This document shows positions 1 through 64,000 of a DNA stretch of 64,000 nt, piece after piece (the first letter of the stretch is position 1; each line of letters begins with the position of its first letter). Position numbers and translations under genes: made by a program. The DNA lies in assembly GCF_000420465.1 (NCBI RefSeq), contig NZ_ATUZ01000011.1:682001-746000 (forward strand), written 5' to 3'. The notes beneath the pieces were generated by a model, which saw only the letters and a list, made by a program, of their open reading frames with translations, had not been told where the DNA came from and made no database searches. The DNA is from Desulfovibrio desulfuricans DSM 642 (GTDB lineage: Bacteria > Desulfobacterota > Desulfovibrionia > Desulfovibrionales > Desulfovibrionaceae).

Positions 1-3000
1 GCCTTTGGCATTGGCAAAAGCGTTGTTTCTGCCGGGGCAAACGCTCCCTTTCCCCTGTTGGGGCCGGTACATTCCGTACTCCATGCGCTGGAGTGCCGCA
101 GGCGCGACCCGCACCTGTTTCTCACGCTGGCAGGGGAAGCTTTTTTCTACTGCCTGTCGTCCTTTGCCCTGTTGTGCATCAATAATCTCGGCATCATCCA
201 GCTGGGTTTTTCGCTTACCGTTACGAGCCTGCTTTCCGTGGCGATGATGATTGGCATATGCATAGGCTCTGTTCTGGCCGGGCGTTACGAGGCCACAAGC
301 TGGCAGCGCATTATGGTTCCGGCTGGCGCAGGGCTTGGTCTTGGCCTCATGCTCTCCGGCCTTGCCCCATTGCTGCCGGAAGCGCTGCAATTTCCCTGGC
401 TTTTTCTGCTGTTGACGTTTTCCGGCGTTTGCGGCGGCCTGTACCTCATACCGCTTGTGAGCTTTATTCAGGTAAAGCCAGCCGCCACAGAGAAAGGCAA
501 AACTCTGGGGATTTCCAACTTTTCGTGCTTCAGCGGCATACTTCTTTCCGGGCTGCTGTTCGCATGGCTGGGCAAGGTGCCACCGGCCTGGCTTTTGGCT
601 GGCAGCGGCCTTGTGGCGCTGGTTTTCATCGGTTGGGCCGCTGTGAATATTAGTCGCATGTTTTTTTGCGGCAAGCGTTTCAGCCTTGTGGGGCTGTGTT
701 TGCGCCTGCTGCTGGGCCTGCGCTACCGCGTGACCGCGACCGGGCTTGAAGCCATATCCGGCCCCGGTCCAATCCTGTTTATGCCCAATCATCCCGCACT
801 GATTGACCCCGTTATTGTATATTCGCTGCTGGCGAACCATGCCCCGCGCCCACTGGCGGACGAGCGCCAGATGGAAGGCCCGCTTGGGCGGCTGACGGCA
901 AAGGCCCTGCGCGCCGTGCTTATTCCTGACGCCATGAAGGATGGGGCCAAGGCCCGGCAGGGCGTTGAAGCTGGCATGCAGACCGTGCTGAATGCCTTGC
1001 AGGCCGGGGACAACGTATTGCTGTATCCCGCAGGGAGGGTTTATCGCTCAGGCCGGGAGAGCCTTGGCGGCAACTCCGGGGCAGCGTTTATTCTGCAAAA
1101 AATGCCCGGCCTGCGCGTGGTGCTGGTGCGCACAACCGGGCTGTGGGGCAGTGCTTTCGGCTACGGGGCCACGGGCAAAGCGCCGCATTTTGGCAGGGTG
1201 CTGCTGCGTGGTGCGCTGGCGGTAGTTGCCAACCTGCTGTTCTTCACGCCCCGCCGCCCCGTGACGGTGGAGTTTGTGGAAACCGGTGATCTGCCCCGCA
1301 CGGGCGACAAGCGCGTGCTCAACCCCTGGCTGGAGCAGTTTTATAATCAGGCGGAGCGGCCGGCGCAGGAGATTCCCCGTTTTTTCTGGCAGGGCAGCGA
1401 GGCGCGGATTCTGGATGCCGTGCCGCAAAACCGTGCGCCAGAGGCGGCAGATATTCCTGCGGAAGTGCGCGCCGCCGTTTATGCGGCCCTGCGTGAGGCG
1501 GCTGGCCTGCCGGAAGATCACCCGCTCTCGAACGACATGACCCTTGGCGGCGATCTGGGGTTGGACAGCTTGGCCCTCATGGATCTGGCCCTCAGCCTTG
1601 ACAGTGCGCAGGGTGCAACTATAGCAAATCTGGAGCTTCTGGTTACGGTGCGCGATTGTCTGCTGGCGGCGAGCGGTCAGCTTGGCGAGACCTGTGCGGA
1701 CTCTCCCGCTCCTGCTGGCTGGTTTGCGCCTGCCGCTGACCAGAAACTTGCCATACCCGAACACGCCGCAACCATAGCAGATGCCTTTCTGACCCAGGTG
1801 CGTTCCGCCCCTGCCCAGCCATTGCTGGCAGACCGCGCAAGCCTGCGCAACCGGATGGACATCCTGATGGGCGCGCTGATTCTGGCTCGCCGTTTACGGA
1901 CGCTGCCCGGCGAACGCCTTGGCATCATGCTGCCCGCCGCGCCCGCAGTGGTCACGGTGTGGCTCGCGGCACTGCTGGCAGGCAAGACGCCTGTGCTGTT
2001 CAACTGGACGGTGGGTGAAGCCAACCTCCGTCACTGCATAACTATAACCGGGGTCAGCCATATTCTCAGCGCAACGGCCTTGCAGGATCGGCTGGAACGC
2101 CAGGGGCTGGGCCTTGCATCCCTGCCTGTGCATTGGGTGCTGCTGGATAAGCTAGCGGCATCGCTGACCATATGGGAAAAGCTTTGCGGCGCGCTCAAAG
2201 CCCGCCTGCTGCGTAATCTGAAAGAATACGCGGTGCCGGAAACAGCGGCGGTGCTCTTTACATCCGGCTCTGAATCCCTGCCCAAGGCCGTGCCCTTGAG
2301 CCACGCCAATCTGCTCGCCAATGCCCGCGATATTGTGGAGGTGCTGCACCTTGAGCCGGACGACAGCGTGCTTGCCATGTTGCCGCCGTTCCATTCCTTC
2401 GGCCTTATGGTGAATATTGTATTGCCCCTGTCGTTGGGCATCCGCGCCGCCTTTCATCCCAACCCCACAGAACCCGGTTCTCTGGCGGCTATGGTACGCG
2501 ATTACAGGCTCACGCTCATGGCCGCGCCGCCCACATTTCTTGGGGCAGTGCTGGATCGGGCCGCAGGGACGGAAAATCTGGCAAGTTTGCGCTGCGCCTT
2601 TGCGGGGGCGGAGAAATGCCAGGATCACGTCTATCGCGCTTTTGCAGCGCAATGTCCGCAAGCGGCGCTTTGCGAAGGCTATGGCGTTACGGAATGCTCC
2701 CCGGTGGTCTCCGTCAACAGGCCGGGCGACATTGTATGCGGAACCATAGGCCACGCCATGCCCTCGGTAACACTGGCCCTTGTGCGCGAAGAGGACGGCA
2801 ATATCTGCGGGCGCGTGGAGGAGGGGCAGACCGGTATGCTTCTGGTGCGCGGCCCCAGCATCTTTGGCGGCTATCTGAGTGATGCTCCCTCGCCCTTTGT
2901 GGAGTTTGAAGGCCATACATGGTACCGCACCGGCGACCTTGTGCGCATGGATGAAACTGGCCGCCTGACCTTTCAGGGGCGGCTCAAGCGCTTTGTGAAG

Positions 3001-3309
3001 ATTGGCGGAGAAATGATTTCTCTGCCGCAGATCGAATCCGTGCTGCTCGAAATATTCGGCAAGCGGGGCGATGCGCCGGAGCAAGGACCAGCGCTGGCAG
3101 TGGAAGCCACAGCGGAAGAGAGCGGTTCGTCAATTCTGCTCTTCACCCCGCTGGCGCTCTCCCTGCCGGAAGTGAATGCAGCCCTGCGCGGGGCGGGGCT
3201 TTCATCCCTGTATGCGATAAAGCGCATTGTGAAGGTAGAGGCGATCCCTCTGCTGGGCAGCGGCAAAACGGACTACAGAGCGTTGAAAGGGAGTGCTGAC
3301 GCGTTTTAG
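1..3309 (+). CDS. aas: Lysophospholipid transporter / acyltransferase / ACP / acyl-ACP synthetase fusion (Aas-LplT type), 5' truncated
   Basis: The reading frame is open from base 1, so the start lies outside the window. In order it encodes hydrophobic MFS-type segments (to about base 660, LplT-like), a PlsC-type acyltransferase with the NHPALIDP motif near base 785, a short acyl-carrier domain with a LGLDSLALMDL phosphopantetheine site near base 1555, and an AMP-binding ligase with TSGSES near 2260, YGVTECSP near 2680 and YRTGDL near 2925. E. coli splits these jobs between LplT and Aas, which flip lysophospholipid inward and reacylate it with fatty acid activated on ACP. The built-in carrier domain is unusual for Aas and could make the enzyme self-sufficient. 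It acts in the inner membrane. A strong hairpin follows the stop. Family assignment is firm; substrates are inferred. Confidence 0.9.
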   Translation, partial: AFGIGKSVVSAGANAPFPLLGPVHSVLHALECRRRDPHLFLTLAGEAFFYCLSSFALLCINNLGIIQLGFSLTVTSLLSVAMMIGICIGSVLAGRYEATSWQRIMVPAGAGLGLGLMLSGLAPLLPEALQFPWLFLLLTFSGVCGGLYLIPLVSFIQVKPAATEKGKTLGISNFSCFSGILLSGLLFAWLGKVPPAWLLAGSGLVALVFIGWAAVNISRMFFCGKRFSLVGLCLRLLLGLRYRVTATGLEAISGPGPILFMPNHPALIDPVIVYSLLANHAPRPLADERQMEGPLGRLTAKALRAVLIPDAMKDGAKARQGVEAGMQTVLNALQAGDNVLLYPAGRVYRSGRESLGGNSGAAFILQKMPGLRVVLVRTTGLWGSAFGYGATGKAPHFGRVLLRGALAVVANLLFFTPRRPVTVEFVETGDLPRTGDKRVLNPWLEQFYNQAERPAQEIPRFFWQGSEARILDAVPQNRAPEAADIPAEVRAAVYAALREAAGLPEDHPLSNDMTLGGDLGLDSLALMDLALSLDSAQGATIANLELLVTVRDCLLAASGQLGETCADSPAPAGWFAPAADQKLAIPEHAATIADAFLTQVRSAPAQPLLADRASLRNRMDILMGALILARRLRTLPGERLGIMLPAAPAVVTVWLAALLAGKTPVLFNWTVGEANLRHCITITGVSHILSATALQDRLERQGLGLASLPVHWVLLDKLAASLTIWEKLCGALKARLLRNLKEYAVPETAAVLFTSGSESLPKAVPLSHANLLANARDIVEVLHLEPDDSVLAMLPPFHSFGLMVNIVLPLSLGIRAAFHPNPTEPGSLAAMVRDYRLTLMAAPPTFLGAVLDRAAGTENLASLRCAFAGAEKCQDHVYRAFAAQCPQAALCEGYGVTECSPVVSVNRPGDIVCGTIGHAMPSVTLALVREEDGNICGRVEEGQTGMLLVRGPSIFGGYLSDAPSPFVEFEGHTWYRTGDLVRMDETGRLTFQGRLKRFVKIGGEMISLPQIESVLLEIFGKRGDAPEQGPALAVEATAEESGSSILLFTPLALSLPEVNAALRGAGLSSLYAIKRIVKVEAIPLLGSGKTDYRALKGSADAF

Positions 3310-3333
3310 TTTGGAAACTTGCCATGTTGTTAT

Positions 3334-3376
3334 GCAAAGGGCCGCGGGAAGGATCTGTGTTCCTGCGGCCCTTTGC
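3334..3376. terminator. Hairpin terminator between aas and lysE
   Basis: A perfect 12-bp inverted repeat (GCAAAGGGCCGC / GCGGCCCTTTGC) is followed on the plus strand by GATCTTTTTGA. It separates two convergent genes and probably serves aas. Confidence 0.75.
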
Positions 3377-3472
3377 GATCTTTTTGATCGGCACGGGCAG
3401 TGGTGATGTGCAGCATGCTTACATTTGCACCTCGCGCAGCTATGGCGAGGAAAGCTCCGATAGCGGCTACTC

Positions 3473-4114
3473 TCAAGGTTGCAGAATTGTCGTGTAAAGC
3501 AGAGACCCGAGCGCAACAAAGCCGAAACCCATGAGGATCATCCCGGACATTCTAGATAGGCAAAGGGAAAACCCTTCGGGCAAGCGCCGGTGAGCCAGAG
3601 CAACCCCGCCGCTCAACAAGAACCACCACAATAACGAACCCAGAAATACTCCCGCAACAACGGCAAGGGCATTGGTTGCCCCCGGAAAGTCGGTCAAGCC
3701 GAGGCCTGCGAACATTGCCGCAAAGGAGAAGATGGTCACCGGGTTGGTGAGCGTAAGAAGGAAGGTCGCGGCGATAGTGCCGGAGAGTTCCCTGAATTCA
3801 TTGGTGGGGGCAGGCGCTGCCGCCCGCCGGGGATTTGGCCGCAGGCTTTTACAGCCAAGCCAAAGCATGAACAAACCACCTGCAAGCTTAAGCCACGGGG
3901 CAAGCATCGCCAGTGTTGCTGTTAAAGCTGAAAAGCCAATCGCCGCAAGGCTCGCGTAGATGGCATCGGCCAGGGCCGTTCCCAGCCCTCCGGCTACCCC
4001 AGCCCAAAAGCCGCGCTCAAGCGCGCGGTTTATGCACAATACGCCGATGGGGCCAAGCGGAGCTGCCACCGCCAGGCCGAGAAGCATGCTTTTGCAGAAT
4101 AGCAGAAGTTCCAT
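3473..4114 (-). CDS. LysE/RhtB family amino-acid exporter
   Basis: This 213-residue membrane protein has the LysE/RhtB layout: about six hydrophobic segments and the conserved N-terminal PLGPIGVLCINRALERG stretch at about residues 20-36. The family exports amino acids or related small metabolites across the inner membrane in exchange for protons. The substrate cannot be read from the sequence. It is a single gene, convergent with aas and followed by that gene's terminator. Length is normal for the family (about 200-215 residues). Confidence 0.88.
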   Translation of the reverse strand: MELLLFCKSMLLGLAVAAPLGPIGVLCINRALERGFWAGVAGGLGTALADAIYASLAAIGFSALTATLAMLAPWLKLAGGLFMLWLGCKSLRPNPRRAAAPAPTNEFRELSGTIAATFLLTLTNPVTIFSFAAMFAGLGLTDFPGATNALAVVAGVFLGSLLWWFLLSGGVALAHRRLPEGFSLCLSRMSGMILMGFGFVALGSLLYTTILQP

Positions 4115-4184
4115 CAGGCGTTCTTTTTGCTGTGTTGACAGTATGTTATTGATGATCGTGCATCTTCTTTGCTGGAACCTCGAT

Positions 4185-4670
4185 CTACGGGGTTAGCCAA
4201 TCGTCCGTGCCGTGGTCTCTGTGGTAGCCACCGGAATATCTGGCCCACGTGCAGCCATAAATTTTACCGTTTCTGTCCGTGTACAGATTGAAAACAGTCA
4301 TGCGTTTGACTGTAACAGAGTCCATTCTGCTTGGTGCAGCAGGAGAATCGTAGTAATAGTAATATGCCCAGATTTTGTCCCCATCATCATTATATTTTTT
4401 ATATATTGATCTTTGGAACGAAGATAGCTCATGAATATACTTCCCCAGATAGTCACCATCTGAACACATTCGCTCCTCGGCTCTGGCGATATATTTCCAC
4501 GTTTCAACCCGCAGCATTTCTTTTGGAATCCACATGTTGAGGACTTTCCCGGTATTGACATCTATGACAGGCTTGCTGGGAGGTGGGTCAGTCGAAATAG
4601 CAGCCAAATCTGGAAGGCACCCGGAAAGAATGATTATAATGGAGGCAAGCATCAGTATGTTGCGCAGCAT
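4185..4670 (-). CDS. Small lipoprotein of unknown function
   Basis: The product is about 161 residues. I place the start at the ATG at 4670, which follows GGAG and begins a lipoprotein signal (hydrophobic core then LSGC at about residues 14-17); a longer frame upstream has no ribosome site. The mature part is polar and tyrosine-rich, with no family I recognise. It should be lipid-anchored on the periplasmic side. The local DNA is more AT-rich than its neighbours, so it may be an acquired gene. Function unknown. Confidence 0.7.
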   Translation of the reverse strand: MLRNILMLASIIIILSGCLPDLAAISTDPPPSKPVIDVNTGKVLNMWIPKEMLRVETWKYIARAEERMCSDGDYLGKYIHELSSFQRSIYKKYNDDGDKIWAYYYYYDSPAAPSRMDSVTVKRMTVFNLYTDRNGKIYGCTWARYSGGYHRDHGTDDWLTP

Positions 4671-4908
4671 GTTATACTCCCGCCATATTTTGCATCGCGG
4701 GAGTATACTGGTAACTGATAATAGGCGCAACGATATGTAATTACTAGCTTGTTGGTCTGTTTTGCGTGGCCAGAGAAAAGTAAAACATGCTAACTTTTTT
4801 AAATGTATTTATATAAAATTATTGAACTAATTCTTGATATAAGCGTGGCAAAATATTATTTGCGCATAGAGCGCCGCTTGTTTGCCTGTTGCGAGAGGCC
4901 GGGTACAA

Positions 4909-4936
4909 AAAAGCGCACCCTCAAGGATGCGCTTTT
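4909..4936 (-). terminator. Rho-independent terminator after the 4981-5514 gene
   Basis: AAAAGCGCA and TGCGCTTTT form a 9-bp stem; read on the minus strand it ends in a T-run. It lies 45 bases past the stop of the minus-strand gene at 4981-5514. Confidence 0.75.
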
Positions 4937-4980
4937 GCATGTCATTGATTTGTACCAGCCGTGATGCCGGACCTTGTTCG

Positions 4981-5514
4981 CTACTGTTCGGCGCTTTCCT
5001 GCAAGACGTCGACCCAGCGCGTCATGCGGGCGGTTTGTTCCAGATACCACAGCGATGCCATAAGCGGCGAAAGGGTGCCGCCGTTGGGGTCAAACATGGC
5101 AAGGGAACCGCTCTTGCGCAGGGCATCCCACGCGCTCAGGGCGTCATTAAAAGCCTTGGCGCGTTCCGGGTTGAGGGTGGCGGCAACGCGCGCGCGTTGC
5201 GCGTTCATGCGGGTTTCAAGACGTTCCTGTTCCGCATTCATGCAGTCCTGCATGCCGGTTGTCACCCCCGCAGCTTCGTCCATGCAGGCCTGATAGGTCT
5301 GGCTGAACAGATTCTCCGCCGGGAGGGCGGAGTCTTGCTGGTCAGGGCTGTCGGCGGTAGCGGCGGCGCTGGCATCCTGCTGCGCCGGGGGCGCAGCTTG
5401 CGGTGCGGCCTCTGCGGCAAGGGCGGGGTAGGCAACAAGCAGCACGGCGCAGAGCGCACTGAATGCGGCAAGATTGGCAAAGAACGTTGCAAAGGATCGA
5501 CGAGCAGACGACAT
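4981..5514 (-). CDS. Periplasmic helical protein of unknown function
   Basis: The chosen start (ATG at 5514, preceded by AAGGAG) gives a 177-residue protein with a classical signal peptide ending in YPALAAEA at about residue 34. An Ala/Gln/Pro-rich linker follows, then a charged, mostly helical C-terminal part with two cysteines (QACMDEA, MQDCMNAEQ) that could form a disulfide. I recognise no family. It is transcribed alone, with its own terminator, toward the lipoprotein gene. Secretion is well supported; function is unknown. Confidence 0.7.
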   Translation of the reverse strand: MSSARRSFATFFANLAAFSALCAVLLVAYPALAAEAAPQAAPPAQQDASAAATADSPDQQDSALPAENLFSQTYQACMDEAAGVTTGMQDCMNAEQERLETRMNAQRARVAATLNPERAKAFNDALSAWDALRKSGSLAMFDPNGGTLSPLMASLWYLEQTARMTRWVDVLQESAEQ

Positions 5515-5586
5515 CCCAGACTCCTTGGCGAAAAAAACCTTATATGTTGAAAGTGTACGCGCGCCGGGTGCCGTGCGCAAGCATTC

Positions 5587-6276
5587 TTACCTGTATTCCC
5601 TTCCAGACCACAGCACGCGGCCAATAACCCTGAACTGGTCGGCGCAGTCGCCGCGCAGGTCAAGGCTCACAGGCGGATAGGCCGGGTTGACGCTGTTCAG
5701 AACAATCTTGCCGGGCAGCTTGTCAATCCGTTTTATATAGATGGCATCTTCAAATCCAACGGCATAAAGCCGCCCGGGGCTGATTTCCGTCTGCCCCCGA
5801 TCCAGCAGCACCAGATCGTTGTCAAAAATTTCCGGCACCATGCTGTCGCCAGAAACACGCATGAGCACCATACGCCGGGGGTTGCCCTTGCGGCGTAAAA
5901 AATCGCCTCTGAAGGCATAGCTGCCCTGGCTGTGACTGTTGACCTCAAGACTGCCCGTACCGGCAGAGAGCCGCGCTTCTGCCAGCGGCACACTGATGAG
6001 ATCTGTTTCGCAATCCGCCTGAATGCTGGGCAGTTCGCCATCCGCCGCTTCCGGCAGCCGCATGGGCCCGCTACCAAAAAAAAGCCAGTGGGCGTTTACG
6101 CCTGTATGGGCGGCGCAGGTCTGAATCCACGCAGGCGGCACTTCGCCGCGTTTGCGCGCTCCACACACGGATTGTGGGGTGATGCCCAGCGATCTTGCCA
6201 GTTCGGCATCGCTGACCACGCTGAGGGCCTGCATAAGCCTTTGCAATGTTTCTTTGAACTCTGATTTTTCAGGCAT
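5587..6276 (-). CDS. CI/LexA-like repressor: HTH plus S24 peptidase domain
   Basis: Residues about 5-60 form a bacteriophage CI-type helix-turn-helix (SDAELARSLGITPQSV). Residues about 100-229 form an S24 domain with the serine in SGDSMVPEIFDNDLVLLDR and the partner lysine in AIYIKRI, the dyad used for RecA-stimulated self-cleavage in LexA, CI and UmuD. The start at 6276 is chosen because GAGGAA precedes it; upstream codons in the same frame are not needed. It is divergent from umuDC with a 210-base gap, so it may control umuDC and itself. Whether it cleaves itself is inferred. It could be a resident SOS regulator or a domesticated phage repressor. Confidence 0.85.
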   Translation of the reverse strand: MPEKSEFKETLQRLMQALSVVSDAELARSLGITPQSVCGARKRGEVPPAWIQTCAAHTGVNAHWLFFGSGPMRLPEAADGELPSIQADCETDLISVPLAEARLSAGTGSLEVNSHSQGSYAFRGDFLRRKGNPRRMVLMRVSGDSMVPEIFDNDLVLLDRGQTEISPGRLYAVGFEDAIYIKRIDKLPGKIVLNSVNPAYPPVSLDLRGDCADQFRVIGRVLWSGREYR

Positions 6277-6486
6277 GGCGTTCCTCGCTTCCGCGCGAAT
6301 GGGTGATTGCCGCACACGCTTTCGGCGGGGTTGTTTCAACTTTTCATTCAGGGTATCAATCTCAGGCGTTGCTTGCAAGGAGAAAATAAGCTAAAAACTG
6401 ATGGTCGCGTGGTTTTGCCCCGCATTTTTGCAGATTTTGCCATCCGCACCCATCGGGCTGCGGTGAGCCGATCCACAGGAGGCGGT
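6277..6486. promoter_or_regulatory. Divergent control region between CI-like repressor and umuDC
   Basis: This gap must hold both promoters. Small palindromes are visible: GTTG-TTT-CAAC at 6330-6340, and TTGC-TT-GCAA near 6371. I see no canonical gamma/beta-proteobacterial LexA box. Operator assignment is a guess from position. Confidence 0.4.
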
Positions 6487-6933
6487 ATGGCTTTCATTTC
6501 GTCTTCGCTGGAGCTGCTGGCTCCGGCAGCGGCCGTTTCTGACCACCGGGCGGGGCTGCCCCTGTATCTTGCGCCTGTGGAGGCGGGTTTTCCTTCTCCG
6601 GCGGAGGATTACCTAGACTGCAAGCTGGATCTGCACAGGCACATGGTGCGCAACGAGGCTGCCACATTTTTTTTGCGCGCGCATGGTGAGTCCATGCTGG
6701 GCGCGGGTATCCATGACGGGGACCTGCTGGTGGTTGACCGCTCGGTAGAGGCGGGGCACCGCAAGGTGGTTATCGCCGCGCTGGAAGGGGAGCTGACCGT
6801 CAAGCGCCTGCTGCGCCGCGATGGGCGCGTCTTGCTTGCCCCAGAGAACCCCAGGTTTGCCCCCATCGACATTACAGAAAGCGAATTTGTGCATATATGG
6901 GGCGTTGTTACCTATGTCGTCCACAAGCTCTGA
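6487..6933 (+). CDS. umuD: UmuD-like translesion polymerase subunit (S24 peptidase)
   Basis: This 148-residue protein has an Ala-Gly pair (VEAGFPSPAEDY, about residues 31-42) at the place where UmuD is cleaved, the nucleophile in AHGESMLGAGIHDGDLLVVDR and the lysine in ELTVKRLL. UmuD cuts itself to UmuD', which joins UmuC to make the error-prone polymerase Pol V. The start at 6487 follows AGGAGG. The stop lies inside the start region of umuC (20-base overlap), so the two are translationally coupled. Expression is presumably damage-inducible, probably through the divergent CI-like repressor. Confidence 0.92.
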   Translation: MAFISSSLELLAPAAAVSDHRAGLPLYLAPVEAGFPSPAEDYLDCKLDLHRHMVRNEAATFFLRAHGESMLGAGIHDGDLLVVDRSVEAGHRKVVIAALEGELTVKRLLRRDGRVLLAPENPRFAPIDITESEFVHIWGVVTYVVHKL

Positions 6934-8242
6934 TTCGCCAGCGTCCCTGTGGGCGCTTGTGGACTGCAACAATTTTTACGCCTCGTGCGAAAAACTGTTC
7001 CGGCCCGATCTTGCTGATCGCCCTGTGGTGGTGCTCTCCAACAACGATGGCTGCATTGTGTCGCGCTCGGCTGAGGCCAAGGCTCTGGGCATCCCCATGG
7101 GCGCGCCGGAATTCAAGCTCCGTTCCCAGTTGCGCGCGTTGAACGTGGTGGTATTCTCCTCCAATTACGCCCTTTACGGTGATATTTCCGCGCGGGTGGT
7201 CGATATTCTGGAGCAGTGCTGCTCTCTGGTGGAGCCGTACTCCATTGATGAATCCTTTTTGCGGCTTGAGGCCCCCCAGCGGGCCAATCTGCCCGAATTC
7301 TGCCGCGATGTGCGGCAACGCATCCAGCGCTGGACGGGAATCACAGTTTCCGTCGGGGTTGGAGCAACGCGTACCCTTGCCAAGATTGCCACACATGTGG
7401 CCAAAAAGCATCCGTCCTACGGGGGTGTGTTTTCCCTGGCACGGCAAGAGCGCGACATCGACCGTGTGCTTGCCGGCACGCCCGTTGAGGATGTTTGGGG
7501 CGTGGGGCGGCGGCAGGCGCGGCGTTTGTGGGCCGAGGGCATCTGCACGGCCCTGCATATGAAAAACGCTGACGACATCATGCTGCGCCGTCTGCTTACC
7601 GTGACGGGCTGGCGCACGGCTCTGGAATTGCGCGGCGTTCCCTGCCTCGGCAACGAGACCGCCCCTGTGACGCGCAAAACGCTCATGTCCACGCGTTCTT
7701 TTGCGCAGCGCATCCACGACAAAGCCATGCTGGCGCAGGCGCTTTCCACCTTTGCCGTGCGCGCGGCCACGCGGCTGCGGCGCGAGGGCCTTGTGGCCAG
7801 CGGGCTGGGTGTTCATATCCGCACGGCGCGCCCCGGTCAGGCGGCAGCGGAAGAGCGGCTTTACGACCAGACAGCCCAGTGCCCCCTGCCCCTGCCCACG
7901 GCTGACAGCCAGATGTTCATCCGCACGGCGCTGGAGGGGCTGGATCGCATATTTTTGCCCGGCTTTGCCTATGCCAAGGCAGGGGTGATGCTCTACGGCC
8001 TTGAACGGGCCGATGCCATGCAGGGCAGCTTGCTGGCCCTTGCGGCCGGGCTTGAATCCGGCGGCGATGGGCGGCGGCAGAGCCTCATGCGGTCGCTGGA
8101 CAACATCAATAACCGTTTTGGCCGCGATACGGTTATCTTTGGCGCGCAGGGCATGGGCGAGGCTCCCTGGCATATGCGGCAGGAACACCGCTCCCCCCGC
8201 CTCACAACCTGCTGGGATGAACTCCCGCTTGCCCGCTGCTGA
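6914..8242 (+). CDS. umuC: UmuC, Y-family error-prone DNA polymerase
   Basis: The 442-residue protein opens with the Y-family palm motif ALVDCNNFYASCEKLF, carries the catalytic SIDESFL acidic pair at about residues 110-117, the helix-hairpin-helix region VEDVWGVGRRQARRL, and the UmuC-specific C-terminal segment (DRFG-like NNRFGRDTV, then QGMGEAPWHMRQEHRSP). It copies past DNA lesions as Pol V with UmuD'. The start is the ATG at 6914 inside umuD, aligned with the conserved N-terminus. Length matches the family (about 420-440). Confidence 0.95.
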   Translation: MSSTSSDSPASLWALVDCNNFYASCEKLFRPDLADRPVVVLSNNDGCIVSRSAEAKALGIPMGAPEFKLRSQLRALNVVVFSSNYALYGDISARVVDILEQCCSLVEPYSIDESFLRLEAPQRANLPEFCRDVRQRIQRWTGITVSVGVGATRTLAKIATHVAKKHPSYGGVFSLARQERDIDRVLAGTPVEDVWGVGRRQARRLWAEGICTALHMKNADDIMLRRLLTVTGWRTALELRGVPCLGNETAPVTRKTLMSTRSFAQRIHDKAMLAQALSTFAVRAATRLRREGLVASGLGVHIRTARPGQAAAEERLYDQTAQCPLPLPTADSQMFIRTALEGLDRIFLPGFAYAKAGVMLYGLERADAMQGSLLALAAGLESGGDGRRQSLMRSLDNINNRFGRDTVIFGAQGMGEAPWHMRQEHRSPRLTTCWDELPLARC

Positions 8243-8699
8243 AAACGCTTTCCCCTTCCTTCTTCAATTTCCTCCCCTTGAGTGCATATGCTCATCATGG
8301 TGGAAGTGCCATTTTTCTCTTTGCGTATTTTGCATAAATTTATGATGCAACACGTTATTTATGTTGTATTACACCGCAGCAAATTCTCATATTTGCACAA
8401 AATTTCAGTTTATAGTATGGTGTCATTATCGGTACAGAAATGATAAAAAGAGTAGGCATATGGTATAGAATTATGCGTGTAGAGTTGTGATTTTTTCTAT
8501 TGTGGTTGTTTAACAATTTTGTGCTAACATTATGGAAGTTCGGTAGTAACCGAGGAGGCGTTCAAGAGCTGGTGCTGTCTGCGCTGATGACTCCAGCCCG
8601 TTCGTTTTGACGGCCACATTGGGGCCGTGCTTCCATATACTCGTCCCTCCCCAGGGGCTACACCCGCAGCGGTTTTCTGCCGCGGCAGAAGGAGAGTAT
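8243..8699 (+). promoter_or_regulatory. Gene-free, AT-rich leader of proVWX
   Basis: No coding sequence is supported here. The 8320-8480 stretch is strongly AT-rich and includes the palindrome CATAAATTTATG at 8333-8344 nested in TTGCAT...ATGCAA (8330-8350), followed by CAACA...TGTTG. This is the probable promoter/operator region of an osmotically controlled transporter operon. I cannot pin down the -35/-10. Confidence 0.4.
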
Positions 8700-9908
8700 A
8701 TGGCGAAGATTTCCGTCAAGAATCTGTTCAAGGTCTTTGGGCCAAACCCGGAGCATGCCCTTCAACTGGCATCCAAGGGGCGTTCCCGCGAAGATATTTT
8801 GCGGCAGACACGCTCCACCGTGGCATTGCGTGATGTTTCCCTCGATATAGCTGAGCGTGAGCTGCTCGTGGTCATGGGGCTTTCCGGCAGCGGCAAGTCC
8901 ACACTGCTGCGCTGCCTCAACGGGCTCATCATGCCCACGGCTGGTTCCGTGCTGGTAGATGATCGGGACATCATGCAGATGAAGCCGCGTGAGCTGCGCC
9001 GCGTGCGGCAACGCTGCTTTGGCATGGTTTTTCAAAATTTTGCCCTTTTTCCACACCGCACCGTGCTGCAAAACGCGGCCTTCGGCCTGGAAGCCATGGG
9101 CATGGGCGAGGCCCTGCGGCTGAAAAAAAGCGGTGAAATACTCGAGCGCGTTGGCCTCTCCCAGTGGGCTAACGCCTATCCCCGGCAGCTTTCCGGCGGC
9201 ATGAAGCAGCGTGTGGGCCTTGCCCGCGCCCTGGCAATGGAGCCGGAAGTACTGCTGATGGACGAAGCCTTCAGCGCGCTTGATCCGCTTATCCGGCAGG
9301 AAATGCAGGAAGAACTCCTGACGCTCCAGCAGGATATCCGCAAGACAATCATCTTTATCACCCATGATCTGAACGAAGCCTTCCGGCTTGGCGACCGCAT
9401 TGTGCTGCTGCAGGACGGCGCGGTGGTGCAGACCGGCACGCCGGAGCAGATACTGCAATCGCCAGCCAACAGTCACGTGGCCCGCTTTGTGGCCTCTGCC
9501 GACGTGACCCATGTGCTCACGGCGGGCGGCATCATGAAACGGTCAGAAGACTGGGCCGTACTGGGCCTTGACGGGCCGCATTCCGTTTTGCGCAAGATGG
9601 CCGCTCATTCCATAAGCTCGCTGTTTGTCATTGATGCGCAGCGGCGCTTTGCGGGCATTCTGTATGCCGCCGACGCCGAGCGCATGGTGGCCCAAGGCAA
9701 GACGGACATTGCCGCCATCACCCAGCGCGACATAACAACAGTTTCGCCCTCGACCCCCATTGCAGAAGTAATGCCCATCATGGCTGAGCTTCCTTATCCG
9801 CTGGCCGTTGTTGACGAGCGGCAGCGGCTCCAGGGCGTCATCGTACGCGGCCTGCTGCTGGCGGCAATGGTGGAGGGCATGGAAGCGGGAGGTCAAAATG
9901 CTGCCTAG
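8700..9908 (+). CDS. proV: Glycine betaine/proline betaine ABC transporter ATP-binding protein with CBS domains
   Basis: The 402-residue protein has Walker A GLSGSGKSTLL, signature LSGGMKQRVGLARAL and Walker B VLLMDEAFSALD, then a C-terminal pair of CBS motifs (about residues 280-400) as in ProV/OpuAA, which sense ionic strength. It powers uptake of compatible solutes. The N-terminal KVFGPNPEHALQL extension is also ProV-like. The start at 8700 follows AGGAG; upstream codons of the frame lie in untranslated leader. Its end overlaps proW by 11 bases. Confidence 0.95.
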   Translation: MAKISVKNLFKVFGPNPEHALQLASKGRSREDILRQTRSTVALRDVSLDIAERELLVVMGLSGSGKSTLLRCLNGLIMPTAGSVLVDDRDIMQMKPRELRRVRQRCFGMVFQNFALFPHRTVLQNAAFGLEAMGMGEALRLKKSGEILERVGLSQWANAYPRQLSGGMKQRVGLARALAMEPEVLLMDEAFSALDPLIRQEMQEELLTLQQDIRKTIIFITHDLNEAFRLGDRIVLLQDGAVVQTGTPEQILQSPANSHVARFVASADVTHVLTAGGIMKRSEDWAVLGLDGPHSVLRKMAAHSISSLFVIDAQRRFAGILYAADAERMVAQGKTDIAAITQRDITTVSPSTPIAEVMPIMAELPYPLAVVDERQRLQGVIVRGLLLAAMVEGMEAGGQNAA

Positions 9909-10737
9909 AATCCCCTTAGCCCAGAGCATTGACGCCTCCGTAGATTTTCTGGTGGAAACCTGCTCGGATTTTACCCGCGCTGGTTCTGCGGCAATGGGTA
10001 CGCTGCTGGACGGGTTTGAAAACCTGCTCATGCTGCCCCAACCCTGGCTTTTCATCATCCTGCTGGGCCTTGTGTGCTGGTGGGCCACGCGCAGTATCAA
10101 GTTGCCCGCCTTTTCCATGCTGGGCTTTGCCCTGCTCTGGAACCTTGGCTTGTGGGAACCGACCATGAGCACGCTTGCCCTGGTGCTTTCCGCAACCTTG
10201 CTTTCCGTGTTGCTGGGGGTTCCCTGCGGCATTCTGGCGGCGGTGTCGGGCTGGGGCAGGCAGATCATCATGCCCGTGCTGGATGTTATGCAGACCATGC
10301 CCGCATTTGTGTATCTTATCCCCGCCATTCCCTTTTTCGGCATCGGCAAGGTAAGCGCCGTTGTGGCAACGGTGGTCTTTTCCGTGCCGCCCGCCATTCG
10401 CCTTACCTGCCTGGGCATCCGGCAGATTCCCGCAGATCTTGTGGAATGCGCCGAGGCCTTTGGCCTCACGCGAGTGCAGCGCCTGCGCAAGCTGGAGCTG
10501 CCCCTCGCCATGCCCACCATTGTGGCGGGCGTGAACCAGACAATCATGCTGGCGCTTTCCATGGCGGTCATTGCCGCCATGATCGGTGCGCGCGGCCTTG
10601 GCGGCGAAGTCTGGAAAGCAATCCAGAGATTGCAGATAGGAAATGGCTTTGAAGCCGGACTTGGAATTGTTATCGTGGCAATCACACTTGATCGCCTCTT
10701 TCGTGCGTTGGCGCAAAAATGCGCCGGACAAAACTAG
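9898..10737 (+). CDS. proW: Glycine betaine/proline betaine ABC transporter permease
   Basis: The 279-residue membrane protein has several hydrophobic segments and the binding-protein-dependent permease EAA region (ECAEAFGLTRVQRLRKLELPLAMP at about residues 182-205). It forms the channel between ProV and ProX. The ATG at 9898 lies inside the end of proV, so translation is coupled. Upstream in-frame codons belong to proV DNA and were discarded. It is followed 13 bases later by proX. Confidence 0.93.
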   Translation: MLPRIPLAQSIDASVDFLVETCSDFTRAGSAAMGTLLDGFENLLMLPQPWLFIILLGLVCWWATRSIKLPAFSMLGFALLWNLGLWEPTMSTLALVLSATLLSVLLGVPCGILAAVSGWGRQIIMPVLDVMQTMPAFVYLIPAIPFFGIGKVSAVVATVVFSVPPAIRLTCLGIRQIPADLVECAEAFGLTRVQRLRKLELPLAMPTIVAGVNQTIMLALSMAVIAAMIGARGLGGEVWKAIQRLQIGNGFEAGLGIVIVAITLDRLFRALAQKCAGQN

Positions 10738-10750
10738 ACGGGAGGACGCA

Positions 10751-11617
10751 ATGACACGCAGACTTTTTATAGTGGTTCTTGCCTTTATGGTTTTGTGGGC
10801 GTGGCCTGCTCAGGCCGCTGCCGGCAGCAAACAGAACAAAACCCTTAAAATTGTCTATGTAGAGTGGGATTGCGCCACTGCCTCCAGCAATCTTGCCAAG
10901 GCCGTGCTGGAAGACAAGCTCGGTTACAAGGTGGAATTGCTGCCCGTTACCCAGCCAATTTTATGGACAAGTATGGCCAGCGGCGATGCCGATGCCATGG
11001 TGACGGCCTGGCTGCCCGATACCCACGCCGCCATGTACGGCAAGGTGAAAAATCAGGTGGAAATGCTGGGCAAGCTTGTGGGCGGTGCGCGCCTTGGGCT
11101 GGCCGTGCCGGATTACGTGCCGCTCAAGTCCATTGATGAACTGGACGCCAATGCGGACAAGTTCAAGGGGCGCATTGTGGGCATTGATCCGGGTTCCGGC
11201 CTGATGCAGCTTACGGAAAAAGCCATGAAGGATTATGGCATCAAGAAGTTGCAGCTTGTGGAAGGCAGCGGAGCCATCATGACCTCCAGCCTGGCTGAGG
11301 CCATCCGCAAGCAGGAATGGATTGTGGTGACGGCCTGGTCGCCCCACTGGATGTTTGGCCGCTGGCAGATGCATTATCTGGATGATCCGCTGGGCAGCCT
11401 GGGCAAGGAAGAAGGCATTTTCAAGGTTGGCCGCAAAGGGCTGAAAAAGGATCATCCCGATGCCTGGGCCTTTTTGACCAACTTTCGGTACGAAGATCCA
11501 AGCCAGCTCCAGAGGCTCATGAACTGGAATCAGGAAAAGGGCGCAGATCCTCTGAAAAACGCCCGCCGCTTCATGAAGGAAAATCCCCAGCTGGTAGAAG
11601 CCTGGCTTAAAAAATAA
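10751..11617 (+). CDS. proX: Glycine betaine-binding periplasmic protein
   Basis: The 288-residue protein has a Sec signal peptide (cleavage about AQAAAG, residue 23) and an OpuAC/ProX-type fold: VYVEWDCATASSNLAKAVLE, then SGDADAMVTAWLPDTHA and a Trp-rich VVTAWSPHWMFGRW that fits the aromatic cage for quaternary amines. It captures betaine in the periplasm for ProVW. The start at 10751 follows GGAGGACGCA. It closes the proVWX operon, with a hairpin behind it. Confidence 0.93.
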   Translation: MTRRLFIVVLAFMVLWAWPAQAAAGSKQNKTLKIVYVEWDCATASSNLAKAVLEDKLGYKVELLPVTQPILWTSMASGDADAMVTAWLPDTHAAMYGKVKNQVEMLGKLVGGARLGLAVPDYVPLKSIDELDANADKFKGRIVGIDPGSGLMQLTEKAMKDYGIKKLQLVEGSGAIMTSSLAEAIRKQEWIVVTAWSPHWMFGRWQMHYLDDPLGSLGKEEGIFKVGRKGLKKDHPDAWAFLTNFRYEDPSQLQRLMNWNQEKGADPLKNARRFMKENPQLVEAWLKK

Positions 11618-11652
11618 TTGATACCTGCAAGAGGCGTTGTTGTTCCTCCTGA

Positions 11653-11688
11653 TGCACCCCGGTTGCCCGCAAAGGCCGCCGGGGTGTA
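11653..11688. terminator. Hairpin between convergent proX and comEC
   Basis: TGCACCCCGG and a near-complementary CCGGGGTGTA form a GC-rich stem between two convergent genes. There is no clear T-run, so it may act as a bidirectional barrier. Confidence 0.5.
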
Positions 11689-11693
11689 TGCGT

Positions 11694-14396
11694 TCAGGGC
11701 CGTGCGGAATGAGCGGCTGGCGGGCCAAGACTGTCGCTGCGCGCGGGCCAGATAATCCGCACAGCGCCGTCACGCCCTGTGTAATGCAGCGGGGCGCTCG
11801 CGGCATCGCACCACTCGCGCAGTGGTTGTGAAGGGTAGCCGTAGCGGTTTTCAAATCCGCACGAGGCGACCACAAAGCCGGGCTGCACAGCTTCATAAAA
11901 TTCCGGCAGAAACCCTGTGGCAGAACCGTGGTGCGGCGCAACAAGAACTTCGGCCCGCAGGTCATCGCCGTTATTGAGCAGACGGCGCAGCACCGGGCGT
12001 TCCGCATCGCCCAGAAACAGGGCCAGACCACGGCCATGCTGGGTCAGCCGGGCCACCACAGAGGCATCGTTGCCTTGCCATGCGTCCCACTCGTTCATTG
12101 GAGGGTGCAGAATTTCCAGGCGCAGACCCAGAGACGGTTTGCCCAGCATCAGAACATCACCACGGACAAGGGCGCGGCTGTGGTGGGCCGTGCGCGCCGT
12201 GCGCCACTGTTCGCCCCAGCTGCCCTTGCCTTCGCGCCCATTGTCCAGCAGGTGATCTACACGAAAAACGCGCAGTATGTGCAGCAAGCCGCCCATGTGG
12301 TCAAGGTCGGGGTGGGTGTTGAGTATGGCGGTCAGGTGCGGCGCGTCATTATAGGTCAGGGCCGGGGCCACCAGCGCCTGCCCCGGATCAAAACGCGGCG
12401 AGGCGCTGCCCCCGCCGTCCAGCAGCAGGCGTACATGCCCCGGCAGACGCAGCAGCAGGGCCTGACTCTGCCCCACATCCAGCACATCAAGGCGGATATG
12501 GTCTGACAGGCGCTCTGCAGTGCGCAGGGTCGGGCCAACGCATAACAGCAGCGCCCCGGCCAGCAGCAGACGTTGCGCCGCGCGGGGCAGGTCTGTGCGC
12601 CCCGCCTTCAGCGCCAGCGCCCCAAGCAAGGCCGCAAAAGCTGGCAGGGCTGTCCAGTGCGGGCGCAGCAGGGCCGGGGGCTGCAACAGGTTTGCGCCAG
12701 CCAGCCACGCAAGGCAGTCTGTAAGCCATTGGCAGGGCAGAGCCGCCAAGTCCAGCACTGCCCGTGCCGCAAGGTCAAGGCCAAGAGCGGACAGGAACAG
12801 GCCGAGCACAGAGGCGGGCAACACCAGCATGTCGGCCACGGGCAGCCAGAGCACATTGAGCCAGAACCAGTGCCCCATATTGTTGAACAGCAGCATGTTC
12901 AGAGGCAGCAGGGCAATCTGGATGCCCAGGGAAACCAGAAATATCCGCGTTAATGCCCACGTTCCCCGGCGGATCTTTTGATTCACACGTCTGACGAAAC
13001 TTCCGCCCTGCCGTATCTGTGCAGCCGCATCCGGCTTTGGGGCCAGCACCCGCAACCAGGGCAGGCTCATGCCGATAACCGCCACGCACAGCACGGAAAG
13101 TTGCAGGCCTGTGTCCAGCATGCTCAGGGGGGAGACCACGCTGATGCAGAGCAGGGCGGCGCAGAGCACATCAAGCGTTGTGTGGGGCCGCCCACGCAAG
13201 AAATAGAGGGCAAGAAGCAGCAGCATGACGGCAGCCCGCAGCAATGACGCCGGGGCATCGCCCAGCCACAGGTAGGCCAGTGCTGGCGGCAGTGTTGCCA
13301 GCAGCGCCCAGACTGCGCGGGGGCGGCGCAGGTATATGCCGGGGCGAACCCGCGCGGCGGCAAGCACGCAGAGCAGGCCCACAAGGCCCGCCACGGTGAG
13401 GTGCTGGCCGGAAAGGGCGAGGCTGTGCACAAGCGTGGCCGAGGCAAAATTGTTCAGTGTCTGCTGGTTCAGGTATTGCCTGTCGCCAAAGAGCAGAGCC
13501 AGCAGGATGGCCTTGCCCTGCGAAAGCTTGTACTGCGTGGGCTTGCCTTGTGCGAGCTGGTTGTGGGGCAGCGGAGGGGAAGCGTCTGCCGCTATGGTTT
13601 CGTCTGGCCCTCCCGTATGGGACTGTGCCGCCTCCTGGGCAGGAAACAGCGCGCCCACAAAATCCTGCCGCAAGGATTCGCGCCAGCGGGCGGAGAGGGT
13701 CGGCTGGCCGGAAATGTGCGGGTCTCCCTGATTGCCCAGAGACCACATGCGCCAGCGCACGCCTTGAGCCGCCAGCCACAGGCCCCAGTCGGTCTGGCCT
13801 TCGTTGGCAAAGCCCTGCGCGGGCATGGGCCGCCGCGTCAGGCAGACTGTCTGGCCGGGGAGCGGAGGAGAAAGGGCAATGGCGGCTGTGGGGGCTTCCC
13901 ATGTCCAGGCCAGTTTGCCGGGCAGGGGGCGGACGGCGGAAGCTGCGGCGTCTGCCGGTATTGCGGCAGCATCGGAGGCAGAGGTCAGGCCGTCCCTGAT
14001 GTCTGCATACACAGGGCGCACATCGCTCAGCAGCAGGCGCAGGCGGTTGTCGGGCAGGCCCTGCATATCGCGCACAATGCCGCACACTCGCGGCGGCTGG
14101 GCAGATTCGTGCAACCATTGGGGCGGCTGGCCCGTCGGCCTTGCCTGCTCTTCTGTTGAGAGCAGCGTTTGCCACGGGCAACCATAGAGTTGCCAGTATC
14201 CGGTCAGAAATCCCGCCAGCAGGCACAAGGCGGCAAGAGCCGTGCGCGCGGCGCGCCACAGGCGGGCATCCGCAAAAAACAGCAGCAAGGCGCAGCAAAG
14301 TGAGGGCAGGGGCCAGGGTGCCGCGGTAATGCCCGCTATCCAGAAGCCCAGATACGTCTGCCAGAGCAGGGGGGCTTGCAATGGAGGGTGCCGCAT
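11694..14396 (-). CDS. comEC: ComEC/Rec2 family DNA uptake channel
   Basis: The 900-residue protein has the three ComEC parts: an N-terminal DUF4131-like region with membrane segments, a central multi-pass competence domain (LVHSLALSGQHLTVAGLVG, then many hydrophobic segments), and a C-terminal metallo-beta-lactamase fold with NTHPDLDHMGG and VLVAPHHGSATG. ComEC moves single-stranded DNA through the inner membrane in natural transformation. The start at 14396 is chosen for MRHPPLQ following AAGG. Other competence genes are not in the window. It sits downstream of smpB but behind a terminator. Confidence 0.93.
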   Translation of the reverse strand: MRHPPLQAPLLWQTYLGFWIAGITAAPWPLPSLCCALLLFFADARLWRAARTALAALCLLAGFLTGYWQLYGCPWQTLLSTEEQARPTGQPPQWLHESAQPPRVCGIVRDMQGLPDNRLRLLLSDVRPVYADIRDGLTSASDAAAIPADAAASAVRPLPGKLAWTWEAPTAAIALSPPLPGQTVCLTRRPMPAQGFANEGQTDWGLWLAAQGVRWRMWSLGNQGDPHISGQPTLSARWRESLRQDFVGALFPAQEAAQSHTGGPDETIAADASPPLPHNQLAQGKPTQYKLSQGKAILLALLFGDRQYLNQQTLNNFASATLVHSLALSGQHLTVAGLVGLLCVLAAARVRPGIYLRRPRAVWALLATLPPALAYLWLGDAPASLLRAAVMLLLLALYFLRGRPHTTLDVLCAALLCISVVSPLSMLDTGLQLSVLCVAVIGMSLPWLRVLAPKPDAAAQIRQGGSFVRRVNQKIRRGTWALTRIFLVSLGIQIALLPLNMLLFNNMGHWFWLNVLWLPVADMLVLPASVLGLFLSALGLDLAARAVLDLAALPCQWLTDCLAWLAGANLLQPPALLRPHWTALPAFAALLGALALKAGRTDLPRAAQRLLLAGALLLCVGPTLRTAERLSDHIRLDVLDVGQSQALLLRLPGHVRLLLDGGGSASPRFDPGQALVAPALTYNDAPHLTAILNTHPDLDHMGGLLHILRVFRVDHLLDNGREGKGSWGEQWRTARTAHHSRALVRGDVLMLGKPSLGLRLEILHPPMNEWDAWQGNDASVVARLTQHGRGLALFLGDAERPVLRRLLNNGDDLRAEVLVAPHHGSATGFLPEFYEAVQPGFVVASCGFENRYGYPSQPLREWCDAASAPLHYTGRDGAVRIIWPARSDSLGPPAAHSARP

Positions 14397-14445
14397 GACG
14401 AACCTTGTAGAAGTGATGCTCGGCGCGAGTGCGGAGAGCCGTGCG

Positions 14446-14485
14446 CGCAAAAAAAGGAGCGCCCTTGCAGCAAGAGCGCCCCTTT
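14446..14485 (-). terminator. Rho-independent terminator after smpB
   Basis: On the minus strand AAAGGGGCGC and GCGCTCCTTT form a stem with one mismatch, directly followed by TTTTTTT-like sequence. It lies just past the smpB stop and inside the comEC leader, separating the two. Confidence 0.85.
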
Positions 14486-14498
14486 GAACAGCGGGAGG

Positions 14499-14954
14499 CT
14501 AGGACAGCTCCCGGGCCATATCCCGTTCTTCTGCCCTGCGTTTGAGTGTTTCGCGGTGGTCGTGCAGTTTTTTGCCCTTGCCGAGGGCAATTTCTACCTT
14601 GATCTTGCCCCGCTTGAAGTAGAGGCGCACGGGCACAACCGTCAGGCCTTGCTGGGCCACCAGCCCCGCGAATTTGGAAATTTCCCGCTCGTGCAGCAGC
14701 AGTTTGCGCGCGCGGTCTGGCTCCTGCGACACATAGCCCGCGTTGGCGTAGGGCGCAATGTGCAGTGAAACAAGCCAGGCTTCTCCCTGGCGAAAGTCTA
14801 CGTAGCTGTCGATAAAGTTGACCTTGCCCGCGCGGATGCTTTTGACTTCCGGGCCGGTCAGTACAATGCCCGCCTCGGTGAACTCGGAAAGTTCATAGAG
14901 GTGGCGGGCCTTTTTATTCAGGGCCACAGTGGATGGGGATGTTTTCTGGTTCAT
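14499..14954 (-). CDS. smpB: SsrA-binding protein SmpB
   Basis: The 151-residue protein matches SmpB along its length: [22 protein letters not shown] near the start, [14 protein letters not shown], and a basic tail [14 protein letters not shown]...DMARE. It binds tmRNA and delivers it to stalled ribosomes. Its ATG overlaps the ptsI stop (ATGA at 14951-14954), so it is co-translated with the PTS genes. The tmRNA gene is not in this window. Confidence 0.97.
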
Positions 14955-16723
14955 GGGTGACTGTATGTAAAAAGGCTTGTGGTGTGAAAGGCCAGTTCCT
15001 GTCCCAGTGACTGTTGCAACGCTTCGCGCACCATGCGCTTGGAAGCGGCCACATCGGTGCTGAGCAGCACGCTGTTGGCCAGATCCATGCAGGTCTGGGC
15101 GTTGAACTGGCGTATAAGGTGCTTCATGCCCGGTACAAATCGGGGGGCGGCGGACACAGTGTCCACGCCCATGCCCAGCAGCAGGGCCAGGCCAAAGGGG
15201 TCAGAAGCAAGCTCGCCGCAGACGGAAACGCCTATGCCCTCGCGGTGGGCGGCGTCAATGATGTGCTTGAGCGAGCGCACGATAGCCGGATGCAGCGGCT
15301 CGTTGAGGTAGGCCACATGGCGGTTGTTGCGGTCAATACCCATTATGTAGTGGATAAGGTCATTGGTGCCGATGCTGAAAAAGTCGCATTCCCGCGCAAG
15401 GGCATCGCAAATAAGGGCCGCAGCCGGGGTTTCAACCATGACGCCCAAGGGCAGCAATGGGGCGTGGGGCAGGTTTTGCGCCGCAAGCTCCTGATGCAGT
15501 TCCTGCATGATGCGGCGCACCTGTTGCACTTCATCCAGGCAGGAAATCATGGGCAGCATGATGGCCACATTGCCCATAGCCCCGGCGCGCATGAGCGCCC
15601 GCAGCTGCGTGCGAAAAATGCCCTGATGCCGCAGGCAAAAACGTATGCCGCGCAAACCCAGCGCCGGGTTAGGCTCCTTGAGCACTGCCTGCGCGTGGAG
15701 CATCTTGTCCGCGCCCACGTCAAGCGTGCGAAAGACCACACGATCCGGCGCGGCCCGCTGTGCCACTGCCGCGTATTCTGCCAGCAGGTCTTCTTCTGAC
15801 GGCAGACGGTCGGTAAAATAGGCAAACTCGGTGCGGTACAGGCCCACTCCGTCAGCTCCGCACTGGGCAAGAGCAGACAGCTCGTTGGTGCCTTCAAGGT
15901 TGGCCTGCACTTCCACGCGCACGCCATCGCACATTTCGGCAGGCCAGCGGGCAGATTTGAGCGTGAGGTCTTCCCACGCCGTATATTCCTCGCGCCGGGC
16001 CGTAAAGCGGGCCTCGTCAGCGTCATCGGGGCTCAGCAGCACGCTGCCGCCGAGGCCGTCCACTACCAGCGTCTCGTTTTCGCGGGCAATGTCCATAAGC
16101 CCGGTAACGCCCGCAAGGCAGGGAATGTGCAGCCCGCGCGACAAAATGGCCGTGTGGGAGGTGGGGCCGCCTTCTGCGGTCAGAATGCCCAGCACCAGGT
16201 CAAGGTTGAGTTCCATGACATCGGCGGGGGAGAGGTCTTCCGCCACCAGCACGCCGGGGGTTTCATCCTCTCCCTTGTGGGCCGGGTCTGCCGCCAGATG
16301 CTCGCGCAGGCGCAGGCCCACGGCGCGGATATCCTGGGCGCGGTCGCGCAGGTAGGCATCGTCCATACTTCTGAACAGCGCGCACAGTTCATCCACCGTG
16401 AGTTTGAGCGCCCACGAGGCGCACACAAGGTTGCTCTCTATGCGGGCCAGCGCGGCCTTGAGCAGCTTGGGGTCGCGGGCCATTTCCATCTGGGCGGCAA
16501 TGACGTCGCGGTATTCCGAAAGGTCTTCCGGCACATTTTCCATGGTGGCGGCCAGCGAGGCGCGCACGCTTTCAGCGGCGGCGCGCAGGGTCTCCTGCTC
16601 CGCAGCCACTTCGGCGGCAGTGATGCGGCGTTCGTCATCCTGCCGTGTCTTGTGCATGAAACGCACCCTGCCTATGGCTACGCCAGGCGAAACAGGTGTG
16701 CCGAAAAGTACCGCGCGGGCCAT
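14951..16723 (-). CDS. ptsI: Phosphoenolpyruvate-protein phosphotransferase (PTS enzyme I)
   Basis: The 590-residue protein is a full-length EI. The phospho-accepting histidine sits in [14 protein letters not shown] (about residue 190), the PEP-binding domain contains GVGLYRTEF and the C-terminal [18 protein letters not shown], with CGE(LA)SD near the end. It transfers phosphate from PEP to HPr in the cytoplasm. It starts one base after the HPr stop, with AGGA as ribosome site inside the HPr end. Linked to HPr and an EIID, it may serve a mannose-family PTS or a mainly regulatory PTS. Confidence 0.96.
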
Positions 16724-16724
16724 G

Positions 16725-17018
16725 TCAGTCCTGTAGATTGGTTAAAAATTGGGCCAGACCGCAAAGGGCCTCGCGGGCATCGTCACCCTGAGCCACCAGG
16801 GTCAGTTCCGCATTGGCGGGCGGCGCAAGAGAAAGTATGTCGAGCATGCTTTTGGCGTCTACTTCGCCGGTGTCGCTGACAAGCAGTATATCTGAGGCAT
16901 AGCGCTGCGCCTCTTGCGCCAGACGGGCCGCCGGCCGGGCGTGCAGGCCGTTGCGCAGGCCAATGCATACCCGTAGCGCCAGCCCGCGCGGCGTTTGTTC
17001 TATGGCTTCTTCCATCAT
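16725..17018 (-). CDS. ptsH: Phosphocarrier protein HPr
   Basis: This 97-residue HPr has the active histidine in GLHARPAARLAQEAQ (about residue 25) and the regulatory-serine region KSMLDILSL (about residue 56), where HPr kinase would act if present. It passes phosphate from EI to EII proteins. The N-terminus is some ten residues longer than in E. coli HPr; there are two adjacent Met codons and the second could be the start. Coupled to ptsI with a 1-base gap. Confidence 0.94.
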   Translation of the reverse strand: MMEEAIEQTPRGLALRVCIGLRNGLHARPAARLAQEAQRYASDILLVSDTGEVDAKSMLDILSLAPPANAELTLVAQGDDAREALCGLAQFLTNLQD

Positions 17019-17088
17019 CCTACCTTATGAGCGTTTTATCGGCCAAAAGGGGGACAAAGCGTGTCCACTACCGAAAAACACGTATATT

Positions 17089-17838
17089 CTACATGCCTAT
17101 GAAGCCCAAGTCCACGAGAATAAGGGCTCCTGTTGTCACAGCCCAAAGCAGCAGCCTTGGCAGGCGCATTCGCCCCACGAGCCATGCTGCGGCAAGCACC
17201 GCTGCGGCGCCCATGGCGTAGGCAGTCCAGGGAAAGGGCTTCATGGTGCTGATGGGCAGATGCCAGATGACCAGGGCAGCCAGCGCCGCATTGACCATCT
17301 TGAGCCTGTCCACCCAGTTGATGAGGTTGAGCTTGCGCAGGCGGGCGAGCGTGGTCAGCCCGTACCGCAGGCCGGAAACAAAACAGATGGCCCTGAACAG
17401 CAGCAGGGAACCGAACAGGATTACCGCCAGCAGCATGGCAATATTGGTAAAGCCCGCCAGCAGCAGGCTGATGCTGAGCAGCGACCACAGGGGCAGCAAT
17501 GTGCCGCTGAAAAATGAATCGCCCAGGGCAGAGAGGGTTGTGGCCAGCGTTTCGCGCACGGAATTCAGCGCGCCCTCCGGCAGCGCCCCCTTGGCGATGG
17601 CCTGCTCGAGCGAGAGCAGGATGCCCACGAAAAGGGGAATCATGAAGGGGTGGGTGTTGCTGTGCCCCGCGTAACGGCTCATGGCGCGGGCAAAGGCCTG
17701 CGGTTCGGGGTACAGTTCGCGCAGGGCCGGCTCCAGCACGTAGGCCAGGCCTATCTGCTGCATCCCCCGAGCGGTCATGGCTGCATTGATGCAGCCTGTG
17801 CGCGCCAGGCAGGCAAGTACAACGCGTGTGGGATACAT
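17089..17838 (-). CDS. PTS mannose-family IID component
   Basis: The protein (about 249 residues from the ATG at 17838) matches the mannose-type IID membrane subunit: N-terminal RGMQQIGLAYVLEPALRELY, the core GHSNTHPFMIPLFVGILLSLE, and hydrophobic C-terminal segments. A GTG start 75 bases further up is possible, but the ATG matches where family members begin. IID normally works with IIA, IIB and IIC to import sugars; none of these is next to it here, since the upstream neighbour is rsmI. The other subunits must be elsewhere, or the unit is incomplete. Confidence 0.88.
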   Translation of the reverse strand: MYPTRVVLACLARTGCINAAMTARGMQQIGLAYVLEPALRELYPEPQAFARAMSRYAGHSNTHPFMIPLFVGILLSLEQAIAKGALPEGALNSVRETLATTLSALGDSFFSGTLLPLWSLLSISLLLAGFTNIAMLLAVILFGSLLLFRAICFVSGLRYGLTTLARLRKLNLINWVDRLKMVNAALAALVIWHLPISTMKPFPWTAYAMGAAAVLAAAWLVGRMRLPRLLLWAVTTGALILVDLGFIGM

Positions 17839-18008
17839 GGCAACCCCGTGGCATGCCGGTTTGGCAGTTGCGGCGAGTGCGCATTCAAAAGGAAAGCGCC
17901 GCCTTATGAACACTCAGCCATGATCTGCTGTCGCAAACTGCTTCCGCAACGTGCGCAACTGGTGGCCTGATACAAACAGGGGGCAAAGAGCCATGGAGTG
18001 AACCGCCC

Positions 18009-18860
18009 CTATGCTTCCGGCTCTGCCTGTTCCGTGCCCGTCAGCAGGGCGTAAATTTCTTTGCCCGACCAGCCGCGCACGGCATCCTGCACCCTGCGGG
18101 CAACCTGGCGGGGCTTGCCGCCCTGAGCAAGTTCCTCTTGCGCCAGCAGCAGTACATCTTCCCTTGGGGTTCGCTCTGCCTGCTCCGGAGGGCCGACGAC
18201 CACGGTGATTTCGCCCAGCAGGTCATCGGGCAGCAGCTCGCTGTCTTCCAGACGACCTACTATAAATTCCTCGTGTTCCTTGGTCAATTCCCGGCACACG
18301 GCCACCTCGCGGGGGCCAAGAATGCGCGCGGCCTGGGCAAGGCTCTCCTTGAGGCGATCCTTGCGCTCAAAAAAAATGAGCGCGCCCGGCACGTGGGCAA
18401 AGGCGGCAAAAAGGGAGTCGCGCCCTGCGGCATCGCGCGGCAGAAAACCCAGAAAACTGTGCGGCAGCGGCGGAATGCCAGCGGCGGAAAGGGCCGTCAC
18501 AGGAGCCGAAGGCCCCGGCAGTGGGGATACGGCAAGGCCTTCCTTGCGGCAGGCCCGCACCAGACGGTAGCCGGGATCGGCCAAGAGCGGCGTTCCGGCA
18601 TCGGAGACAAGGGCAACGGTCTGGCCTTCACGCAGCATGCGCAATACGCCCTCCTGCCGCTCGGCCTCGTTGTGATCGTAAAAACTCAGCAGGCGGCGGG
18701 CTTCAATGCCGCAATCGCGCAACAGGCGGGCAGTGCGGCGGGTATCCTCTGCCAGCACAAGATCGGCGCTCGCCAGCACTTCGCGCGCTCGCGGCGAAAG
18801 ATCACCAGGGTTGCCAAGTGGCGTTGCCACTATCCACAGACGGTTCGCATTCAAAGGCAT
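18009..18860 (-). CDS. rsmI: 16S rRNA (cytidine-1402-2'-O)-methyltransferase RsmI
   Basis: The 283-residue protein starts [25 protein letters not shown] and has the RsmI hallmarks ADLVLAEDTRRTARLL, VSDAGTPLLADPGYRLVRAC and PGPSAPVTALSAAGIP. It 2'-O-methylates C1402 in the ribosomal P site. The start codon lies 59 bases inside the end of yraN; the reading frame further upstream lacks family similarity. It belongs to the rnhB-yraN-rsmI run. C-terminal length is normal. Confidence 0.95.
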   Translation of the reverse strand: MPLNANRLWIVATPLGNPGDLSPRAREVLASADLVLAEDTRRTARLLRDCGIEARRLLSFYDHNEAERQEGVLRMLREGQTVALVSDAGTPLLADPGYRLVRACRKEGLAVSPLPGPSAPVTALSAAGIPPLPHSFLGFLPRDAAGRDSLFAAFAHVPGALIFFERKDRLKESLAQAARILGPREVAVCRELTKEHEEFIVGRLEDSELLPDDLLGEITVVVGPPEQAERTPREDVLLLAQEELAQGGKPRQVARRVQDAVRGWSGKEIYALLTGTEQAEPEA

Positions 18861-19257
18861 GGCGGCAGTGCTCCAGGTGCAGGGTATCGCCCTCGCGCAC
18901 AATGCAGACCACATCAAACCGGCAGGGGCTGCTCCATGCATCGTGGGCCGCAAGCCACGCCCTGGCCGCCCGGCACAGGGTACGCTGCTTGGCAGGGGTC
19001 AGTGCAGCGGCGGGGCCGCCGTAGGTTGAACCGCTGCGGGTTTTTACTTCGACAAAAACAATGGTGTCGCCATCGCGGCAGACAATATCGAGTTCAAGCC
19101 TGCCGCTGCGCCAGTTGCAGTCCAGCAGTTCCATGCCGCTGCGTTGCAGCAGCTTGCGCGCGGCTTCCTCGCCTTTGCGCCCAAGGTTCAGATGGGCCGG
19201 GGCGGCGGCTGGTTCATCCTTGCCGCCAAAAAGCGTTTGCAGCCAGCGTGGCTTCAC
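18802..19257 (-). CDS. yraN: YraN (UPF0102) family endonuclease-like protein
   Basis: The 151-residue protein has the restriction-endonuclease-like core of UPF0102: [39 protein letters not shown] (the acidic D...E-x-K metal site) and [10 protein letters not shown]. Its molecular job is not established; the fold suggests nuclease or Holliday-junction related activity. Its ATG overlaps the rnhB stop (ATGA) and its tail overlaps the rsmI start, consistent with one transcript. Confidence 0.93.
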
Positions 19258-20027
19258 AACAGGCTGCCCTGCTGCGGGCTTGGCTTTTCGGGTAAAACGC
19301 CCCGAAAGGTCAGGCGGTGCTGCGGGCAGGGCCCTAGGCGGCGCAGGGCTTCGTAATGATCCTCGGTGCCATAGCCTTTGTGGGCTTCAAAGCCGTAGCC
19401 GGGCCAGCGTTTTTCCAGCCGGGTCATGAGCTTATCCCTGTAAGTTTTGGCAAGGATGGACGCGGCGGAGATGGCCGGTTCGCTGGCATCGCCGCCAATA
19501 ATACAGCGCTGCGAGGGCAGGGGGGCTGTATGCCCCTTGCGCCAGTGGAAGGCAAAAACCTCGCCGGGTACGGTCTTGTTGCCGTCGATGAGCAGATGCG
19601 CGGGCGCGCAGCGCAGGCAGCGCACGGCCCTGCTCATGGCTTCAAAAGTGGCCTGTAAAATATTGATGGCGTCAATGCGGGCGGGCCACACCACACCCAG
19701 ACCCCAGGCCACCGCGCACTGGCGTATGCGCGGGGCGAGCATGTCGCGGGTTTTGGCGCTGCATGCCTTGGAATCGTTGAGGCCCGGCAGGTCGTAGCAC
19801 TCCGGCAATATGACCGCAGCGGCTACTACCGGCCCGGCCAGACAACCGCGACCGGCCTCGTCTATGCCAGCGGTAAAAATTTGTGGGCCTGTCTGGCTGC
19901 TTGCCTGCAAAAGGGGAGAATCATCCTGAGGCAGCGGGGCGCTCAAGGTGCTCACCAGCTGGACAAGGCTCGCCTGTGCCTGCTGGTTGCGCGGCTTTGC
20001 CGGGCGGCTCATTGCTTTTCTGCCCAT
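19254..20027 (-). CDS. rnhB: Ribonuclease HII
   Basis: The start at 20027 (GGAG six bases upstream) gives 257 residues. An N-terminal extension of about 50 polar residues precedes the RNase HII core with [22 protein letters not shown] (the DEAGRG active site), LLIDGNKT and SILAKTYRD. It removes ribonucleotides from RNA-DNA hybrids. The order trmD-rplS-rnhB-yraN-rsmI is a common bacterial translation/repair neighbourhood, but here a structured 245-base gap separates rplS from rnhB. Confidence 0.95.
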
Positions 20028-20069
20028 GATTTCTCCGCTGCGCAGCAAGGGCCGCGACCCTATGGTCAA

Positions 20070-20314
20070 TGCGCGATGGTCAGCGCGTCGGTTTAGAGCC
20101 GTTTACGAATGAAATGAGTTGACTGCTCTGCAAGGATTTTCCAGAAAATCCTTGCCACGAAATGCGAGCAGGCAGCTTTGCCTGCCGTAAGCGAGTATTT
20201 CAAGCGCTAACTGTTCTAAGGACGCGCGAACAGCGCGCCAGGGATTTTGCAGTTGCCTGCATGCCCTGGCGCGCCGTAAAAACGCTCGCTGCGATTCTGA
20301 TGCCTAAAAAAGGA
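20070..20314. repeat. Gap with three consecutive inverted repeats between rplS and rnhB
   Basis: Three strong stems lie in a row: GCAAGGATTTT/AAAATCCTTGC (20130-20155, loop CCAG), GCAGGCA/TGCCTGC (20168-20185), and an 11-bp perfect GCGCGCCAGGG/CCCTGGCGCGC (20233-20274). The last stem's left arm can also pair with CGCGC at about 20223. None has a T-run on the minus strand. It may be a mobile intergenic repeat, or structure that separates rplS from rnhB expression. Confidence 0.65.
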
Positions 20315-20662
20315 TCAGAAGCGGCCACGCGGCTTGATGCGCGCGGCTTTGCCCTTGAGGGCACGCAGGTAGTACAGGCGGCTGCGGCGCACGCGGCCCT
20401 GCGTGATCAGCTCAACGCGGTCGATGAAGGGCGAGTTGAGCGGGAAAATACGTTCCACGCCCACGCCGTCGGAAACCTTGCGCACCGTAAAGGTGGCGCT
20501 GGTGGTGCCGCGCTTGATGCGGATAACGTTACCCTGGAAGACCTGGATACGTTCTTTTTCGCCTTCCACAATGCGCAGGTGCACTTTCACCGTGTCGCCG
20601 GAGCGAAACGCGGGAAGATCCATGCGCTGGTTTTCCAGTTCAATTTTCCTGATGATGTCCAT
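20315..20662 (-). CDS. rplS: 50S ribosomal protein L19
   Basis: The 115-residue sequence is a complete bL19: [28 protein letters not shown], then [22 protein letters not shown] and the basic tail [19 protein letters not shown]. It sits at the 30S-50S interface. It lies 78 bases downstream of trmD, the usual arrangement, with AAGGAG before the start. Confidence 0.98.
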
Positions 20663-20740
20663 CGTGAACTCCTTGCAAATCCGGGCGGATTGTTGCGTCG
20701 TTGCAAAGCGGCGCCGATGCGCTCAGGCCGCCGTGTTGCG

Positions 20741-22048
20741 TCAGTAGTAGTCGCCTAATATCCTGTCGGCCAGAATGGCGGCCGCGCTGCGCACCGAAAG
20801 ATGGTTGTAGCCCAAAAAACGCACCGGCCTCAGAGTGCCTTCGCACTGTTCGAGCACCTCCGGCGCAAGCCCTTGCGCCGTGCCCAGGCAGAGCATAACC
20901 GGCCCCTGGTCGCACCAGCGCCGCACGTCACGCGGAGTCATGGGCATGCGTCCCGGTTGGGATGCCTTGCCCTTGGCAGGCCAGACGGCAGAACTAGCCA
21001 CCAGTCTGGGTCGCGTTCCATGCTGCGCGGTCATATGCGCCACCGCTTCTTCAAGCGAAGTCGCGGGTTGCACCAGGCCGAGGGCCTGAGCGCGGTCGGC
21101 GTTTCCGATACCGCCCGGCCCCCGCGTCCAGTGACGCAAAATTTCTTCCAGTACCCGCAACTGGTCGCGAAGAGGGGTCACCGGATAAAAGGAACCCATC
21201 GCATAGCTGCGGGAAATTCGGGCTATATCGTGTATGTCCAGATTTGTCAAAGAGGAAGCGCCGATTTTTTTTGGCCCAAGGGAAACCGGGTAGTGAACAA
21301 GGCAGAACGAAAGGTTGCGTCCCGGCCTGTCACGCGGGGTTTCAGCCAGCGTTTGCACGTCTTCGCGATAGAGCGGCGCTTCATTCAACATTTCCGGGCG
21401 CATGCGCAAGGTGGTGCGCACAGATTCCTGCCTGCGCCACTGGGCGATGCGGGCATGGTCGCCGCTTTGCAGTACCTCGGGAACCGACAGACCTTCCAGG
21501 GATTCTGGCCGCGTGTAGTGCGGATATTCCAGCAATCCGTGAGAAAAACTTTCGTCGTCGCCGGATTCTTCCTTGCCCATAAAGCCGGGGATGAGGCGGG
21601 CCACGGCCTCCAGCACGGAAAGAGCCGCGCTTTCGCCGCCGTTGAGCACAATATCGCCTACGCTCACGGGTTCAAGCGGAAACAGCTGCAACAGCCGTGC
21701 GTCAATGCCCTCGTACCTGCCGCAAACAATGGTCAGATCTTCCTCGCGCGCAAGGTCGCGCACCATGTCCTGCGTCAGCGGGCGTCCGCCGGGGGCCATG
21801 AACAGCATGCGGCCGGGCCGCTCAATGGAGCGCAGGGCGCGGGCCAGAGGCTCGCCCTGCATGACCATTCCGGGGCCGCCGCCGTAGGGGCGGTCGTCCA
21901 CATGGCGGTGTTTGTCTGTGCTGAACTGCCGGGGGTCATGAAGGCTGCATTCCACAATGCCAGCCTCCCGTGCACGGCCCATGAGGGCGGTGGACAGGGG
22001 CGACTCGAAAAATTCGGGAAAAAGCGTGACAAGGTGAAAACGCGGCAT
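20741..22048 (-). CDS. trmD: tRNA (guanine-37-N1)-methyltransferase TrmD fused to a second SAM-dependent RNA methyltransferase-like domain
   Basis: Residues 1 to about 235 are TrmD: HLVTLFPEFFESPL, DDRPYGGGPGMVMQ, VCGRYEGIDARLL and EPVSVGDIVLNGGE. Residues about 240-435 form an extra domain (LSFCLVHYPVSLGPKKIGASS, then GNADRAQALGLV and LGTAQGLAPEVLE) that resembles the predicted SAM-dependent RNA methyltransferase family PF09936, another knotted fold. E. coli TrmD is about 255 residues, so this is a true fusion and not a misread start. TrmD makes m1G37 in tRNA; the target of the second domain is unknown. Confidence 0.92.
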   Translation of the reverse strand: MPRFHLVTLFPEFFESPLSTALMGRAREAGIVECSLHDPRQFSTDKHRHVDDRPYGGGPGMVMQGEPLARALRSIERPGRMLFMAPGGRPLTQDMVRDLAREEDLTIVCGRYEGIDARLLQLFPLEPVSVGDIVLNGGESAALSVLEAVARLIPGFMGKEESGDDESFSHGLLEYPHYTRPESLEGLSVPEVLQSGDHARIAQWRRQESVRTTLRMRPEMLNEAPLYREDVQTLAETPRDRPGRNLSFCLVHYPVSLGPKKIGASSLTNLDIHDIARISRSYAMGSFYPVTPLRDQLRVLEEILRHWTRGPGGIGNADRAQALGLVQPATSLEEAVAHMTAQHGTRPRLVASSAVWPAKGKASQPGRMPMTPRDVRRWCDQGPVMLCLGTAQGLAPEVLEQCEGTLRPVRFLGYNHLSVRSAAAILADRILGDYY

Positions 22049-22103
22049 GGGCGGAGAGTGCCGTAAAAACGTTCGCCTTGCAAGAAAATGTCTGCCGGGG
22101 CGC

Positions 22104-22925
22104 TTAGCCGCGCGGGCGTAGGGCGGAAAGGGCGCGCAGCAGGGTAGTCGGGGTCTGGCGGAGCACCAGTGGTCGAAAAAATTCTGACCGGAAGTCTGTT
22201 TTGGCGCTCACCTGTTGTGCCAGACACAGCCAGTGTCCGGGGTAGGGCAGACTGCGCCAGTAAACTATGCCCATCGGCCCGTGCCAGATCCCGGCCTTTT
22301 GCCCGAAACCGCCGGTGGAAACCCTGGCAGGATCCATGCCCAGCCCCAGACCGGATGCCTTGAGCAGGGCCTCCTTGATTGTCCAGCGGCGCAGGGCCTC
22401 GCGATTGCTGCTCTGCTGTGAAAAACCGGTCTTGCGTGGGGGCAGTTCTGCCGGGGCAAAGGCATTGAGGGCTGGCGGCGGGGAAAGCAACGATTCCGCA
22501 TCCAGCGCATGAGGGGCCAGCACGCCGTCTGCTGGCGCAGGGCAAAGGGCGCAAAAGGCCGCCTCGCCGCTGTGGCTGAAGGCCGCGTGCCAACCGGTGA
22601 ACAGGGGGCGGCCCTGAGTATCCATGCCCAGTTGCGGCAGCGGCCCAGTTGTGGTTGAGAACGGTGCCTTGGCCTGCTGCGCGGCATGCGTCACCAGTTG
22701 GGCGCGCGCGAGCAGCCGCGACAAAGCCGCCCGCAGCACGTCCCGCCGCATCTCTCGCGCCTCGGCCTGACCGTTTGGCGAGCGGCCAAAGCGGCGCACA
22801 TGGGCAAGCTGCCTGTCGTCCAGCCATGGTTCCAGCGCCGCTTCAAGCGCACAGCGCCAGCCTTCCAGCTCTTTACTGGAGCCAGCGGGCAGGGGGGTGC
22901 AGAGTACTGTGAGCGGGCGTTCCAT
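22104..22925 (-). CDS. 4'-phosphopantetheinyl transferase (Sfp type)
   Basis: The start at 22925 gives 273 residues. Family marks are FSHSGEAAFCAL (about residue 132), an acidic ALDAESL that fits the metal-binding D-x-E motif, and RRWTIKEALLKASGLGLGMDP (W-x-x-KEA-x-x-K, about residue 200). It transfers phosphopantetheine from CoA to carrier proteins. Possible substrates include the fatty-acid ACP or the carrier domain in the aas fusion at the window start; this is inference. It is on the same strand as the EF-G-like gene but behind a strong hairpin. Confidence 0.85.
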   Translation of the reverse strand: MERPLTVLCTPLPAGSSKELEGWRCALEAALEPWLDDRQLAHVRRFGRSPNGQAEAREMRRDVLRAALSRLLARAQLVTHAAQQAKAPFSTTTGPLPQLGMDTQGRPLFTGWHAAFSHSGEAAFCALCPAPADGVLAPHALDAESLLSPPPALNAFAPAELPPRKTGFSQQSSNREALRRWTIKEALLKASGLGLGMDPARVSTGGFGQKAGIWHGPMGIVYWRSLPYPGHWLCLAQQVSAKTDFRSEFFRPLVLRQTPTTLLRALSALRPRG

Positions 22926-22962
22926 GATTTTCCAGATTATGTTGCTTGCGGCAAAGACGCTC

Positions 22963-22994
22963 AAACCGGCTGTTTTGCAGAAAACAGCCGGTTT
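22963..22994 (-). terminator. Perfect 14-bp hairpin after the EF-G-like gene
   Basis: AAACCGGCTGTTTT and AAAACAGCCGGTTT pair perfectly around a 4-base loop, 43 bases beyond the stop at 23037. There is no long T-run, but the position and stability suit termination. Confidence 0.65.
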
Positions 22995-23036
22995 GTCATC
23001 TATAAGAGGAAGAGGTGGTCTGCCCCACCCCAATGG

Positions 23037-25100
23037 TTATTCGGCAGCCTTGTGCTTCTGGTGCTCGGCAATGACCTTTTCCGCCACGGGTTGCGGGGCT
23101 TCTTCATAATGGGCAAATTCCATGGTGAAGAATCCCTGCCCACCGGTCATGGAGCGCAGGTCGGGCGCGTAGCGCAGTACTTCGCTCATGGGCACGTGGG
23201 CCTTGATTTCCGTGCTGCCGCCCTGCGAATCAGAACCCAGCACCTTGCCCCGGCGGGAGGAAAGGTCGCCGATGACATCGCCCATGCTTTCATCGGGCAC
23301 GGAAACGGTGAGCAGCACAATGGGTTCGAGCAGCACGGGCTTGAGGCCTTCCATGGCCTTTTTGAAAGCGACGGAGCCAGCCACCTTGAAGGCCATTTCT
23401 GACGAGTCTACCGTGTGGTAGCTGCCATCGTAGACCTTGACGCGGAAGTCCACCACCTGGCATCCGGCCAGAAATCCGCGAGCTGCGGCTTCCTGAACGC
23501 CCTTGTCGATGGCGGGAACGTACTGGCGGGGGATAACGCCGCCCACGATGGCGTCTTCAAACACATAGCCGGAACCGCGCGGCAGGCCTTCCATCTCGAT
23601 CCAGCAATCGCCAAACTGACCACGGCCGCCGGACTGCTTTTTGTGACGGCCCTGTACCTGACATTTGCCGCGCACGGTTTCTCGGTAGGGAACCTTGGGC
23701 GTTTTGAGTATGATATCCACCTTGAAGCGGCGCTTGGCCTTTTCGACCGAAAGCTCGATATGCAACTGCCCCATGCCGGAAAGCAGAATGTCCCCGGTTT
23801 CTTCGTCGCGCCCCAGACGCAGGGTGATGTCTTCATCCAGCAGTCGCTGGATGGCTGCGTAGACCTTGTCTTCCTCGCCCTTTTCCTTGGGGGCGAGGGC
23901 GTAGGTGATGAGCTGCGGGGGCAGGGCGGGCATGGGCAGGGCAAAGGGGGCTTTTTCGTCGCAGAGGGTATCTCCCGTGCGGGTGTTTTTGAGCTTGGCA
24001 ACGGCCACGATGGCGCCGGGGCCAATGGGCTCCTTGCAGGGGGTCTGCGTTTTGCCCTGAATGTACAGCAGGTTGCCGAGACGTTCGTTTTCTTCCGTGC
24101 GGGAGTTTTTCAGCGTGGCGTCACCGTTGATGGTGCCGGAAAGAACCCGCAGGAGGGAAAGCTGCCCCGAAAAAGGATCGGCCAAAGTTTTGAAAACAAA
24201 GCAGGCCACCGGACCATCCGGGCCAGCGGCGCGTTCTGCGCCATCGCGGCCAGCAAAGGGCGGGCGATCAAGGGGCGAGGGCAGCAGGGCTTCAATGGCG
24301 ACCAGCACGGATTCGCCGCCCTTGTTTTCAAGGGCAGAGCAGGCCAGCACCGGCGTAAGCTCACCCTTGAGCACGCCCGAGCGCAGGCCTGTTTTGAGGT
24401 CATCTTCTGAAAGAATGCCTTCTTCCAGATATTTTTCCATGAGCTGCTCGTCGCTCTCGGCGATGTTTTCTATGGTCACATCGCGCAGCAGGCTGACATC
24501 GTCAGCCATGGCAGCGGGGATTTCAGCCTCTGCGGCTGCGCCGTTTTCGCCAAACATGCGGGCCTTGCCCGTCAGCACATCGGCAACACCCACAAAGGAT
24601 TCGCTCTGGCGAATGGGCAATTGCAGCACAACGGGCTTGACGTTCAGGCCGGAGAGCCCGTCAAGGGCCATCTGAAAATCGGCGCGGTCGCGGTCAACCT
24701 TGTTGACCACGATAATGGAGGGCAATCCGGCTGCGCGGACCAGATTCCAGAACTTTTTGGCAAGGGGGCGCACACCGTCCACGGCGTCCAGCACAAAAAC
24801 AACGCTGTCCACGCCTTTGAGCAGGCATTCCATGTCGCCTGTAAAGTTGCCGTCACCGGGGATATCCAGAAGGAAATGGCGGTTTTTATTCCAGAGATAG
24901 GCGGCGCAGGAGGGTTGAACGGAGCCGCGTCGGCGGGTTTCTTCTGGTTCGTAGTCAAGGCATGTGGTGCCGTCTTCTACAGCCCCCAGGCGATTCACCG
25001 CCCCGGCCTTATAGAGAAGCATCTCTGCCAGGGATGTTTTGCCGCAACCGCCGGTTCCGACGATGGCGAACGTGCGTTGCATTTCCAGTGGAGTAGGCAT
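23037..25100 (-). CDS. EF-G-like GTPase paralogue with altered switch residues
   Basis: The 687-residue protein has EF-G architecture: G domain with G1 GTGGCGKTSLAE, G4 VVNKVDRDRAD, then domains II-V including RETVRGKCQVQGRHKKQSGG and a C-terminal LRYAPDLRSMTGGQGFFTMEF. The start at 25100 follows GGGAG; the longer upstream frame is intergenic. The G3 motif reads DIPGD where EF-G has DTPGH, and the switch-I RGITIT is RGSVQP. This places it in the EF-G-like paralogue group (FusA2 type) rather than the main factor. Its role is uncertain: it may act on the ribosome under special conditions. Confidence 0.88.
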   Translation of the reverse strand: MPTPLEMQRTFAIVGTGGCGKTSLAEMLLYKAGAVNRLGAVEDGTTCLDYEPEETRRRGSVQPSCAAYLWNKNRHFLLDIPGDGNFTGDMECLLKGVDSVVFVLDAVDGVRPLAKKFWNLVRAAGLPSIIVVNKVDRDRADFQMALDGLSGLNVKPVVLQLPIRQSESFVGVADVLTGKARMFGENGAAAEAEIPAAMADDVSLLRDVTIENIAESDEQLMEKYLEEGILSEDDLKTGLRSGVLKGELTPVLACSALENKGGESVLVAIEALLPSPLDRPPFAGRDGAERAAGPDGPVACFVFKTLADPFSGQLSLLRVLSGTINGDATLKNSRTEENERLGNLLYIQGKTQTPCKEPIGPGAIVAVAKLKNTRTGDTLCDEKAPFALPMPALPPQLITYALAPKEKGEEDKVYAAIQRLLDEDITLRLGRDEETGDILLSGMGQLHIELSVEKAKRRFKVDIILKTPKVPYRETVRGKCQVQGRHKKQSGGRGQFGDCWIEMEGLPRGSGYVFEDAIVGGVIPRQYVPAIDKGVQEAAARGFLAGCQVVDFRVKVYDGSYHTVDSSEMAFKVAGSVAFKKAMEGLKPVLLEPIVLLTVSVPDESMGDVIGDLSSRRGKVLGSDSQGGSTEIKAHVPMSEVLRYAPDLRSMTGGQGFFTMEFAHYEEAPQPVAEKVIAEHQKHKAAE

Positions 25101-25323
25101 GGTTTTCTCCCTTCGTAAGCGATATGGCGCGCCCTTGGCGGCCTGGTGAACGAAACTAGGGAAAGGAACAAGTCTTCCATCTGCTATTGGTTCCCACGTT
25201 ACAGGCTTGTCGCAAAAAAGGAAAGAGGCCGCGACTTTTAATGTAAGGCTTAACGCTTGACAGCAGAGGCCGCCACTGTGACAGTTAGTCGGATATATAT
25301 TGGAGCAGGCGGAGGGAGCGACC

Positions 25324-26055
25324 ATGGCGCTATGGGAATGGGCCGGCGCTGGTGCGGTTTTTTTGGCGGCTGTGGTTTTTTGCGTGCGGCTGATGAAGCG
25401 TGGTTTGACCACGCTTGAGGACGAGCGCGCCCAATGCCTTGAGCGCATTCGCCAGATGGAAGAAAAAATTCAGGAAGATCAAAAAAATATGGCTTCCAGC
25501 GAACACCTGCGCGTAGCCCGCGCCGGGCTGGAAGATCTTTTGCGGCTGGCGGGCAATCCGCCCGGCATGCGGCTCGAGTCTCTCGCCAAGGGGCTGGGCG
25601 AAGCGCGGGGCGAGGCCCTTGTGCTGCACTTGCCCGAAGGCGAGGTGCGCATCAGCCTGAACATGCGCGAGCGGGAGCTTAAAGGGGTGCGCAAGGTGGT
25701 CCACGGGCATGGGCGGTGGCACCTGAACGGTTTGGGCCTGAACGAGGAATATACGGATCTTGTGCCGCTCATGCGCGCGCTCAGTGCCAGGCTGGCCATG
25801 TATCTTGGCGGAGGTGAGAGCGCCAGCGCGCCGTATTGCCCCCTTGGGGACCCCGCAGCCGATGTGCCCGCTGAATTGCCGCATCTTGCGCGGCGTTTCA
25901 GCAGCGCGCGGTCTGTGCGGCAGAAGCGACAGCCCGTAGTGCGGCATGACGAGGAGGAGGGCCGCCTCGAAAGGCTGCGGCGGCTGGAGGATGCCCGTGC
26001 CGCGCGCAAGCATCTGCGGGCCAATCCCGGCCCCACCGGGAGCAGGCACCGTTAA
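25324..26055 (+). CDS. Membrane-anchored coiled-coil protein of unknown function
   Basis: The product is 243 residues. The ATG at 25324 follows GGAGGGAG; a TTG eight codons earlier is less likely. An N-terminal membrane segment (about residues 5-25) is followed by a charged coiled coil (about 30-65, EDERAQCLERIRQMEEKIQE) and a basic, Arg-rich tail. I recognise no family. It is divergent from the EF-G-like gene and probably monocistronic. The single N-terminal membrane helix should leave most of the chain in the cytoplasm or at its surface. Confidence 0.7.
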   Translation: MALWEWAGAGAVFLAAVVFCVRLMKRGLTTLEDERAQCLERIRQMEEKIQEDQKNMASSEHLRVARAGLEDLLRLAGNPPGMRLESLAKGLGEARGEALVLHLPEGEVRISLNMRERELKGVRKVVHGHGRWHLNGLGLNEEYTDLVPLMRALSARLAMYLGGGESASAPYCPLGDPAADVPAELPHLARRFSSARSVRQKRQPVVRHDEEEGRLERLRRLEDARAARKHLRANPGPTGSRHR

Positions 26056-26075
26056 GGTCTTGGGAAAAATATTTT

Positions 26076-26103
26076 CTGCCGCCGCATGTGGTTGCGGCGG
26101 CAG
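26076..26103. terminator. Hairpin between convergent genes
   Basis: CTGCCGCCGC and GCGGCGGCAG form a perfect 10-bp stem, flanked on the minus-strand side by AAAATATTTTT. It probably ends the minus-strand thioesterase transcript and may serve both directions. Confidence 0.65.
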
Positions 26104-26168
26104 ATCACGCTGACATAAATACGGTGGAATAACGCGGCATCAGCGCAGGCAGGGGAGAGGGCTGGCGG

Positions 26169-26588
26169 TTACTCCGTAAAGGTGAGATTACGGAACCAGT
26201 CCGGCACAGGAACGGGGCGACCTTCGTGATTGACCAGCGCGTGCTGGGTCATGCCCGTGGCCAGAAGTCTCGTCTTGTCCTCGCTCCGTATCTCATATAC
26301 AAAGCGCAGGGATGCGCGCGCCCATTCGGCAATGCCAGCGCGCACAAGCACAAGATCATCATAGCGGGCGGATGAGCGGTAACGGCACTGGGCCTCGCGC
26401 ACAGGCAGGATAAGGCCTTTCTTTTCAACTTCCGCATAGCTCATGCCGCAACGGCGAATGTATTCGCTGCGCGCCCGCTCGAAAAGATGCAGATATTCCG
26501 CATAATAAAGCACGCCCATCGTGTCTGTTTCACCATATGACACGCGGTGCGGCATCCAAATATCAGGGGTGGGAAATTGGTCATGCAC
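26169..26588 (-). CDS. YbgC/FadM-type acyl-CoA thioesterase (hot-dog fold)
   Basis: The 139-residue protein has the 4HBT signature HRVSYGETDTMGVLYYAEYLHLFERARSEYIR, where the Asp of ETDTMG is the usual catalytic residue. It hydrolyses acyl-CoA or acyl-ACP thioesters in the cytoplasm. In many bacteria YbgC is linked to tol-pal genes; here it stands alone, divergent from mltA. Length is typical. Confidence 0.9.
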   Translation of the reverse strand: MHDQFPTPDIWMPHRVSYGETDTMGVLYYAEYLHLFERARSEYIRRCGMSYAEVEKKGLILPVREAQCRYRSSARYDDLVLVRAGIAEWARASLRFVYEIRSEDKTRLLATGMTQHALVNHEGRPVPVPDWFRNLTFTE

Positions 26589-26654
26589 GAAACGGCTCCT
26601 TGTTACGCGTTTTCCGGGCGTTGTTGCAGCGGATTTGCAAACCGTGCAGGCGGC

Positions 26655-27758
26655 ATGTTGCGCCTGTTGCTACTGCTGGCGGTTACAATGGCTTTGTTTG
26701 CCTGCGCCAAGCAGGCCCCCCCGCCAGTGGTGGAAAGAACTCTTCCTCCGGTAGGGTTTGAAAGCCCGGAATTTTTTGTGAGCAATCTTATTCCTGCCGG
26801 TCAGGACCTGACAAGCTGGAAGGATATGGCCCCCAGTGTGCGTAAGTCGCTGCGTTACGTCAACAGCAAGCCCAGGGACGCCATCGCTGTGCAGCGCCCC
26901 GGCCTGACCGTGACGTGGGGCGATCTGTCGCGCACGCTTGAGCGTTTGCAGGAACTTTTGCCCCGGCTGGACAAGGAACCGGAGCTGCTGCTGGCAAACT
27001 TCCGCTGGGCGGAAGTGACGGGCGGTATCAACTATTCCGGTTACTACGAGCCTGCCGTTCCCGCCAGCCGCACCCGCAAACCGGGGTACACACAGGCCAT
27101 CTATGGCCTGCCCCCCGATCTGAACAAGGTCATTGCCAAACGTGGGCAGTACTATGACCGCCGCACCATCGAAGAAAAACAGGTGCTGGCGGGCAAGGGG
27201 CTGGAACTGGCCTGGGCCGCAGACCCTGTTGACGTGTTTTTTCTTGAAATTCAGGGTTCTGGCCGCCTGATCTTTGACGACGGCACTCAGGCCTATGTCA
27301 ACTACGCGGGCCAGAACGGGCACAAATACAAAAGCTCTGGCCGCATCATGCGCGAAAAAGGCCTGCTCAGGCGCGGCGATATTTTTGAACAGCGCGAGTG
27401 GTTCAAAAACAATCCCGGCCGCGTACGCGAAATTCTCAATGATAACCCGAGCTATGTCTTCTTTAAATACGGCATGCGCGGCCCCACGGGGGCCATGGGC
27501 TACCAGGTGGACGACTGGCTGTCGCTTGCCACAGATCGCGGTTTTATCCCGCTCGGCTCCATTGTGGCCTACGGCGTCAATATTCCGGATGAAACCAAGG
27601 GCAAAATGCCCCTGCGCGGCATCGGCTTTGCCCAGGACGTGGGCGGGGCCATCAAGCGTAACCGCATAGATATCTTTTGCGGCGGCGACCAGCGCGCCAA
27701 CTATGTGGCAAGCCATCTGGACGCCAAAGGGCCTGCCTGGGTGCTGCTGGCGCGCTAG
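26655..27758 (+). CDS. mltA: Membrane-bound lytic murein transglycosylase A (MltA), lipoprotein
   Basis: I choose the ATG at 26655 (367 residues) because it begins a lipoprotein signal with lipobox LFAC at about residue 17; an ATG at 26583 would overlap the divergent thioesterase gene. The body has the MltA domain (GYYEPAVPASRTRKPGY, DVFFLEIQGSGRL) and the C-terminal 3D domain with QDVGGAIKRNRIDIFCGG, which holds the catalytic Asp. It cleaves peptidoglycan glycan strands to 1,6-anhydro products from the outer membrane. A strong terminator follows. Confidence 0.93.
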   Translation: MLRLLLLLAVTMALFACAKQAPPPVVERTLPPVGFESPEFFVSNLIPAGQDLTSWKDMAPSVRKSLRYVNSKPRDAIAVQRPGLTVTWGDLSRTLERLQELLPRLDKEPELLLANFRWAEVTGGINYSGYYEPAVPASRTRKPGYTQAIYGLPPDLNKVIAKRGQYYDRRTIEEKQVLAGKGLELAWAADPVDVFFLEIQGSGRLIFDDGTQAYVNYAGQNGHKYKSSGRIMREKGLLRRGDIFEQREWFKNNPGRVREILNDNPSYVFFKYGMRGPTGAMGYQVDDWLSLATDRGFIPLGSIVAYGVNIPDETKGKMPLRGIGFAQDVGGAIKRNRIDIFCGGDQRANYVASHLDAKGPAWVLLAR

Positions 27759-27829
27759 GACTGGCGAATAGGCCTTTTGCCGCCAGCAGCAAGGCTGACG
27801 GTGTTGGTTGAAAATTTCAGAAGCATATG

Positions 27830-27866
27830 AGGCCGAAGCGGTTGATAGCCGCTTCGGCCTTTCTGG
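27830..27866 (+). terminator. Rho-independent terminator after mltA
   Basis: AGGCCGAAGCGG and CCGCTTCGGCCT form a 12-bp stem followed by TTTCT. Confidence 0.85.
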
Positions 27867-28507
27867 GCTGCACGGTTTTTTTGAAACCGTGTATTTTTAT
27901 TGTTCTGGTGTTAGATATTTTTCTTTCATATCTTATTAATTTTACACGCAGGCTTGCCTGACAATCTGGCATTTTAGCCCTACGCGCGGGCAAAAACACG
28001 CACACCTGATAATTAAACTCCTTGACTTATCTCATGTTGTGAGTATTTTTTAAGCGTACACTGACAGCCTCTCCAGAGTTGCGATAATTTTGTTTCGCTG
28101 GTTTGTCTCAATGTGTACGGGAGCCGCTTGTGGGTTCCCCCTACTTTCCCCTTTTGGGGCTGGAATTTTATTTCTGCCTCACCAACCCGGTTGCGACCTG
28201 CAGGGCTATGAAGCGTTGGCGTATTGTCACGGCTTTTTAGGCAACTGTGATGGCTGCACGGAGTCTATGTCAGTTCTCCCGGCTGTTGCACTATTCTTTG
28301 TGCAGCAATCCGTTAGCCTGTTCCACTGTCCAGACCGCTCCCTTTCAGAAAAGCATCCTCGCGTCCGTTTTTATGGGTTTGCCACATCCTGGCCAGCACA
28401 ATAAACGCGCATCAGAGCACCCGCTCCCGCACCCGGTTCCTTCGTTTCAACACGTTGATAATCCCGGGCATTTTGCACGTCTATAGCGTACAGAGGAGGC
28501 TCTTCCA
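27867..28507 (+). promoter_or_regulatory. Gene-free stretch upstream of the small HTH gene
   Basis: About 640 bases without a supported gene. The first part is AT-rich. A plausible promoter is TTGACT (28022-28027) with TATTTT at 28044-28049 (16-base spacer). The remainder up to the ribosome site GAGGAGG at about 28492 has no clear coding signal; it could be a long leader or remnant sequence. Confidence 0.35.
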
Positions 28508-28867
28508 ATGAGTGGAAAGGTATTTGAGTATATGGCCATTATGGATCGCATCAAGAATGTCACCCAATGCAGAACCCAACAGGAACTTGCGAAGTTTTTT
28601 GATGTCTCGCAATCGTGTATTTCTGATTCCAAAAAGCGGCTGGCCATCCCGTCCAAGTGGCTGCTCAGCCTGCTGAAGAAAAAAGGCATCAACCCCGAAT
28701 GGGTGCAGAAAGGCTTTGGCCCGAAGTTTTTGCTCCCCTATGACGAAGACCGTGGGGCCGTGTGCAGCATTTATGCAAGGACGCCCGACAAGTGCCCGCT
28801 GCAGCATATTGTTTCGGACATTGGCAAGCTGGTTTCGCGGGCTGAGGGTATGGGGCGCAGCGCATAG
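28508..28867 (+). CDS. Small CI-type helix-turn-helix protein
   Basis: The 119-residue protein has an N-terminal phage CI-like HTH (TQQELAKFFDVSQSCISDSKKRLAIPSKWL, about residues 24-53, then GINPEWVQKGFGPKFL), similar in layout to the domain of the repressor at 5587-6276. No peptidase domain follows; the tail has two cysteines. It is likely a DNA-binding regulator. GAGGAGG precedes the start. Neighbours give no target; an 18-bp palindrome lies 180 bases downstream of its stop. Confidence 0.75.
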   Translation: MSGKVFEYMAIMDRIKNVTQCRTQQELAKFFDVSQSCISDSKKRLAIPSKWLLSLLKKKGINPEWVQKGFGPKFLLPYDEDRGAVCSIYARTPDKCPLQHIVSDIGKLVSRAEGMGRSA

Positions 28868-29045
28868 GCCGATGGGGTTGCCGCCGCGCCACCTGGGGAA
28901 TGTTTTAGCTGAGCGGGGCAGAGCCTGCCCCAAATTGAAGCAGCTCTGTGCATGTTGGGTTAAGGCCAGTTAGTTGTCTTCATGCCCGCATGTGTTTGGG
29001 GCAACAGGGCTGCATCGTACATTTGGCTGTTGTGCCAATGATTTT

Positions 29046-29090
29046 GGTATGCAAAGACCTGCGCCAGCTTGACGCAGGTCTTTGCATACC
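29046..29090. repeat. Perfect 18-bp inverted repeat
   Basis: GGTATGCAAAGACCTGCG (29046-29063) is exactly mirrored by CGCAGGTCTTTGCATACC (29073-29090) around a 9-base loop. It lies between the HTH gene and the HEAT-repeat gene, 28 bases before the latter's ATG. No T-run follows on the plus strand. It may be a terminator, an operator or a structure in the leader. Confidence 0.8.
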
Positions 29091-29117
29091 TTGAGCATTA
29101 GTGTTGCCGGGAGTGCC

Positions 29118-29876
29118 ATGAGCATACCTTCCACGCGTCTGGCCCAGCTCAACAGCGGGCAGGATGCTTCAAAAAATCTGGCAGAGGGCTTGGCGGTGGA
29201 TTTTGCCGCCCTCATGGCTGCGGCCTTGCCGCAGGCTGATGCCGCCTTGCTGGACGAAATGCGCGCTGCCGCATCCCTTGGGATTTCAAAGCGCATGCTG
29301 CTGGCTGGCGAGCTGGTGCACCGGGCCGTGGGCGCGCAGGGATTGGCAAGGCTTGCTGCGCACAGGTCGGATACTGTTCGGGGCTGGATATGTTATGCTC
29401 TGGCGCATGAGCATGTCCGGCATTCTCCGGCGGAGCCGCTGGAAAATCTGCTGGAAGCCGTGCGTCCCTTTGCGGATGATGCGCATTTTGGCGTACGTGA
29501 ATGGGTATGGATGGCAGTGCGGCCTCATCTGGCAAAGCAGCCGGAACACGCCATACGCCATCTCGCAGGCTGGACCGCTGACCCCTCGGAAAGGGTGCGT
29601 CGTTTTGCCAGCGAAAGTACCCGCCCGCGCGGCGTGTGGTGCGCCCACCTGACTATCCTCAAGGAGAATCCAGCGCTTGGCTTGCCTGTTCTGGAACCCT
29701 TGCAGGCTGACCCCTCCACCTATGTGCAGGACAGCGTGGGTAACTGGCTCAATGATGCCGCCAAATCTCAGCCGCAGTGGGTGAGCGCGCTCTGCGACGC
29801 GTGGCTCGCGCAAAATCCGGGCAAGGCGACCGCGCGCATCTGCAAAAGAGCGCTGCGCAGTCTGCATAAAAAATAG
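29118..29876 (+). CDS. HEAT-repeat protein, AlkD-like DNA alkylation repair family
   Basis: The 252-residue protein starts at the ATG at 29118 (GGGAG upstream). It is helical, with repeated motifs such as HRSDTVRGWICYALAHE, DAHFGVREWVWMAVRPHL, DPSERVRRFASESTRPRGVW and DPSTYVQDSVGNWLNDAAK, which match the HEAT-like repeats of the DNA alkylation repair (AlkC/AlkD) superfamily. Those enzymes excise alkylated bases without flipping them. Catalytic ability cannot be confirmed here. It is transcribed toward the aminopeptidase gene. Confidence 0.8.
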   Translation: MSIPSTRLAQLNSGQDASKNLAEGLAVDFAALMAAALPQADAALLDEMRAAASLGISKRMLLAGELVHRAVGAQGLARLAAHRSDTVRGWICYALAHEHVRHSPAEPLENLLEAVRPFADDAHFGVREWVWMAVRPHLAKQPEHAIRHLAGWTADPSERVRRFASESTRPRGVWCAHLTILKENPALGLPVLEPLQADPSTYVQDSVGNWLNDAAKSQPQWVSALCDAWLAQNPGKATARICKRALRSLHKK

Positions 29877-29900
29877 AGCGCATTCCCAAGTGCCATACAT

Positions 29901-29952
29901 AGACTGCTCTTGCGGGCTGGCTGATTTTTTCGCCAGCTCGCAAGGGCAGTCT
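29901..29952. terminator. Long imperfect hairpin between convergent genes
   Basis: AGACTGC...GCTGGC and GCCAGC...GCAGTCT form a long stem with a T-rich loop, between the HEAT-repeat gene and the convergent aminopeptidase gene. It probably stops transcription from both sides. Confidence 0.6.
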
Positions 29953-30028
29953 GTTGTCTACGTGGCTTTATGCAGCCGGGGGCGGGAAGCATCTGTTGCC
30001 CCGCTGCCCGCTGCCCGAGCCTACCCGG

Positions 30029-31414
30029 CTATAGCTGGGCTTCCAGAAATGCGCGGAAGGCCTGCTTGGTGGCGAAGAGGTCAGCGCTGCTTGCCAGTTC
30101 AAAGGGGCTGTGCATGGACAGGATGGCAGGGCCAAGGTCAATAACCTGCATGCCGTAGGCCGCAAGGAACAGGGCCACGGTGCCGCCGCCGCCAAGGTCG
30201 ACCTTGCCAAGCTCCGCACTCTGCCATGCAATGCCCTTGCCGTTGAAAAGCCCGCGCAGCGCGCCGAAAAATTCGGCATCGGCCTCGCTGGCTCCGTACT
30301 TGCCGCGCGAACCGGTAAACTTGGAAAACACCGGGCCGTAGCCCAGCAGGGCGGCATTCTGTTTTTCGTGCACTTCCTGATAATCGGGATCCAGCGCTGC
30401 GGAAACGTCGGCAGAAAGGGCGCGGGTTTCAAGCAGCACATGCGAGGGCGGAACGTCCTTTTCCCACGCGCGGGTGAGGTCTTCCACGCAATATTGCATA
30501 AAGCGCGAGGCCGCGCCAGATGCGCCGTCCGAGCCGATTTCCTCTTTGTCCCAGAAAATAACAGCCATGCTGCGGCCTGTGGCTTCGGCCTCAAGCAGGG
30601 CCTCCAGCGCGGTAAACACGCAGATGCGGTCGTCCTGCCCGTAGCCGCCGATCATGGCCTTGTCAAAGCCCACAAAGCGGGCCGGGCCAGCGGGCACAGC
30701 CTGAAGCTCGGCAGTGATGAGGTCTTCTTCGCAAATGCCGTATTTTTTGTGCAGCAGTTCGAGCAGCTGGGTTTTGATGGGGTCTTTGGGCGTATCGTCT
30801 TTGCTGGATTTGCCAGCCTTGGGCGTGCTGTGGGCCAGAATGATGTTGAGTTTTTCGGCCTCAAAAGCTTCGCTGACCGGCTGGGTAACCTGCTTCTGGG
30901 CCAGATGGGGCAAAAGGTCGGCAATGCAGAACACTGGCTCCCCGGGCTTTTCGCCAATGGTCACCGTGAGGGTTTCGCCATTTTCACGCACGATAACGCC
31001 GTGCAGGGCCAGGGGGCGCGCCAGCCACTGATATTTGCGGATACCGCCATAGTAGTGGGTCTTGGCCTGAGCAACGCCGGGCTGCTCGATGAGCGGGCGC
31101 TGCTTGAAATCAAGGCGTGGGGTATCGGCGTGGGCGGCCAGCAGCGAAAGCCCCCGACTCAGGGGCAGCGCACCTTTGCGGGCCGCAAAGATGGCCTTGC
31201 CGCGAAGGGATCGCATAACGCGGTCGCCGCTGAAATCTTCCGCATACCCATGCTCGGCAAGGCGCTGGCGCACGTATTCCACAGTTTCGCGCTCAGTCTT
31301 GCAGTGGGTGATAAAGTCGATATAGCGCTGGGCCAGGGCTTCCATTTCCTTGCGGGTTTTGGCGTCGGCATTGTCCCAGATGCTTTTGGGCTTGTAGGCA
31401 AGATTTTTTTCCAT
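30029..31414 (-). CDS. M18 family aminopeptidase (aminopeptidase I type)
   Basis: The 461-residue protein has M18 metal and catalytic motifs: SLLAAHADTPRLDFKQRPL (His-x-Asp), IFWDKEEIGSDGASGA (the Glu-Glu pair), and ILSMHSPFELASSADLFAT near the C-terminus (metal His). It removes N-terminal amino acids, often acidic ones, from peptides in the cytoplasm as a large multimer. It lies 39 bases downstream of selA on the same strand and may share its transcript. Length is normal for the bacterial ApeB-like branch. Confidence 0.93.
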   Translation of the reverse strand: MEKNLAYKPKSIWDNADAKTRKEMEALAQRYIDFITHCKTERETVEYVRQRLAEHGYAEDFSGDRVMRSLRGKAIFAARKGALPLSRGLSLLAAHADTPRLDFKQRPLIEQPGVAQAKTHYYGGIRKYQWLARPLALHGVIVRENGETLTVTIGEKPGEPVFCIADLLPHLAQKQVTQPVSEAFEAEKLNIILAHSTPKAGKSSKDDTPKDPIKTQLLELLHKKYGICEEDLITAELQAVPAGPARFVGFDKAMIGGYGQDDRICVFTALEALLEAEATGRSMAVIFWDKEEIGSDGASGAASRFMQYCVEDLTRAWEKDVPPSHVLLETRALSADVSAALDPDYQEVHEKQNAALLGYGPVFSKFTGSRGKYGASEADAEFFGALRGLFNGKGIAWQSAELGKVDLGGGGTVALFLAAYGMQVIDLGPAILSMHSPFELASSADLFATKQAFRAFLEAQL

Positions 31415-31453
31415 GATGCTGTTCCTTTTATCTCACACTATGTGTTTCGCGTA

Positions 31454-32890
31454 TTATGCCTGTTGAGGGATTGCAGCGTTCAGCGCCTGACGCAGTACGC
31501 GCAGTACCTCGGGGTATTCTTTGACATCAAGTGTGCGCGGGTCAAGGCAGAAGGCGTCGTCTTCCAGCCGCCCAATGAGCGGAGGAACCGTCTCAAGCAG
31601 GGCAGCCTTGAGGGCTGTGGGGCTGCATGCCGTGGGTCTGAGCCGCACCAGGGTGGTGGGCAGGTCGTACTGCGGAAACGCGCCGCCGCCCACGCGCGAC
31701 ACATCCTCCCGCAAGCCGACCTCGCACAGGGGGCTGTCTGCATTAAGCCCCTTGCGCAACCGTTTTGCCAGATTGCGGGCTGCCTTGGCCAGTTCATCGG
31801 GCGGGCAGGTTATCATGCGCAGGGTAGGCACGCTCTTGCGGGCTTTTTCCGGGTCAAGGTACAGGCGCAGGGTGGCCTCAAGGGCGGAGAGGCACAGTTT
31901 GTCGCAGCGAAGCGCCCGCGTGAGCGGATTGCTCTTGAGCTTTTCCACCATGCTCTTGCGCCCGGTGATGATGCCAGCCTGAGGGCCGCCAAGCACCTTG
32001 TCGCCCGAAAAAGTCGCAATATCCGCGCCCTGCGAGAGCACTTCCGGCACAGTTGGCTCGTTGGGCAGGCCGCAGGAAGAAAAATCCATAAGGCTGCCGC
32101 TGCCGAGGTCTTCAATGAGCGGCAGGTGGTGCTCGCGCGCCAGTTCCGCCAGTTCGGGCAGGGCCACGGCGGCATGAAAGCCCACAATCCGGTAGTTGGA
32201 CGTGTGCACGCGCATGAGGGCGCGGGTATTCTCGTTGATGGCGGCGCGGTAGTCGCGCAGATGCGTGCGGTTGGTGGCCCCCACCTCGCGCAGGGTGGCC
32301 CCGCTTTTTTCCATCACTTCAGGAATGCGGAAGCTGCCTCCTATTTCCACCAGTTCGCCGCGCGAAACAATCACCTCGCCGCCCTTGCAGAAGGTGTCGA
32401 GCACCAGCAGCACGGCGGCGGCATTGTTGTTGACCACAAGGGCCGCTTCGGCCCCGGTGACGCGGCAGATGAGTTCTTCCACCAGCGCGTGGCGGCTGCC
32501 CCGGCCGCCTGTGGCGAGATTCAGTTCCAGATTGCAGTAGCCGGTAGCTGCCCGCAGCACGGCCTCTCGGGCTTCTTCGGCCAGCACGGAGCGCCCCATG
32601 TTGGTATGCACCACAACGCCCGTGGCGTTGAGCGCTGACCGGAACCGGGGGCGCAGCCCGCGCTGCACAAAGGCCAGCAGGCCTGGCAACTGGCGTTCAA
32701 GATGCAGGTCTTCGGGGGCGGTGCAGCGTCCGGCGCGGATGTCATCCCGCCGAATATCCCAATAAGCGGCCACAAGATCGCGCAGCAGCGCGTGCGGCGT
32801 TTGCTGGCTGTCGCCCAGTGCGGCATCCGCGCGGTGCAGCGCGGCAATGCTGGCGTCTACGGCGGGAATGGCGCGAAAGAGATTTTGCAT
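31454..32890 (-). CDS. selA: L-seryl-tRNA(Sec) selenium transferase
   Basis: The 478-residue PLP enzyme has the pyridoxal lysine in FSGDKVLGGPQAGIITG (about residue 290) and typical SelA sequence LNATGVVVHTNMGRSVLAEEA and NNNAAAVLLVL. It converts seryl-tRNA(Sec) to selenocysteinyl-tRNA(Sec) using selenophosphate. This implies the host makes selenoproteins, as expected for a Desulfovibrio-like organism with Sec-containing hydrogenases and formate dehydrogenases. selB and selC are not in the window. Confidence 0.96.
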   Translation of the reverse strand: MQNLFRAIPAVDASIAALHRADAALGDSQQTPHALLRDLVAAYWDIRRDDIRAGRCTAPEDLHLERQLPGLLAFVQRGLRPRFRSALNATGVVVHTNMGRSVLAEEAREAVLRAATGYCNLELNLATGGRGSRHALVEELICRVTGAEAALVVNNNAAAVLLVLDTFCKGGEVIVSRGELVEIGGSFRIPEVMEKSGATLREVGATNRTHLRDYRAAINENTRALMRVHTSNYRIVGFHAAVALPELAELAREHHLPLIEDLGSGSLMDFSSCGLPNEPTVPEVLSQGADIATFSGDKVLGGPQAGIITGRKSMVEKLKSNPLTRALRCDKLCLSALEATLRLYLDPEKARKSVPTLRMITCPPDELAKAARNLAKRLRKGLNADSPLCEVGLREDVSRVGGGAFPQYDLPTTLVRLRPTACSPTALKAALLETVPPLIGRLEDDAFCLDPRTLDVKEYPEVLRVLRQALNAAIPQQA

Positions 32891-33005
32891 GAGCGTCCTT
32901 TATACTGCGGTTACCGCAAAAAAATAAAAAATACGCGACACGGCGGCTTGGGCTTTGTCTGCCATGTAGCGTCGTCAGCCGGGCCAGCGGCGGGCTTGCC
33001 TGCGC

Positions 33006-34298
33006 CTACTGGAGCTGCGGTTGCAGCAGCCATTGGGGGTGCTGCGTAAAAAACTCTGAAAGCAGGTACAGCGAACCCGTCATGAGCACTGGGCGGGCTT
33101 CGGTGGCGGCGGGCAGGGCGCGCGCCAGTTCAAGCGCCTTTGCCAATCCCTGAGGGCCTTCGGGTAAGGCCTGTGCCGTGGCCGGGGGCAGGGCATTACA
33201 GGCGGTGGCTATGTCTTGCGCTGCTGCGGCCCGGTGGTTGCCCAGCGTAACCACAAACATGGGGGCTCCGCCCAGATAGTGCTTGAGCATCTGGGCGGCA
33301 GGCAGCCAGTCTTTGTCTGCAAGACAGGAAAATACCGCTCCGGCGGGTTGCAGGCCTTCGGCGCGCAGGGCCTTGATCAGCGCGGCCATGCCGTGCGGAT
33401 TGTGGGCGCCGTCGAGCAGCAGCGGTGGATACTGATCTGTACCCGGCACTCGCTGCAAGCGACCCGGCATAAAGGCTTGCGCCAGCCCTTGAGCCTGCGC
33501 CTTCGTGTCCTCCGCGCTCTTGCCCAGCATGGGGGCAAGCTCGCGCCATGCCGTGAGGGCCAGACCTGCGTTGGCGCGCTGGTGAGGGCCGCTGAGCCCA
33601 AGGCGGGTATCGGCGGCAAGCGGACAAGCCCTGATGAAGGGTGCGTTGTGGCTGCGGGCCGCGCGCTCAAGAATTTTTGCGGCTTCGGGAAACTGCACAA
33701 CACCGCACACGGGCGCGGCGCTACGTATAGCTGCGGCCTTGTCTGCCGCAATGTCGGCAAGGGTGGGGCCAAGGATGTCCTTGTGGTCAAGGGCAATGGG
33801 CGCATAGCACATGAGGTCGGCGGCAACGGCGGTTGTGGCGTCGTGTTTGCCGCCAAGGCCAGCCTCAAGCACGGCCAGCTCCACGCCCTTGCGGGCAAAA
33901 CCCAGCAGTGCCAGCACCGTAAGAAATTCAAAGTAGGTCAGATCGGGCGCGGCGGCCATGACCTGATTGGCTGGCTCAACCCAGTCATCCGCAGGCCAGG
34001 GGGCGCAGGCGGCATCATTTGGCCCGCCAATGCGCAAGCGCTCTGTGGGACTGACAAAGTGCGGCGAGGTGTAGAGGCCAACCCGGCAGCCGTGAGCAAG
34101 GGCAAGGGAGGCCAGAAAGGACGATGTTGATCCCTTGCCATTGGTGCCGAGCACCTGAGCGACCATAAAGGGCGGGCGAGTCAGATCAAGGGCAGCCAGA
34201 GCCCGGCGCATGCGGCCCAGGCCCATATCCATATGAAAAAGCCCTAGGCTGTCCAGATGGCGCTGGATATCTGCGGGAGTGCTGAACGTGTTGCTCAT
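33006..34298 (-). CDS. folC: Bifunctional folylpolyglutamate synthase / dihydrofolate synthase
   Basis: The 430-residue Mur-ligase-like protein has the P-loop VLGTNGKGSTSSFLASLAL (about residues 48-66), ELAVLEAGLGGKHDATTAV and ALDHKDILGPTLADIAADKAAAIR, all FolC hallmarks, plus the C-terminal LLDGAHNPHGMAAL. It adds glutamate to dihydropteroate and folates. It is transcribed away from the tRNA-Arg gene and marks the host side of the element's left end. Confidence 0.95.
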   Translation of the reverse strand: MSNTFSTPADIQRHLDSLGLFHMDMGLGRMRRALAALDLTRPPFMVAQVLGTNGKGSTSSFLASLALAHGCRVGLYTSPHFVSPTERLRIGGPNDAACAPWPADDWVEPANQVMAAAPDLTYFEFLTVLALLGFARKGVELAVLEAGLGGKHDATTAVAADLMCYAPIALDHKDILGPTLADIAADKAAAIRSAAPVCGVVQFPEAAKILERAARSHNAPFIRACPLAADTRLGLSGPHQRANAGLALTAWRELAPMLGKSAEDTKAQAQGLAQAFMPGRLQRVPGTDQYPPLLLDGAHNPHGMAALIKALRAEGLQPAGAVFSCLADKDWLPAAQMLKHYLGGAPMFVVTLGNHRAAAAQDIATACNALPPATAQALPEGPQGLAKALELARALPAATEARPVLMTGSLYLLSEFFTQHPQWLLQPQLQ

Positions 34299-34446
34299 TT
34301 ATATATGGTAGCGCAAAGCGCGCTGTCTGTCAGCGGGCGGGTACAGGCAAAACCCGCGCAAGTCTTGCCCGATGCTTGCGTAAAAAACGTGCAACATCGT
34401 GCAAACCCCGCCGCAGAGGCATGCGCGCCTGAATGCGTGGGAACGC

Positions 34447-34475
34447 TTGACGCAGTGGGGCGCTATCACTATATT
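34447..34475 (+). promoter_or_regulatory. Sigma-70 promoter of tRNA-Arg
   Basis: TTGACG (34447-34452) and TATATT (34470-34475) with a 17-base spacer lie 37 bases before the tRNA 5' end, the expected distance. Confidence 0.75.
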
Positions 34476-34512
34476 GGCCGCCACACGGCAGGGCACTGCG
34501 CCCTTGTCATGT

Positions 34513-34589
34513 GCGCCCGTAGCTCAGTTGGATAGAGCAGGAACCTTCTAAGTTCTTGGTCAGGGGTTCGATTCCTCTCGGGCGCGCCA
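34513..34589 (+). tRNA. tRNA-Arg (anticodon UCU), element attachment target
   Basis: A 77-base cloverleaf can be drawn: acceptor GCGCCCG/CGGGCGC, D-stem GCTC/GAGC, anticodon stem GGAAC/GTTCT with loop CTTCTAA (anticodon TCT), T-arm with GGTTCGATTCC, and an encoded CCA. It reads AGA codons. The 3' 49 bases are repeated at 49554-49602, so an integrated element uses this gene as its site and leaves it intact. Confidence 0.96.
34541..34589 (+). repeat. attL core (3' part of tRNA-Arg)
   Basis: These 49 bases, from the anticodon stem to CCA, are identical to 49554-49602. Identity resumes for nine more bases upstream after a single mismatch (G here, A at 49553). Confidence 0.95.
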
Positions 34590-34614
34590 ATAAAATCAAG
34601 CTCTTATGGTTGAT

Positions 34615-34634
34615 AAGCCGTAAGGGCTTTTTTA
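34615..34634 (+). terminator. Terminator just inside the left end
   Basis: AAGCC and GGCTT form a short stem followed by TTTTTT-type sequence, 26 bases after the tRNA. It was brought in by the element and would end the tRNA transcript. Confidence 0.6.
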
Positions 34635-34635
34635 A

Positions 34636-34657
34636 TTCCCAACACAGTTCCCAACAC
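34636..34657 (+). repeat. Left pair of TTCCCAACAC motifs (putative integrase arm sites)
   Basis: TTCCCAACAC at 34636-34645 and again at 34648-34657, separated by two bases. The same pair with the same spacing recurs at the right end (49419-49440). Confidence 0.75.
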
Positions 34658-34798
34658 GGATTGAATTTTTATGCTCAAACATATATGAAGCAATGCCATG
34701 ATTTCAATGAAAATATAGCTTCGTGGTTTTTATGCTGAACGATATCATTTGCAATGCCGCAATGGGGATCTGAGAGAAATCATTGAGAGAGGTGAATT

Positions 34799-36139
34799 GT
34801 GAAGTCACAGCATGAATTTCGTGATCCAATCCACGGGTTCATTACGATGCAAACTGTTGAAAGGGCTGTTGTTGATTCGTGGCCATTTCAACGATTGCGT
34901 GACATTCATCAATTAGCTATGACATACTTAGTTTACCCAGGGGCAACACACCGTAGATTTGAGCATTCACTTGGAGTGATGGAACTTGCATCACGGGTAT
35001 TCGACACAATTACATTAGAGAGTAATGCGAGAAATATCCCTTCCGGCGTGCGTGATGCGATTCCACAAATAGAAGACAAAGAAGGGCTTCCACGCTGGAA
35101 AAGAACTCTTCGTATGGCAGCATTGTGTCATGATCTCGGGCATATGCCTTTTTCGCATGCTAGTGAGGATCTTTTACCAGGGAGCTCGCATGAGCGTATG
35201 ACTTGGAGTATAATCCATAGCTGTGAAATGACTCCACTATGGGATGAGCTTCGTCTTGAGCCCAAAGAAATTGCCAAGCTTGCTCTTGGCCCCAAAGAAG
35301 TTGCAGAATTGCATTTTGATGAGGATGTCACCTTTAGTACGTGGGAATCTTTGCTGTCAGAGATTATTGTCGGTGATGCTTTTGGTGTAGACAGGATGGA
35401 TTATTTGTTACGTGATTCTCATCATCTCGGGGTGAGCTATGGGCGGTTTGATCTCCAGAGGATACTGCAAGGGCTCAGGATAGCAGCAAAGGCCCCGGAT
35501 GGACCTGAAGAAGGCGATCAAAGTTTGGAGCCTGTTATTGGGGTTGAGCATGGTGCCCTACATGCCGCAGCCGCGTTACTTTGGGCTCGATATTCAATTT
35601 TTTCTCAAGTTTACTTTCATCACGTGCGAAGGATTTATGATATCCACCTGCAAGATTTTATGAGAGCTTGCTTTCCCAAGGGCTATCCCGTAAAAGTAAA
35701 AAAATTTCTAGAAATAAGTGACAGCGCGGTCTTGCAAAAACTGTATGCGGCCGCTATGGATGGCAGCAAAGCAGGGCATGAAGACGCAGCGAGGCTAACC
35801 CAACGCAAGCATTTTCGTCGTATTTATCAACAGTCTAAGGCAGATGTCCAAATTGGGTTGCAAAAAGGAATTTTTGAACCTGGGCAGATCCTTTATGAAC
35901 GATTGAGCCAAGAGTTTGGCAAAGAAAATGTGAAGTATGACGCGGGCAGCAAAAAGCATAAGCGCGTGGACTTTCCTGTTGTATCCGAAGATGCTCAAAA
36001 GTTTTTATTGGCAAGCCAAGAAATGCCCACAATTAATAGCGTTCCAGATGTTGAGTCGCGTTATATTTTTGTCAGGCCCGATATCGTTTCAAAGGCTAGA
36101 TCTTTTTTAGAAAAAGAACGCCAGGAAATCTTGTCTTAA
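34799..36139 (+). CDS. HD-domain phosphohydrolase (dNTPase/SAMHD1-like), element cargo
   Basis: The 446-residue protein has the full HD set: His in GATHRRFEHSLG (51, 56), the HD pair in ALCHDLGHMPFSH (111-112) and the distal Asp in GDAFGVDRMDYLLRDS (198/201). Related enzymes are dNTP triphosphohydrolases and B. subtilis YwfO-type proteins. The start is GTG at 34799 behind GAGAGAGG. The DNA is plainly more AT-rich than the host genes around the element, a sign of separate origin. A YwgA-like gene follows 17 bases later, so they probably form one operon. Possible roles: nucleotide depletion against phage, or another conditional hydrolase. Substrate is unknown. Confidence 0.87.
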   Translation: MKSQHEFRDPIHGFITMQTVERAVVDSWPFQRLRDIHQLAMTYLVYPGATHRRFEHSLGVMELASRVFDTITLESNARNIPSGVRDAIPQIEDKEGLPRWKRTLRMAALCHDLGHMPFSHASEDLLPGSSHERMTWSIIHSCEMTPLWDELRLEPKEIAKLALGPKEVAELHFDEDVTFSTWESLLSEIIVGDAFGVDRMDYLLRDSHHLGVSYGRFDLQRILQGLRIAAKAPDGPEEGDQSLEPVIGVEHGALHAAAALLWARYSIFSQVYFHHVRRIYDIHLQDFMRACFPKGYPVKVKKFLEISDSAVLQKLYAAAMDGSKAGHEDAARLTQRKHFRRIYQQSKADVQIGLQKGIFEPGQILYERLSQEFGKENVKYDAGSKKHKRVDFPVVSEDAQKFLLASQEMPTINSVPDVESRYIFVRPDIVSKARSFLEKERQEILS

Positions 36140-36156
36140 AATATGAGGGTGTGACA

Positions 36157-36684
36157 ATGAGTGCTTTTGAAAACTACAGCCTTATATTACATTTAATGGA
36201 TTCATTGTATAATAAGGATAGTTGGTGCGGCGAAACGCATATTCAGAAAAGCATGTATGTTTATGAAACTGTTTTTTCTGTAAAAACTGAATTTAACTAT
36301 GTACTATATAAGCATGGTCCATATTCATTTAATCTGCATGACACGTTGAATGATCTTATGGCTTACCAGTTGGTTGAAGCAGAGCAGAGGCCTCCTTATG
36401 GGCCAAGGTTGAAGGTAACTGATCAGGGGCGCAGTTTTATGCAACAGCATGGAAGTGTTGATCCTAAAGGCCTAGAAGCCGTGACAACGGCTTTGCGGCA
36501 TGAAAGTGTTCAATCCCTTGAAAAGCTGGCAACTGCGCTTATGATTTTTGTTAAAGACCCAACAGAGCATGCAGAAAATCGTGCACAATTACTGCACGAG
36601 CTTAAGCCGCATGTCCCCTTAGAGGACGCACGGATTGCGACATGCCGTATGGATGTTATGTGGAAGCAATTAAAGGCTGCTTAG
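36157..36684 (+). CDS. YwgA-like small protein paired with the HD hydrolase
   Basis: The 175-residue protein has the layout of YwgA-type proteins: IQKSMYVYETVF, then FNYVLYKHGPYSFNLHDTLNDL and GPRLKVTDQGRSFM, a winged-helix-like arrangement also seen in SocA/Panacea-type antitoxin domains. GTG six bases earlier is a possible start; the ATG at 36157 has GAGGG at good distance. It is co-transcribed with the HD gene and ends at a strong terminator. I suggest it regulates or restrains the HD enzyme; no function is proven. Confidence 0.65.
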   Translation: MSAFENYSLILHLMDSLYNKDSWCGETHIQKSMYVYETVFSVKTEFNYVLYKHGPYSFNLHDTLNDLMAYQLVEAEQRPPYGPRLKVTDQGRSFMQQHGSVDPKGLEAVTTALRHESVQSLEKLATALMIFVKDPTEHAENRAQLLHELKPHVPLEDARIATCRMDVMWKQLKAA

Positions 36685-36688
36685 AATA

Positions 36689-36717
36689 AAAAGCCCTTCT
36701 AGCAAGAAGGGCTTTTT
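36689..36717. terminator. Bidirectional terminator
   Basis: AAAAAGCCCTTC and GAAGGGCTTTTTT form a stem with A-run and T-run on either side. It serves the HD/YwgA-like operon and, on the minus strand, the resolvase gene, whose last codons lie within it. Confidence 0.9.
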
Positions 36718-37277
36718 TGCTGTGAAGTTCGATCAAGGGCCGTGTAGAGTGTTTGCCGCGAAACACCTAAATCACGCGCAACTTGGGCGATCTTGGCCCC
36801 AGCATTAATCTTTTCGCGGGCTTCTGCTATCTGGGCTGCGTCTAATGCCGCTTTCCGACCTTTGTATTTCCCTTCCTTCTTTGCCAAGGCGATGCCTTCG
36901 CGCTGGCGTTCTCGGATCATGGCCCGTTCAAATTCAGCCACGCTGCCGATGATCTGCAACTGAAGGCGCTGGAACGGGCTGTCTTCCCCTGTAAAAATCA
37001 AGCCTTCTTTGTGGAACTGCACCGTCACGGCGCGGCTGGTCAAATCCGAAATGAGCGTAAGCAAATCCTGAAGATTGCGGGCGAAGCGGTCAATGCTGTG
37101 GACGTGGAGAGTGTCACCGTCACGCAGGTATTCTAAGCAAGCCTCTAGCTGAGGGCGCTGCCTGCTTTTGCCGCTGGCCTTGTCGGTGAATACCTTGTCC
37201 AAGGTAGTGCCTTCAAGCTGGCGGCCTGTGTTCTGGTCAACGCTGCTGACACGGATGTATCCAATTTGCTTGCTCAT
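36699..37277 (-). CDS. Serine recombinase (resolvase/invertase family)
   Basis: The 192-residue protein is a complete small resolvase: catalytic Ser in IGYIRVSSVDQNTGRQL (about residue 10-11), SIDRFARNLQDLL, AEFERAMIRERQREGI, and a C-terminal HTH (KIAQVARDLGVSRQTLYTAL). It resembles Tn3-type resolvases, which cut two sites and resolve cointegrates or invert segments. The region just upstream has matching half-sites. In this element it may resolve dimers or tandem copies, or switch a segment. Confidence 0.92.
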   Translation of the reverse strand: MSKQIGYIRVSSVDQNTGRQLEGTTLDKVFTDKASGKSRQRPQLEACLEYLRDGDTLHVHSIDRFARNLQDLLTLISDLTSRAVTVQFHKEGLIFTGEDSPFQRLQLQIIGSVAEFERAMIRERQREGIALAKKEGKYKGRKAALDAAQIAEAREKINAGAKIAQVARDLGVSRQTLYTALDRTSQQKSPSC

Positions 37278-37501
37278 GGGTGATTCTCCTGTAAAGTGTC
37301 TAATTAGAATTTAAGAATCAAAATTGATTATGTCAATAAATTATTTTTATAATCCTATTTTGACACTTTTTAGGCAAAAGCTAGTTGTTAATTTAGACTA
37401 TACTCAAATTTGACATATTACTTTAATGAATTGGGCTTGACGGAAGTCTTAATTCCGAATAAGTTCCAATTAAATTCCTTTTACGTTTTTTGGGTGGAGC
37501 T
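37278..37501. promoter_or_regulatory. Putative resolvase site (res) and divergent promoters
   Basis: The gap between the divergent resolvase and HTH genes is AT-rich and carries related half-sites: AAAGTGTC at 37293, its complement GACACTTT at 37362, and TTTGACATATTACTTT at about 37408. Their spacing over about 120 bases resembles a multi-subsite res region. Assignment is by position and pattern. Confidence 0.5.
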
Positions 37502-37714
37502 ATGGTTGAAAAAATAAACTGGCCGCACATAGGTATGACCGTCGAAGAGTGCGCGGAGGCTTTGCGCATTGATCGTAAAACCATATTTTTGGCTCTTCAG
37601 GACGGATTGCCTGCAAGAAAAGTTGGGCGAAGTTGGAGAATTGATCCCGATGCGGTCAAGGCATGGCTTGCAACTGGCAATGCCACACAGGCCTTGGACA
37701 GTGGTGAGGAATAA
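37502..37714 (+). CDS. Excisionase-like HTH protein
   Basis: The 70-residue protein has the helix-turn-helix_17 pattern: MTVEECAEALRIDRKTIFLALQDGLPARKVGRSWRIDPDAVKAWL. Proteins of this size often act as recombination directionality factors for an integrase or resolvase. It is divergent from the resolvase gene, which would suit that role, and a hypothetical gene follows three bases later. A TTG start at 37490 is possible. Confidence 0.7.
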   Translation: MVEKINWPHIGMTVEECAEALRIDRKTIFLALQDGLPARKVGRSWRIDPDAVKAWLATGNATQALDSGEE

Positions 37715-37717
37715 GAG

Positions 37718-38089
37718 ATGGCCCAGCGAAGGAGCTGCGAACTCCTGCCGGGCCTAACCGCAGAGCACATGAGAGGTGCTATTATGGTTGAAACAAGTGT
37801 GCAGAAAAAGGTCGAAAAGTACAAGACATTCCAAATTGAAGAAATAGTTGCTGTGTACAAAAATATGGATGAATTCTGGCATTCAATCTCAGATATCCTA
37901 CTTCGTCTTCAGCTTGTTCAGTCTTTCTCGGAGTATGAGACAGAAAAATTGATAGGGGAAGAAATTCAGATAAACGCAATAGCATTAACCCTCAAAGATA
38001 TAACGCAGCTTTTAGAATCTGAGGTAGATAAATTTTTTTCTTTGCACATGGAACTTTCCCCTTATGATGTAGGCAGGGAAAGTATATAG
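37718..38089 (+). CDS. Hypothetical protein
   Basis: The 123-residue product is helical and charged, with no domain I recognise. The start at 37718 has GAGGA seven bases upstream and follows the HTH gene by three bases; an in-frame ATG at 37784 behind GAGAGGTG is the alternative, which would drop 22 residues. A terminator ends the operon. Confidence 0.55.
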   Translation: MAQRRSCELLPGLTAEHMRGAIMVETSVQKKVEKYKTFQIEEIVAVYKNMDEFWHSISDILLRLQLVQSFSEYETEKLIGEEIQINAIALTLKDITQLLESEVDKFFSLHMELSPYDVGRESI

Positions 38090-38113
38090 CTGTGATGATA
38101 TTGATCAAGACAC

Positions 38114-38148
38114 AAAGAGGGCTGGGGTAACTCCCAGCCCTCTTTGCA
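38114..38148 (+). terminator. Rho-independent terminator
   Basis: AAAGAGGGCTGGG and CCCAGCCCTCTTT form a perfect 13-bp stem; it ends the two-gene operon at 37502-38089. Confidence 0.85.
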
Positions 38149-38188
38149 TCTGCTTGCTTCCGCATGGCTGGCTCAGTATGCTGACTAA

Positions 38189-38545
38189 ATGCGAAAGCTC
38201 TCTTGCTGCCTGCTCCTTGCCGCGCTGCTGATCTTTGTAATCCCTGATTTCCATGTGTTTGGGGACGCTTCAGACGCGCGGATTGCCGCCTTAGTTGTCA
38301 GCGATGCTGCAACAAAACTTGCCGCCAAGGAAATGGACTACAAGAGCGGGGTTTACAGTGAGCTGCGGGATCGAGGCTTTTCAGATTCTGAAATCCGTGA
38401 ATTCATGCGTCCCATTTTAGAGAAGGCAAGTTTTTCAGGTCAGGACATAATCAAGTACTTCAGCCTGTTTGATCCGAACTACCACGGCGAGGAACTGAAG
38501 CGCCTGGACGATCACGGCAAGATTGTTGATAACCTGCTCAACTGA
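38189..38545 (+). CDS. Small exported protein with an ejection-protein N-terminal motif
   Basis: The 118-residue protein has a signal peptide (hydrophobic core CCLLLAALLIFVI, about residues 6-18). Residues about 56-98 (YSELRDRGFSDSEIREFMRP, then FSGQDIIKYFSLFDP) closely match residues 15-55 of the 1400-residue protein encoded convergently, whose stop is the very next base. Such a match between a small secreted protein and the start of a putative ejected protein suggests a shared partner or mimicry. The family is not known to me. The ribosome site is weak. Confidence 0.65.
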   Translation: MRKLSCCLLLAALLIFVIPDFHVFGDASDARIAALVVSDAATKLAAKEMDYKSGVYSELRDRGFSDSEIREFMRPILEKASFSGQDIIKYFSLFDPNYHGEELKRLDDHGKIVDNLLN

Positions 38546-41500
38546 TTATTTCCCTTCCGCCCGCTGCTTGAGCCGCTCAATATCCGGCTGCAACGTTTCA
38601 AACACCATATTGCCAAACTTGGCCACCTCGATGGCATGAAAGTGCAGGCTGTCTATTTGCTGGCGCTTTTCGTCCGGCGTCATGCTCGGAATTTTGTTTA
38701 TGAGGTCAATGGCCTTTGTAATCTCAGACAAAGCCTTATGCGGCGCGTCCATTGCCTGATAGACGGAATAGGGCAGCAGGTTGGCCACGTCATTGTATTT
38801 GAAGTCCTTGCCCAGGGCGTTAATGGTCTTCAGGTAGCTGGTGGATTCTTCATAGTGGTCAAAGAACCGCTGAATACTCTCCGCCCCCATACTTGGATGG
38901 CGAATCACGAAAGCCCGTACAAAGGGAATATCTGCCAGCGTGGCGGCGGGCTTTACGGGATCATCAACAACCCCAGCTTTGCGGGCCATGGCATCGACCA
39001 ACTGAAGGGCATACCTGCCCATGCCGCCCGTCCAGCCGCGAATATAATTTTCAGCGCGGGCAGGGGAGAATGTGTTCATTTCTCCCACTGGCGGCAACGT
39101 GCCGACAAAGTTTGAAAGAGCTTTTGTGAGTTCCGTAGTGCTGGGGGTGTACTGATATTCCGGAAGCAAGCCCTCTCTGTTTTTGGGAATGATAGGCCGG
39201 TCAAAGGGCAGCGACCTGTTTGCAAAGGCTTCGATCACCGGGGCGAAGGCAGTCGGCACAAGGTTGGGTGCAGAAACATCGAGCATGGACTTGCCAAGCC
39301 CCCTGAAGGCCTCCTGTCTGGCTTTCTCCACGCTGCCATACTTGTCGCGCGCTGCATCGAGGATGAATTCTGTAGCCCGCTCAAGCGTTGAACCGAACAT
39401 GACGCCTTGTTCAAACGGCTTGGGAATGCGCAAGAGAACCTTGTTTTCGCCTTGCCCGATAGGCGTAATCCAGAACATATCCCTTTGGGCGCGCGGAACC
39501 TCGGCAACGTCCTTGTCTCCATAGTTGTTAATGGCGTTGAGTATGGACGGAATGCCAATGAACAGAGCGGTGCGCACAAGAAAGCGCCTGGGGTTTTCCA
39601 CGGCTCCGCGCGCTGTTCTGTCCAGCCCCTGCATGCTGGCATTGAAGAATGCCGTTATAAGGTTGAACGAGGCCGTCAGCTTGCCCCGGCGCGAAAAGTC
39701 CATAATGTCCCGTGATTCATAGGCGGCCTGCATCAATCCGGCCTTGTCATTACCGTGCTTCTCTGTGGCCTTGCCGAACTCGCCCAAGCGGGTCATTTTT
39801 TCCGAAAGTTCCGAGCCAAGGCGCAGCAGCTCCAAGGGATTCTTGACCACGTTCCAAACGCGCTCAGTGTAGCCGGTGGCCTCAATGTCTTTGAGCGTTG
39901 TTTGAAGTGTTGTTCTGTCCATGCTCACAAGGCTGGCCTGATCTCCGCCAGCCTTCACCCAGCTCCAATAAGTATCGTCCTTGGTAACTGCGCGCTTCAA
40001 TCCCTTGGCCGTGTCCAGGCCGGGAATGAAGCCAGTGCGAGAAAGAACGCCCGTAGAAACAGCGTCGCGGATGAGGTTTCGAACCATAAAGTCGGGCGTA
40101 AGCGTGGCCCCAGCCCGCAGCATCTTTGCCGGAATGGAAATGAGTTCTACCAGCAAGGGAATGGTTTCAGAACTCAGGCCGTTCATGACTTCGGCAATCT
40201 CCGGGGCCACCTGATACACTTCGCGCTTTCCATCGCGGAAAACGGCGATCTGGCTTTTTTTGTCCAGCGTAGCGGCGTTCTGCCAGAACGTGAGCATTTC
40301 GCCCATGTCAGCAGATTCAGCTATCGCCTTGATTGAAGCTTTAACGCTGGGGCTGATTGGGCCAAGGGAATCAATGAACGCCTTGCTCACGTCCTCAGCC
40401 CTGACCTGCACCGCAGCTTTCGGCGTAGGCAATTTTTCCACCAGCCAGCCTGCGCCATCGGTTTTACTGGCAAGGTCTGTGAGGGCGCGGCCAATGCCGT
40501 TCTTTTCCGCCGCTTCAATCATGGCGTAGGTGTTCTTGATGATGGATTCCAGCGGGTCAATAATATCGCGCCCGCTGCCCTTGATGCGCCGTATGGGGTT
40601 GCGACCAGTGAGCGACTTGCCGCTTCCAAGGAAGCCGCCGGCATTTTCCATGACGCGGAAGAACGGGACATAGTTTTGATTCATTTCCCGCATGGCTGCC
40701 GCCGTTTCCGCGCTGAGCATTCCAGAATCTACCAGGTAATTCACAACGTGGTTCTGGTATTCATCCAGCTCGCGGGCCAGAGGCTCGTACTTTTCGCCAA
40801 GCCTCTCAGCCGTTGCGCGCATGGCTTCAGGGCGAATGCCAGACTTGATGCCCCGGCCCTCAAGCTCAAGGCCACGCATGGAAACAAGGAAAGCCCTGAA
40901 TTCGTCCAGATTGTCCACGGCCCGCAGGGTTTCTGCCAGGGGCTTACCAACATTTTTCCACTCACCATAGGTGAACGGGGAACGCTCAATAAAGTGCGTG
41001 GCCTTGCCCTTGGCCCCGGCAAACGTGCGGGCAAGCGTGTAGGGGTTCATATCCGCAGGCAGTTCCTTGCCTTCAGCAAGAATATCTGTGGCTTTTTTCA
41101 GAGGGTACAGACGGTCAACGAAATTGGTGTAGAGGCTATCCCAAGTGTCCTTGGAAAGAAGGCGCGAAATAAGCCCCTCACTCTCACGGCCTTCAATGCT
41201 GATATGTGAAAGAACTTCCTGGGCGGCTGGTTGGTCTGCCCAGCGCTTGACCACTTCGCGCGCGTTTAAAAGTGCCGTGCCGAATTCTGGGGCGCGCTCT
41301 GAAAGCGTCTTTTCAATGTGCTCGTAGAAGCGAGGCGCAACGGCCTTGGCTTCATCGGGGCTGACCACATATTTTGCCACGAACTCCGCGAAGCCTTCGG
41401 GTAATGCAGATTGCCCCGCGCGGGGTTGGGTGGCAATGGGGGCAAGTTCATCACGAAATGCCCGCAGCGGGGCGGCTGAAATATCGCCGAAAAGCTGCTT

Positions 41501-42748
41501 TTGGATGTGGTGGCCAGCCTCATGCACAACGGTGGCCACGTCGTTGGCGGTGCGCGTCCTGATCACTTCGGGCGTGATTTTATAAATTCCCTCGGCGTTT
41601 CTGCCAGATGGCCCCATTTTGCCCGTTCGGATTGGCACATCAAGCGCGTCAGTCAACGATTGCACCACGTCAGAAAGCGGAATTGCATCGGCCCTGCTCA
41701 ATTCGCCTTCGGGCATAACTGGTTTGTCTTCAGCAATGGGGATGTGTGTTCCACTGCCTGCGCTCTGAAGCGCGCCTTCATCGCTTGCAACGGTTGGAGC
41801 GCCGGTTTCTGCCTCAGATTCGGGCTTGATGTCTTGCGGGCGTTGGGCGGTGATCTCTTCAGCTATGGCCTGCGGAACATCCCGGTTGATGGAAAGCATA
41901 TCCTGCCGGACTGTCGGATCAGCCTCAGCCGCCTGGGCAACGGCAATGGGGTCTTTGCCCGTTTTTGCGTAGATATCTCGCAGCTTGGGAACCATTTTAG
42001 GGACGTGGCGGAGGCCTCCCGCAGCGTGAAGGCCACCCACAAGAATTGCTGCGTCAACAAATTCGTGCGGTTCTGGCAACCGGCCTTCTATTCCTGCGGC
42101 GGCGGTGGGCATGGTGGCTGTTTCTGCTGCCAGGCTTGCCGCAGTCTGCATGCCAGCCGTAGCACCAAGCATTGCGGCCCCACGGCCAGCAACTACGCCA
42201 GCGCCGCCCGTCAGGCCGCCTATAACCGCGCCTTTGGCCGCAGATTCGAGGACAGCACCAGACCGGCGCAAAAATTCCTCTGAAGACCGCACATCGCCGT
42301 TTTTTATCTGCTCCATGTAGTAGGCGCGTGTTCCCTCTGTAAGTGCCATCGCCGAAGCCGGAACGCTTACAGGCGCAGCCGGGCCGCCAAGCAAGCCCGC
42401 AGCAGCACCAGCGGCCAGGGTAGGCACGTCACCTGCCAGTGTACCCACCTGCATGCCCACGCGCTGCATGGTGGACATCTGGGAAACCTGCTGTGAGGTA
42501 AGGCTGTCCGGCAGCTTTTCGCGTGAGGCTAGGCCCGTAACTGACCCCTGGAAGCCGTATTGAATGGCATCCAGCATGGAAACAGGATCATAGCCATTGA
42601 AGTATGCGTTGATTTCTTGGTCAGAGAAACCGCGATCTGTTAAATGGGGGCGCATGTAGCCCTGAATTTCTTGGTCAGAATATCCACGAGTGCGCAATTC
42701 AAGATAGAAATCTTGATTTCCCTTTGACTGCTCAAGTTGCTGGCTCAT
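38546..42748 (-). CDS. Large ejection-type phage protein (polyvalent, LPD38-like) with HExxH metallopeptidase motif
   Basis: The 1400-residue protein starts with two copies of a RG[YF]SDQEIxxY[MF] motif (residues about 21-50), then Ala/Gly-rich, possibly membrane-active stretches (about 95-250), a zincin site VVHEAGHHIQKQ (HExxH at 409-413), a long helical middle, and a C-terminal region (AGATLTPDFMVRNLIRDAVSTG; ASMQGLDRTARGAVENPRR) that resembles the LPD38 domain of large polyvalent phage proteins. Such proteins are carried in podovirus-like virions and injected with DNA. Its ATG overlaps the stop of the 547-residue gene (ATGA), so the two are co-translated. The intact frame implies function. 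Confidence 0.75.
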   Translation of the reverse strand: MSQQLEQSKGNQDFYLELRTRGYSDQEIQGYMRPHLTDRGFSDQEINAYFNGYDPVSMLDAIQYGFQGSVTGLASREKLPDSLTSQQVSQMSTMQRVGMQVGTLAGDVPTLAAGAAAGLLGGPAAPVSVPASAMALTEGTRAYYMEQIKNGDVRSSEEFLRRSGAVLESAAKGAVIGGLTGGAGVVAGRGAAMLGATAGMQTAASLAAETATMPTAAAGIEGRLPEPHEFVDAAILVGGLHAAGGLRHVPKMVPKLRDIYAKTGKDPIAVAQAAEADPTVRQDMLSINRDVPQAIAEEITAQRPQDIKPESEAETGAPTVASDEGALQSAGSGTHIPIAEDKPVMPEGELSRADAIPLSDVVQSLTDALDVPIRTGKMGPSGRNAEGIYKITPEVIRTRTANDVATVVHEAGHHIQKQLFGDISAAPLRAFRDELAPIATQPRAGQSALPEGFAEFVAKYVVSPDEAKAVAPRFYEHIEKTLSERAPEFGTALLNAREVVKRWADQPAAQEVLSHISIEGRESEGLISRLLSKDTWDSLYTNFVDRLYPLKKATDILAEGKELPADMNPYTLARTFAGAKGKATHFIERSPFTYGEWKNVGKPLAETLRAVDNLDEFRAFLVSMRGLELEGRGIKSGIRPEAMRATAERLGEKYEPLARELDEYQNHVVNYLVDSGMLSAETAAAMREMNQNYVPFFRVMENAGGFLGSGKSLTGRNPIRRIKGSGRDIIDPLESIIKNTYAMIEAAEKNGIGRALTDLASKTDGAGWLVEKLPTPKAAVQVRAEDVSKAFIDSLGPISPSVKASIKAIAESADMGEMLTFWQNAATLDKKSQIAVFRDGKREVYQVAPEIAEVMNGLSSETIPLLVELISIPAKMLRAGATLTPDFMVRNLIRDAVSTGVLSRTGFIPGLDTAKGLKRAVTKDDTYWSWVKAGGDQASLVSMDRTTLQTTLKDIEATGYTERVWNVVKNPLELLRLGSELSEKMTRLGEFGKATEKHGNDKAGLMQAAYESRDIMDFSRRGKLTASFNLITAFFNASMQGLDRTARGAVENPRRFLVRTALFIGIPSILNAINNYGDKDVAEVPRAQRDMFWITPIGQGENKVLLRIPKPFEQGVMFGSTLERATEFILDAARDKYGSVEKARQEAFRGLGKSMLDVSAPNLVPTAFAPVIEAFANRSLPFDRPIIPKNREGLLPEYQYTPSTTELTKALSNFVGTLPPVGEMNTFSPARAENYIRGWTGGMGRYALQLVDAMARKAGVVDDPVKPAATLADIPFVRAFVIRHPSMGAESIQRFFDHYEESTSYLKTINALGKDFKYNDVANLLPYSVYQAMDAPHKALSEITKAIDLINKIPSMTPDEKRQQIDSLHFHAIEVAKFGNMVFETLQPDIERLKQRAEGK

Positions 42749-44388
42749 TCTGCCCCTCCGATAGGATTGCGCTTTAAGTTGTCTGCAATACCCTCTTTGG
42801 GCTTTTTCTCTTTGCCAGCCCCACCAGCACTGATAACCCTGTTCACGTTGCTCAAGGCATCGTCAACGGTTATGGCGTTGCTATTCATGATGGACATGGG
42901 CGTATCACTGTTGAACAGCTTTTCCACGGCTTCAGGCCCACCTTTTTTGTATGCCTCGGTAATGACGGTGCTCAGTTGGCTGCGTGCACGGTCTTCCTTG
43001 ATGGCAGCTTCTGGCGTGCCTGCGGCAAACTGTGAACGGGCATATGCATTTTTAATGAGACTGTCGGCGCGCTTGAGGTAATCTTTCAGCGGGCCGTCCA
43101 TATCCTTGCGCATGCCCTTGAGCATTGTCACATCGCCCACGCTGGCCTTGCCCTGGGCAAGCATCACGTCAATGGGGGCATCGGAATCAATGGAGCCGTT
43201 TACGATCTGCCGGGCCATATCGTTCACGGCGGCGGGGTCGCGTGTTTTGCCTATGGTTCCTTCTTCCAGCTTCTTGCCCATTTCAATTTTGGTAATGGCG
43301 TCAAGGTTGGAGTTCTGCAAATCCTGGTATGCCTTGGCAGGGTCTGGGGCGATTCCCTTGTCAGGGTCGCCCATGAGCGTGGAGTAAATGCCGTTTACGG
43401 TGCTGGTGACATAGATGTCGTTTTTTTGCTTCTCAACGGTTTTGTTGAAGCTCCACTGCGTTTGCAGCATGCTGCGCACGCTGATGGCGGTTTTTGCATC
43501 CATGCCGTATTTTGCCATGCCTTCCGGCGTGGATATTTCGGCAATGCCCTTCAGCGGATCATTGGCAAACGCGCCGACGAAGCGCATTTCTTTTTCAGCT
43601 TTTAAACGCGCCTCTGCACCGTGCTGGGCGTTCTTTATTCGTAGCAATACTTCATCGTAAGAGTCCGCCAATTCTCCACGAAACTGGGTTGCTAATGTCT
43701 GCGCCTTGCCGAAATTATCTTGAGCAACGGCGCGGCCAATGAGGTTTGACGCAAGACGCTGGTCAACCTTTGCCAATGTGGCAGTGAGGTCGCTGCCGGG
43801 AAACATTTCTTGCAGCTTAGTTTTGTAGGTGGCGCGCATACTGGCTATTTGCGCCGGATCATCCACCTTTGCGGCCTGCTGCATGAGGGTTGCTGCCTCG
43901 CCGTCGGCAACTTCCCCGCGCCAAAGCTCATTTTGCTGGCGGGCATAGTGCCCACCCTGGCGCACGGCCTCTATGCTGCGGCGGCCCCACTGCAGGTTGA
44001 ACAGGTTGGCGGCAAGGGAGTTGCCCTGCAACTGTTCACCATATTTTGCGCCGGTGGTCTGCATCCACTGCTCAAAGTCTTGCGGCGCGGTTTCTGCCTC
44101 CTTGCGCCGCTTTTTTTGCATGTAGTCATTTTCAAAGGTGGAATAGTCTTTTTCCGCCTGCTGCATGGTGTCGAGCGCAAGGGTAACAGCCTGCTGGCGT
44201 TCATGCCCCTCGCCGTAGTCAATAAGACCTTTGCCAAGTTGCGCCCCGGCGCGGGCAATGATGGCGGGTGTTACGGTATCATGCGTTTGAGCGGCAAGAG
44301 GGATGCCCGACGATCTGCCTACGCTGCTGAACTGTGTATCACCTTGGACAGCTCGTGGTGTGTAGGAAATCAAACTTCTAGATGCCAT
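42745..44388 (-). CDS. Internal virion/ejection-type protein
   Basis: The 547-residue protein is long, helical and charged, without a signal peptide: MASRSLISYTPRAVQGDTQ, then ALDTMQQAEKDYSTFENDYMQ and repeated helical blocks through to AGGAGKEKKPKEGIAD. This matches internal core or ejection proteins coded next to large peptidase-bearing ejection proteins in podophages. It precedes the 1400-residue gene with an ATGA overlap. AAAGGA is its ribosome site. Assignment rests mainly on composition and neighbour. Confidence 0.6.
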   Translation of the reverse strand: MASRSLISYTPRAVQGDTQFSSVGRSSGIPLAAQTHDTVTPAIIARAGAQLGKGLIDYGEGHERQQAVTLALDTMQQAEKDYSTFENDYMQKKRRKEAETAPQDFEQWMQTTGAKYGEQLQGNSLAANLFNLQWGRRSIEAVRQGGHYARQQNELWRGEVADGEAATLMQQAAKVDDPAQIASMRATYKTKLQEMFPGSDLTATLAKVDQRLASNLIGRAVAQDNFGKAQTLATQFRGELADSYDEVLLRIKNAQHGAEARLKAEKEMRFVGAFANDPLKGIAEISTPEGMAKYGMDAKTAISVRSMLQTQWSFNKTVEKQKNDIYVTSTVNGIYSTLMGDPDKGIAPDPAKAYQDLQNSNLDAITKIEMGKKLEEGTIGKTRDPAAVNDMARQIVNGSIDSDAPIDVMLAQGKASVGDVTMLKGMRKDMDGPLKDYLKRADSLIKNAYARSQFAAGTPEAAIKEDRARSQLSTVITEAYKKGGPEAVEKLFNSDTPMSIMNSNAITVDDALSNVNRVISAGGAGKEKKPKEGIADNLKRNPIGGAE

Positions 44389-44712
44389 AAGAAATCCTTT
44401 CCCCTGTGGGATTCATGGGGTTCTCCTTCAGCGTTGTTTTGATGTTTTTCAACAGCCTGTTGAAAAGTGGTGTTTTAAAAAGGAAAAAGACTGCATGTAC
44501 TTGGTGCTTCATTTTTTCTGTATCGCTATATGGCGCTATATGCTCACAGGGGTGCTTCCTATGCGAACAGCGCGTATCTGCTCACCTCGATTTCTTTTTT
44601 TGCATATATGTTTCTGAATTATTACTTGGAGTTATGTGGGAAATTTTTTGAATTGCTCGGTACATTTCTTTTTCAAAAAGAAATGTTTTGCCCTGTGGAA
44701 AAGTGGGGCTGT
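44389..44712 (-). promoter_or_regulatory. Leader of the ejection-protein operon with two palindromes
   Basis: No supported gene. Visible structures are TTTTCAACA-gcc-TGTTGAAAA (44446-44466) and a perfect ACATTTCTTTTT-c-AAAAAGAAATGT (44662-44686). A 12-codon frame with GGAG upstream (44378-44416, minus) overlaps the start of the 547-residue gene and could be a coupling leader. The palindromes may be operators or mark the end of the upstream recombinase transcript. Confidence 0.5.
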
Positions 44713-45357
44713 TCAGGACAGGGCGTAGCTGTGCCTGGCTTCCAACATCTGCATGTTTTTGAAGGCGACTTCAGGGTCAACAGGCAGATACTTTTCAGTG
44801 TTCTTCATGTCCGCATGGCCCAGGGCGCGGGCGACCTCGCGCATGGGATCAATGCGCTCACCAGCCTGAACCCGGTCAACGGCAGCGCAGAAAATTTCTG
44901 TGGCAAAAGTCTTGCGCCAACTGTGTGTGGCCAACGTCCCCAAGTCCCGGCGAAGCCCTGCCTTGTTCGCAGCGTCATTGAAAATCTTCCATGCTTCTGC
45001 CACCTGCATGGGCCGGTCGCCCAGTTGACTGCGAAATAAGAACTGATCTGGGCCAAGGTGGCCGTACTTGAGCAGCCAATCCAGCTGAAGCCGGATTGCT
45101 TCGCGGGTTTGTGCTGGCAGCAGGATAGTGCGGCCCTGCGCCGCCTGCTTCATCTTGCCGCGCTGTACCTGAAGCGCCTGAACCACCTGCCGGTTTTGCA
45201 GCACGTCTGAAACCCTGATGGAAAGAGCCTCATGGATGCGAAGGCCCGTAGTAAGGCAGAGCAGGTGCAAGCACTGATTGCGCAATTTGTGGCGGCCAGA
45301 ATAGGCGCTGTACATTGCGGCACATTCTTCAATCTTCAGAGGTCTGCATGGGGGCAT
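44713..45357 (-). CDS. Short tyrosine recombinase (catalytic domain only)
   Basis: The 214-residue protein holds the catalytic set: Arg in TTGLRIHEALSIR, HSWRKTFATEI (H-x-x-R), LGHADMKNTEKYLPVD (His, and Tyr in EKY). It lacks the usual N-terminal core-binding domain, like small phage or plasmid recombinases. It differs from the integrase at 48232. It could resolve multimers or act in replication of the element. The start overlaps the end of the HTH gene behind it. Confidence 0.85.
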   Translation of the reverse strand: MPPCRPLKIEECAAMYSAYSGRHKLRNQCLHLLCLTTGLRIHEALSIRVSDVLQNRQVVQALQVQRGKMKQAAQGRTILLPAQTREAIRLQLDWLLKYGHLGPDQFLFRSQLGDRPMQVAEAWKIFNDAANKAGLRRDLGTLATHSWRKTFATEIFCAAVDRVQAGERIDPMREVARALGHADMKNTEKYLPVDPEVAFKNMQMLEARHSYALS

Positions 45358-45565
45358 TGTTTTCTTCCTTTTGTTCTGGGGTGTTTTGAGCGTAGTCGGC
45401 TATCCATTGCTCATGGATGCGCCAGAGCGGTCTTGTTGCGCATGACGTGTTGCTGGCCCGTAGCCTGCCGGTTGTTATGAGGCGGCGCACCGTAGTGGGG
45501 GAGACGCGAAGAATTTCCGCCACCTCAGTCAAAGTTCGCCAGCCTTCGGTAAATGAGGCAGTCAT
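45329..45565 (-). CDS. Excisionase-like HTH protein
   Basis: The 78-residue protein has the HTH_17 pattern WRTLTEVAEILRVSPTTVRRLITTGRLRA. It overlaps the recombinase gene by 29 bases and the initiator by 4, so the three are coupled. It may direct the short recombinase or regulate this operon. Confidence 0.7.
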   Translation of the reverse strand: MTASFTEGWRTLTEVAEILRVSPTTVRRLITTGRLRASNTSCATRPLWRIHEQWIADYAQNTPEQKEENNAPMQTSED

Positions 45566-46470
45566 GCTGACTCCCTCTGTGAGGGGCGCAACCGTTGGGG
45601 CATAGCGTCTTGCAGTAGGTCTGAAATATGTTCAGGGCAGGCATTGCCGCTTTTTCGCTGGGGTGTGCTGCGGCAGGAAGCATGATTTTCTCCGACCGCT
45701 TCTTCAACATTTGCGGCATGCCGTTTGACCAGTTCGTCAAAACTGGGGCCGTTCAAAACCCTCTGCTTGCGTTCCGTGCTTCTGTAACGCTCTTTCACAG
45801 CAGAAAAAGCCCATTTGCGTAATGCCAGATAGTGATTTTTGTATGGGTCTTCGCCCTTGCGCGCGCCAAGCCATAGGCCAAAAAGTTCTATGGCTTCAGC
45901 CGTCATGCCTTCGCCATATGCTTGCACAAGGCGGCTGTGTTCCGCATCTGTGAGCAGGACATTCCCCAATTCACCGTAGGGGCGTTTGCCCTCAGATGGA
46001 GGAGATGCCGGGGGAGGGGGGAGTTCCCCCTCTTCTCTTTGGTTTCTTTTATGGTTCTCTTTAAGATTCTGGGTGTCACTGTGACGGGGGTCTGGCGTCA
46101 CTGTGTCGGGGGTAGGCGTCACCATGTCGGGGGTGGGGGTGACATCATGACGGGGGAGGGGCGTCACTATGTCGGGGGTAGGGGTGACACAGTGTCGGGG
46201 GTCTTCTGGTGACAGGGGGGCTTCCAGCAATTTGTAGACTGTGGTCTTTCCGCTTACCCGCTCACACACGATAAGGCCAAGTTTTTCAATAGCCTTAATG
46301 CTACGCTGCACGGTTCTGTCTGAACAATTTGTATCAAGGCACAGTCGGCGTATGGATGGCCAGCATTCACCCGCATCATTTGCCCTGTCTGCCATTGAAA
46401 GCAGAATAATTTTTTGTGTGCGGGTTAGTATTTGCGTTTCCCACGCCCAACGCATTGCTTTAAGGCTCAT
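45562..46470 (-). CDS. Replication initiator with embedded iterons (HTH_36, lambda-O/RepA type)
   Basis: From the ATG at 46470 (GGAGGGGAG upstream) the protein has 302 residues. The N-terminus MSLKAMRWAWETQILTRTQKIIL...MADRANDAGECWPSIRRLCLDTNCS is a winged helix typical of phage/plasmid initiators. Next comes a Thr-Pro-Asp repeat zone (VTPTPDIVTPLPRHDVTPT and onward), which is the translation of DNA iterons at 46075-46206, then a helical C-terminal half. An origin inside the initiator gene is known in lambda O. The protein probably binds its own gene and loads host helicase. Confidence 0.8.
   Translation of the reverse strand: MSLKAMRWAWETQILTRTQKIILLSMADRANDAGECWPSIRRLCLDTNCSDRTVQRSIKAIEKLGLIVCERVSGKTTVYKLLEAPLSPEDPRHCVTPTPDIVTPLPRHDVTPTPDMVTPTPDTVTPDPRHSDTQNLKENHKRNQREEGELPPPPASPPSEGKRPYGELGNVLLTDAEHSRLVQAYGEGMTAEAIELFGLWLGARKGEDPYKNHYLALRKWAFSAVKERYRSTERKQRVLNGPSFDELVKRHAANVEEAVGENHASCRSTPQRKSGNACPEHISDLLQDAMPQRLRPSQRESA
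46075..46206. repeat. Six-copy iteron array, probable replication origin
   Basis: About 22-base units of the form GTCACTGTGTCGGGGGTAGG start at 46075, 46097, 46118, 46140, 46163 and 46185. The step of 21-23 bases, two helix turns, places copies on one face of the DNA. They lie wholly inside the initiator coding region. Confidence 0.85.
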
Positions 46471-46759
46471 AACTCCCCTCCAAATTGCCTTGGGCGTCTT
46501 CTCGCCCATGAACACCCATAAGCTGAAAGATATTAGCGTGCTCATGGGGAGGAATCCGGCGCAGAATGGACAGGCGTTCCAGCTCTACAAGAACAGCCTG
46601 GACGTCAGCGGGAGAAATACCCGTATCGAAGCTCAAACGATCCAAGTGCGGGAAGAGTGTGTGATCCTCCCCGGCCCGGTCTGCCATGGACAGGAGAACA
46701 AGTTTTTGCAGGGGCGTGACGGGCTGCCGCCAGGCCCACAGCGTAGCGTCTAAGCTCAT
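46460..46759 (-). CDS. Small initiator-like winged-helix paralogue
   Basis: The 99-residue protein MSLDATLWAWRQPVTPLQKLVLLSMADRAGEDHTLFPHLDRLSFDTGIS is a clear paralogue of the first 50 residues of the adjacent initiator, but lacks the iteron-coded zone and C-terminal half. It overlaps the initiator start by 11 bases. It could be a truncated duplicate that binds the same iterons and limits replication, or a loader partner. Confidence 0.75.
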   Translation of the reverse strand: MSLDATLWAWRQPVTPLQKLVLLSMADRAGEDHTLFPHLDRLSFDTGISPADVQAVLVELERLSILRRIPPHEHANIFQLMGVHGREDAQGNLEGSYEP

Positions 46760-46767
46760 GTCTTCTC

Positions 46768-46989
46768 CTACGTGCGATCTGGTTGTACTGCGCAGGAGTC
46801 CAGATACTCGTACAGGTCAGAGAGGCGATAACGAATTTTGCGGCCAACCTTGAGAAATGCGGGCGGCTGCCTCATGTACCGCCTGTGCTGCAAGGTCTTG
46901 GGGGTAAGACCGATAATTGCCGAAGCCTGGTGTTCATCCATTGTGACCAGCTTGGGGTCTTGCTGCATTTGGGAAGTGGGGGTGCTCAT
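46768..46989 (-). CDS. AlpA/excisionase-like HTH protein
   Basis: The 73-residue protein has MDEHQASAIIGLTPKTLQHRRYMRQPPAFLKVGRKIRYRLSDLYEYL, a MerR-like HTH_17 fold as in AlpA and plasmid or phage excisionases. It is the first gene of the replication operon, so it probably regulates it. GAGGA precedes the start. A palindrome lies just upstream. Confidence 0.8.
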   Translation of the reverse strand: MSTPTSQMQQDPKLVTMDEHQASAIIGLTPKTLQHRRYMRQPPAFLKVGRKIRYRLSDLYEYLDSCAVQPDRT

Positions 46990-47509
46990 ACGTCCTCGCT
47001 AGGGGGTAAAGATGATGTGCCAAAGTTGGCAAAACCGTATCATGGGTTTTCGGTTAAGAAGGCAAAGTTGAGGGTTTAACGGCAAAATAAGTGCTCACGG
47101 GACGCTGAGGGAAAGTAAAATTTTAGGGCAAAACTATTGACAGCTTTTGCAAAAAAATAGTTTTAGCGAATTTTGATTTTTGTTATATGTGAAGTTAGGG
47201 TGAGTGTGCGCATTCTAGATAGTAAACGGCCTGATGCTATAATTGTTGAAAGTGCTGTGAGGTGTGAATTAAGAAGACGCTAGCATAAGGCAGAAAATGT
47301 TAGCAATACTTTTTTAAGTTGCTACACAACACCAAACACAAAACACCAATTACCAAACATATAATTGTTGAAAATAAATTATTATTATGTAATTATTAAA
47401 AATAATAACATAGATGTAGTCGTTTTTGTGGGCGTGTTGCGTTGTTTATTTTATGTATTTATGCGCGGATATTTTTTGAATAACGATTATAATTTGTGCA
47501 AAAATAAAA
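46990..47509. promoter_or_regulatory. AT-rich control region of the replication operon
   Basis: About 520 bases without a supported gene. A palindrome TGCCAA-AG-TTGGCA (47018-47031) lies about 30 bases upstream of the HTH start, and GGCAAA-type motifs recur to about 47140, including GGCAAAACTATTGACA. The remainder, to 47470, is very AT-rich. It probably contains the operon promoter and binding sites for the HTH proteins. Confidence 0.55.
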
Positions 47510-47536
47510 GAGCCTGCTCAAAATATGAGCAGGCTC
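47497..47536 (-). terminator. Rho-independent terminator of the toxin-antitoxin operon
   Basis: GAGCCTGCTCA and TGAGCAGGCTC form a stem that on the minus strand is followed by TTTTATTTTT. Confidence 0.88.
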
Positions 47537-47570
47537 GCAAATATCACGGCTTGAATTTTTAAGGCTTATT

Positions 47571-47930
47571 CTAAATGTTCAGCAACCGGCGTGGGTCAAT
47601 GTTCAGTGCATCGGCCAGCAGGCGGGCGTTTTTTTTGCCGATGGGGCGCTTGCCATTTTCCATGGCAGACAAGTGCGGCACGCTGATTCCGGTCATTTCG
47701 GAAAGCTGCCGTTGCGTGAGGTTCTCCCGATACCGAGCGCCGCGCAGATACATGGCGGGGATACACTCTTCACCAGTGAGGCTCAAGGCTTCCCGCCAGG
47801 GGATCGATTCGTTTTCTTCCCGCAGGCCATAGCCGTGCATGGTGTTCAAAATTTTCTCTACCATGTCATGAGGCACGGCAAAGGAAAGAATTTTTGTGTC
47901 AGTACGGGGCGCGTTCGTGCGTTCCAACAT
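47571..47930 (-). CDS. XRE-family antitoxin (HigA-like)
   Basis: The 119-residue protein has a C-terminal XRE helix-turn-helix (LTQRQLSEMTGISVPHLSAMENGKRPIGKKNARLLADAL, about residues 73-110). It follows and overlaps the RelE-like toxin gene by 32 bases, the toxin-first order of HigBA. It should neutralise the toxin and repress the operon. Confidence 0.85.
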   Translation of the reverse strand: MLERTNAPRTDTKILSFAVPHDMVEKILNTMHGYGLREENESIPWREALSLTGEECIPAMYLRGARYRENLTQRQLSEMTGISVPHLSAMENGKRPIGKKNARLLADALNIDPRRLLNI

Positions 47931-48177
47931 ATGTCACCTCGATAAGTTTCATGCAATCTGCGCTTTCTTCCCATACGGCCACGTATGTGGGGTGGCCTTT
48001 CTTCAAATGGCAGTGATGGGTTTTTGCATCCAGCTTGCCATAATTGGGCCAGTCACCACGCACCGGCCCCTCAAGCTCAATGTCGAGCATAAGCGCGAGT
48101 AGCGTTTCAAATACAACCTTGGGGAGGCGCACAAGCTGTTTTTGCGCCTTGCGGGTAACATTGACTGTCCAAGCCAC
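47899..48177 (-). CDS. RelE/HigB-superfamily toxin
   Basis: The 92-residue protein has the RelE-type small fold: VTRKAQKQLVRLPKVVFETLLAL, then WPNYGKLDAKTHHCHLKKGHPTYVAVW and KLIEVTYVGTHERAPY. Such toxins are ribosome-dependent mRNA nucleases. The start is GTG at 48177 behind GGGAG. It lies beside the integrase and may stabilise the element. Confidence 0.82.
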   Translation of the reverse strand: MAWTVNVTRKAQKQLVRLPKVVFETLLALMLDIELEGPVRGDWPNYGKLDAKTHHCHLKKGHPTYVAVWEESADCMKLIEVTYVGTHERAPY

Positions 48178-48199
48178 TACTGATCTCCCTTGGGTGTAT

Positions 48200-48226
48200 G
48201 GTTGCCATTTTTTGGCAACCTGTCAA
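48200..48226 (-). promoter_or_regulatory. Toxin-antitoxin promoter with palindromic operator
   Basis: On the minus strand TTGACA (48221-48226) is followed directly by GGTTGCCA-aaaaa-TGGCAACC (48200-48220), then the toxin start 23 bases on. An inverted repeat between -35 and -10 is usual for operons repressed by their own antitoxin. Confidence 0.65.
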
Positions 48227-48231
48227 GACCG

Positions 48232-49383
48232 TTATTTGTCTTTCGTGCCTATATCAAGGCAATCGTTAATAACGCTGGCGGCCTTGCGCAAAGCCTCATC
48301 CCGCAAATGGCTGTATCGTTGTGTCATGGCTGGACTTTCGTGCGTGAGGAGCTTTTGCAGGGTGTAAAGATCAACTTGGCCACTGCTGATAAGCATGCTG
48401 GCGTATGCGTGTCGCAGGCCGTGCATAGGCCGAAAATCTTTGGGCAGACCTGCCTTGTCACGAACACGGCGGGCTATGCGCCGGAAGTCTTGCCGTTGCC
48501 CCCCGTTCTTGCCTGGGAATACAAATTCACTGGTGTGGTCAAGTGCAGCAAGGATGCTCCGCGCGGCGGTGGTCATGGGGATAAATTCGGTTTTTCCTTT
48601 TTTGGCAGAAGCGCCTTGCAGCGTGATTATGTCGCGTTCAAAGTCGCAGTCACTCCAGCGCAAAGCCAGTAGCGCGCCACGGCGCATTCCTGTTACCAGC
48701 GCAAGGCGAAGAATGCCCACAGCATTTTGATCAGGTTCTTCATCCAGTGCCGTGAGGTAAGCGGCAAGCTGTTTGTCTGTGAATGCCTCGGTGCGTTCAT
48801 TGTCCACCTTGGGCATTTCGAAATGCAAGGCCGTGGGCATGTCGCATAGCCCGCGTTTTATCCCAAAGCGAATGATGCGCCTTATCTGCCCCAAAATGTT
48901 TTTGATGGTTTGGGGTGAATATCCATCCTTGGTCATTCGTCCGCGAAGAGTATCAATATCAGCGGTGGAAATGTCGGCAATCAGCTTGGCTGCCAGGCTG
49001 GGGGCAATGTGCTTCTGGTAGCGAAAGGCATCGCCTTTGGCTGAAGGCTTGCTTGCGTTGACCTCATGGTACAGGAGCCAGAGTCGGGAAAAGGTGCGGG
49101 GGCCACCTTCTGCAAATTGAGCGGCTTCAGCCGCCGCCCTGCGCTCGGTGTTTGATTTTTCTGAGCCTGAAGCCCGAAGGGCGCGAATGCGGTTTGCCTT
49201 GGCCGCACTCATGCCTTCAGATTCCCTACCTATGGGTTCTTCAATGAGCTTGCCGGAACGGCCCTCGCCTGCGCGACGGTAGATAATATAATACTGGCGT
49301 TCTTCGCCAAGGCCATCTAGCCTTGACTGAAGGCGAAAGAATACGCCGGGATATTTTGTCTTTCCTCTTTTTGCGGCAGCCAT
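48232..49383 (-). CDS. int: Tyrosine site-specific integrase
   Basis: The 383-residue integrase has an N-terminal arm-binding part, a core-binding SAM-like region (about 100-200) and the catalytic set VTGMRRGALLALRW (Arg), MHGLRHAYASML (H-x-x-R) and LLTHESPAMTQRYSHL (Tyr near residue 355). It lies 170 bases from the right att repeat and is the enzyme most likely to have inserted the element in tRNA-Arg. The paired TTCCCAACAC motifs next to its start are its probable arm sites. Confidence 0.95.
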   Translation of the reverse strand: MAAAKRGKTKYPGVFFRLQSRLDGLGEERQYYIIYRRAGEGRSGKLIEEPIGRESEGMSAAKANRIRALRASGSEKSNTERRAAAEAAQFAEGGPRTFSRLWLLYHEVNASKPSAKGDAFRYQKHIAPSLAAKLIADISTADIDTLRGRMTKDGYSPQTIKNILGQIRRIIRFGIKRGLCDMPTALHFEMPKVDNERTEAFTDKQLAAYLTALDEEPDQNAVGILRLALVTGMRRGALLALRWSDCDFERDIITLQGASAKKGKTEFIPMTTAARSILAALDHTSEFVFPGKNGGQRQDFRRIARRVRDKAGLPKDFRPMHGLRHAYASMLISSGQVDLYTLQKLLTHESPAMTQRYSHLRDEALRKAASVINDCLDIGTKDK

Positions 49384-49418
49384 TTTCTATCTCTATTTAA
49401 GGGTTGCAGGTGTTATTC

Positions 49419-49440
49419 TTCCCAACACCATTCCCAACAC
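49419..49440 (+). repeat. Right pair of TTCCCAACAC motifs (putative integrase arm sites)
   Basis: TTCCCAACAC at 49419-49428 and 49431-49440, same order and same 2-base spacer as at 34636-34657. Confidence 0.75.
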
Positions 49441-49553
49441 GCAAGGCCAAAATAGAGGGTAAAAGACGGTAGGTCAACGAAATTGAATTCAAAAAAACCT
49501 TTAGAAATAGCAAGATATGGTAATTGGCAGTAAATGGCAGAATGATAGAGCAA

Positions 49554-49602
49554 GAACCTTCTAAGTTCTTGGTCAGGGGTTCGATTCCTCTCGGGCGCGC
49601 CA
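49554..49602 (+). repeat. attR core (duplicate of tRNA-Arg 3' end)
   Basis: This is an exact copy of 34541-34589, including CCA, without the 5' half of a tRNA. It marks the right end of the element. Confidence 0.95.
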
Positions 49603-49808
49603 TAAATAAATCAGGATGTTACATGGGTTTTCATGTGACATCCTTTTTTGTTTTTGGGGCAAAATCCCCTTTTGGTTGCCCGTCGGTCACCCACCTGTCA
49701 CCCCCTGCCTGTTTTACACGATCGCGGGGCGGTTGGCACTGATTGGCACACGCGTTGGCACAGCAATTCTGTTTAGCTCGGCCTGCTTCAAGCCGCTATT
49801 CTTCATCC

Positions 49809-50243
49809 TCAGGTGAACTGCAAGGTGATCAGCGCAACCACGATATAGCGGAGAGTTTTTGCCACAGCCACAATGGCGATGAATGAGGGGAAGGGTTCGC
49901 GCAGAATCCCCGCTACGAGCGTGATGGGGTCGCCCACAACAGGCATCCAGCTCAAAAGCAGCGACCAGCGCCCGTATTTGCCATACCACGCTTCGGCCCT
50001 GGCAAGGCTGCTGCGCTTTATGGGAAACCACGAGCGATCCTGGTAGTGAATAAAGAACCGCCCAAGCAGCCAGTTGGTGGCAGAACCCAGTGTGTTGCCG
50101 AGGCTGGCGGCGGCGATCATTGCCCACAGCGGCGCGTAATCCTTTGCCAGCGCTCCTGCCAGAAAAAGCTCTGACTGCGCGGGAAAGATCGATGCTGCCA
50201 CAAATGCAGAAATAAATAATCCCCAAAGTACGCTCACGCTCAT
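49809..50243 (-). CDS. YqaA-type membrane protein (DedA/SNARE-associated superfamily)
   Basis: The start at 50243 gives 144 residues: MSVSVLWGLFISAFVAASIFPAQSELFLAGAL, GNTLGSATNWLLGRF and GRWSLLLSWMPVVGDPITLVAGILR, a close match to YqaA, a short DedA relative. These are inner-membrane proteins with about four segments; DedA proteins are linked to lipid-carrier flipping and membrane homeostasis. It is the first host gene right of the element and seems uninterrupted. Confidence 0.85.
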   Translation of the reverse strand: MSVSVLWGLFISAFVAASIFPAQSELFLAGALAKDYAPLWAMIAAASLGNTLGSATNWLLGRFFIHYQDRSWFPIKRSSLARAEAWYGKYGRWSLLLSWMPVVGDPITLVAGILREPFPSFIAIVAVAKTLRYIVVALITLQFT

Positions 50244-50370
50244 TTCCGCATCCTGCTTGCAAGGCTTTATTGATTGCGCTGCGGCATGCCAGCACCGCAC
50301 CATATAAAAGTGCCGCGCAGCGCACAAGTCGCATGAATTCTTGCCATGAATAGCTGATGTCTTTTCTCAT

Positions 50371-50739
50371 TCATCATTATTTTTCTGCCGTTGATAACTA
50401 TCCTGATCTCATGCCTCTGTTTTGCATCTGTCAGGTGTCTCGTTGCTAAGTACGTATTTAGGAAATTGTATTAAATATTTTAATTGTGCATGTAGAAAAT
50501 AACTATTTTGTGAAGACTGGATGTGATGACCCCATATTGTTCAGCGTTGCATTTTTGCAACACAGTGTTGCAAAATTACAACATCTGGAGATATTTTTGC
50601 TGTGTTTTTGCAACAGCATTGACTGAACAAAAAAATTATATAGTGTTTACTGGTTGACTCTAAAGAATTTTAGCGAGCATTCGATACTATTGCAGTGTTT
50701 TGTTAAAAATAAGTTGATGCTTAATAAGGAGAACGTGAC
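50371..50739 (+). promoter_or_regulatory. Promoter region of the first chemoreceptor gene
   Basis: A sigma-28-like promoter TAAA-N15-TTCGATAC lies at 50661-50687, 53 bases before the start. Upstream are GTTGCATTTTTGCAAC (50546-50561), a related GTTGCAAAATTACAAC (50567-50582), and TTTTTGCAAC (50605-50614), which look like sites for a CRP/FNR-type or other palindrome-binding regulator. Confidence 0.6.
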
Positions 50740-52761
50740 GTGGCAATGAGTGCAAAAAATAAAATCCTCCTAAGCGTAGTCGCATTCTTTTCGCTGGTCA
50801 TCATCGCGATGACCTACAGCTCGTACCGGAGTTTCTGTGCCTCGTCATACGACTCTGAAATGGAGCAGCTGGACACCATGTCCCAGGCAGTGGGCAAGGC
50901 TGTGTCGGAAAAGATGGACGTGTATTTCAATGTGCTTGAGCTGAGCTCGCGCATGCTGACGAATCCTGTGGGCGCTTCCCCGGATGAACTTTATGAATAT
51001 AAACGTAATGTTCTGAAACAACTGCTCAAGCAGGTAAACCTTGTTGAAGCCTATTATGCTTTTGACAGCGGTGAAGCGCATAATGATAAGGGCATGATCA
51101 AGAATTTCAACGCCAAGAGCCTTGGCCGCGAGTGGTTTGTGCGGATGTTTAATGGTGAGAAGAGGGTTGTAACAACCCCTTATACCTCGTCTATCGGCGC
51201 AACGGTTATGGCTGTGGGCGTACCTTTGATAGATAACGGCAAGATGGCGGGCACGCTCTGCATCAACCTTGGCCTGACGGACATAACCAATTTTACCAAC
51301 CATGTTCTTGAGTTTGACAATATTTTTCTGACGCGGGCTGATGGCTACATCATGGCCAACCGGGATGACAAGCGCATTGGCAAAAGCCTGTGGGAAGTTA
51401 TCCCGGATATGAAAAAATACAGCGGGTTGCAGCAGAACGGCCGCATCCAGTTCACCAGCAAAGGCAGAGTGTTTGAGGGGAGTCTGTATATTATTCCGGG
51501 CCTTGGCTGGAAAGTGTGGACGTACAAGCCGCTGGAGGAAATTCAGCGTGACTCCACCTCCAATCTGCACTCCAGTGCCATAACCGCCGTTGTCGCCCTG
51601 GTGCTGTCTGCCCTGATGGTGCATTTTCTGGTATCCATGCTGATTTTCAGGCCGCTGGGCAAGGGCGTTATTTTTGCCGCAGCGGTTGCCGAGGGGAATC
51701 TTGATGAAACCCTTGATATCAAGAGCAGGGACGAAGTGGGGACGCTTGCCGATGCCCTGCGCAACATGGTTGCGCGACTGAAAGACATGATCCGCACGAC
51801 AGAAGAAAAGGAGCGGCACGCCCTCTCCGAAGCCGAGCGCGCGCAAAAAGCAGTTGCCGAAGCGGAGGAAGCCCGCAAAGAAGCGGAGCTGGCTACCCAG
51901 CGTGGTATTTTGCAGGCTGCCAGCCAGATTGAAGGCGTTGTGGCGCGCATTGCCTCCAGCACGGAAGAACTGGCGGCACAGTCCGAGCAGATATCCAATG
52001 CTGCGGAAATCCAGCGGCAACGCATGACGGACACCTCTGCCGGTATGGAGCAGATGTCCGCCTCCATTGTTGAGGTGGCGCGCAATTCCGGGCAGGCTGC
52101 TTCCAATGCTGTCAAAACGCAGCAGGAGGCAGGGCAGGGCGCCACGCTTGTCCGGCAGGTCATTGATTCGGTAAACCATGTGCATGAGCAGACGCAGACC
52201 ATGAAGGTTGATCTGACGGCCCTTGGCAAACAGGCCGACAGCATTGGCGCGATCATGGACGTCATCAACGATATCGCTGACCAGACCAACCTGTTGGCGC
52301 TCAATGCAGCCATTGAGGCGGCGCGGGCTGGCGAGGCTGGCCGTGGTTTTGCCGTGGTGGCAGATGAAGTGCGCAAGCTGGCCGAAAAGACCATAGGCGC
52401 CACCAAGCAGGTGGGCGAGAATATTTCCGGTATGCAAACCGCCGCCAGGCAGAGCATCTCTTCCATGGACAAGGCCAGCCTTGTGGTGGAGGAAACAACC
52501 TCCCTGTCGCATAAATCCGGCGAAGTCCTGGATGCCATCCTGGTGCTTGCCAAAGAAAATGCCGATCAGGCGCAATCCATAGCAACAGCGGCAGAAGAAC
52601 AGTCTTCCGCTTCGGAAGAAATCAGCCGCAGTCTTGATGAAGTTTCCCGTCTGACCACGGACACCACACGTGGGCAGGCTGAATCTGCAACAGCTATTCA
52701 GCAGCTTGCTGAAATGGCTGGAGACCTCAGCAGTATTGTGGATAAACTGAAAAAATCGTAA
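50740..52761 (+). CDS. Methyl-accepting chemotaxis protein with Cache-type sensor
   Basis: The 673-residue receptor has an N-terminal membrane segment (about 8-28), a large periplasmic part (about 30-280, with the Cache-like [32 protein letters not shown]), a second membrane segment (about 283-305), a HAMP region, and a signalling domain with [26 protein letters not shown] (about 527-552). It senses small molecules and controls CheA. The GTG at 50740 is chosen because AAGGAG is 8 bases upstream; ATG at 50746 is the alternative. Confidence 0.93.
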
Positions 52762-52783
52762 ACGTCTTCACGCTCATGAACGG

Positions 52784-52812
52784 GCCGGAGTAGAAATGCT
52801 CCGGCTTTTTTT
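52784..52812 (+). terminator. Rho-independent terminator after the first chemoreceptor gene
   Basis: GCCGGAG and CTCCGGC form a stem followed by seven T. Confidence 0.92.
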
Positions 52813-53262
52813 ATGTCCTTTGCATGCAATGCCAAGGCTGTGTGTGCGAAAATGCCCTATGTGGTGTTGCCTTTAGCCAACGAGAGAGGGCGTGGGTTGT
52901 AAATAGGTAGTGTGCTAACGATATAAGGGGGATGGAAATTGAAACTTGAGCGTTTACTCAATGTTTGGGGAAATTTTAAGATAACGTGTGAGTCCATAGT
53001 CTAACTATATCATTTGTGAACAGGGTGTTATAAAAGTTTATATCGTATACTGCTATATTAATCTGAATTAGTAACAGATAAATTTATTTTTATTTACATA
53101 CTTGTAAAATATGTTGTCGAAAAAAAATAGTAATCGATTCGGGCATGTTGAGATGGGTAGTTTGCAATTTTTTACAGTGCTAACTATTTTTATTGTATAT
53201 CATACTGAATTTATTTTTATTTTTTATTTTTTTGATGAAGTGTAAAAAAATACAAACTGGCA
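52813..53262. other. Gene-free AT-rich stretch
   Basis: About 450 bases. I see no coding sequence, strong repeat or RNA gene. Base composition is very AT-rich from about 52960. Confidence 0.5.
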
Positions 53263-53298
53263 TAATCCGGGGCGCGATATAGCCGATAGGCTATATCG
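53263..53298 (+). promoter_or_regulatory. Sigma-28-like promoter with overlapping palindrome
   Basis: TAAT-N15-GCCGATAG (53263-53289) fits a flagellar-type promoter. A perfect inverted repeat CGATATAGCC-gata-GGCTATATCG (53275-53298) covers the -10, so a regulator bound there could block it. The gene starts 64 bases later. Confidence 0.5.
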
Positions 53299-53361
53299 GT
53301 GGTGGTGTGAAGCTCTTGATCCCATCGCGTGGATTTAAACTCTAGCGCCGAGTAGAAAGCA

Positions 53362-55101
53362 ATGAAGCTCGTAACAAAAATTTCTTTCGGGATGGGAATG
53401 CTGGGTGTTTTGATGGCTTTATTAGCCGGATACATGCTCTGGCAAATGTCAGAACTCAACAACATCACCTCTGTACTGGCGCATCGCAATGTGCCAGTTT
53501 CAGAGCTTGCGGGCGAGATTAATACTGATACTGCAGAATACAGGATTATTGAATTTCGCTACCTGATTGAAAATGATATGCAAAAAGCCGCAGCGCTTAA
53601 AGATAGGATTGATGAAGTTCGCAAAAAGTTTGAGCGTGAAGTCCGTCAGATTGGAGACCTTTGTATTTCCGGCAATGCCAAACAATGCGTGATCGATATT
53701 GAACGTGATCTGAAAAAATATCTGGATACTTCCAAAGACGTGTTACGTCTGCGGCAAGATGGCAGGGTAGATGAAGGCTTGGCCCTGCTTACGACTAAAT
53801 CCCATGCTGAATACGAAGCCCTCTCCAAATCCATAGGCAGTTTGGTAACGGTTTCACACGATAACGCCCACGCCCGTGGCCTTAAAGGGGACAGCCTGTA
53901 CGCCACAAGCAACGCTATGGGCATTGGCTTGACCCTTTTTTCCATTGTGCTTGCTGCTGCATCGGCCATTCTAATTGCGCGCGAAACAAACCGACAACTT
54001 GGCAGAGACCCTGGGGAACTGCTGGTGGTCGCGCAGCGTGTGGTGGATGGTGATTTTAATATTGACGATGGTCATGCCAGAATTGGCGTGTATGGCTCAA
54101 TCATCGCCATGGTGGAGGCCTTGAAAGGCCATATTGAAAAGGCCCGGGCCGAATCAGAAAACGCCAGGGAGCAATCGCGTCAGGCGCACGAAGCCATGGA
54201 AAGCGCCAATGCGGCCAAGGATGAGGCGCAGCAGAAAACGGAAGCAATGGTGCGTGCCGCAGGCAAGCTGGAAAAAGTCGTGCAGATTGTCAGCTCGGCT
54301 TCCACACAGCTTTCTGCCCAGATCGAACAGGCAGGCAAGGGGGCCGGGCATGCAGCGCAAAGGCTTGCGGAAGCGGCCACGGCCATGAACCAGATGAACG
54401 CCACCGTACAGGAGGTGGCCCGCAATGCCGGGCAGGCTTCTATGGCATCCACTGATACAAAGGACAAAGCTGAAGCCGGGGCCGACATTGTGCAAAAATC
54501 GCTCGTCAGCATCGGCCAGGTGCAGACCGTGTCGCAGGAACTCAAGCAGGATATGCTGCAACTGAATACGCACGCCCAGGCCATCAGCCAGATTATGGGT
54601 GTCATTTCAGATATTGCGGACCAGACAAATCTTCTGGCGCTCAATGCCGCCATCGAAGCCGCCCGTGCTGGCGATGCCGGGCGTGGATTTGCCGTGGTCG
54701 CCGACGAGGTGCGCAAACTGGCAGAAAAAACCATGGCCTCAACCCATGATGTGGGCAATGCCATAAATGCCATACAGGAGAGCACTTCAAAGAGTATGGC
54801 CTCAACGGATAATGCGCTTGAGCAGGTTAATCAGGCAACGGGATACGCCAGCCAGTCCGGGCAGGCTCTCAATGAAATACTGGAAACTGTTCTGGGTATG
54901 GCAGATCAGGTCAATGCCATTGCCACTGCAAGCGAGGAGCAGTCTGCCGCCAGTGACGAAATCAACCTGTCGATCGAGAACGTGAACGAAATGGCCAAAC
55001 AGACCGCCACCGCCATGGCCGAGGCGGCCAGTGCGGTGGCAGAGCTGGCGCGTCAGTCGCAGGATCTTGGGCTGCTGGTCAATGAGATGCGGCAGGGATA
55101 G
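53362..55101 (+). CDS. Methyl-accepting chemotaxis protein with four-helix-bundle-type sensor
   Basis: The 579-residue receptor has a membrane segment (about 9-27), a helical periplasmic part (about 30-185, with [19 protein letters not shown] typical of 4HB_MCP sensors and two cysteines at [12 protein letters not shown]), a second segment (about 188-210), then signalling helices with [26 protein letters not shown]. Ligand unknown. Its signalling tip is nearly identical to the receptor upstream, suggesting duplication with a changed sensor. Confidence 0.92.
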
Positions 55102-55134
55102 GCAAAATTACTACTTCATTCAAAAATATAAATA

Positions 55135-55174
55135 TAAAGGCGGTCTGTTGCATCTGTGCGGCAGTCCGCCTTTA
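55135..55174 (+). terminator. Terminator-like hairpin after the second chemoreceptor gene
   Basis: TAAAGGCGG and CCGCCTTTA pair across a 22-base loop; a short T-rich stretch follows. Confidence 0.6.
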
Positions 55175-55371
55175 TGCTTTGAACCTTGGTGCATAATTAC
55201 AACACATATCGCTTTTTTAGATGCAATAATGCGACAATTGTCGTTGCGTTGCTGTGATTTATAATTGTATTTGGCATGGTGTATATGTATTGATTGTATT
55301 TTTTTTTGAGGTTTGGTATAGAGTCTCCCAATATCCTATGGTATGTAATGCTTATCTTCTCAGGAGTGCAT

Positions 55372-56799
55372 ATGGCAAGATTTCTAACTGTGCTCGGCGC
55401 CCTGTGCGCCGCGCTTCTTGTGCCCGGTGTCGTTCTCGCAGGGGAGGGACATCCCAATATCCCTGGTGCGCAGCTTTCAGTCATTTGGGCAATCCCCTTT
55501 GTGTGCATGCTGCTTTCGATTGCCATAATGCCGTTGGCATTGCCCCATTTTTGGGAAAAACACTTTGGTAAAATCGCGGCCTTCTGGGGCCTGGCCTTTC
55601 TGACGCCCTGTCTTCTGGTTTATGGGTTCAATGTGGCCCTCTACGAGTTTTTGCACATTATTCTTCTGGATTATGTTCCTTTTCTGGTACTGCTGTTCAC
55701 GCTCTTTACCATCGCAGGCGGCGTGCGGCTTACCGGTTCGCTGGCCGGAACCCCCGCAGTCAATACTGGGCTGCTGGCAGTCGGCACTGTGCTGGCCAGC
55801 TGGATGGGAACAACCGGCGCGGCCATGCTGCTTATCCGCCCCTTGCTTCGGGCCAACGCACACCGTAAATACCGCGTTCATTCAGTTGTTTTTTTTATTT
55901 TTCTTGTAGCCAATATTGGCGGCTCGCTCACTCCTCTGGGCGATCCGCCGCTGTTTCTGGGTTTTCTGAAGGGTGTGAATTTCTTCTGGACCACAACCAA
56001 CCTGCTGATGAAAACAAGCCTCATTGCCACAGTTTTGCTGGGCATATTCTTTGTTCTCGATACAGTGCTGTTCAAGAAAGAAGGCAGCCCCAAGGCTGAG
56101 GCGCAGGCTGGCGCGGCAGAAGAAAAGCTCGGCCTTGACGGCAAGATCAACCTGCTGTTTCTTCTGGGCGTTGTTGTGGCCGTACTGCTTTCTGGCCTCT
56201 ACCCTCTGGGCGAACTGGTTTCGGTCTTCGGCGTGCCGGTCGAAGGGCAGAACCTGCTGCGCGATGTGACGCTGCTGTGCCTGGCCGGGCTTTCGCTCAA
56301 GTTTACGAGCAGGCGCTGCCGTGAACTCAATGGCTTTTCCTGGGCCCCCATTGAAGAAGTTGCCAAGCTGTTCTTTGGCATTTTTATCAGCATGGTTCCC
56401 GCCATTGCCATTTTGCGCGCAGGTGCTGACGGTGCGCTTGCTCCCCTGATTCACCTTGTTTCGCACGATGGGCAGCCGGTAAATTCCATGTATTTCTGGC
56501 TCACGGGCATTCTCTCCAGTTTTCTGGATAATGCGCCGACCTATCTTGTGTTTTTCAACACTGCTGGCGGGGATGCGCAGCACCTTATGCACGATATGCC
56601 CGCCACCCTGGCCGCCATATCTGCGGGTGCCGTGTTCATGGGCGCCAACAGCTACATTGGCAACGCGCCCAACTTCATGGTTCGCTCCATTGCAGAAAGC
56701 GATGGCGTGCGTATGCCCAGCTTCTTTGGCTACATGGCTTGGTCGGTAGGTATTCTGGTGCCCCTGTTCGCACTGTTGACCTGGCTGTTCTTTATCTAG
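55372..56799 (+). CDS. NhaD-type sodium:proton antiporter (ion transporter superfamily)
   Basis: From the ATG at 55372 (CAGGAG upstream) the protein has 475 residues. It has an N-terminal signal-like segment ending VVLAGEGH, then about 12 hydrophobic segments with the ion-transporter family motifs SWMGTTGAAMLLIRPLLRAN and NIGGSLTPLGDPPLFLGFLKG and, near the end, FLDNAPTYLVFFN and MGANSYIGNAPNFMV. Relatives export Na+ in exchange for H+ or carry dicarboxylates. Sodium export fits sulfate reducers, but the ion is not proven. It stands alone and ends at two stacked hairpins. Confidence 0.82.
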   Translation: MARFLTVLGALCAALLVPGVVLAGEGHPNIPGAQLSVIWAIPFVCMLLSIAIMPLALPHFWEKHFGKIAAFWGLAFLTPCLLVYGFNVALYEFLHIILLDYVPFLVLLFTLFTIAGGVRLTGSLAGTPAVNTGLLAVGTVLASWMGTTGAAMLLIRPLLRANAHRKYRVHSVVFFIFLVANIGGSLTPLGDPPLFLGFLKGVNFFWTTTNLLMKTSLIATVLLGIFFVLDTVLFKKEGSPKAEAQAGAAEEKLGLDGKINLLFLLGVVVAVLLSGLYPLGELVSVFGVPVEGQNLLRDVTLLCLAGLSLKFTSRRCRELNGFSWAPIEEVAKLFFGIFISMVPAIAILRAGADGALAPLIHLVSHDGQPVNSMYFWLTGILSSFLDNAPTYLVFFNTAGGDAQHLMHDMPATLAAISAGAVFMGANSYIGNAPNFMVRSIAESDGVRMPSFFGYMAWSVGILVPLFALLTWLFFI

Positions 56800-56803
56800 C
56801 CAG

Positions 56804-56876
56804 TGCAAATCCCGCGAGGCGGGTTTTGCAATCAGTATAAAACAAGCCCCTCTGCCTTAAGGTCGAGGGGCTTGTT
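56804..56876. terminator. Two stacked hairpins between convergent genes
   Basis: TGCAAA-t-CCCGC / GCGGG-t-TTTGCA (56804-56830) and AACAAGCCCCTC / GAGGGGCTTGTT (56841-56876). They end the antiporter transcript and, on the minus strand, the kinase-fold gene. Confidence 0.8.
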
Positions 56877-56911
56877 TGTTGTCTGCCAAAATAAAATATT
56901 TCCGCGCCAGC

Positions 56912-57919
56912 TCATAACGCGCCCAAGGGCATGCCTCCCTCAAGGTAGCGTCTGCACAGGCGCACCGTGTGTTCAAGCCAGTGTGCGCCGAGGTTGCGGG
57001 CTGTCTCGGTATTGGCGTGTGTGGCCATCCATGCTGTCATCTGGATACGCCGCTGCATGATCATATGCGGGATCATGGCTTCATCCTGAGCATCCAGATG
57101 ACTGACCATCTCATATCCCTGAAGCCAGTTTTCCAGCCAGCGGGGGGCCAGCGGGCAGTGTTCCTCAAAGCTCATGGCCGCGGCAATGTCGTGAACAAAC
57201 CAGCCCATGCCGCAATCGTCAAAATCAATGACGCGCGTACCGTCCTTGTGCAGCAGCAGATTGGTTAGGCGCAGATCAGCGTGAATCAGGCCATAACGCT
57301 GGTCAGACTGGCCGTAGGCGCGCAGTTTTTCGCCAATACAGTTCAAGGCCGCCTCCAGAAGCAGGGCGTCCTCGCGTGGCAGGCCGGGGCTTGCCCGCCA
57401 GTCCCCCCAATGGGCGCGCGGGCCAACCATGCTTTCGTGGTTCCAGACAATGCGCTGGAATCCTGCCGGTTTTTGCCATTGCCGGCTATGCTGGTGGAGG
57501 CGCGCCGCGACCTCGCCAAGCTGCCGAAAGGCGTGCGGGTCTAGGTGCACTGTTGGCATATCGCCTTCAATCCACTGAAAAAGAACGATATTTCTGTGTG
57601 ATCCGTCTGGAAGGTGCAGGGTCAACACCCTTTGGCCCCCCATGCTGGACAGGGCCTTTGGCGTGACGATGCCGGTATCTTGCTGCAAGGCATCCAGCCA
57701 CATCAGCTCGCCCATTATATTGATATGCGAGTGATAATTTTCGCGGTGCACACGCAGGGCATAACGGCTGTTGCTGGTCTGGACAAGAAATGTTGCGTTT
57801 TCTGAACGGCAGAGCAGGTGCAGGGTTCCCTGCATTTCCGGGGGGTATTGCTGCAACGCCTGCCGTGCCAGTTGCGTTACGGCCTGATCGCTGAGCGAGT
57901 CATTTTGCTGAAGTGCCAT
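56912..57919 (-). CDS. Aminoglycoside-phosphotransferase-fold kinase (choline/ethanolamine kinase-like superfamily)
   Basis: The start at 57919 follows AGGGGGG and gives 335 residues. The kinase core shows the Brenner motif GLIHADLRLTNLLLHKDGTR, then VIDFDDCGMGWFVHDIAAA, as in SrkA, homoserine kinase ThrB-type and choline/ethanolamine kinases. The N-terminal lobe has LCRSENATFLV and YALRVHR. Substrate cannot be told from sequence. Its position beside a DeoR-family regulator and a TRAP-eutB cluster makes an amino-alcohol such as ethanolamine a fair guess; a stress kinase (SrkA-type) is the alternative. Confidence 0.78.
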   Translation of the reverse strand: MALQQNDSLSDQAVTQLARQALQQYPPEMQGTLHLLCRSENATFLVQTSNSRYALRVHRENYHSHINIMGELMWLDALQQDTGIVTPKALSSMGGQRVLTLHLPDGSHRNIVLFQWIEGDMPTVHLDPHAFRQLGEVAARLHQHSRQWQKPAGFQRIVWNHESMVGPRAHWGDWRASPGLPREDALLLEAALNCIGEKLRAYGQSDQRYGLIHADLRLTNLLLHKDGTRVIDFDDCGMGWFVHDIAAAMSFEEHCPLAPRWLENWLQGYEMVSHLDAQDEAMIPHMIMQRRIQMTAWMATHANTETARNLGAHWLEHTVRLCRRYLEGGMPLGAL

Positions 57920-58069
57920 ATTCCCCCCTGCGTTGGGTATGGGTGCCAGTTTGTTCCATCGGCTGATGGGGGGGAGCAGCGCGATCATAACCGGCATCGC
58001 CTTTCATGCCCCGCAAGCAGTTGCTTCAAAACAGTTTTGCGGCGCGCGGCGGATGGTAAAAACAGATGC

Positions 58070-58849
58070 TCAGGCCAGAATGACTTTGGGCAAAATTTCT
58101 TTCAGCTCCTTCAGACATTGCAAATCCGAAGCTGCGGCATCGGTAATGAGCATGGAAATTTCGCGGGGTGAGGCGTAGTTTATCCGGCTGATAACGCCAA
58201 GCTTTGTGTGATCGGCGAGTATGCACAGCCTGCTGGCACGCTGGGCCATGCAGCGCGCCACGGCGGCTTCTTCCGGCAAAAAGCTGCTTGCCCCGTGGTG
58301 CGCATCCAGCCCCACGGGCGAAAGAATCGCCATATCTGCCCGCCAGCGCTGAATTTCTTCAATCACGCCCTCGCCGCAGGTCTGCTCCCGTCCGGCAAGA
58401 ATGCGGCCTCCCACCAGCACCACTGTGCTGTCGTTTTTTTTATCTTCGTCCCTTTCACTCAAAATGATGGCGGCGCGCAGGCTGTTGGTAACGATGGTAA
58501 GCCCAGGCATGGTGCAGAGTTCCTCTGCCAGAGCCGTCGTTGTGGTGCCTGCGTCCATAAAAACCGTTTGCCCCTGTTGCAGTTGCAGCACCGTGGCGCG
58601 GGCAATGGCGCGTTTTTCCCGTTCCAGCCGGGTTCTGCGTTCTTTGAGTGACGGTTCGGACGTAGAGGAATCCAGCGCCACAAGCCCGCCGTGCACACGC
58701 CTTGCCGCGCCCTGATTTTCCAGCTCGATAATATCCCTGCGGGCTGTTTCCCGGGAAATTCCCAGCTCCTTGATGAGCCGCTCTGTGCTGATATGGCCGT
58801 TGACTGCTATGAGGGCAAGTATGCGGTGCAGGCGGGTTTCGCGCAGCAT
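58070..58849 (-). CDS. DeoR-family transcriptional regulator
   Basis: The protein has about 259 residues: N-terminal DeoR HTH (RLIKELGISRETARRDIIELENQGAARRVHGG, about residues 25-57) and the C-terminal sugar-phosphate-isomerase-like sensor (VFMDAGTTTTALAEELC; ADHTKLG). I choose the internal ATG with AAGG upstream; a TTG three codons earlier is the alternative. DeoR proteins respond to phosphorylated small molecules. It is divergent from the TRAP genes and upstream of the kinase-fold gene, so a phosphorylated product of that kinase could be the signal. Confidence 0.88.
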   Translation of the reverse strand: MLRETRLHRILALIAVNGHISTERLIKELGISRETARRDIIELENQGAARRVHGGLVALDSSTSEPSLKERRTRLEREKRAIARATVLQLQQGQTVFMDAGTTTTALAEELCTMPGLTIVTNSLRAAIILSERDEDKKNDSTVVLVGGRILAGREQTCGEGVIEEIQRWRADMAILSPVGLDAHHGASSFLPEEAAVARCMAQRASRLCILADHTKLGVISRINYASPREISMLITDAAASDLQCLKELKEILPKVILA

Positions 58850-59522
58850 GTGTTTCAACCTTGTTAGATATGCGCTGACATTCCGGTCAGCATATAGCTT
58901 TTTTCTGCGCCTGCAATATGCATTTTTGTGCGTTTGTGCGTTTTGTTGTTGTAGCTGATGAAAGGACCCAAATTGCTGGGGTCGGGCATTATTGGTGGCC
59001 TGTGTCCAAAGGATGCCAGACCATGAAAATGCCCGGCAAAGCCATCAGGCCGCGTGGCTTGTCTCCCCAATGCTTTCAGAGGGCCAGAACCGCAGTGGAC
59101 TGGGCGGTGGCGCCCGCTGAGGCAAGTTGCCCCTTGCGCGTCAGGCAATGAGCTTTTTTCAAAATTGTATTGCCAATAAGGCCGCATGCCCCTTTTTTTA
59201 CGTGGATGCCTTGGTGTTTCATTGTATTAGTGTGTTTTTGTGTAAAAAGTTGATTAACAAAAATGTGCTAATCATTACAAAATTGTTTCATAATGCGGGC
59301 CGCTATCCTTCGCTCTGAATGTGAAAGTGTGCTGACTAAAAATATAAACTTAATATATTTTAATATATTATCAAATTTTTTTTCGCCTCTCCATCCTTTG
59401 GCTCGCAATTTGCTTAATGGCATTTCATGAGTCCAAGGCTAGGGCAGTAGCCTGAGTTAAGTGCATTTTTGAGGCGTAGGCGCTTGCGGTGAATAAACAG
59501 TTTTTGTTTTGAGGAGGTTAGT
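58850..59522. promoter_or_regulatory. Divergent control region with a sigma-54 promoter for the TRAP operon
   Basis: TGG-CTCG-CAAT-TTGCT at 59399-59414 matches the -24/-12 sigma-54 pattern, about 109 bases before the dctP start. About 140 bases further up, TGATTA-N12-TAATCA (59251-59274) is a good place for an enhancer-binding activator or for the DeoR protein. The stretch 59330-59390 is extremely AT-rich. No gene is supported between 58850 and 59522. Confidence 0.65.
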
Positions 59523-60578
59523 ATGGAGAGGCGTGAGTTTTTGAAGACAGCGGGTATGGGCGCCACGGCGGCGGTTGCCGCCACAACTGGCATTATGGGG
59601 GCCACTGAGGCAAAGGCCGCCAAGGCTCCCATCAAGTGGCGCATGCAGACCTACGCGGGCGCGGCGCTTGCCGAGTTTGTCATCAAGCCGCAGATCGATG
59701 CCTTCAACAAGGCCGCCAATGGCGAAATGGTCATCGAACTTTACACCTCCGACCAGCTGATTCCCACCAGCGAGCTTTTCCGCGCTGTGCAGAACGGTAC
59801 CATTGATGCCGTGCAGTGTGATGAAGACTCCATGTCTTCCCCTGCTGATGTGGCCATCTTTGGCGCGTACTTTCCCTTTGCCACCCGCTATTCGCTTGAT
59901 GTGCCGGCTCTTTTTGAACACTGGGGCCTGAACGACATCTGGAAAGAAGCCTACGGCGAGATCAAGGGCGTTGAATGGCTTGGCTCTGGCTCCTGGGATC
60001 CCTGCAACTTTGCCACCACCAAGCCCATCCGCAGCCTTGCCGACCTGAAAGGCAAGCGCGTGTTCTCCTTCCCTACGGGCGGCAAGTTCATGAGCCAGTT
60101 TGGCGTGGTGCCTGTTACCCTGCCCTGGGAGGACATCCAGGTCGCCCTGCAAACCGGCGAGCTGGACGGCGTGTGCTGGTCGGGCATTACAGAAGACTAC
60201 ACCTCCGGCTGGGCAGAGCAGTGCAAGTATTACCTCACCAACAACATCTGCGGCGCGTGGATCGGTTCGTACTTTGCCAACAGCAAAAAGTGGGCTGAAG
60301 TGCCGGAACACCTCAAAACGCTGTTCAAGCTCACCTGCGACAGCTCCAACTATTTTCGCCAGCACTGGTACTGGTGGGGCGAAGCTCACTACCGTGCCAC
60401 CGGCGGCAAGATGGAACTGACCTCCATTCCCGATGCTGAATGGGGCACTGTTGAAGAGGCCGCCCACAAGTTCTGGGACGAAACAGCCCAAAAAAGCCCG
60501 CGCTGCGCCAAGGTTGTGGATATCCTCAAAAAGTACAATGCCGAAATGGCTGTTGCGGGCCGTCCGTACCGTTATTGA
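59523..60578 (+). CDS. dctP: TRAP transporter substrate-binding protein (DctP family), Tat-exported
   Basis: The 351-residue protein starts MERREFLKTAGMGATAA, a twin-arginine signal, then a DctP domain (KWRMQTYAGAALAEFVIKP; DGVCWSGITEDY at about residue 220; TRAP-typical LKGKRVFSFPTGGKFMSQFG). It binds its ligand in the periplasm for the DctQM carrier. GAGGAGG precedes the start. The ligand is probably linked to the downstream eutB, so ethanolamine or a related amine is suspected; classic DctP proteins bind carboxylates. Confidence 0.88.
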   Translation: MERREFLKTAGMGATAAVAATTGIMGATEAKAAKAPIKWRMQTYAGAALAEFVIKPQIDAFNKAANGEMVIELYTSDQLIPTSELFRAVQNGTIDAVQCDEDSMSSPADVAIFGAYFPFATRYSLDVPALFEHWGLNDIWKEAYGEIKGVEWLGSGSWDPCNFATTKPIRSLADLKGKRVFSFPTGGKFMSQFGVVPVTLPWEDIQVALQTGELDGVCWSGITEDYTSGWAEQCKYYLTNNICGAWIGSYFANSKKWAEVPEHLKTLFKLTCDSSNYFRQHWYWWGEAHYRATGGKMELTSIPDAEWGTVEEAAHKFWDETAQKSPRCAKVVDILKKYNAEMAVAGRPYRY

Positions 60579-60593
60579 TTGCAAACCCTGTGG

Positions 60594-60615
60594 GGGCAGA
60601 ACCTTCCGTCTGCCC
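60594..60615 (+). promoter_or_regulatory. Intergenic hairpin between dctP and dctQ
   Basis: GGGCAGA and TCTGCCC form a stem, and GCCGCCG/CGGCGGC a second one at 60621-60648. Such structures often stabilise the binding-protein message above the permease genes. Confidence 0.5.
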
Positions 60616-60719
60616 GATGTGCCGCCGTCAGAAACACCCGGCGGCGGCGCATCAAAGCCTGCCCCAGTTAAACCGGGCGGCAGGAAATTTGCGGAATAAG
60701 GGTTTGGGAGGAGAGCGTC

Positions 60720-61370
60720 ATGCCAAACTGGATCAAGCTGTTTGTCAAATATGTGGATGCGGTTAACCGTCTGGTGGGGCGGGGGGTTCTTTATCTTGTA
60801 TTCGTCATGATGGGCATTTTGCTCTATTCGGCCATATCCCGTTACTGTTTTGATGCACCGGTTATCTGGGGCGTGGAAATGGCCCAGTTCACCATGGTGG
60901 CCTACTACATCCTTGGCGGCGGTTTTGCCCTGCTTACCAATTCGCACGTGCGTATGGATGTGTTCTATGGCCGCTGGAAGTGGAGAAAGCAGGCAAAGAT
61001 GGACGTGATCACGTCTGTTTTTTTGGTCGCGTACCTTGCCCTGCTGTTCTATGGCTGTGTTTCAAGCACATGGTATTCCATAGAGTTTGACCAGCACAAC
61101 AATTCTGCCTGGGCTCCTGCCCTGGCCCCCATTAAAATCATCATGGGCATTGGCATTTTTCTTACGCTGTTGCAGGCCTTTTCGGAATTTTTCAAGGCGC
61201 TGGCGCGCTCGCGCGGCCTGCTGCTGGGCGAGGAAGTTCCCGAGCGTCTTATTGTAGAAAGCGGCTATGTGGAACCAGAAGCGGAGCCTCAGCTTGTTGG
61301 TGTTGTGGCTGATCCGGTTGCTTCGCCGCAGGTTCTTGCCCCGGCGCAAGCGCTGGGTGGCTCGCGGTAA
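60720..61370 (+). CDS. dctQ: TRAP transporter small permease subunit (DctQ)
   Basis: The 216-residue protein has four hydrophobic segments and the DctQ feature GVEMAQFTMVAYYILGGGFALLTNSHVRMDVFYG. A polar C-terminal tail (VEPEAEPQLVGVVADP onward) is longer than in most family members. It pairs with DctM in the membrane. Ribosome site GGGAGGAG is at about 60705. Confidence 0.9.
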   Translation: MPNWIKLFVKYVDAVNRLVGRGVLYLVFVMMGILLYSAISRYCFDAPVIWGVEMAQFTMVAYYILGGGFALLTNSHVRMDVFYGRWKWRKQAKMDVITSVFLVAYLALLFYGCVSSTWYSIEFDQHNNSAWAPALAPIKIIMGIGIFLTLLQAFSEFFKALARSRGLLLGEEVPERLIVESGYVEPEAEPQLVGVVADPVASPQVLAPAQALGGSR

Positions 61371-61429
61371 CGCCCCAATTTCCATTTTCCAGCTCCGGCG
61401 TATGCGAGCGCCGTAAAGGACGCGAGGAC

Positions 61430-62770
61430 ATGTTCGATCTTACGTTCACTCTTTCTCACGAGGGCATTGCCCTGATGCTCTTCGCATCCATGGGCATGCT
61501 CATGCTCACCGGGCAGCGGGTGTTTGCGGCCATCGGCTTCACCGGAGCCATCGCGGCCCTCTTTCTGTGGGGTACCGGCGGTTCGCAGATGGCGTTCAAC
61601 GCCAGCATCACGCTGATGAAGTGGTTCCCCATGATCACGCTGCCCCTGTTTATCTACATGGGCTACATGCTCTCGGAATCGGGCATCGCCAACGATCTTT
61701 ACCGCATGTTCCACGTCTGGATGGGACCTTTGCCCGGTGGCCTTGCCATAGGCACGGTCATTCTGATGGTGGCCATTTCCGCCATGAACGGCCTGAGCGT
61801 TGCGGGCATGGCCATCGGCGCAACCATCGCCATGCCGGAAATGCTCAAGCGCGGGTATGACAAGCGCATGGTTTCGGGGGTTATTCAGGCAGGCAGCTCG
61901 CTGGGCATCATGATGCCGCCAAGCGTTGTTATGGTGCTCTACGGCATGATCGCCCGCCAGCCTGTCAGCAGCCTCTGGATGGCCGGCATCGGCCCAGCCC
62001 TTATGTTTGCGGTGATACTCATTGGCTACATCGTCATTCGCTGCAAGCTCAATCCCGCCATGGGCCCTGCGCTGCCCAAGGAAGAACGCGAATCCATCAC
62101 CTCGGCGGAAAAGTGGAAGAGCCTCTGGGCTGGCCTGCTGCCGCTTGCCATTATTTTTTCTGTGACCGGCGCGTTCATGACCGGCATCACCAGCCTGGTG
62201 GAAAGCTCCGCCGTGGGCGCTCTGGTGGCGACCATCGCCGCGCTGGTCAAGGGGCGGCTTACGGCCAGGGTGATGCGCGTGGTTCTGGTGCAGACCCTCA
62301 GCGTGAGCTGTATGTTCATGTGGATCATCATGGCTGCCCTGTGTTTCAGCTCTGTTTTTGACGGCCTTGGCGCAGTGCATGCCATCAAGAAGCTCTTCAT
62401 CGACGGCTGGAACCTCAGCCCCTGGGGCGTGCTTATCGTCATGCAGCTTTCGTATCTTTTCATGGGGATGTTTCTTGACGATACGGCCATGCTGATCATT
62501 GTGGCCCCGCTGTATATTCCGCTGGTCAAGGCGCTGGGTTTTGACCCCATATGGTATGGCGTGCTCTACACCATCACCTGTCAGATCGCCTACATGACTC
62601 CGCCATTCGGGTACAACCTCTTTTTGATGAAGGCCATGGCCCCAAAGGGGGTTACGCTAAACGACATCTACGCCTCCATTGTGCCAATGGTCATAATAAT
62701 GCTGGTGGGGCTGGTGCTGGTTATGGTCTTCCCTGATATTGCCATGTTCCTGCCCAGAACATTCCTGTAG
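61430..62770 (+). CDS. dctM: TRAP transporter large permease subunit (DctM)
   Basis: The 446-residue protein has about 12 membrane segments with DctM signatures GLAIGTVILMVAISAMNGLS, MMPPSVVMVLYGMIA and FLDDTAMLIIVAPLYIPL. It is the sodium-coupled carrier of the TRAP system. It ends 14 bases before eutB, an arrangement that strongly implies one operon. Confidence 0.92.
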   Translation: MFDLTFTLSHEGIALMLFASMGMLMLTGQRVFAAIGFTGAIAALFLWGTGGSQMAFNASITLMKWFPMITLPLFIYMGYMLSESGIANDLYRMFHVWMGPLPGGLAIGTVILMVAISAMNGLSVAGMAIGATIAMPEMLKRGYDKRMVSGVIQAGSSLGIMMPPSVVMVLYGMIARQPVSSLWMAGIGPALMFAVILIGYIVIRCKLNPAMGPALPKEERESITSAEKWKSLWAGLLPLAIIFSVTGAFMTGITSLVESSAVGALVATIAALVKGRLTARVMRVVLVQTLSVSCMFMWIIMAALCFSSVFDGLGAVHAIKKLFIDGWNLSPWGVLIVMQLSYLFMGMFLDDTAMLIIVAPLYIPLVKALGFDPIWYGVLYTITCQIAYMTPPFGYNLFLMKAMAPKGVTLNDIYASIVPMVIIMLVGLVLVMVFPDIAMFLPRTFL

Positions 62771-62784
62771 CAGAGGCTGACAGC

Positions 62785-64000
62785 ATGAATGCCCACAGCA
62801 CCCTGCGCGAAATCCTGGCCAAGGCGTCGCCCCTCAGATCGGGCGACGTGCTGGCCGGGGTGGCGGCCGCCAACGACGAGGAACGCGTGCGCGCCCAGAT
62901 GGTGCTGGCCGATGTGCCCCTCAAACGCTTCCTGAACGAGGATGTGGTGCCCTATGAAAAGGACGAGATCACCCGCCTCATTCTTGACAGCCACGATGCT
63001 GCGGCCTTTGCGCCCATAAGTTCCTTTACCGTGGGGCAGTTCCGCGACTGGCTGCTGACCGATGCCGCCAATGCAGAAAGCCTTGCGGCGCTGACGGCGG
63101 GCATCACTCCGGAAATGGCCGCAGCCGCCAGCAAACTCATGCGGTTGCAGGATCTCATACTGGTGGCGTCCAAATGCAGCGTGGTAACGCGCTTTCGCAA
63201 CACCATAGGATTACCGGGGCATTTTTCCGTCCGTTTACAACCAAATCACCCTACGGACGATGCGCGGGGAATTCTGGCATCAACCATTGACGGGCTGTAT
63301 TACGGCTCCGGCGATGCGGTTATCGGCATCAATCCGGCTTCCGACAGTCTGGAGAACATCGCAAGGCTCCTGTGCCTGCTGGACGAGCTCATTGCGCGCT
63401 ATGAAATACCCACCCAAAGCTGCGTGCTGACCCACGTAACCAATGCCGTGGAGCTTATCCGCAGGGGGGTGCCGCTGGATCTGTGTTTTCAGTCAATAGC
63501 AGGAACAGAAAAGGCCAACGCCAGTTTTGGCATAGACCTTTCCCTGCTGGCAGAAGCGTGGCAGGCAACGCTTGAGCTTGGGCGCGGCACCGTGGGCGAT
63601 GATGTGATGTATTTTGAAACAGGGCAGGGCAGCGCCCTCTCTGCCAACGCCAATTTCGGGGTCGATCAGCAAACGCTGGAATGCCGCGCCTACGCCGTGG
63701 CCCGCAGGTTCCGTCCATTGCTGGTGAATACCGTGGTGGGATTTATCGGGCCGGAGTATCTGTTCAATGGCAAGCAGATTATCCGCGCCGGGCTGGAAGA
63801 CCATTGCTGCGGCAAACTGCTGGGCCTGCCTATGGGCGTGGACATCTGCTACACCAACCATGCCGATGCCGACCAGGACGACATGGATGCCCTGCTGACC
63901 CTGTTGGGCGCGGCTGGCTGCAATTTTATCATGGGTATCCCCGGTGCGGACGACATCATGCTCAATTATCAGTCCACCTCGTTCCACGATGCGGCCTATC
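62785..64000 (+). CDS. eutB: Ethanolamine ammonia-lyase large subunit, 3' truncated
   Basis: The frame starts at the ATG at 62785 behind GAGG and is open to the window end (405 codons). It matches EutB: LREILAKASPLRSGDVLAGVAAANDEERV, PYEKDEITRLILDSHD, VTRFRNTIGLPGHFSVRLQPNHPTDD, FQSIAGTEKANASFG and LCLLDELIARYEIPTQSCVL. With EutC and adenosylcobalamin it splits ethanolamine to acetaldehyde and ammonia. It lies directly behind dctM, so the transporter is probably its uptake system. No microcompartment genes are visible up to the window end. Confidence 0.96.
   Translation, partial: MNAHSTLREILAKASPLRSGDVLAGVAAANDEERVRAQMVLADVPLKRFLNEDVVPYEKDEITRLILDSHDAAAFAPISSFTVGQFRDWLLTDAANAESLAALTAGITPEMAAAASKLMRLQDLILVASKCSVVTRFRNTIGLPGHFSVRLQPNHPTDDARGILASTIDGLYYGSGDAVIGINPASDSLENIARLLCLLDELIARYEIPTQSCVLTHVTNAVELIRRGVPLDLCFQSIAGTEKANASFGIDLSLLAEAWQATLELGRGTVGDDVMYFETGQGSALSANANFGVDQQTLECRAYAVARRFRPLLVNTVVGFIGPEYLFNGKQIIRAGLEDHCCGKLLGLPMGVDICYTNHADADQDDMDALLTLLGAAGCNFIMGIPGADDIMLNYQSTSFHDAAY

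Follow-up and report, generated by a model that had tools for sequence, protein, structure and literature searches.

Limits and gene content of the element

The window analyzed here is a 64,000-nt stretch of the Desulfovibrio desulfuricans DSM 642 genome, and it holds, between positions 34541 and 49602, a 15.0-kb integrated element flanked by perfect 49-bp direct repeats of tRNA-Arg(tct) (Table 1). The corresponding site is empty in two of the four relatives examined (G052 and G103); in G052 the tRNA-Arg gene is uninterrupted and both flanks match at 91–94%. For G101 and G042, the fetched stretch did not show the left flank beside the repeat.

Table 1. Features of the integrated element, in window coordinates
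Feature	Position	Strand	Evidence or remark
attL	34541..34589	.	49-bp repeat copy; 3' part of tRNA-Arg(tct) 34513-34589
HD-domain, dGTPase-like protein, 446 aa (cargo)	34799..36139	+	Pfam HD E 2.9e-8; PADLOC dGTPase E 1.3e-7
177-aa protein with DarG-like match (cargo)	36151..36684	+	PADLOC DarG E 2.4e-10; no match in PHROG or Pfam
Serine resolvase/invertase, 192 aa	36699..37277	-	Pfam Resolvase E 8.5e-37
Excisionase/AlpA-like HTH protein, 74 aa	37490..37714	+	phrog_66 E 5.1e-5; HTH_17 E 1.1e-8
Conserved protein, 123 aa, no assigned function	37718..38089	+	45% identity over 93 aa in G059 element
118-aa protein	38189..38545	+	N-terminus signal-peptide-like (by eye); convergent with gp16-like gene
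gp16-like (large ejection protein), 1400 aa	38546..42748	-	LPD38 E 5.3e-38; phrog_9854 E 1.6e-130
gp15-like ejection protein, 547 aa	42745..44388	-	Synteny; all-helical in model
Xer-like tyrosine recombinase, 214 aa	44713..45357	-	Pfam Phage_integrase E 5.2e-19; near edge of cassette
Excisionase/AlpA-like HTH protein, 78 aa	45329..45565	-	phrog_66 E 9.5e-8; HTH_17 E 1.8e-10
O-like replication initiator, 327 aa	45562..46545	-	phrog_1032 E 4.4e-26; phrog_391 E 3.1e-22
Second replication-initiator-like protein, 99 aa	46460..46759	-	phrog_6643 E 2.3e-18
AlpA/excisionase-like HTH protein, 73 aa	46768..46989	-	phrog_66 E 0.00018; HTH_17 E 0.00038, below its cut-off
HTH regulator (119 aa) and 92-aa partner	47571..48177	-	HTH_3 E 5e-13; phrog_32175 E 5.3e-17
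Integrase, 383 aa	48232..49383	-	Phage_integrase E 1.9e-25; 78% identity in G059 element
attR	49554..49602	.	Second copy of the perfect 49-bp repeat

The HD-domain ORF was at first taken for the integrase from its place beside the tRNA gene, an assignment that its Pfam match ruled out. The serine resolvase marks the far edge of the conserved core and is found at 89–92% identity in two other elements. The HTH regulator and its 92-aa partner are arranged in a way that may correspond to a toxin–antitoxin pair.

The scans covered 16 ORFs between the repeats, all of about 70 aa or longer and none a spurious antisense frame, with PHROGs for each and Pfam for 15. In none of the 16 was a terminase large subunit, portal, capsid, or tail gene found, and the TerL, portal, scaffold, MCP (named by position, with no PHROG match), TTA, TTB, and gp14 of the G017 phage, used as phmmer queries, found nothing in three elements. 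The lack of structural and packaging genes within the att limits, remarked on in the earlier note, was therefore borne out for the scanned ORFs, apart from weak matches to the TerS profile phrog_57 of the 78-aa (E 6.7e-5) and 74-aa (E 0.0056) HTH proteins, both below their excisionase matches. Because the HTH of the serine resolvase also gave weak small-terminase matches in PHROGs, a TerS-like role may belong to the small HTH proteins or to the resolvase HTH. Apart from these profile matches, no gene for changing capsid size or redirecting packaging was recognized by Pfam or PHROGs in the window element. A blastn comparison with the G017 phage returned ejection-gene similarity only, and no packaging site in common with a phage was found. 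With att sites and an integrase of its own, its own O-like Rep, and an incomplete set of virion genes, the element has several of the features by which satellites are recognized.

The gp16-like and gp15-like genes

The 1400- and 547-residue proteins had been described from the sequence as intact and translationally coupled, and both ORFs indeed lack internal stops and overlap by four bases, the stop of one lying on the start of the other. The HExxH site ascribed to the larger protein is HEAGH, at residues 409–413, and is invariant in three aligned element copies; the LPD38 domain of this protein scored 131.4 bits against a curated cut-off of 27. Relatives of the 1400-aa protein occupy the position of the last ejection gene, after gp14, in MW202898, HTVC034P, and the G017 prophage, and among these three a relative of the 547-aa protein lies at the gp15 position in the G017 prophage only. 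In profile comparison, the family of the 547-aa protein matched other podophage gp15-like proteins with an E-value of 5.7e-14, and query A9 gave no useful match to the gp15-position proteins of MW202898 and HTVC034P (probability 0.5 on the hhalign scale used below).

Neither protein showed a sequence match to T7 gp15 or gp16 (hhalign probability 1.6 and 0.3); according to a passage of a review, it is mostly from size and synteny that gp15 homologues are assigned (PMC8954989). Profiles compared with PDB sequences gave nothing credible, and tblastn against 50,697 phage records gave no match for the 547-aa protein or the Xer-like protein. The structure prediction that had been proposed as a check against podovirus ejection proteins led to fold comparisons for one protein of the two. 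T7 gp15 (7eyb_A) was among the weak fold matches of the 547-aa model (pLDDT 64; Z 8.1, rmsd 8.3, 250 aligned), a match counted as weak because the protein is helical, and none of 128 Foldseek matches of this model reached E ≤ 0.001, the best being a cyanophage A4 pre-ejectosome chain (E 0.14). The 1400-aa protein was modeled over its last 760 residues, and this fold, with a pLDDT of 35.5, was dropped.

Searches for related loci with A1 found none among 60 candidate stretches of genome contigs and four distant loci in viral contigs, A2 and A3 each found none among 84 stretches of viral contigs, and A4 found one locus among 45 stretches of genome contigs. Similar ejection genes in co-resident prophages, another proposed check, were not found in the genome itself: a second gene of the 1400-aa type was absent apart from the motif of the 118-aa gene, the 547-aa protein found no second gene of its type, a type-2 gp15 profile found only the gene of the element, and the 2204-aa type was not found in a search run without a positive control. 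A close relative lies elsewhere: a related genome has a podovirus prophage whose gp16-like protein shares 89% identity with that of the window over 1071 codons.

The 118-aa protein resembles residues 14–55 of the 1400-aa protein, with a local score of 110 (the highest of 1000 shuffles scored 48), and is found at 54–56% identity in two elements. The gp15-like protein is a mosaic: of 12 other proteins, seven match in the N-half and five in the C-half, and G305 alone matches in both. Since the N-terminus of T7 gp15 is linked to gp14 (its C-terminus being stabilized by gp16), as described in the review passage cited above (PMC8954989), the mosaic fits, by analogy, a gp15-like protein with a donor-matched N-terminus.

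Related elements, selection, and cassette exchange

Three further repeat-bounded elements with like anatomy (14.8, 15.9, and 13.8 kb) were found in two genera. They lie between perfect repeats in G059, in G017, and in G162, which belongs to another genus. A second-lineage island in G056 is tentative, having only an 18-bp repeat near tRNA-Met. In G162, G019, G305, and G056, structural genes were checked by phmmer and ORF lists, with PHROG and Pfam applied to some proteins. The gp15/gp16 proteins were matched as "internal virion protein" in G162 (phrog_6651, E 7.9e-54) and as "virion structural protein" in G019 (phrog_684, E 2.5e-166). The window element (W) has its junction and content in common with those of G059 and G017, and defense-like cargo lies at the far end of two of them, HD/dGTPase-like and DarG-like in W and SIR2-type in G017.

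Between the G059 and G017 elements, the three cassette genes gave dN/dS values of 0.067, 0.079, and 0.080, indicating purifying selection, and the elements under this selection sit in different tRNAs and have different integrases. Between W and G059, the 1400-aa gene gave 0.236 at a dS of 1.73, a weaker-looking selection, and the N-half of the 547-aa gene, which is poorly alignable (24% identity), gave 0.863. Because the pair is conserved in other elements under purifying selection, its presence is more than chance.

Identity changes in steps, first where Xer ends and a second time at the resolvase. In the Xer tree, W, G017, G059, and G019 form one clade (support 100/99), while in the gp16 tree the window protein groups with that of a phage (support 100/99). 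By these steps and by the disagreement of the two trees, the ejection cassette is swapped as an intact unit behind Xer.

Podophage relatives and origin

The temperate podophages G017:C1, G025:C1, and G035:C56, all from the genus of the window, have ejection genes as in the elements; the block up to gp14 is missing from the elements. All three phages have ejection and tail genes, terminase and portal being seen in G017 and G035; in G025 and G116, both podophages of the Xer tree, tail and ejection genes were seen and terminase and portal were not. Rep and Xer related to those of the element are present in G025 and G035, and in G035 the integrase is related too: its order is int, Rep, Xer, TerL, portal, TTB, with a backbone homologous to that of the element. 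Because the int/Rep/Xer backbone is thus related to podophages with terminase and tail genes, the element is judged as likely to have arisen by losing the terminase-to-gp14 block as by acquiring ejection genes.

A podoviral cluster in the same genome

Beyond the stretch seen in the earlier note, the genome also carries a podoviral structural cluster without detectable gp15/gp16. This cluster (G000:C11, about 609–624 kb) encodes an endolysin (phrog_315), TerL (phrog_2), a head–tail adaptor (phrog_332), a major head protein (phrog_212), tail proteins (phrog_394, phrog_376), and a gp14-like protein (phrog_418, E 2.5e-15) that is followed by DnaJ. A 113-aa holin-like protein has a weak match to Pfam GTA_holin_3TM (E 0.00089, below cut-off); a small-terminase-like protein was named by position, having no family match, and ClpB from its translation only. 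The terminase family PF03354 was not found in this genome, which is no proof that a terminase is absent, since TerL was later found there by phrog_2.

Twenty-five such cluster loci were compared (20, that of this genome, and four in element genomes), picked for contig quality and not at random, with 2.7 to 25 kb of downstream stretch available. At 24 of the 25, the exception being G021a, no ejection homologue was detectable, and gp14 was followed by DnaJ at six. The cluster TTB is 67–99% identical to the copy in this genome, against 29–37% for three prophage TTB. No relative of the window's integrase lies within the 60 kb around the cluster of this genome; one was present in the fetched stretch at two of the 24 other loci (L183 and L205).

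Interpretation

We favor, with a probability of roughly 0.55, the reading that the element is one of a family of integrative phage satellites that add their own gp15/gp16 to the particles of another podoviral genome. It draws on what the DNA provides, namely the limits, the gene content, the empty site, the recurrence, the purifying selection, the cassette exchange, and the homology to podophage ejection genes. The ejection genes, whose products are expected to aid DNA delivery into the next cell, are intact and under selection, and no particle-building gene is recognizable, a make-up that points to travel in particles of foreign origin. After induction, it would excise with its own integrase and replicate with its own initiator, while a donor podoviral genome would supply terminase, portal, shell, tail, and gp14. 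The exchangeable cassette (gp15-like, gp16-like, and small partner) would be loaded, with packaged satellite DNA, into the donor's capsids, and upon transfer the satellite gp15/gp16 would form a conduit for the DNA across the periplasm and bring the polyvalent domains into the cell along with it. The proposal of a satellite bringing ejection-type proteins, made in the earlier note, holds in part, as to the att-bounded element, the gp15/gp16 position, the recurrence (including another genus), and the kept frames, but it finds no counterpart in a T7 gp15/gp16 sequence match. Also counting against this reading are the weak fold match of the 547-aa protein, the failure to find a packaging site in common with a phage, and the weaker-looking selection between W and G059, and the co-occurrence of TTB genes with elements, given below, is weak evidence for it. 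In Staphylococcus aureus phage 80alpha, moreover, according to part of one report, satellite transduction can do without one ejection protein (PMC7290940).

The same genes could serve interference, an unlikely reading: the satellite gp15/gp16 would spoil DNA delivery in competitor or helper virions or give the host immunity, and the 118-aa protein would block incoming ejectosomes. The defense-like cargo of W and G017 is in keeping with this, as is the gp16-like N-terminal motif that the 118-aa protein shows behind its signal-like segment. Precedents are given in excerpts of two papers, one on P22 SieA, which stops DNA injection at the inner membrane via ejection proteins (PMC10883804), and one on a tail-assembly-interference system also present in mobile elements such as PICIs (PMC11364771). 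However, full-length gp15-like and gp16-like proteins with HExxH and LPD38 have been kept, where a decoy could presumably be shorter, and the 118-aa gene has a relative close to gp16 in the G017 podovirus prophage, so the gene is not satellite-specific.

The cluster could be drawn into the satellite reading in a rather improbable form, in which a podovirus would be divided, within one genus, into a vertically inherited chromosomal cluster, whose particles package DNA and have gp14 and no gp15/gp16, and mobile, tRNA-integrating elements that bring gp15/gp16 only. Where the two meet, the element would make the particle an infectious vehicle for itself, and the cassette would be a shuffled "delivery key", with the N-part fitting the donor gp14 and the C-part and gp16 the recipient envelope; the 118-aa protein, as a periplasmic mimic of the gp16 N-terminus, would bar competitors with the same key.

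That the main particle donor is the GTA-like chromosomal cluster of the presumed same genus, with the element restoring infectivity and traveling in its particles, we regard as quite improbable. It would account for a TerL-to-gp14 cluster in this genome, for the loci without detectable ejection homologues, and for their TTB proteins being closer to the copy in this genome than three prophage TTB are, and a GTA island is mentioned for D. desulfuricans in passages of two reports (PMC6854486, PMC5701242). However, TTB genes are common without elements: TTB is present in 7/7 listed element genomes but also in 185/348 of the class and 48/79 of the genus, so its co-occurrence with elements is weak evidence. 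The cluster gp15/gp16 could also be too divergent to detect, or lost as unneeded, and the window gp16-like gene is, by its sequence, close to a phage gene and not to any cluster gene.

Decay of a temperate podophage, with the terminase-to-gp14 block lost and the last genes still intact, is very doubtful. The element does look like a genome of the G035:C56 type minus the genes lying between Xer and gp15, with a homologous backbone. Against decay are the purifying selection between elements in different tRNAs with different integrases (although part of the divergence could predate capsid loss), the common junction and content of W, G059, and G017, the four-element Xer clade, the exchange of the cassette as an intact unit, and the analogous element in G162. 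Recurrence, selection, and cassette exchange together led us to reject an isolated remnant.

A conjugative or mobilizable element delivering the polyvalent protein by a type IV secretion system is hardly credible: although the available text of one report places polyvalent proteins in conjugative elements too (PMC5512222), none of the 16 scanned ORFs matched a relaxase or T4SS, and the annotated relatives of the 1400-aa protein examined sit among podophage virion genes. Homology of both proteins to conjugation or other non-virion factors, raised in the earlier note as one finding that would overturn its proposal, did not emerge.

Comparison with known systems

To our knowledge, it is the shell or the packaging step that known satellites take over. 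If a family of them contributes only the delivery step, DNA ejection would prove to be a possible point of competition between mobile elements, and it could be tested, part by part, whether gp15/gp16 have to fit the capsid donor or the recipient cell. Satellites of the PICI/SaPI and P4 types have an integrase, a replication module, cargo or defense genes, tRNA targets, and a length near 15 kb, and the element is alike in these respects. Several of them, however, are reported in parts of three papers to redirect capsid assembly, and no gene of this kind was recognized in the element (PMC12409344, PMC10945586, PMC7552001). PICMIs, as a portion of their description has it, are likewise small integrated satellites without capsid-remodeling genes, with their own excision and replication genes and a reported defense system; but their three core proteins serve excision and replication, no virion protein being named in that portion, whereas the core of the element has two large ejection proteins (PMC10803314). 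The Streptomyces satellites Mulch and Flayer also bring structural genes of their own, but they encode encapsidation machinery and lack key replication genes, while the element brings ejection genes only and has replication genes of its own (PMC10690885).

In the T7 ejectosome, too, the order gp14–gp15–gp16 closes the structural block, and the 547-aa model weakly resembles the fold of T7 gp15; the differences are that no sequence similarity was found and that the elements have an LPD38 polyvalent region and no recognized gp14. The 1400-aa protein shares the LPD38 domain and HExxH site with the LPD38 polyvalent proteins, which are described for phages and conjugative elements in a text that, in its available part, does not use the word "satellite" (PMC5512222).

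If the link with the cluster lacking gp15/gp16 holds, the elements would offer an entry to a GTA-like system outside Alphaproteobacteria. FpGTA of Faecalibacterium belongs to another phylum, and satellites go unmentioned in the available part of its text; by description, it is podovirus-like and GTA-like (PMC12946183), as the cluster of this genome, rather than the element, may be.

Limits and gene content of the element

The genome of D. desulfuricans DSM 642 measures 3.39 Mb in 20 contigs, and the window is G000:C11:682001-746000. The two open reading frames that the earlier note had taken for ejection-type virion genes were confirmed at its coordinates, with intact reading frames and a 4-base overlap. 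They lie in an element flanked by a 49-bp perfect direct repeat with a spacing of 15.0 kb. From attR, its order is integrase, HTH regulator and partner, AlpA-like HTH protein, two replication-initiator-like proteins, excisionase-like HTH protein, Xer-like recombinase, the 547-aa (gp15-like) and 1400-aa (gp16-like) proteins, a convergent 118-aa gene, a 123-aa gene, an excisionase-like HTH protein, a resolvase, two cargo genes and attL. The claim that capsid and packaging genes are missing also held, as no TerL (terminase large subunit), portal, capsid or tail gene was recognised among the 16 ORFs scanned; two small HTH proteins gave weak matches to a small-terminase profile (phrog_57), below their excisionase matches.

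Features of the element in window coordinates
Feature	Positions	Strand	Remark
Element	34541-49602		
Left repeat copy	34541-34589		3' part of tRNA-Arg(tct)
Cargo slot beside attL	34799-36684		HD/dGTPase-like and DarG-like genes
118-aa protein	38189-38545	+	
1400-aa protein	38546-42748	-	gp16-like
547-aa protein	42745-44388	-	gp15-like
HTH regulator and 92-aa partner	47571-48177		resemble a toxin-antitoxin pair
Right repeat copy	49554-49602		

In the related genome G052 the tRNA-Arg(tct) site is uninterrupted, the left flank (93.6% over 1290 bp) and the right flank (90.5% over 1351 bp) joining at the tRNA, and G103 likewise has an empty tRNA-Arg(tct) site with lower flank identity. In G101 and G042 no left flank turned up next to the repeat. 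At the G101 locus (L211), the right flank with the att end is 92% identical and the left flank is not adjacent; this tRNA-Arg site may hold another insertion.

Recurrence in other genomes

Own genome included, relatives of the 547-aa protein were found in 10 of 101 genomes, those of the 1400-aa protein in 24 of the 348 genomes of the class (many in phages or in loci of uncertain type), and those of the 118-aa protein in 3 of 348. The same element type is present in two further genomes of the genus, G059 (14.8 kb, 51-bp repeats, tRNA-Arg(tct)) and G017 (15.9 kb, 59-bp repeats, tRNA-Leu(cag), different integrase). The cargo of the G017 element includes a SIR2-type defence candidate, and the G059 element has a 706-bp duplication (92% identical) at the place of the HTH regulator and its 92-aa partner.

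In another genus, the 13.8-kb element of G162 (53-bp repeats, tRNA-Arg(ccg)) has int, Rep, Xer, a 528-aa gp15-like protein and a 1214-aa protein matching phrog_6651 ('internal virion protein', E 7.9e-54). On a 17-kb contig of G019, related Xer and resolvase genes enclose a different trio of about 700, 512 and 874 aa, the second matching phrog_342 ('internal virion protein with endolysin domain', E 4e-7) and the third phrog_684 ('virion structural protein'); a DUF927/Toprim protein is also present. A second lineage of capsid-less island, with tentative limits, is represented in the one-contig genome G056 (L022/L101/L102, G056:C1:252000-299999) by int, helicase-like, primase-like, 566-aa gp15-like and 2204-aa (phrog_9880) proteins. 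A 19-kb contig of G305 has a partial int, a Prim-Pol/AAA protein, and proteins of 574 aa and 1595 aa, the latter with LPD38. Within the stretches fetched for these loci, phmmer detected no relatives of TerL, portal or TTB (tail tubular B). G035, G343, G167 and G106 contain fragments of uncertain status.

Two tRNA-Ser elements, L139 (G298) and L140 (G282), have related integrase and Xer genes, and G282 also the resolvase; phmmer recognised neither ejection nor capsid genes in them. In a Deltaproteobacteria MAG (L057, JAISOL010000014.1), a gp16-like gene of 1551 aa has an integrase fragment on one side and a tRNA-Leu on the other; it is perhaps a remnant.

Identity of the ejection-type proteins

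The 547-aa protein matched neither a protein family nor a phage record, and no sequence match to T7 gp15 was found; according to a review, gp15 homologues are mostly recognised by size and synteny (PMC8954989). A podovirus prophage of G017 (G017:C1) carries TerL, tail tubular A and B, a portal-type head-tail adaptor and a gp14-like gene (phrog_418, E 0.0012). Its 744-aa relative of the 547-aa protein is flanked by the gp14-like gene on one side and, on the other, by a relative of the 1400-aa protein with 1608 aa. The family profile also aligned with that of other podophage gp15-like proteins (255 columns, E 5.7e-14). A low-confidence structure model (pLDDT 64), in a comparison with 829 chains aligned, scored Z 8.1 with T7 gp15 (rmsd 8.3, 250 aligned), 7.5 with a chain of a cyanophage A4 pre-ejectosome, 7.4 with DEV gp72 and 6.5 with a chain of a PhiM1 ejectosome, and unrelated helical proteins reached Z 9.7. 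Because a Z below about 13 can be of little significance where proteins are helical, the modelled resemblance to ejection proteins is only supportive.

The 1400-aa protein has an LPD38 domain and matches phrog_9854 (1.6e-130) and 51 of 50,697 phage records (tblastn); no sequence match to T7 gp16 was found. Its relatives in MW202898 and HTVC034P come last among the large genes, directly ahead of the tail fibre. They follow internal virion protein B and one further protein of ~500 or 580 aa, and so, judged by T7 order, occupy the place of gp16.

The 118-aa gene is convergent with the gp16-like gene, abutting it in the window and lying 13–17 bases away in the elements of G059 and G017. The phage of G017 has a relative, also convergent, 1.4 kb past its gp16-like gene. 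The protein resembles residues 14–55 of the 1400-aa protein (score 110; the highest of 1000 shuffles was 48), and a signal-peptide-like segment, judged by eye, precedes the resembling motif. The 118-aa protein may have a SieA-like exclusion role; P22 SieA is described as blocking DNA injection at the inner membrane, with the ejection proteins as its target (PMC10883804).

Exchange of the cassette and selection

Identity between the window and G017 elements is 83–95% in Xer, falls directly after to mostly 50–78% across the 547-, 1400- and 118-aa genes, and is 79–89% in the resolvase; between G017 and G059 it is 72–74% in Xer and then 85–95% in the cassette. By these identities, the ejection cassette has travelled as one unit. 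The Xer tree unites the window, G017, G059 and G019 elements (100/99), with three podophages as the neighbouring clade (97/94) and G162 on a long branch of unsure placement. The gp16 tree places the window element with the phage of G017 (100/99) and needs two or more changes of the element label; residues 330–1400 of the window's protein are 89.3% identical to the phage protein, residues 1–329 only 56%.

Residues 1–204 and 205–547 of the gp15-like protein have different relatives (12 compared), G305 alone being in both sets. In T7, the gp15 N-terminus is reported to be linked to gp14 and the C-terminus stabilised by gp16 (PMC8954989). As the elements have no recognisable gp14, a testable idea is that the gp15-like N-termini would be matched to the particle donor.

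Between the G059 and G017 elements, dN/dS for the three cassette genes was 0.067 (1377 codons), 0.079 (570) and 0.080 (118), with dS about 0.4. Because these elements use different tRNAs and different integrases, they are most simply read as descending from an ancestor without capsid genes, with the ejection genes kept under selection; alternatively, a capsid-bearing ancestor may have existed for part of that divergence. Between the window and G059 elements, dN/dS was 0.236 at dS 1.73 for the 1400-aa gene and, for the 547-aa gene, 0.181 in the C-terminal half and 0.863 in the poorly alignable N-terminal half.

Role of the element and candidate particle donors

The element type is real, recurrent and under selection, and is probably a phage satellite, of unusual gene content. 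The earlier note had proposed that it uses capsids made by a helper; a role in delivery is the best-supported explanation for the ejection genes as far as sequence goes, and its main rival is that the cassette serves interference. Among the titles and abstract openings listed for phage satellites, podoviruses, ejection or pilot proteins and polyvalent proteins, none described an ejection-only satellite.

One candidate particle donor is a temperate podophage such as G017:C1, a type that has exchanged its gp16-like gene with the window's element type. The other is a podoviral cluster of the own genome, outside the window at about 609–624 kb of G000:C11 (L181:4181-18600), about 93–107 kb from the element's left end. 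It encodes TerL, head-tail adaptor, scaffold/protease-like, major head, tail and gp14-like proteins. By position, a 118-aa protein with no family match is taken for the small terminase. An endolysin (phrog_315, GH108) and a holin-like protein, which matches GTA_holin_3TM weakly and under the cut-off (E 0.00089), are also present, and the cluster terminates at a DnaJ gene and a ClpB-like gene. No gp15 or gp16 was detectable in it; element and cluster have complementary parts and may work together.

This cluster, with its kin, looks like a gene-transfer-agent (GTA) cluster. For D. desulfuricans, a GTA small terminase, Ddes_0720 (PMC6854486), and a 'putative GTA island', Ddes_0703-0715 (PMC5701242), are reported in the literature; the island is a possible counterpart of the own cluster. 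TTB relatives occur in 185 of the class's 348 genomes; within the genus, a manual count gives 48 of 79. At the 24 further cluster loci of the genus that were examined, TTB is 67–99% identical to the own copy; in three prophages the identity is 29–37%. A relative of the window integrase lies within the fetched stretch at two of these 24 loci. With the own locus included, all 25 loci have gp14 but a single one has an ejection homologue, and at 6 of them a DnaJ gene comes after gp14.
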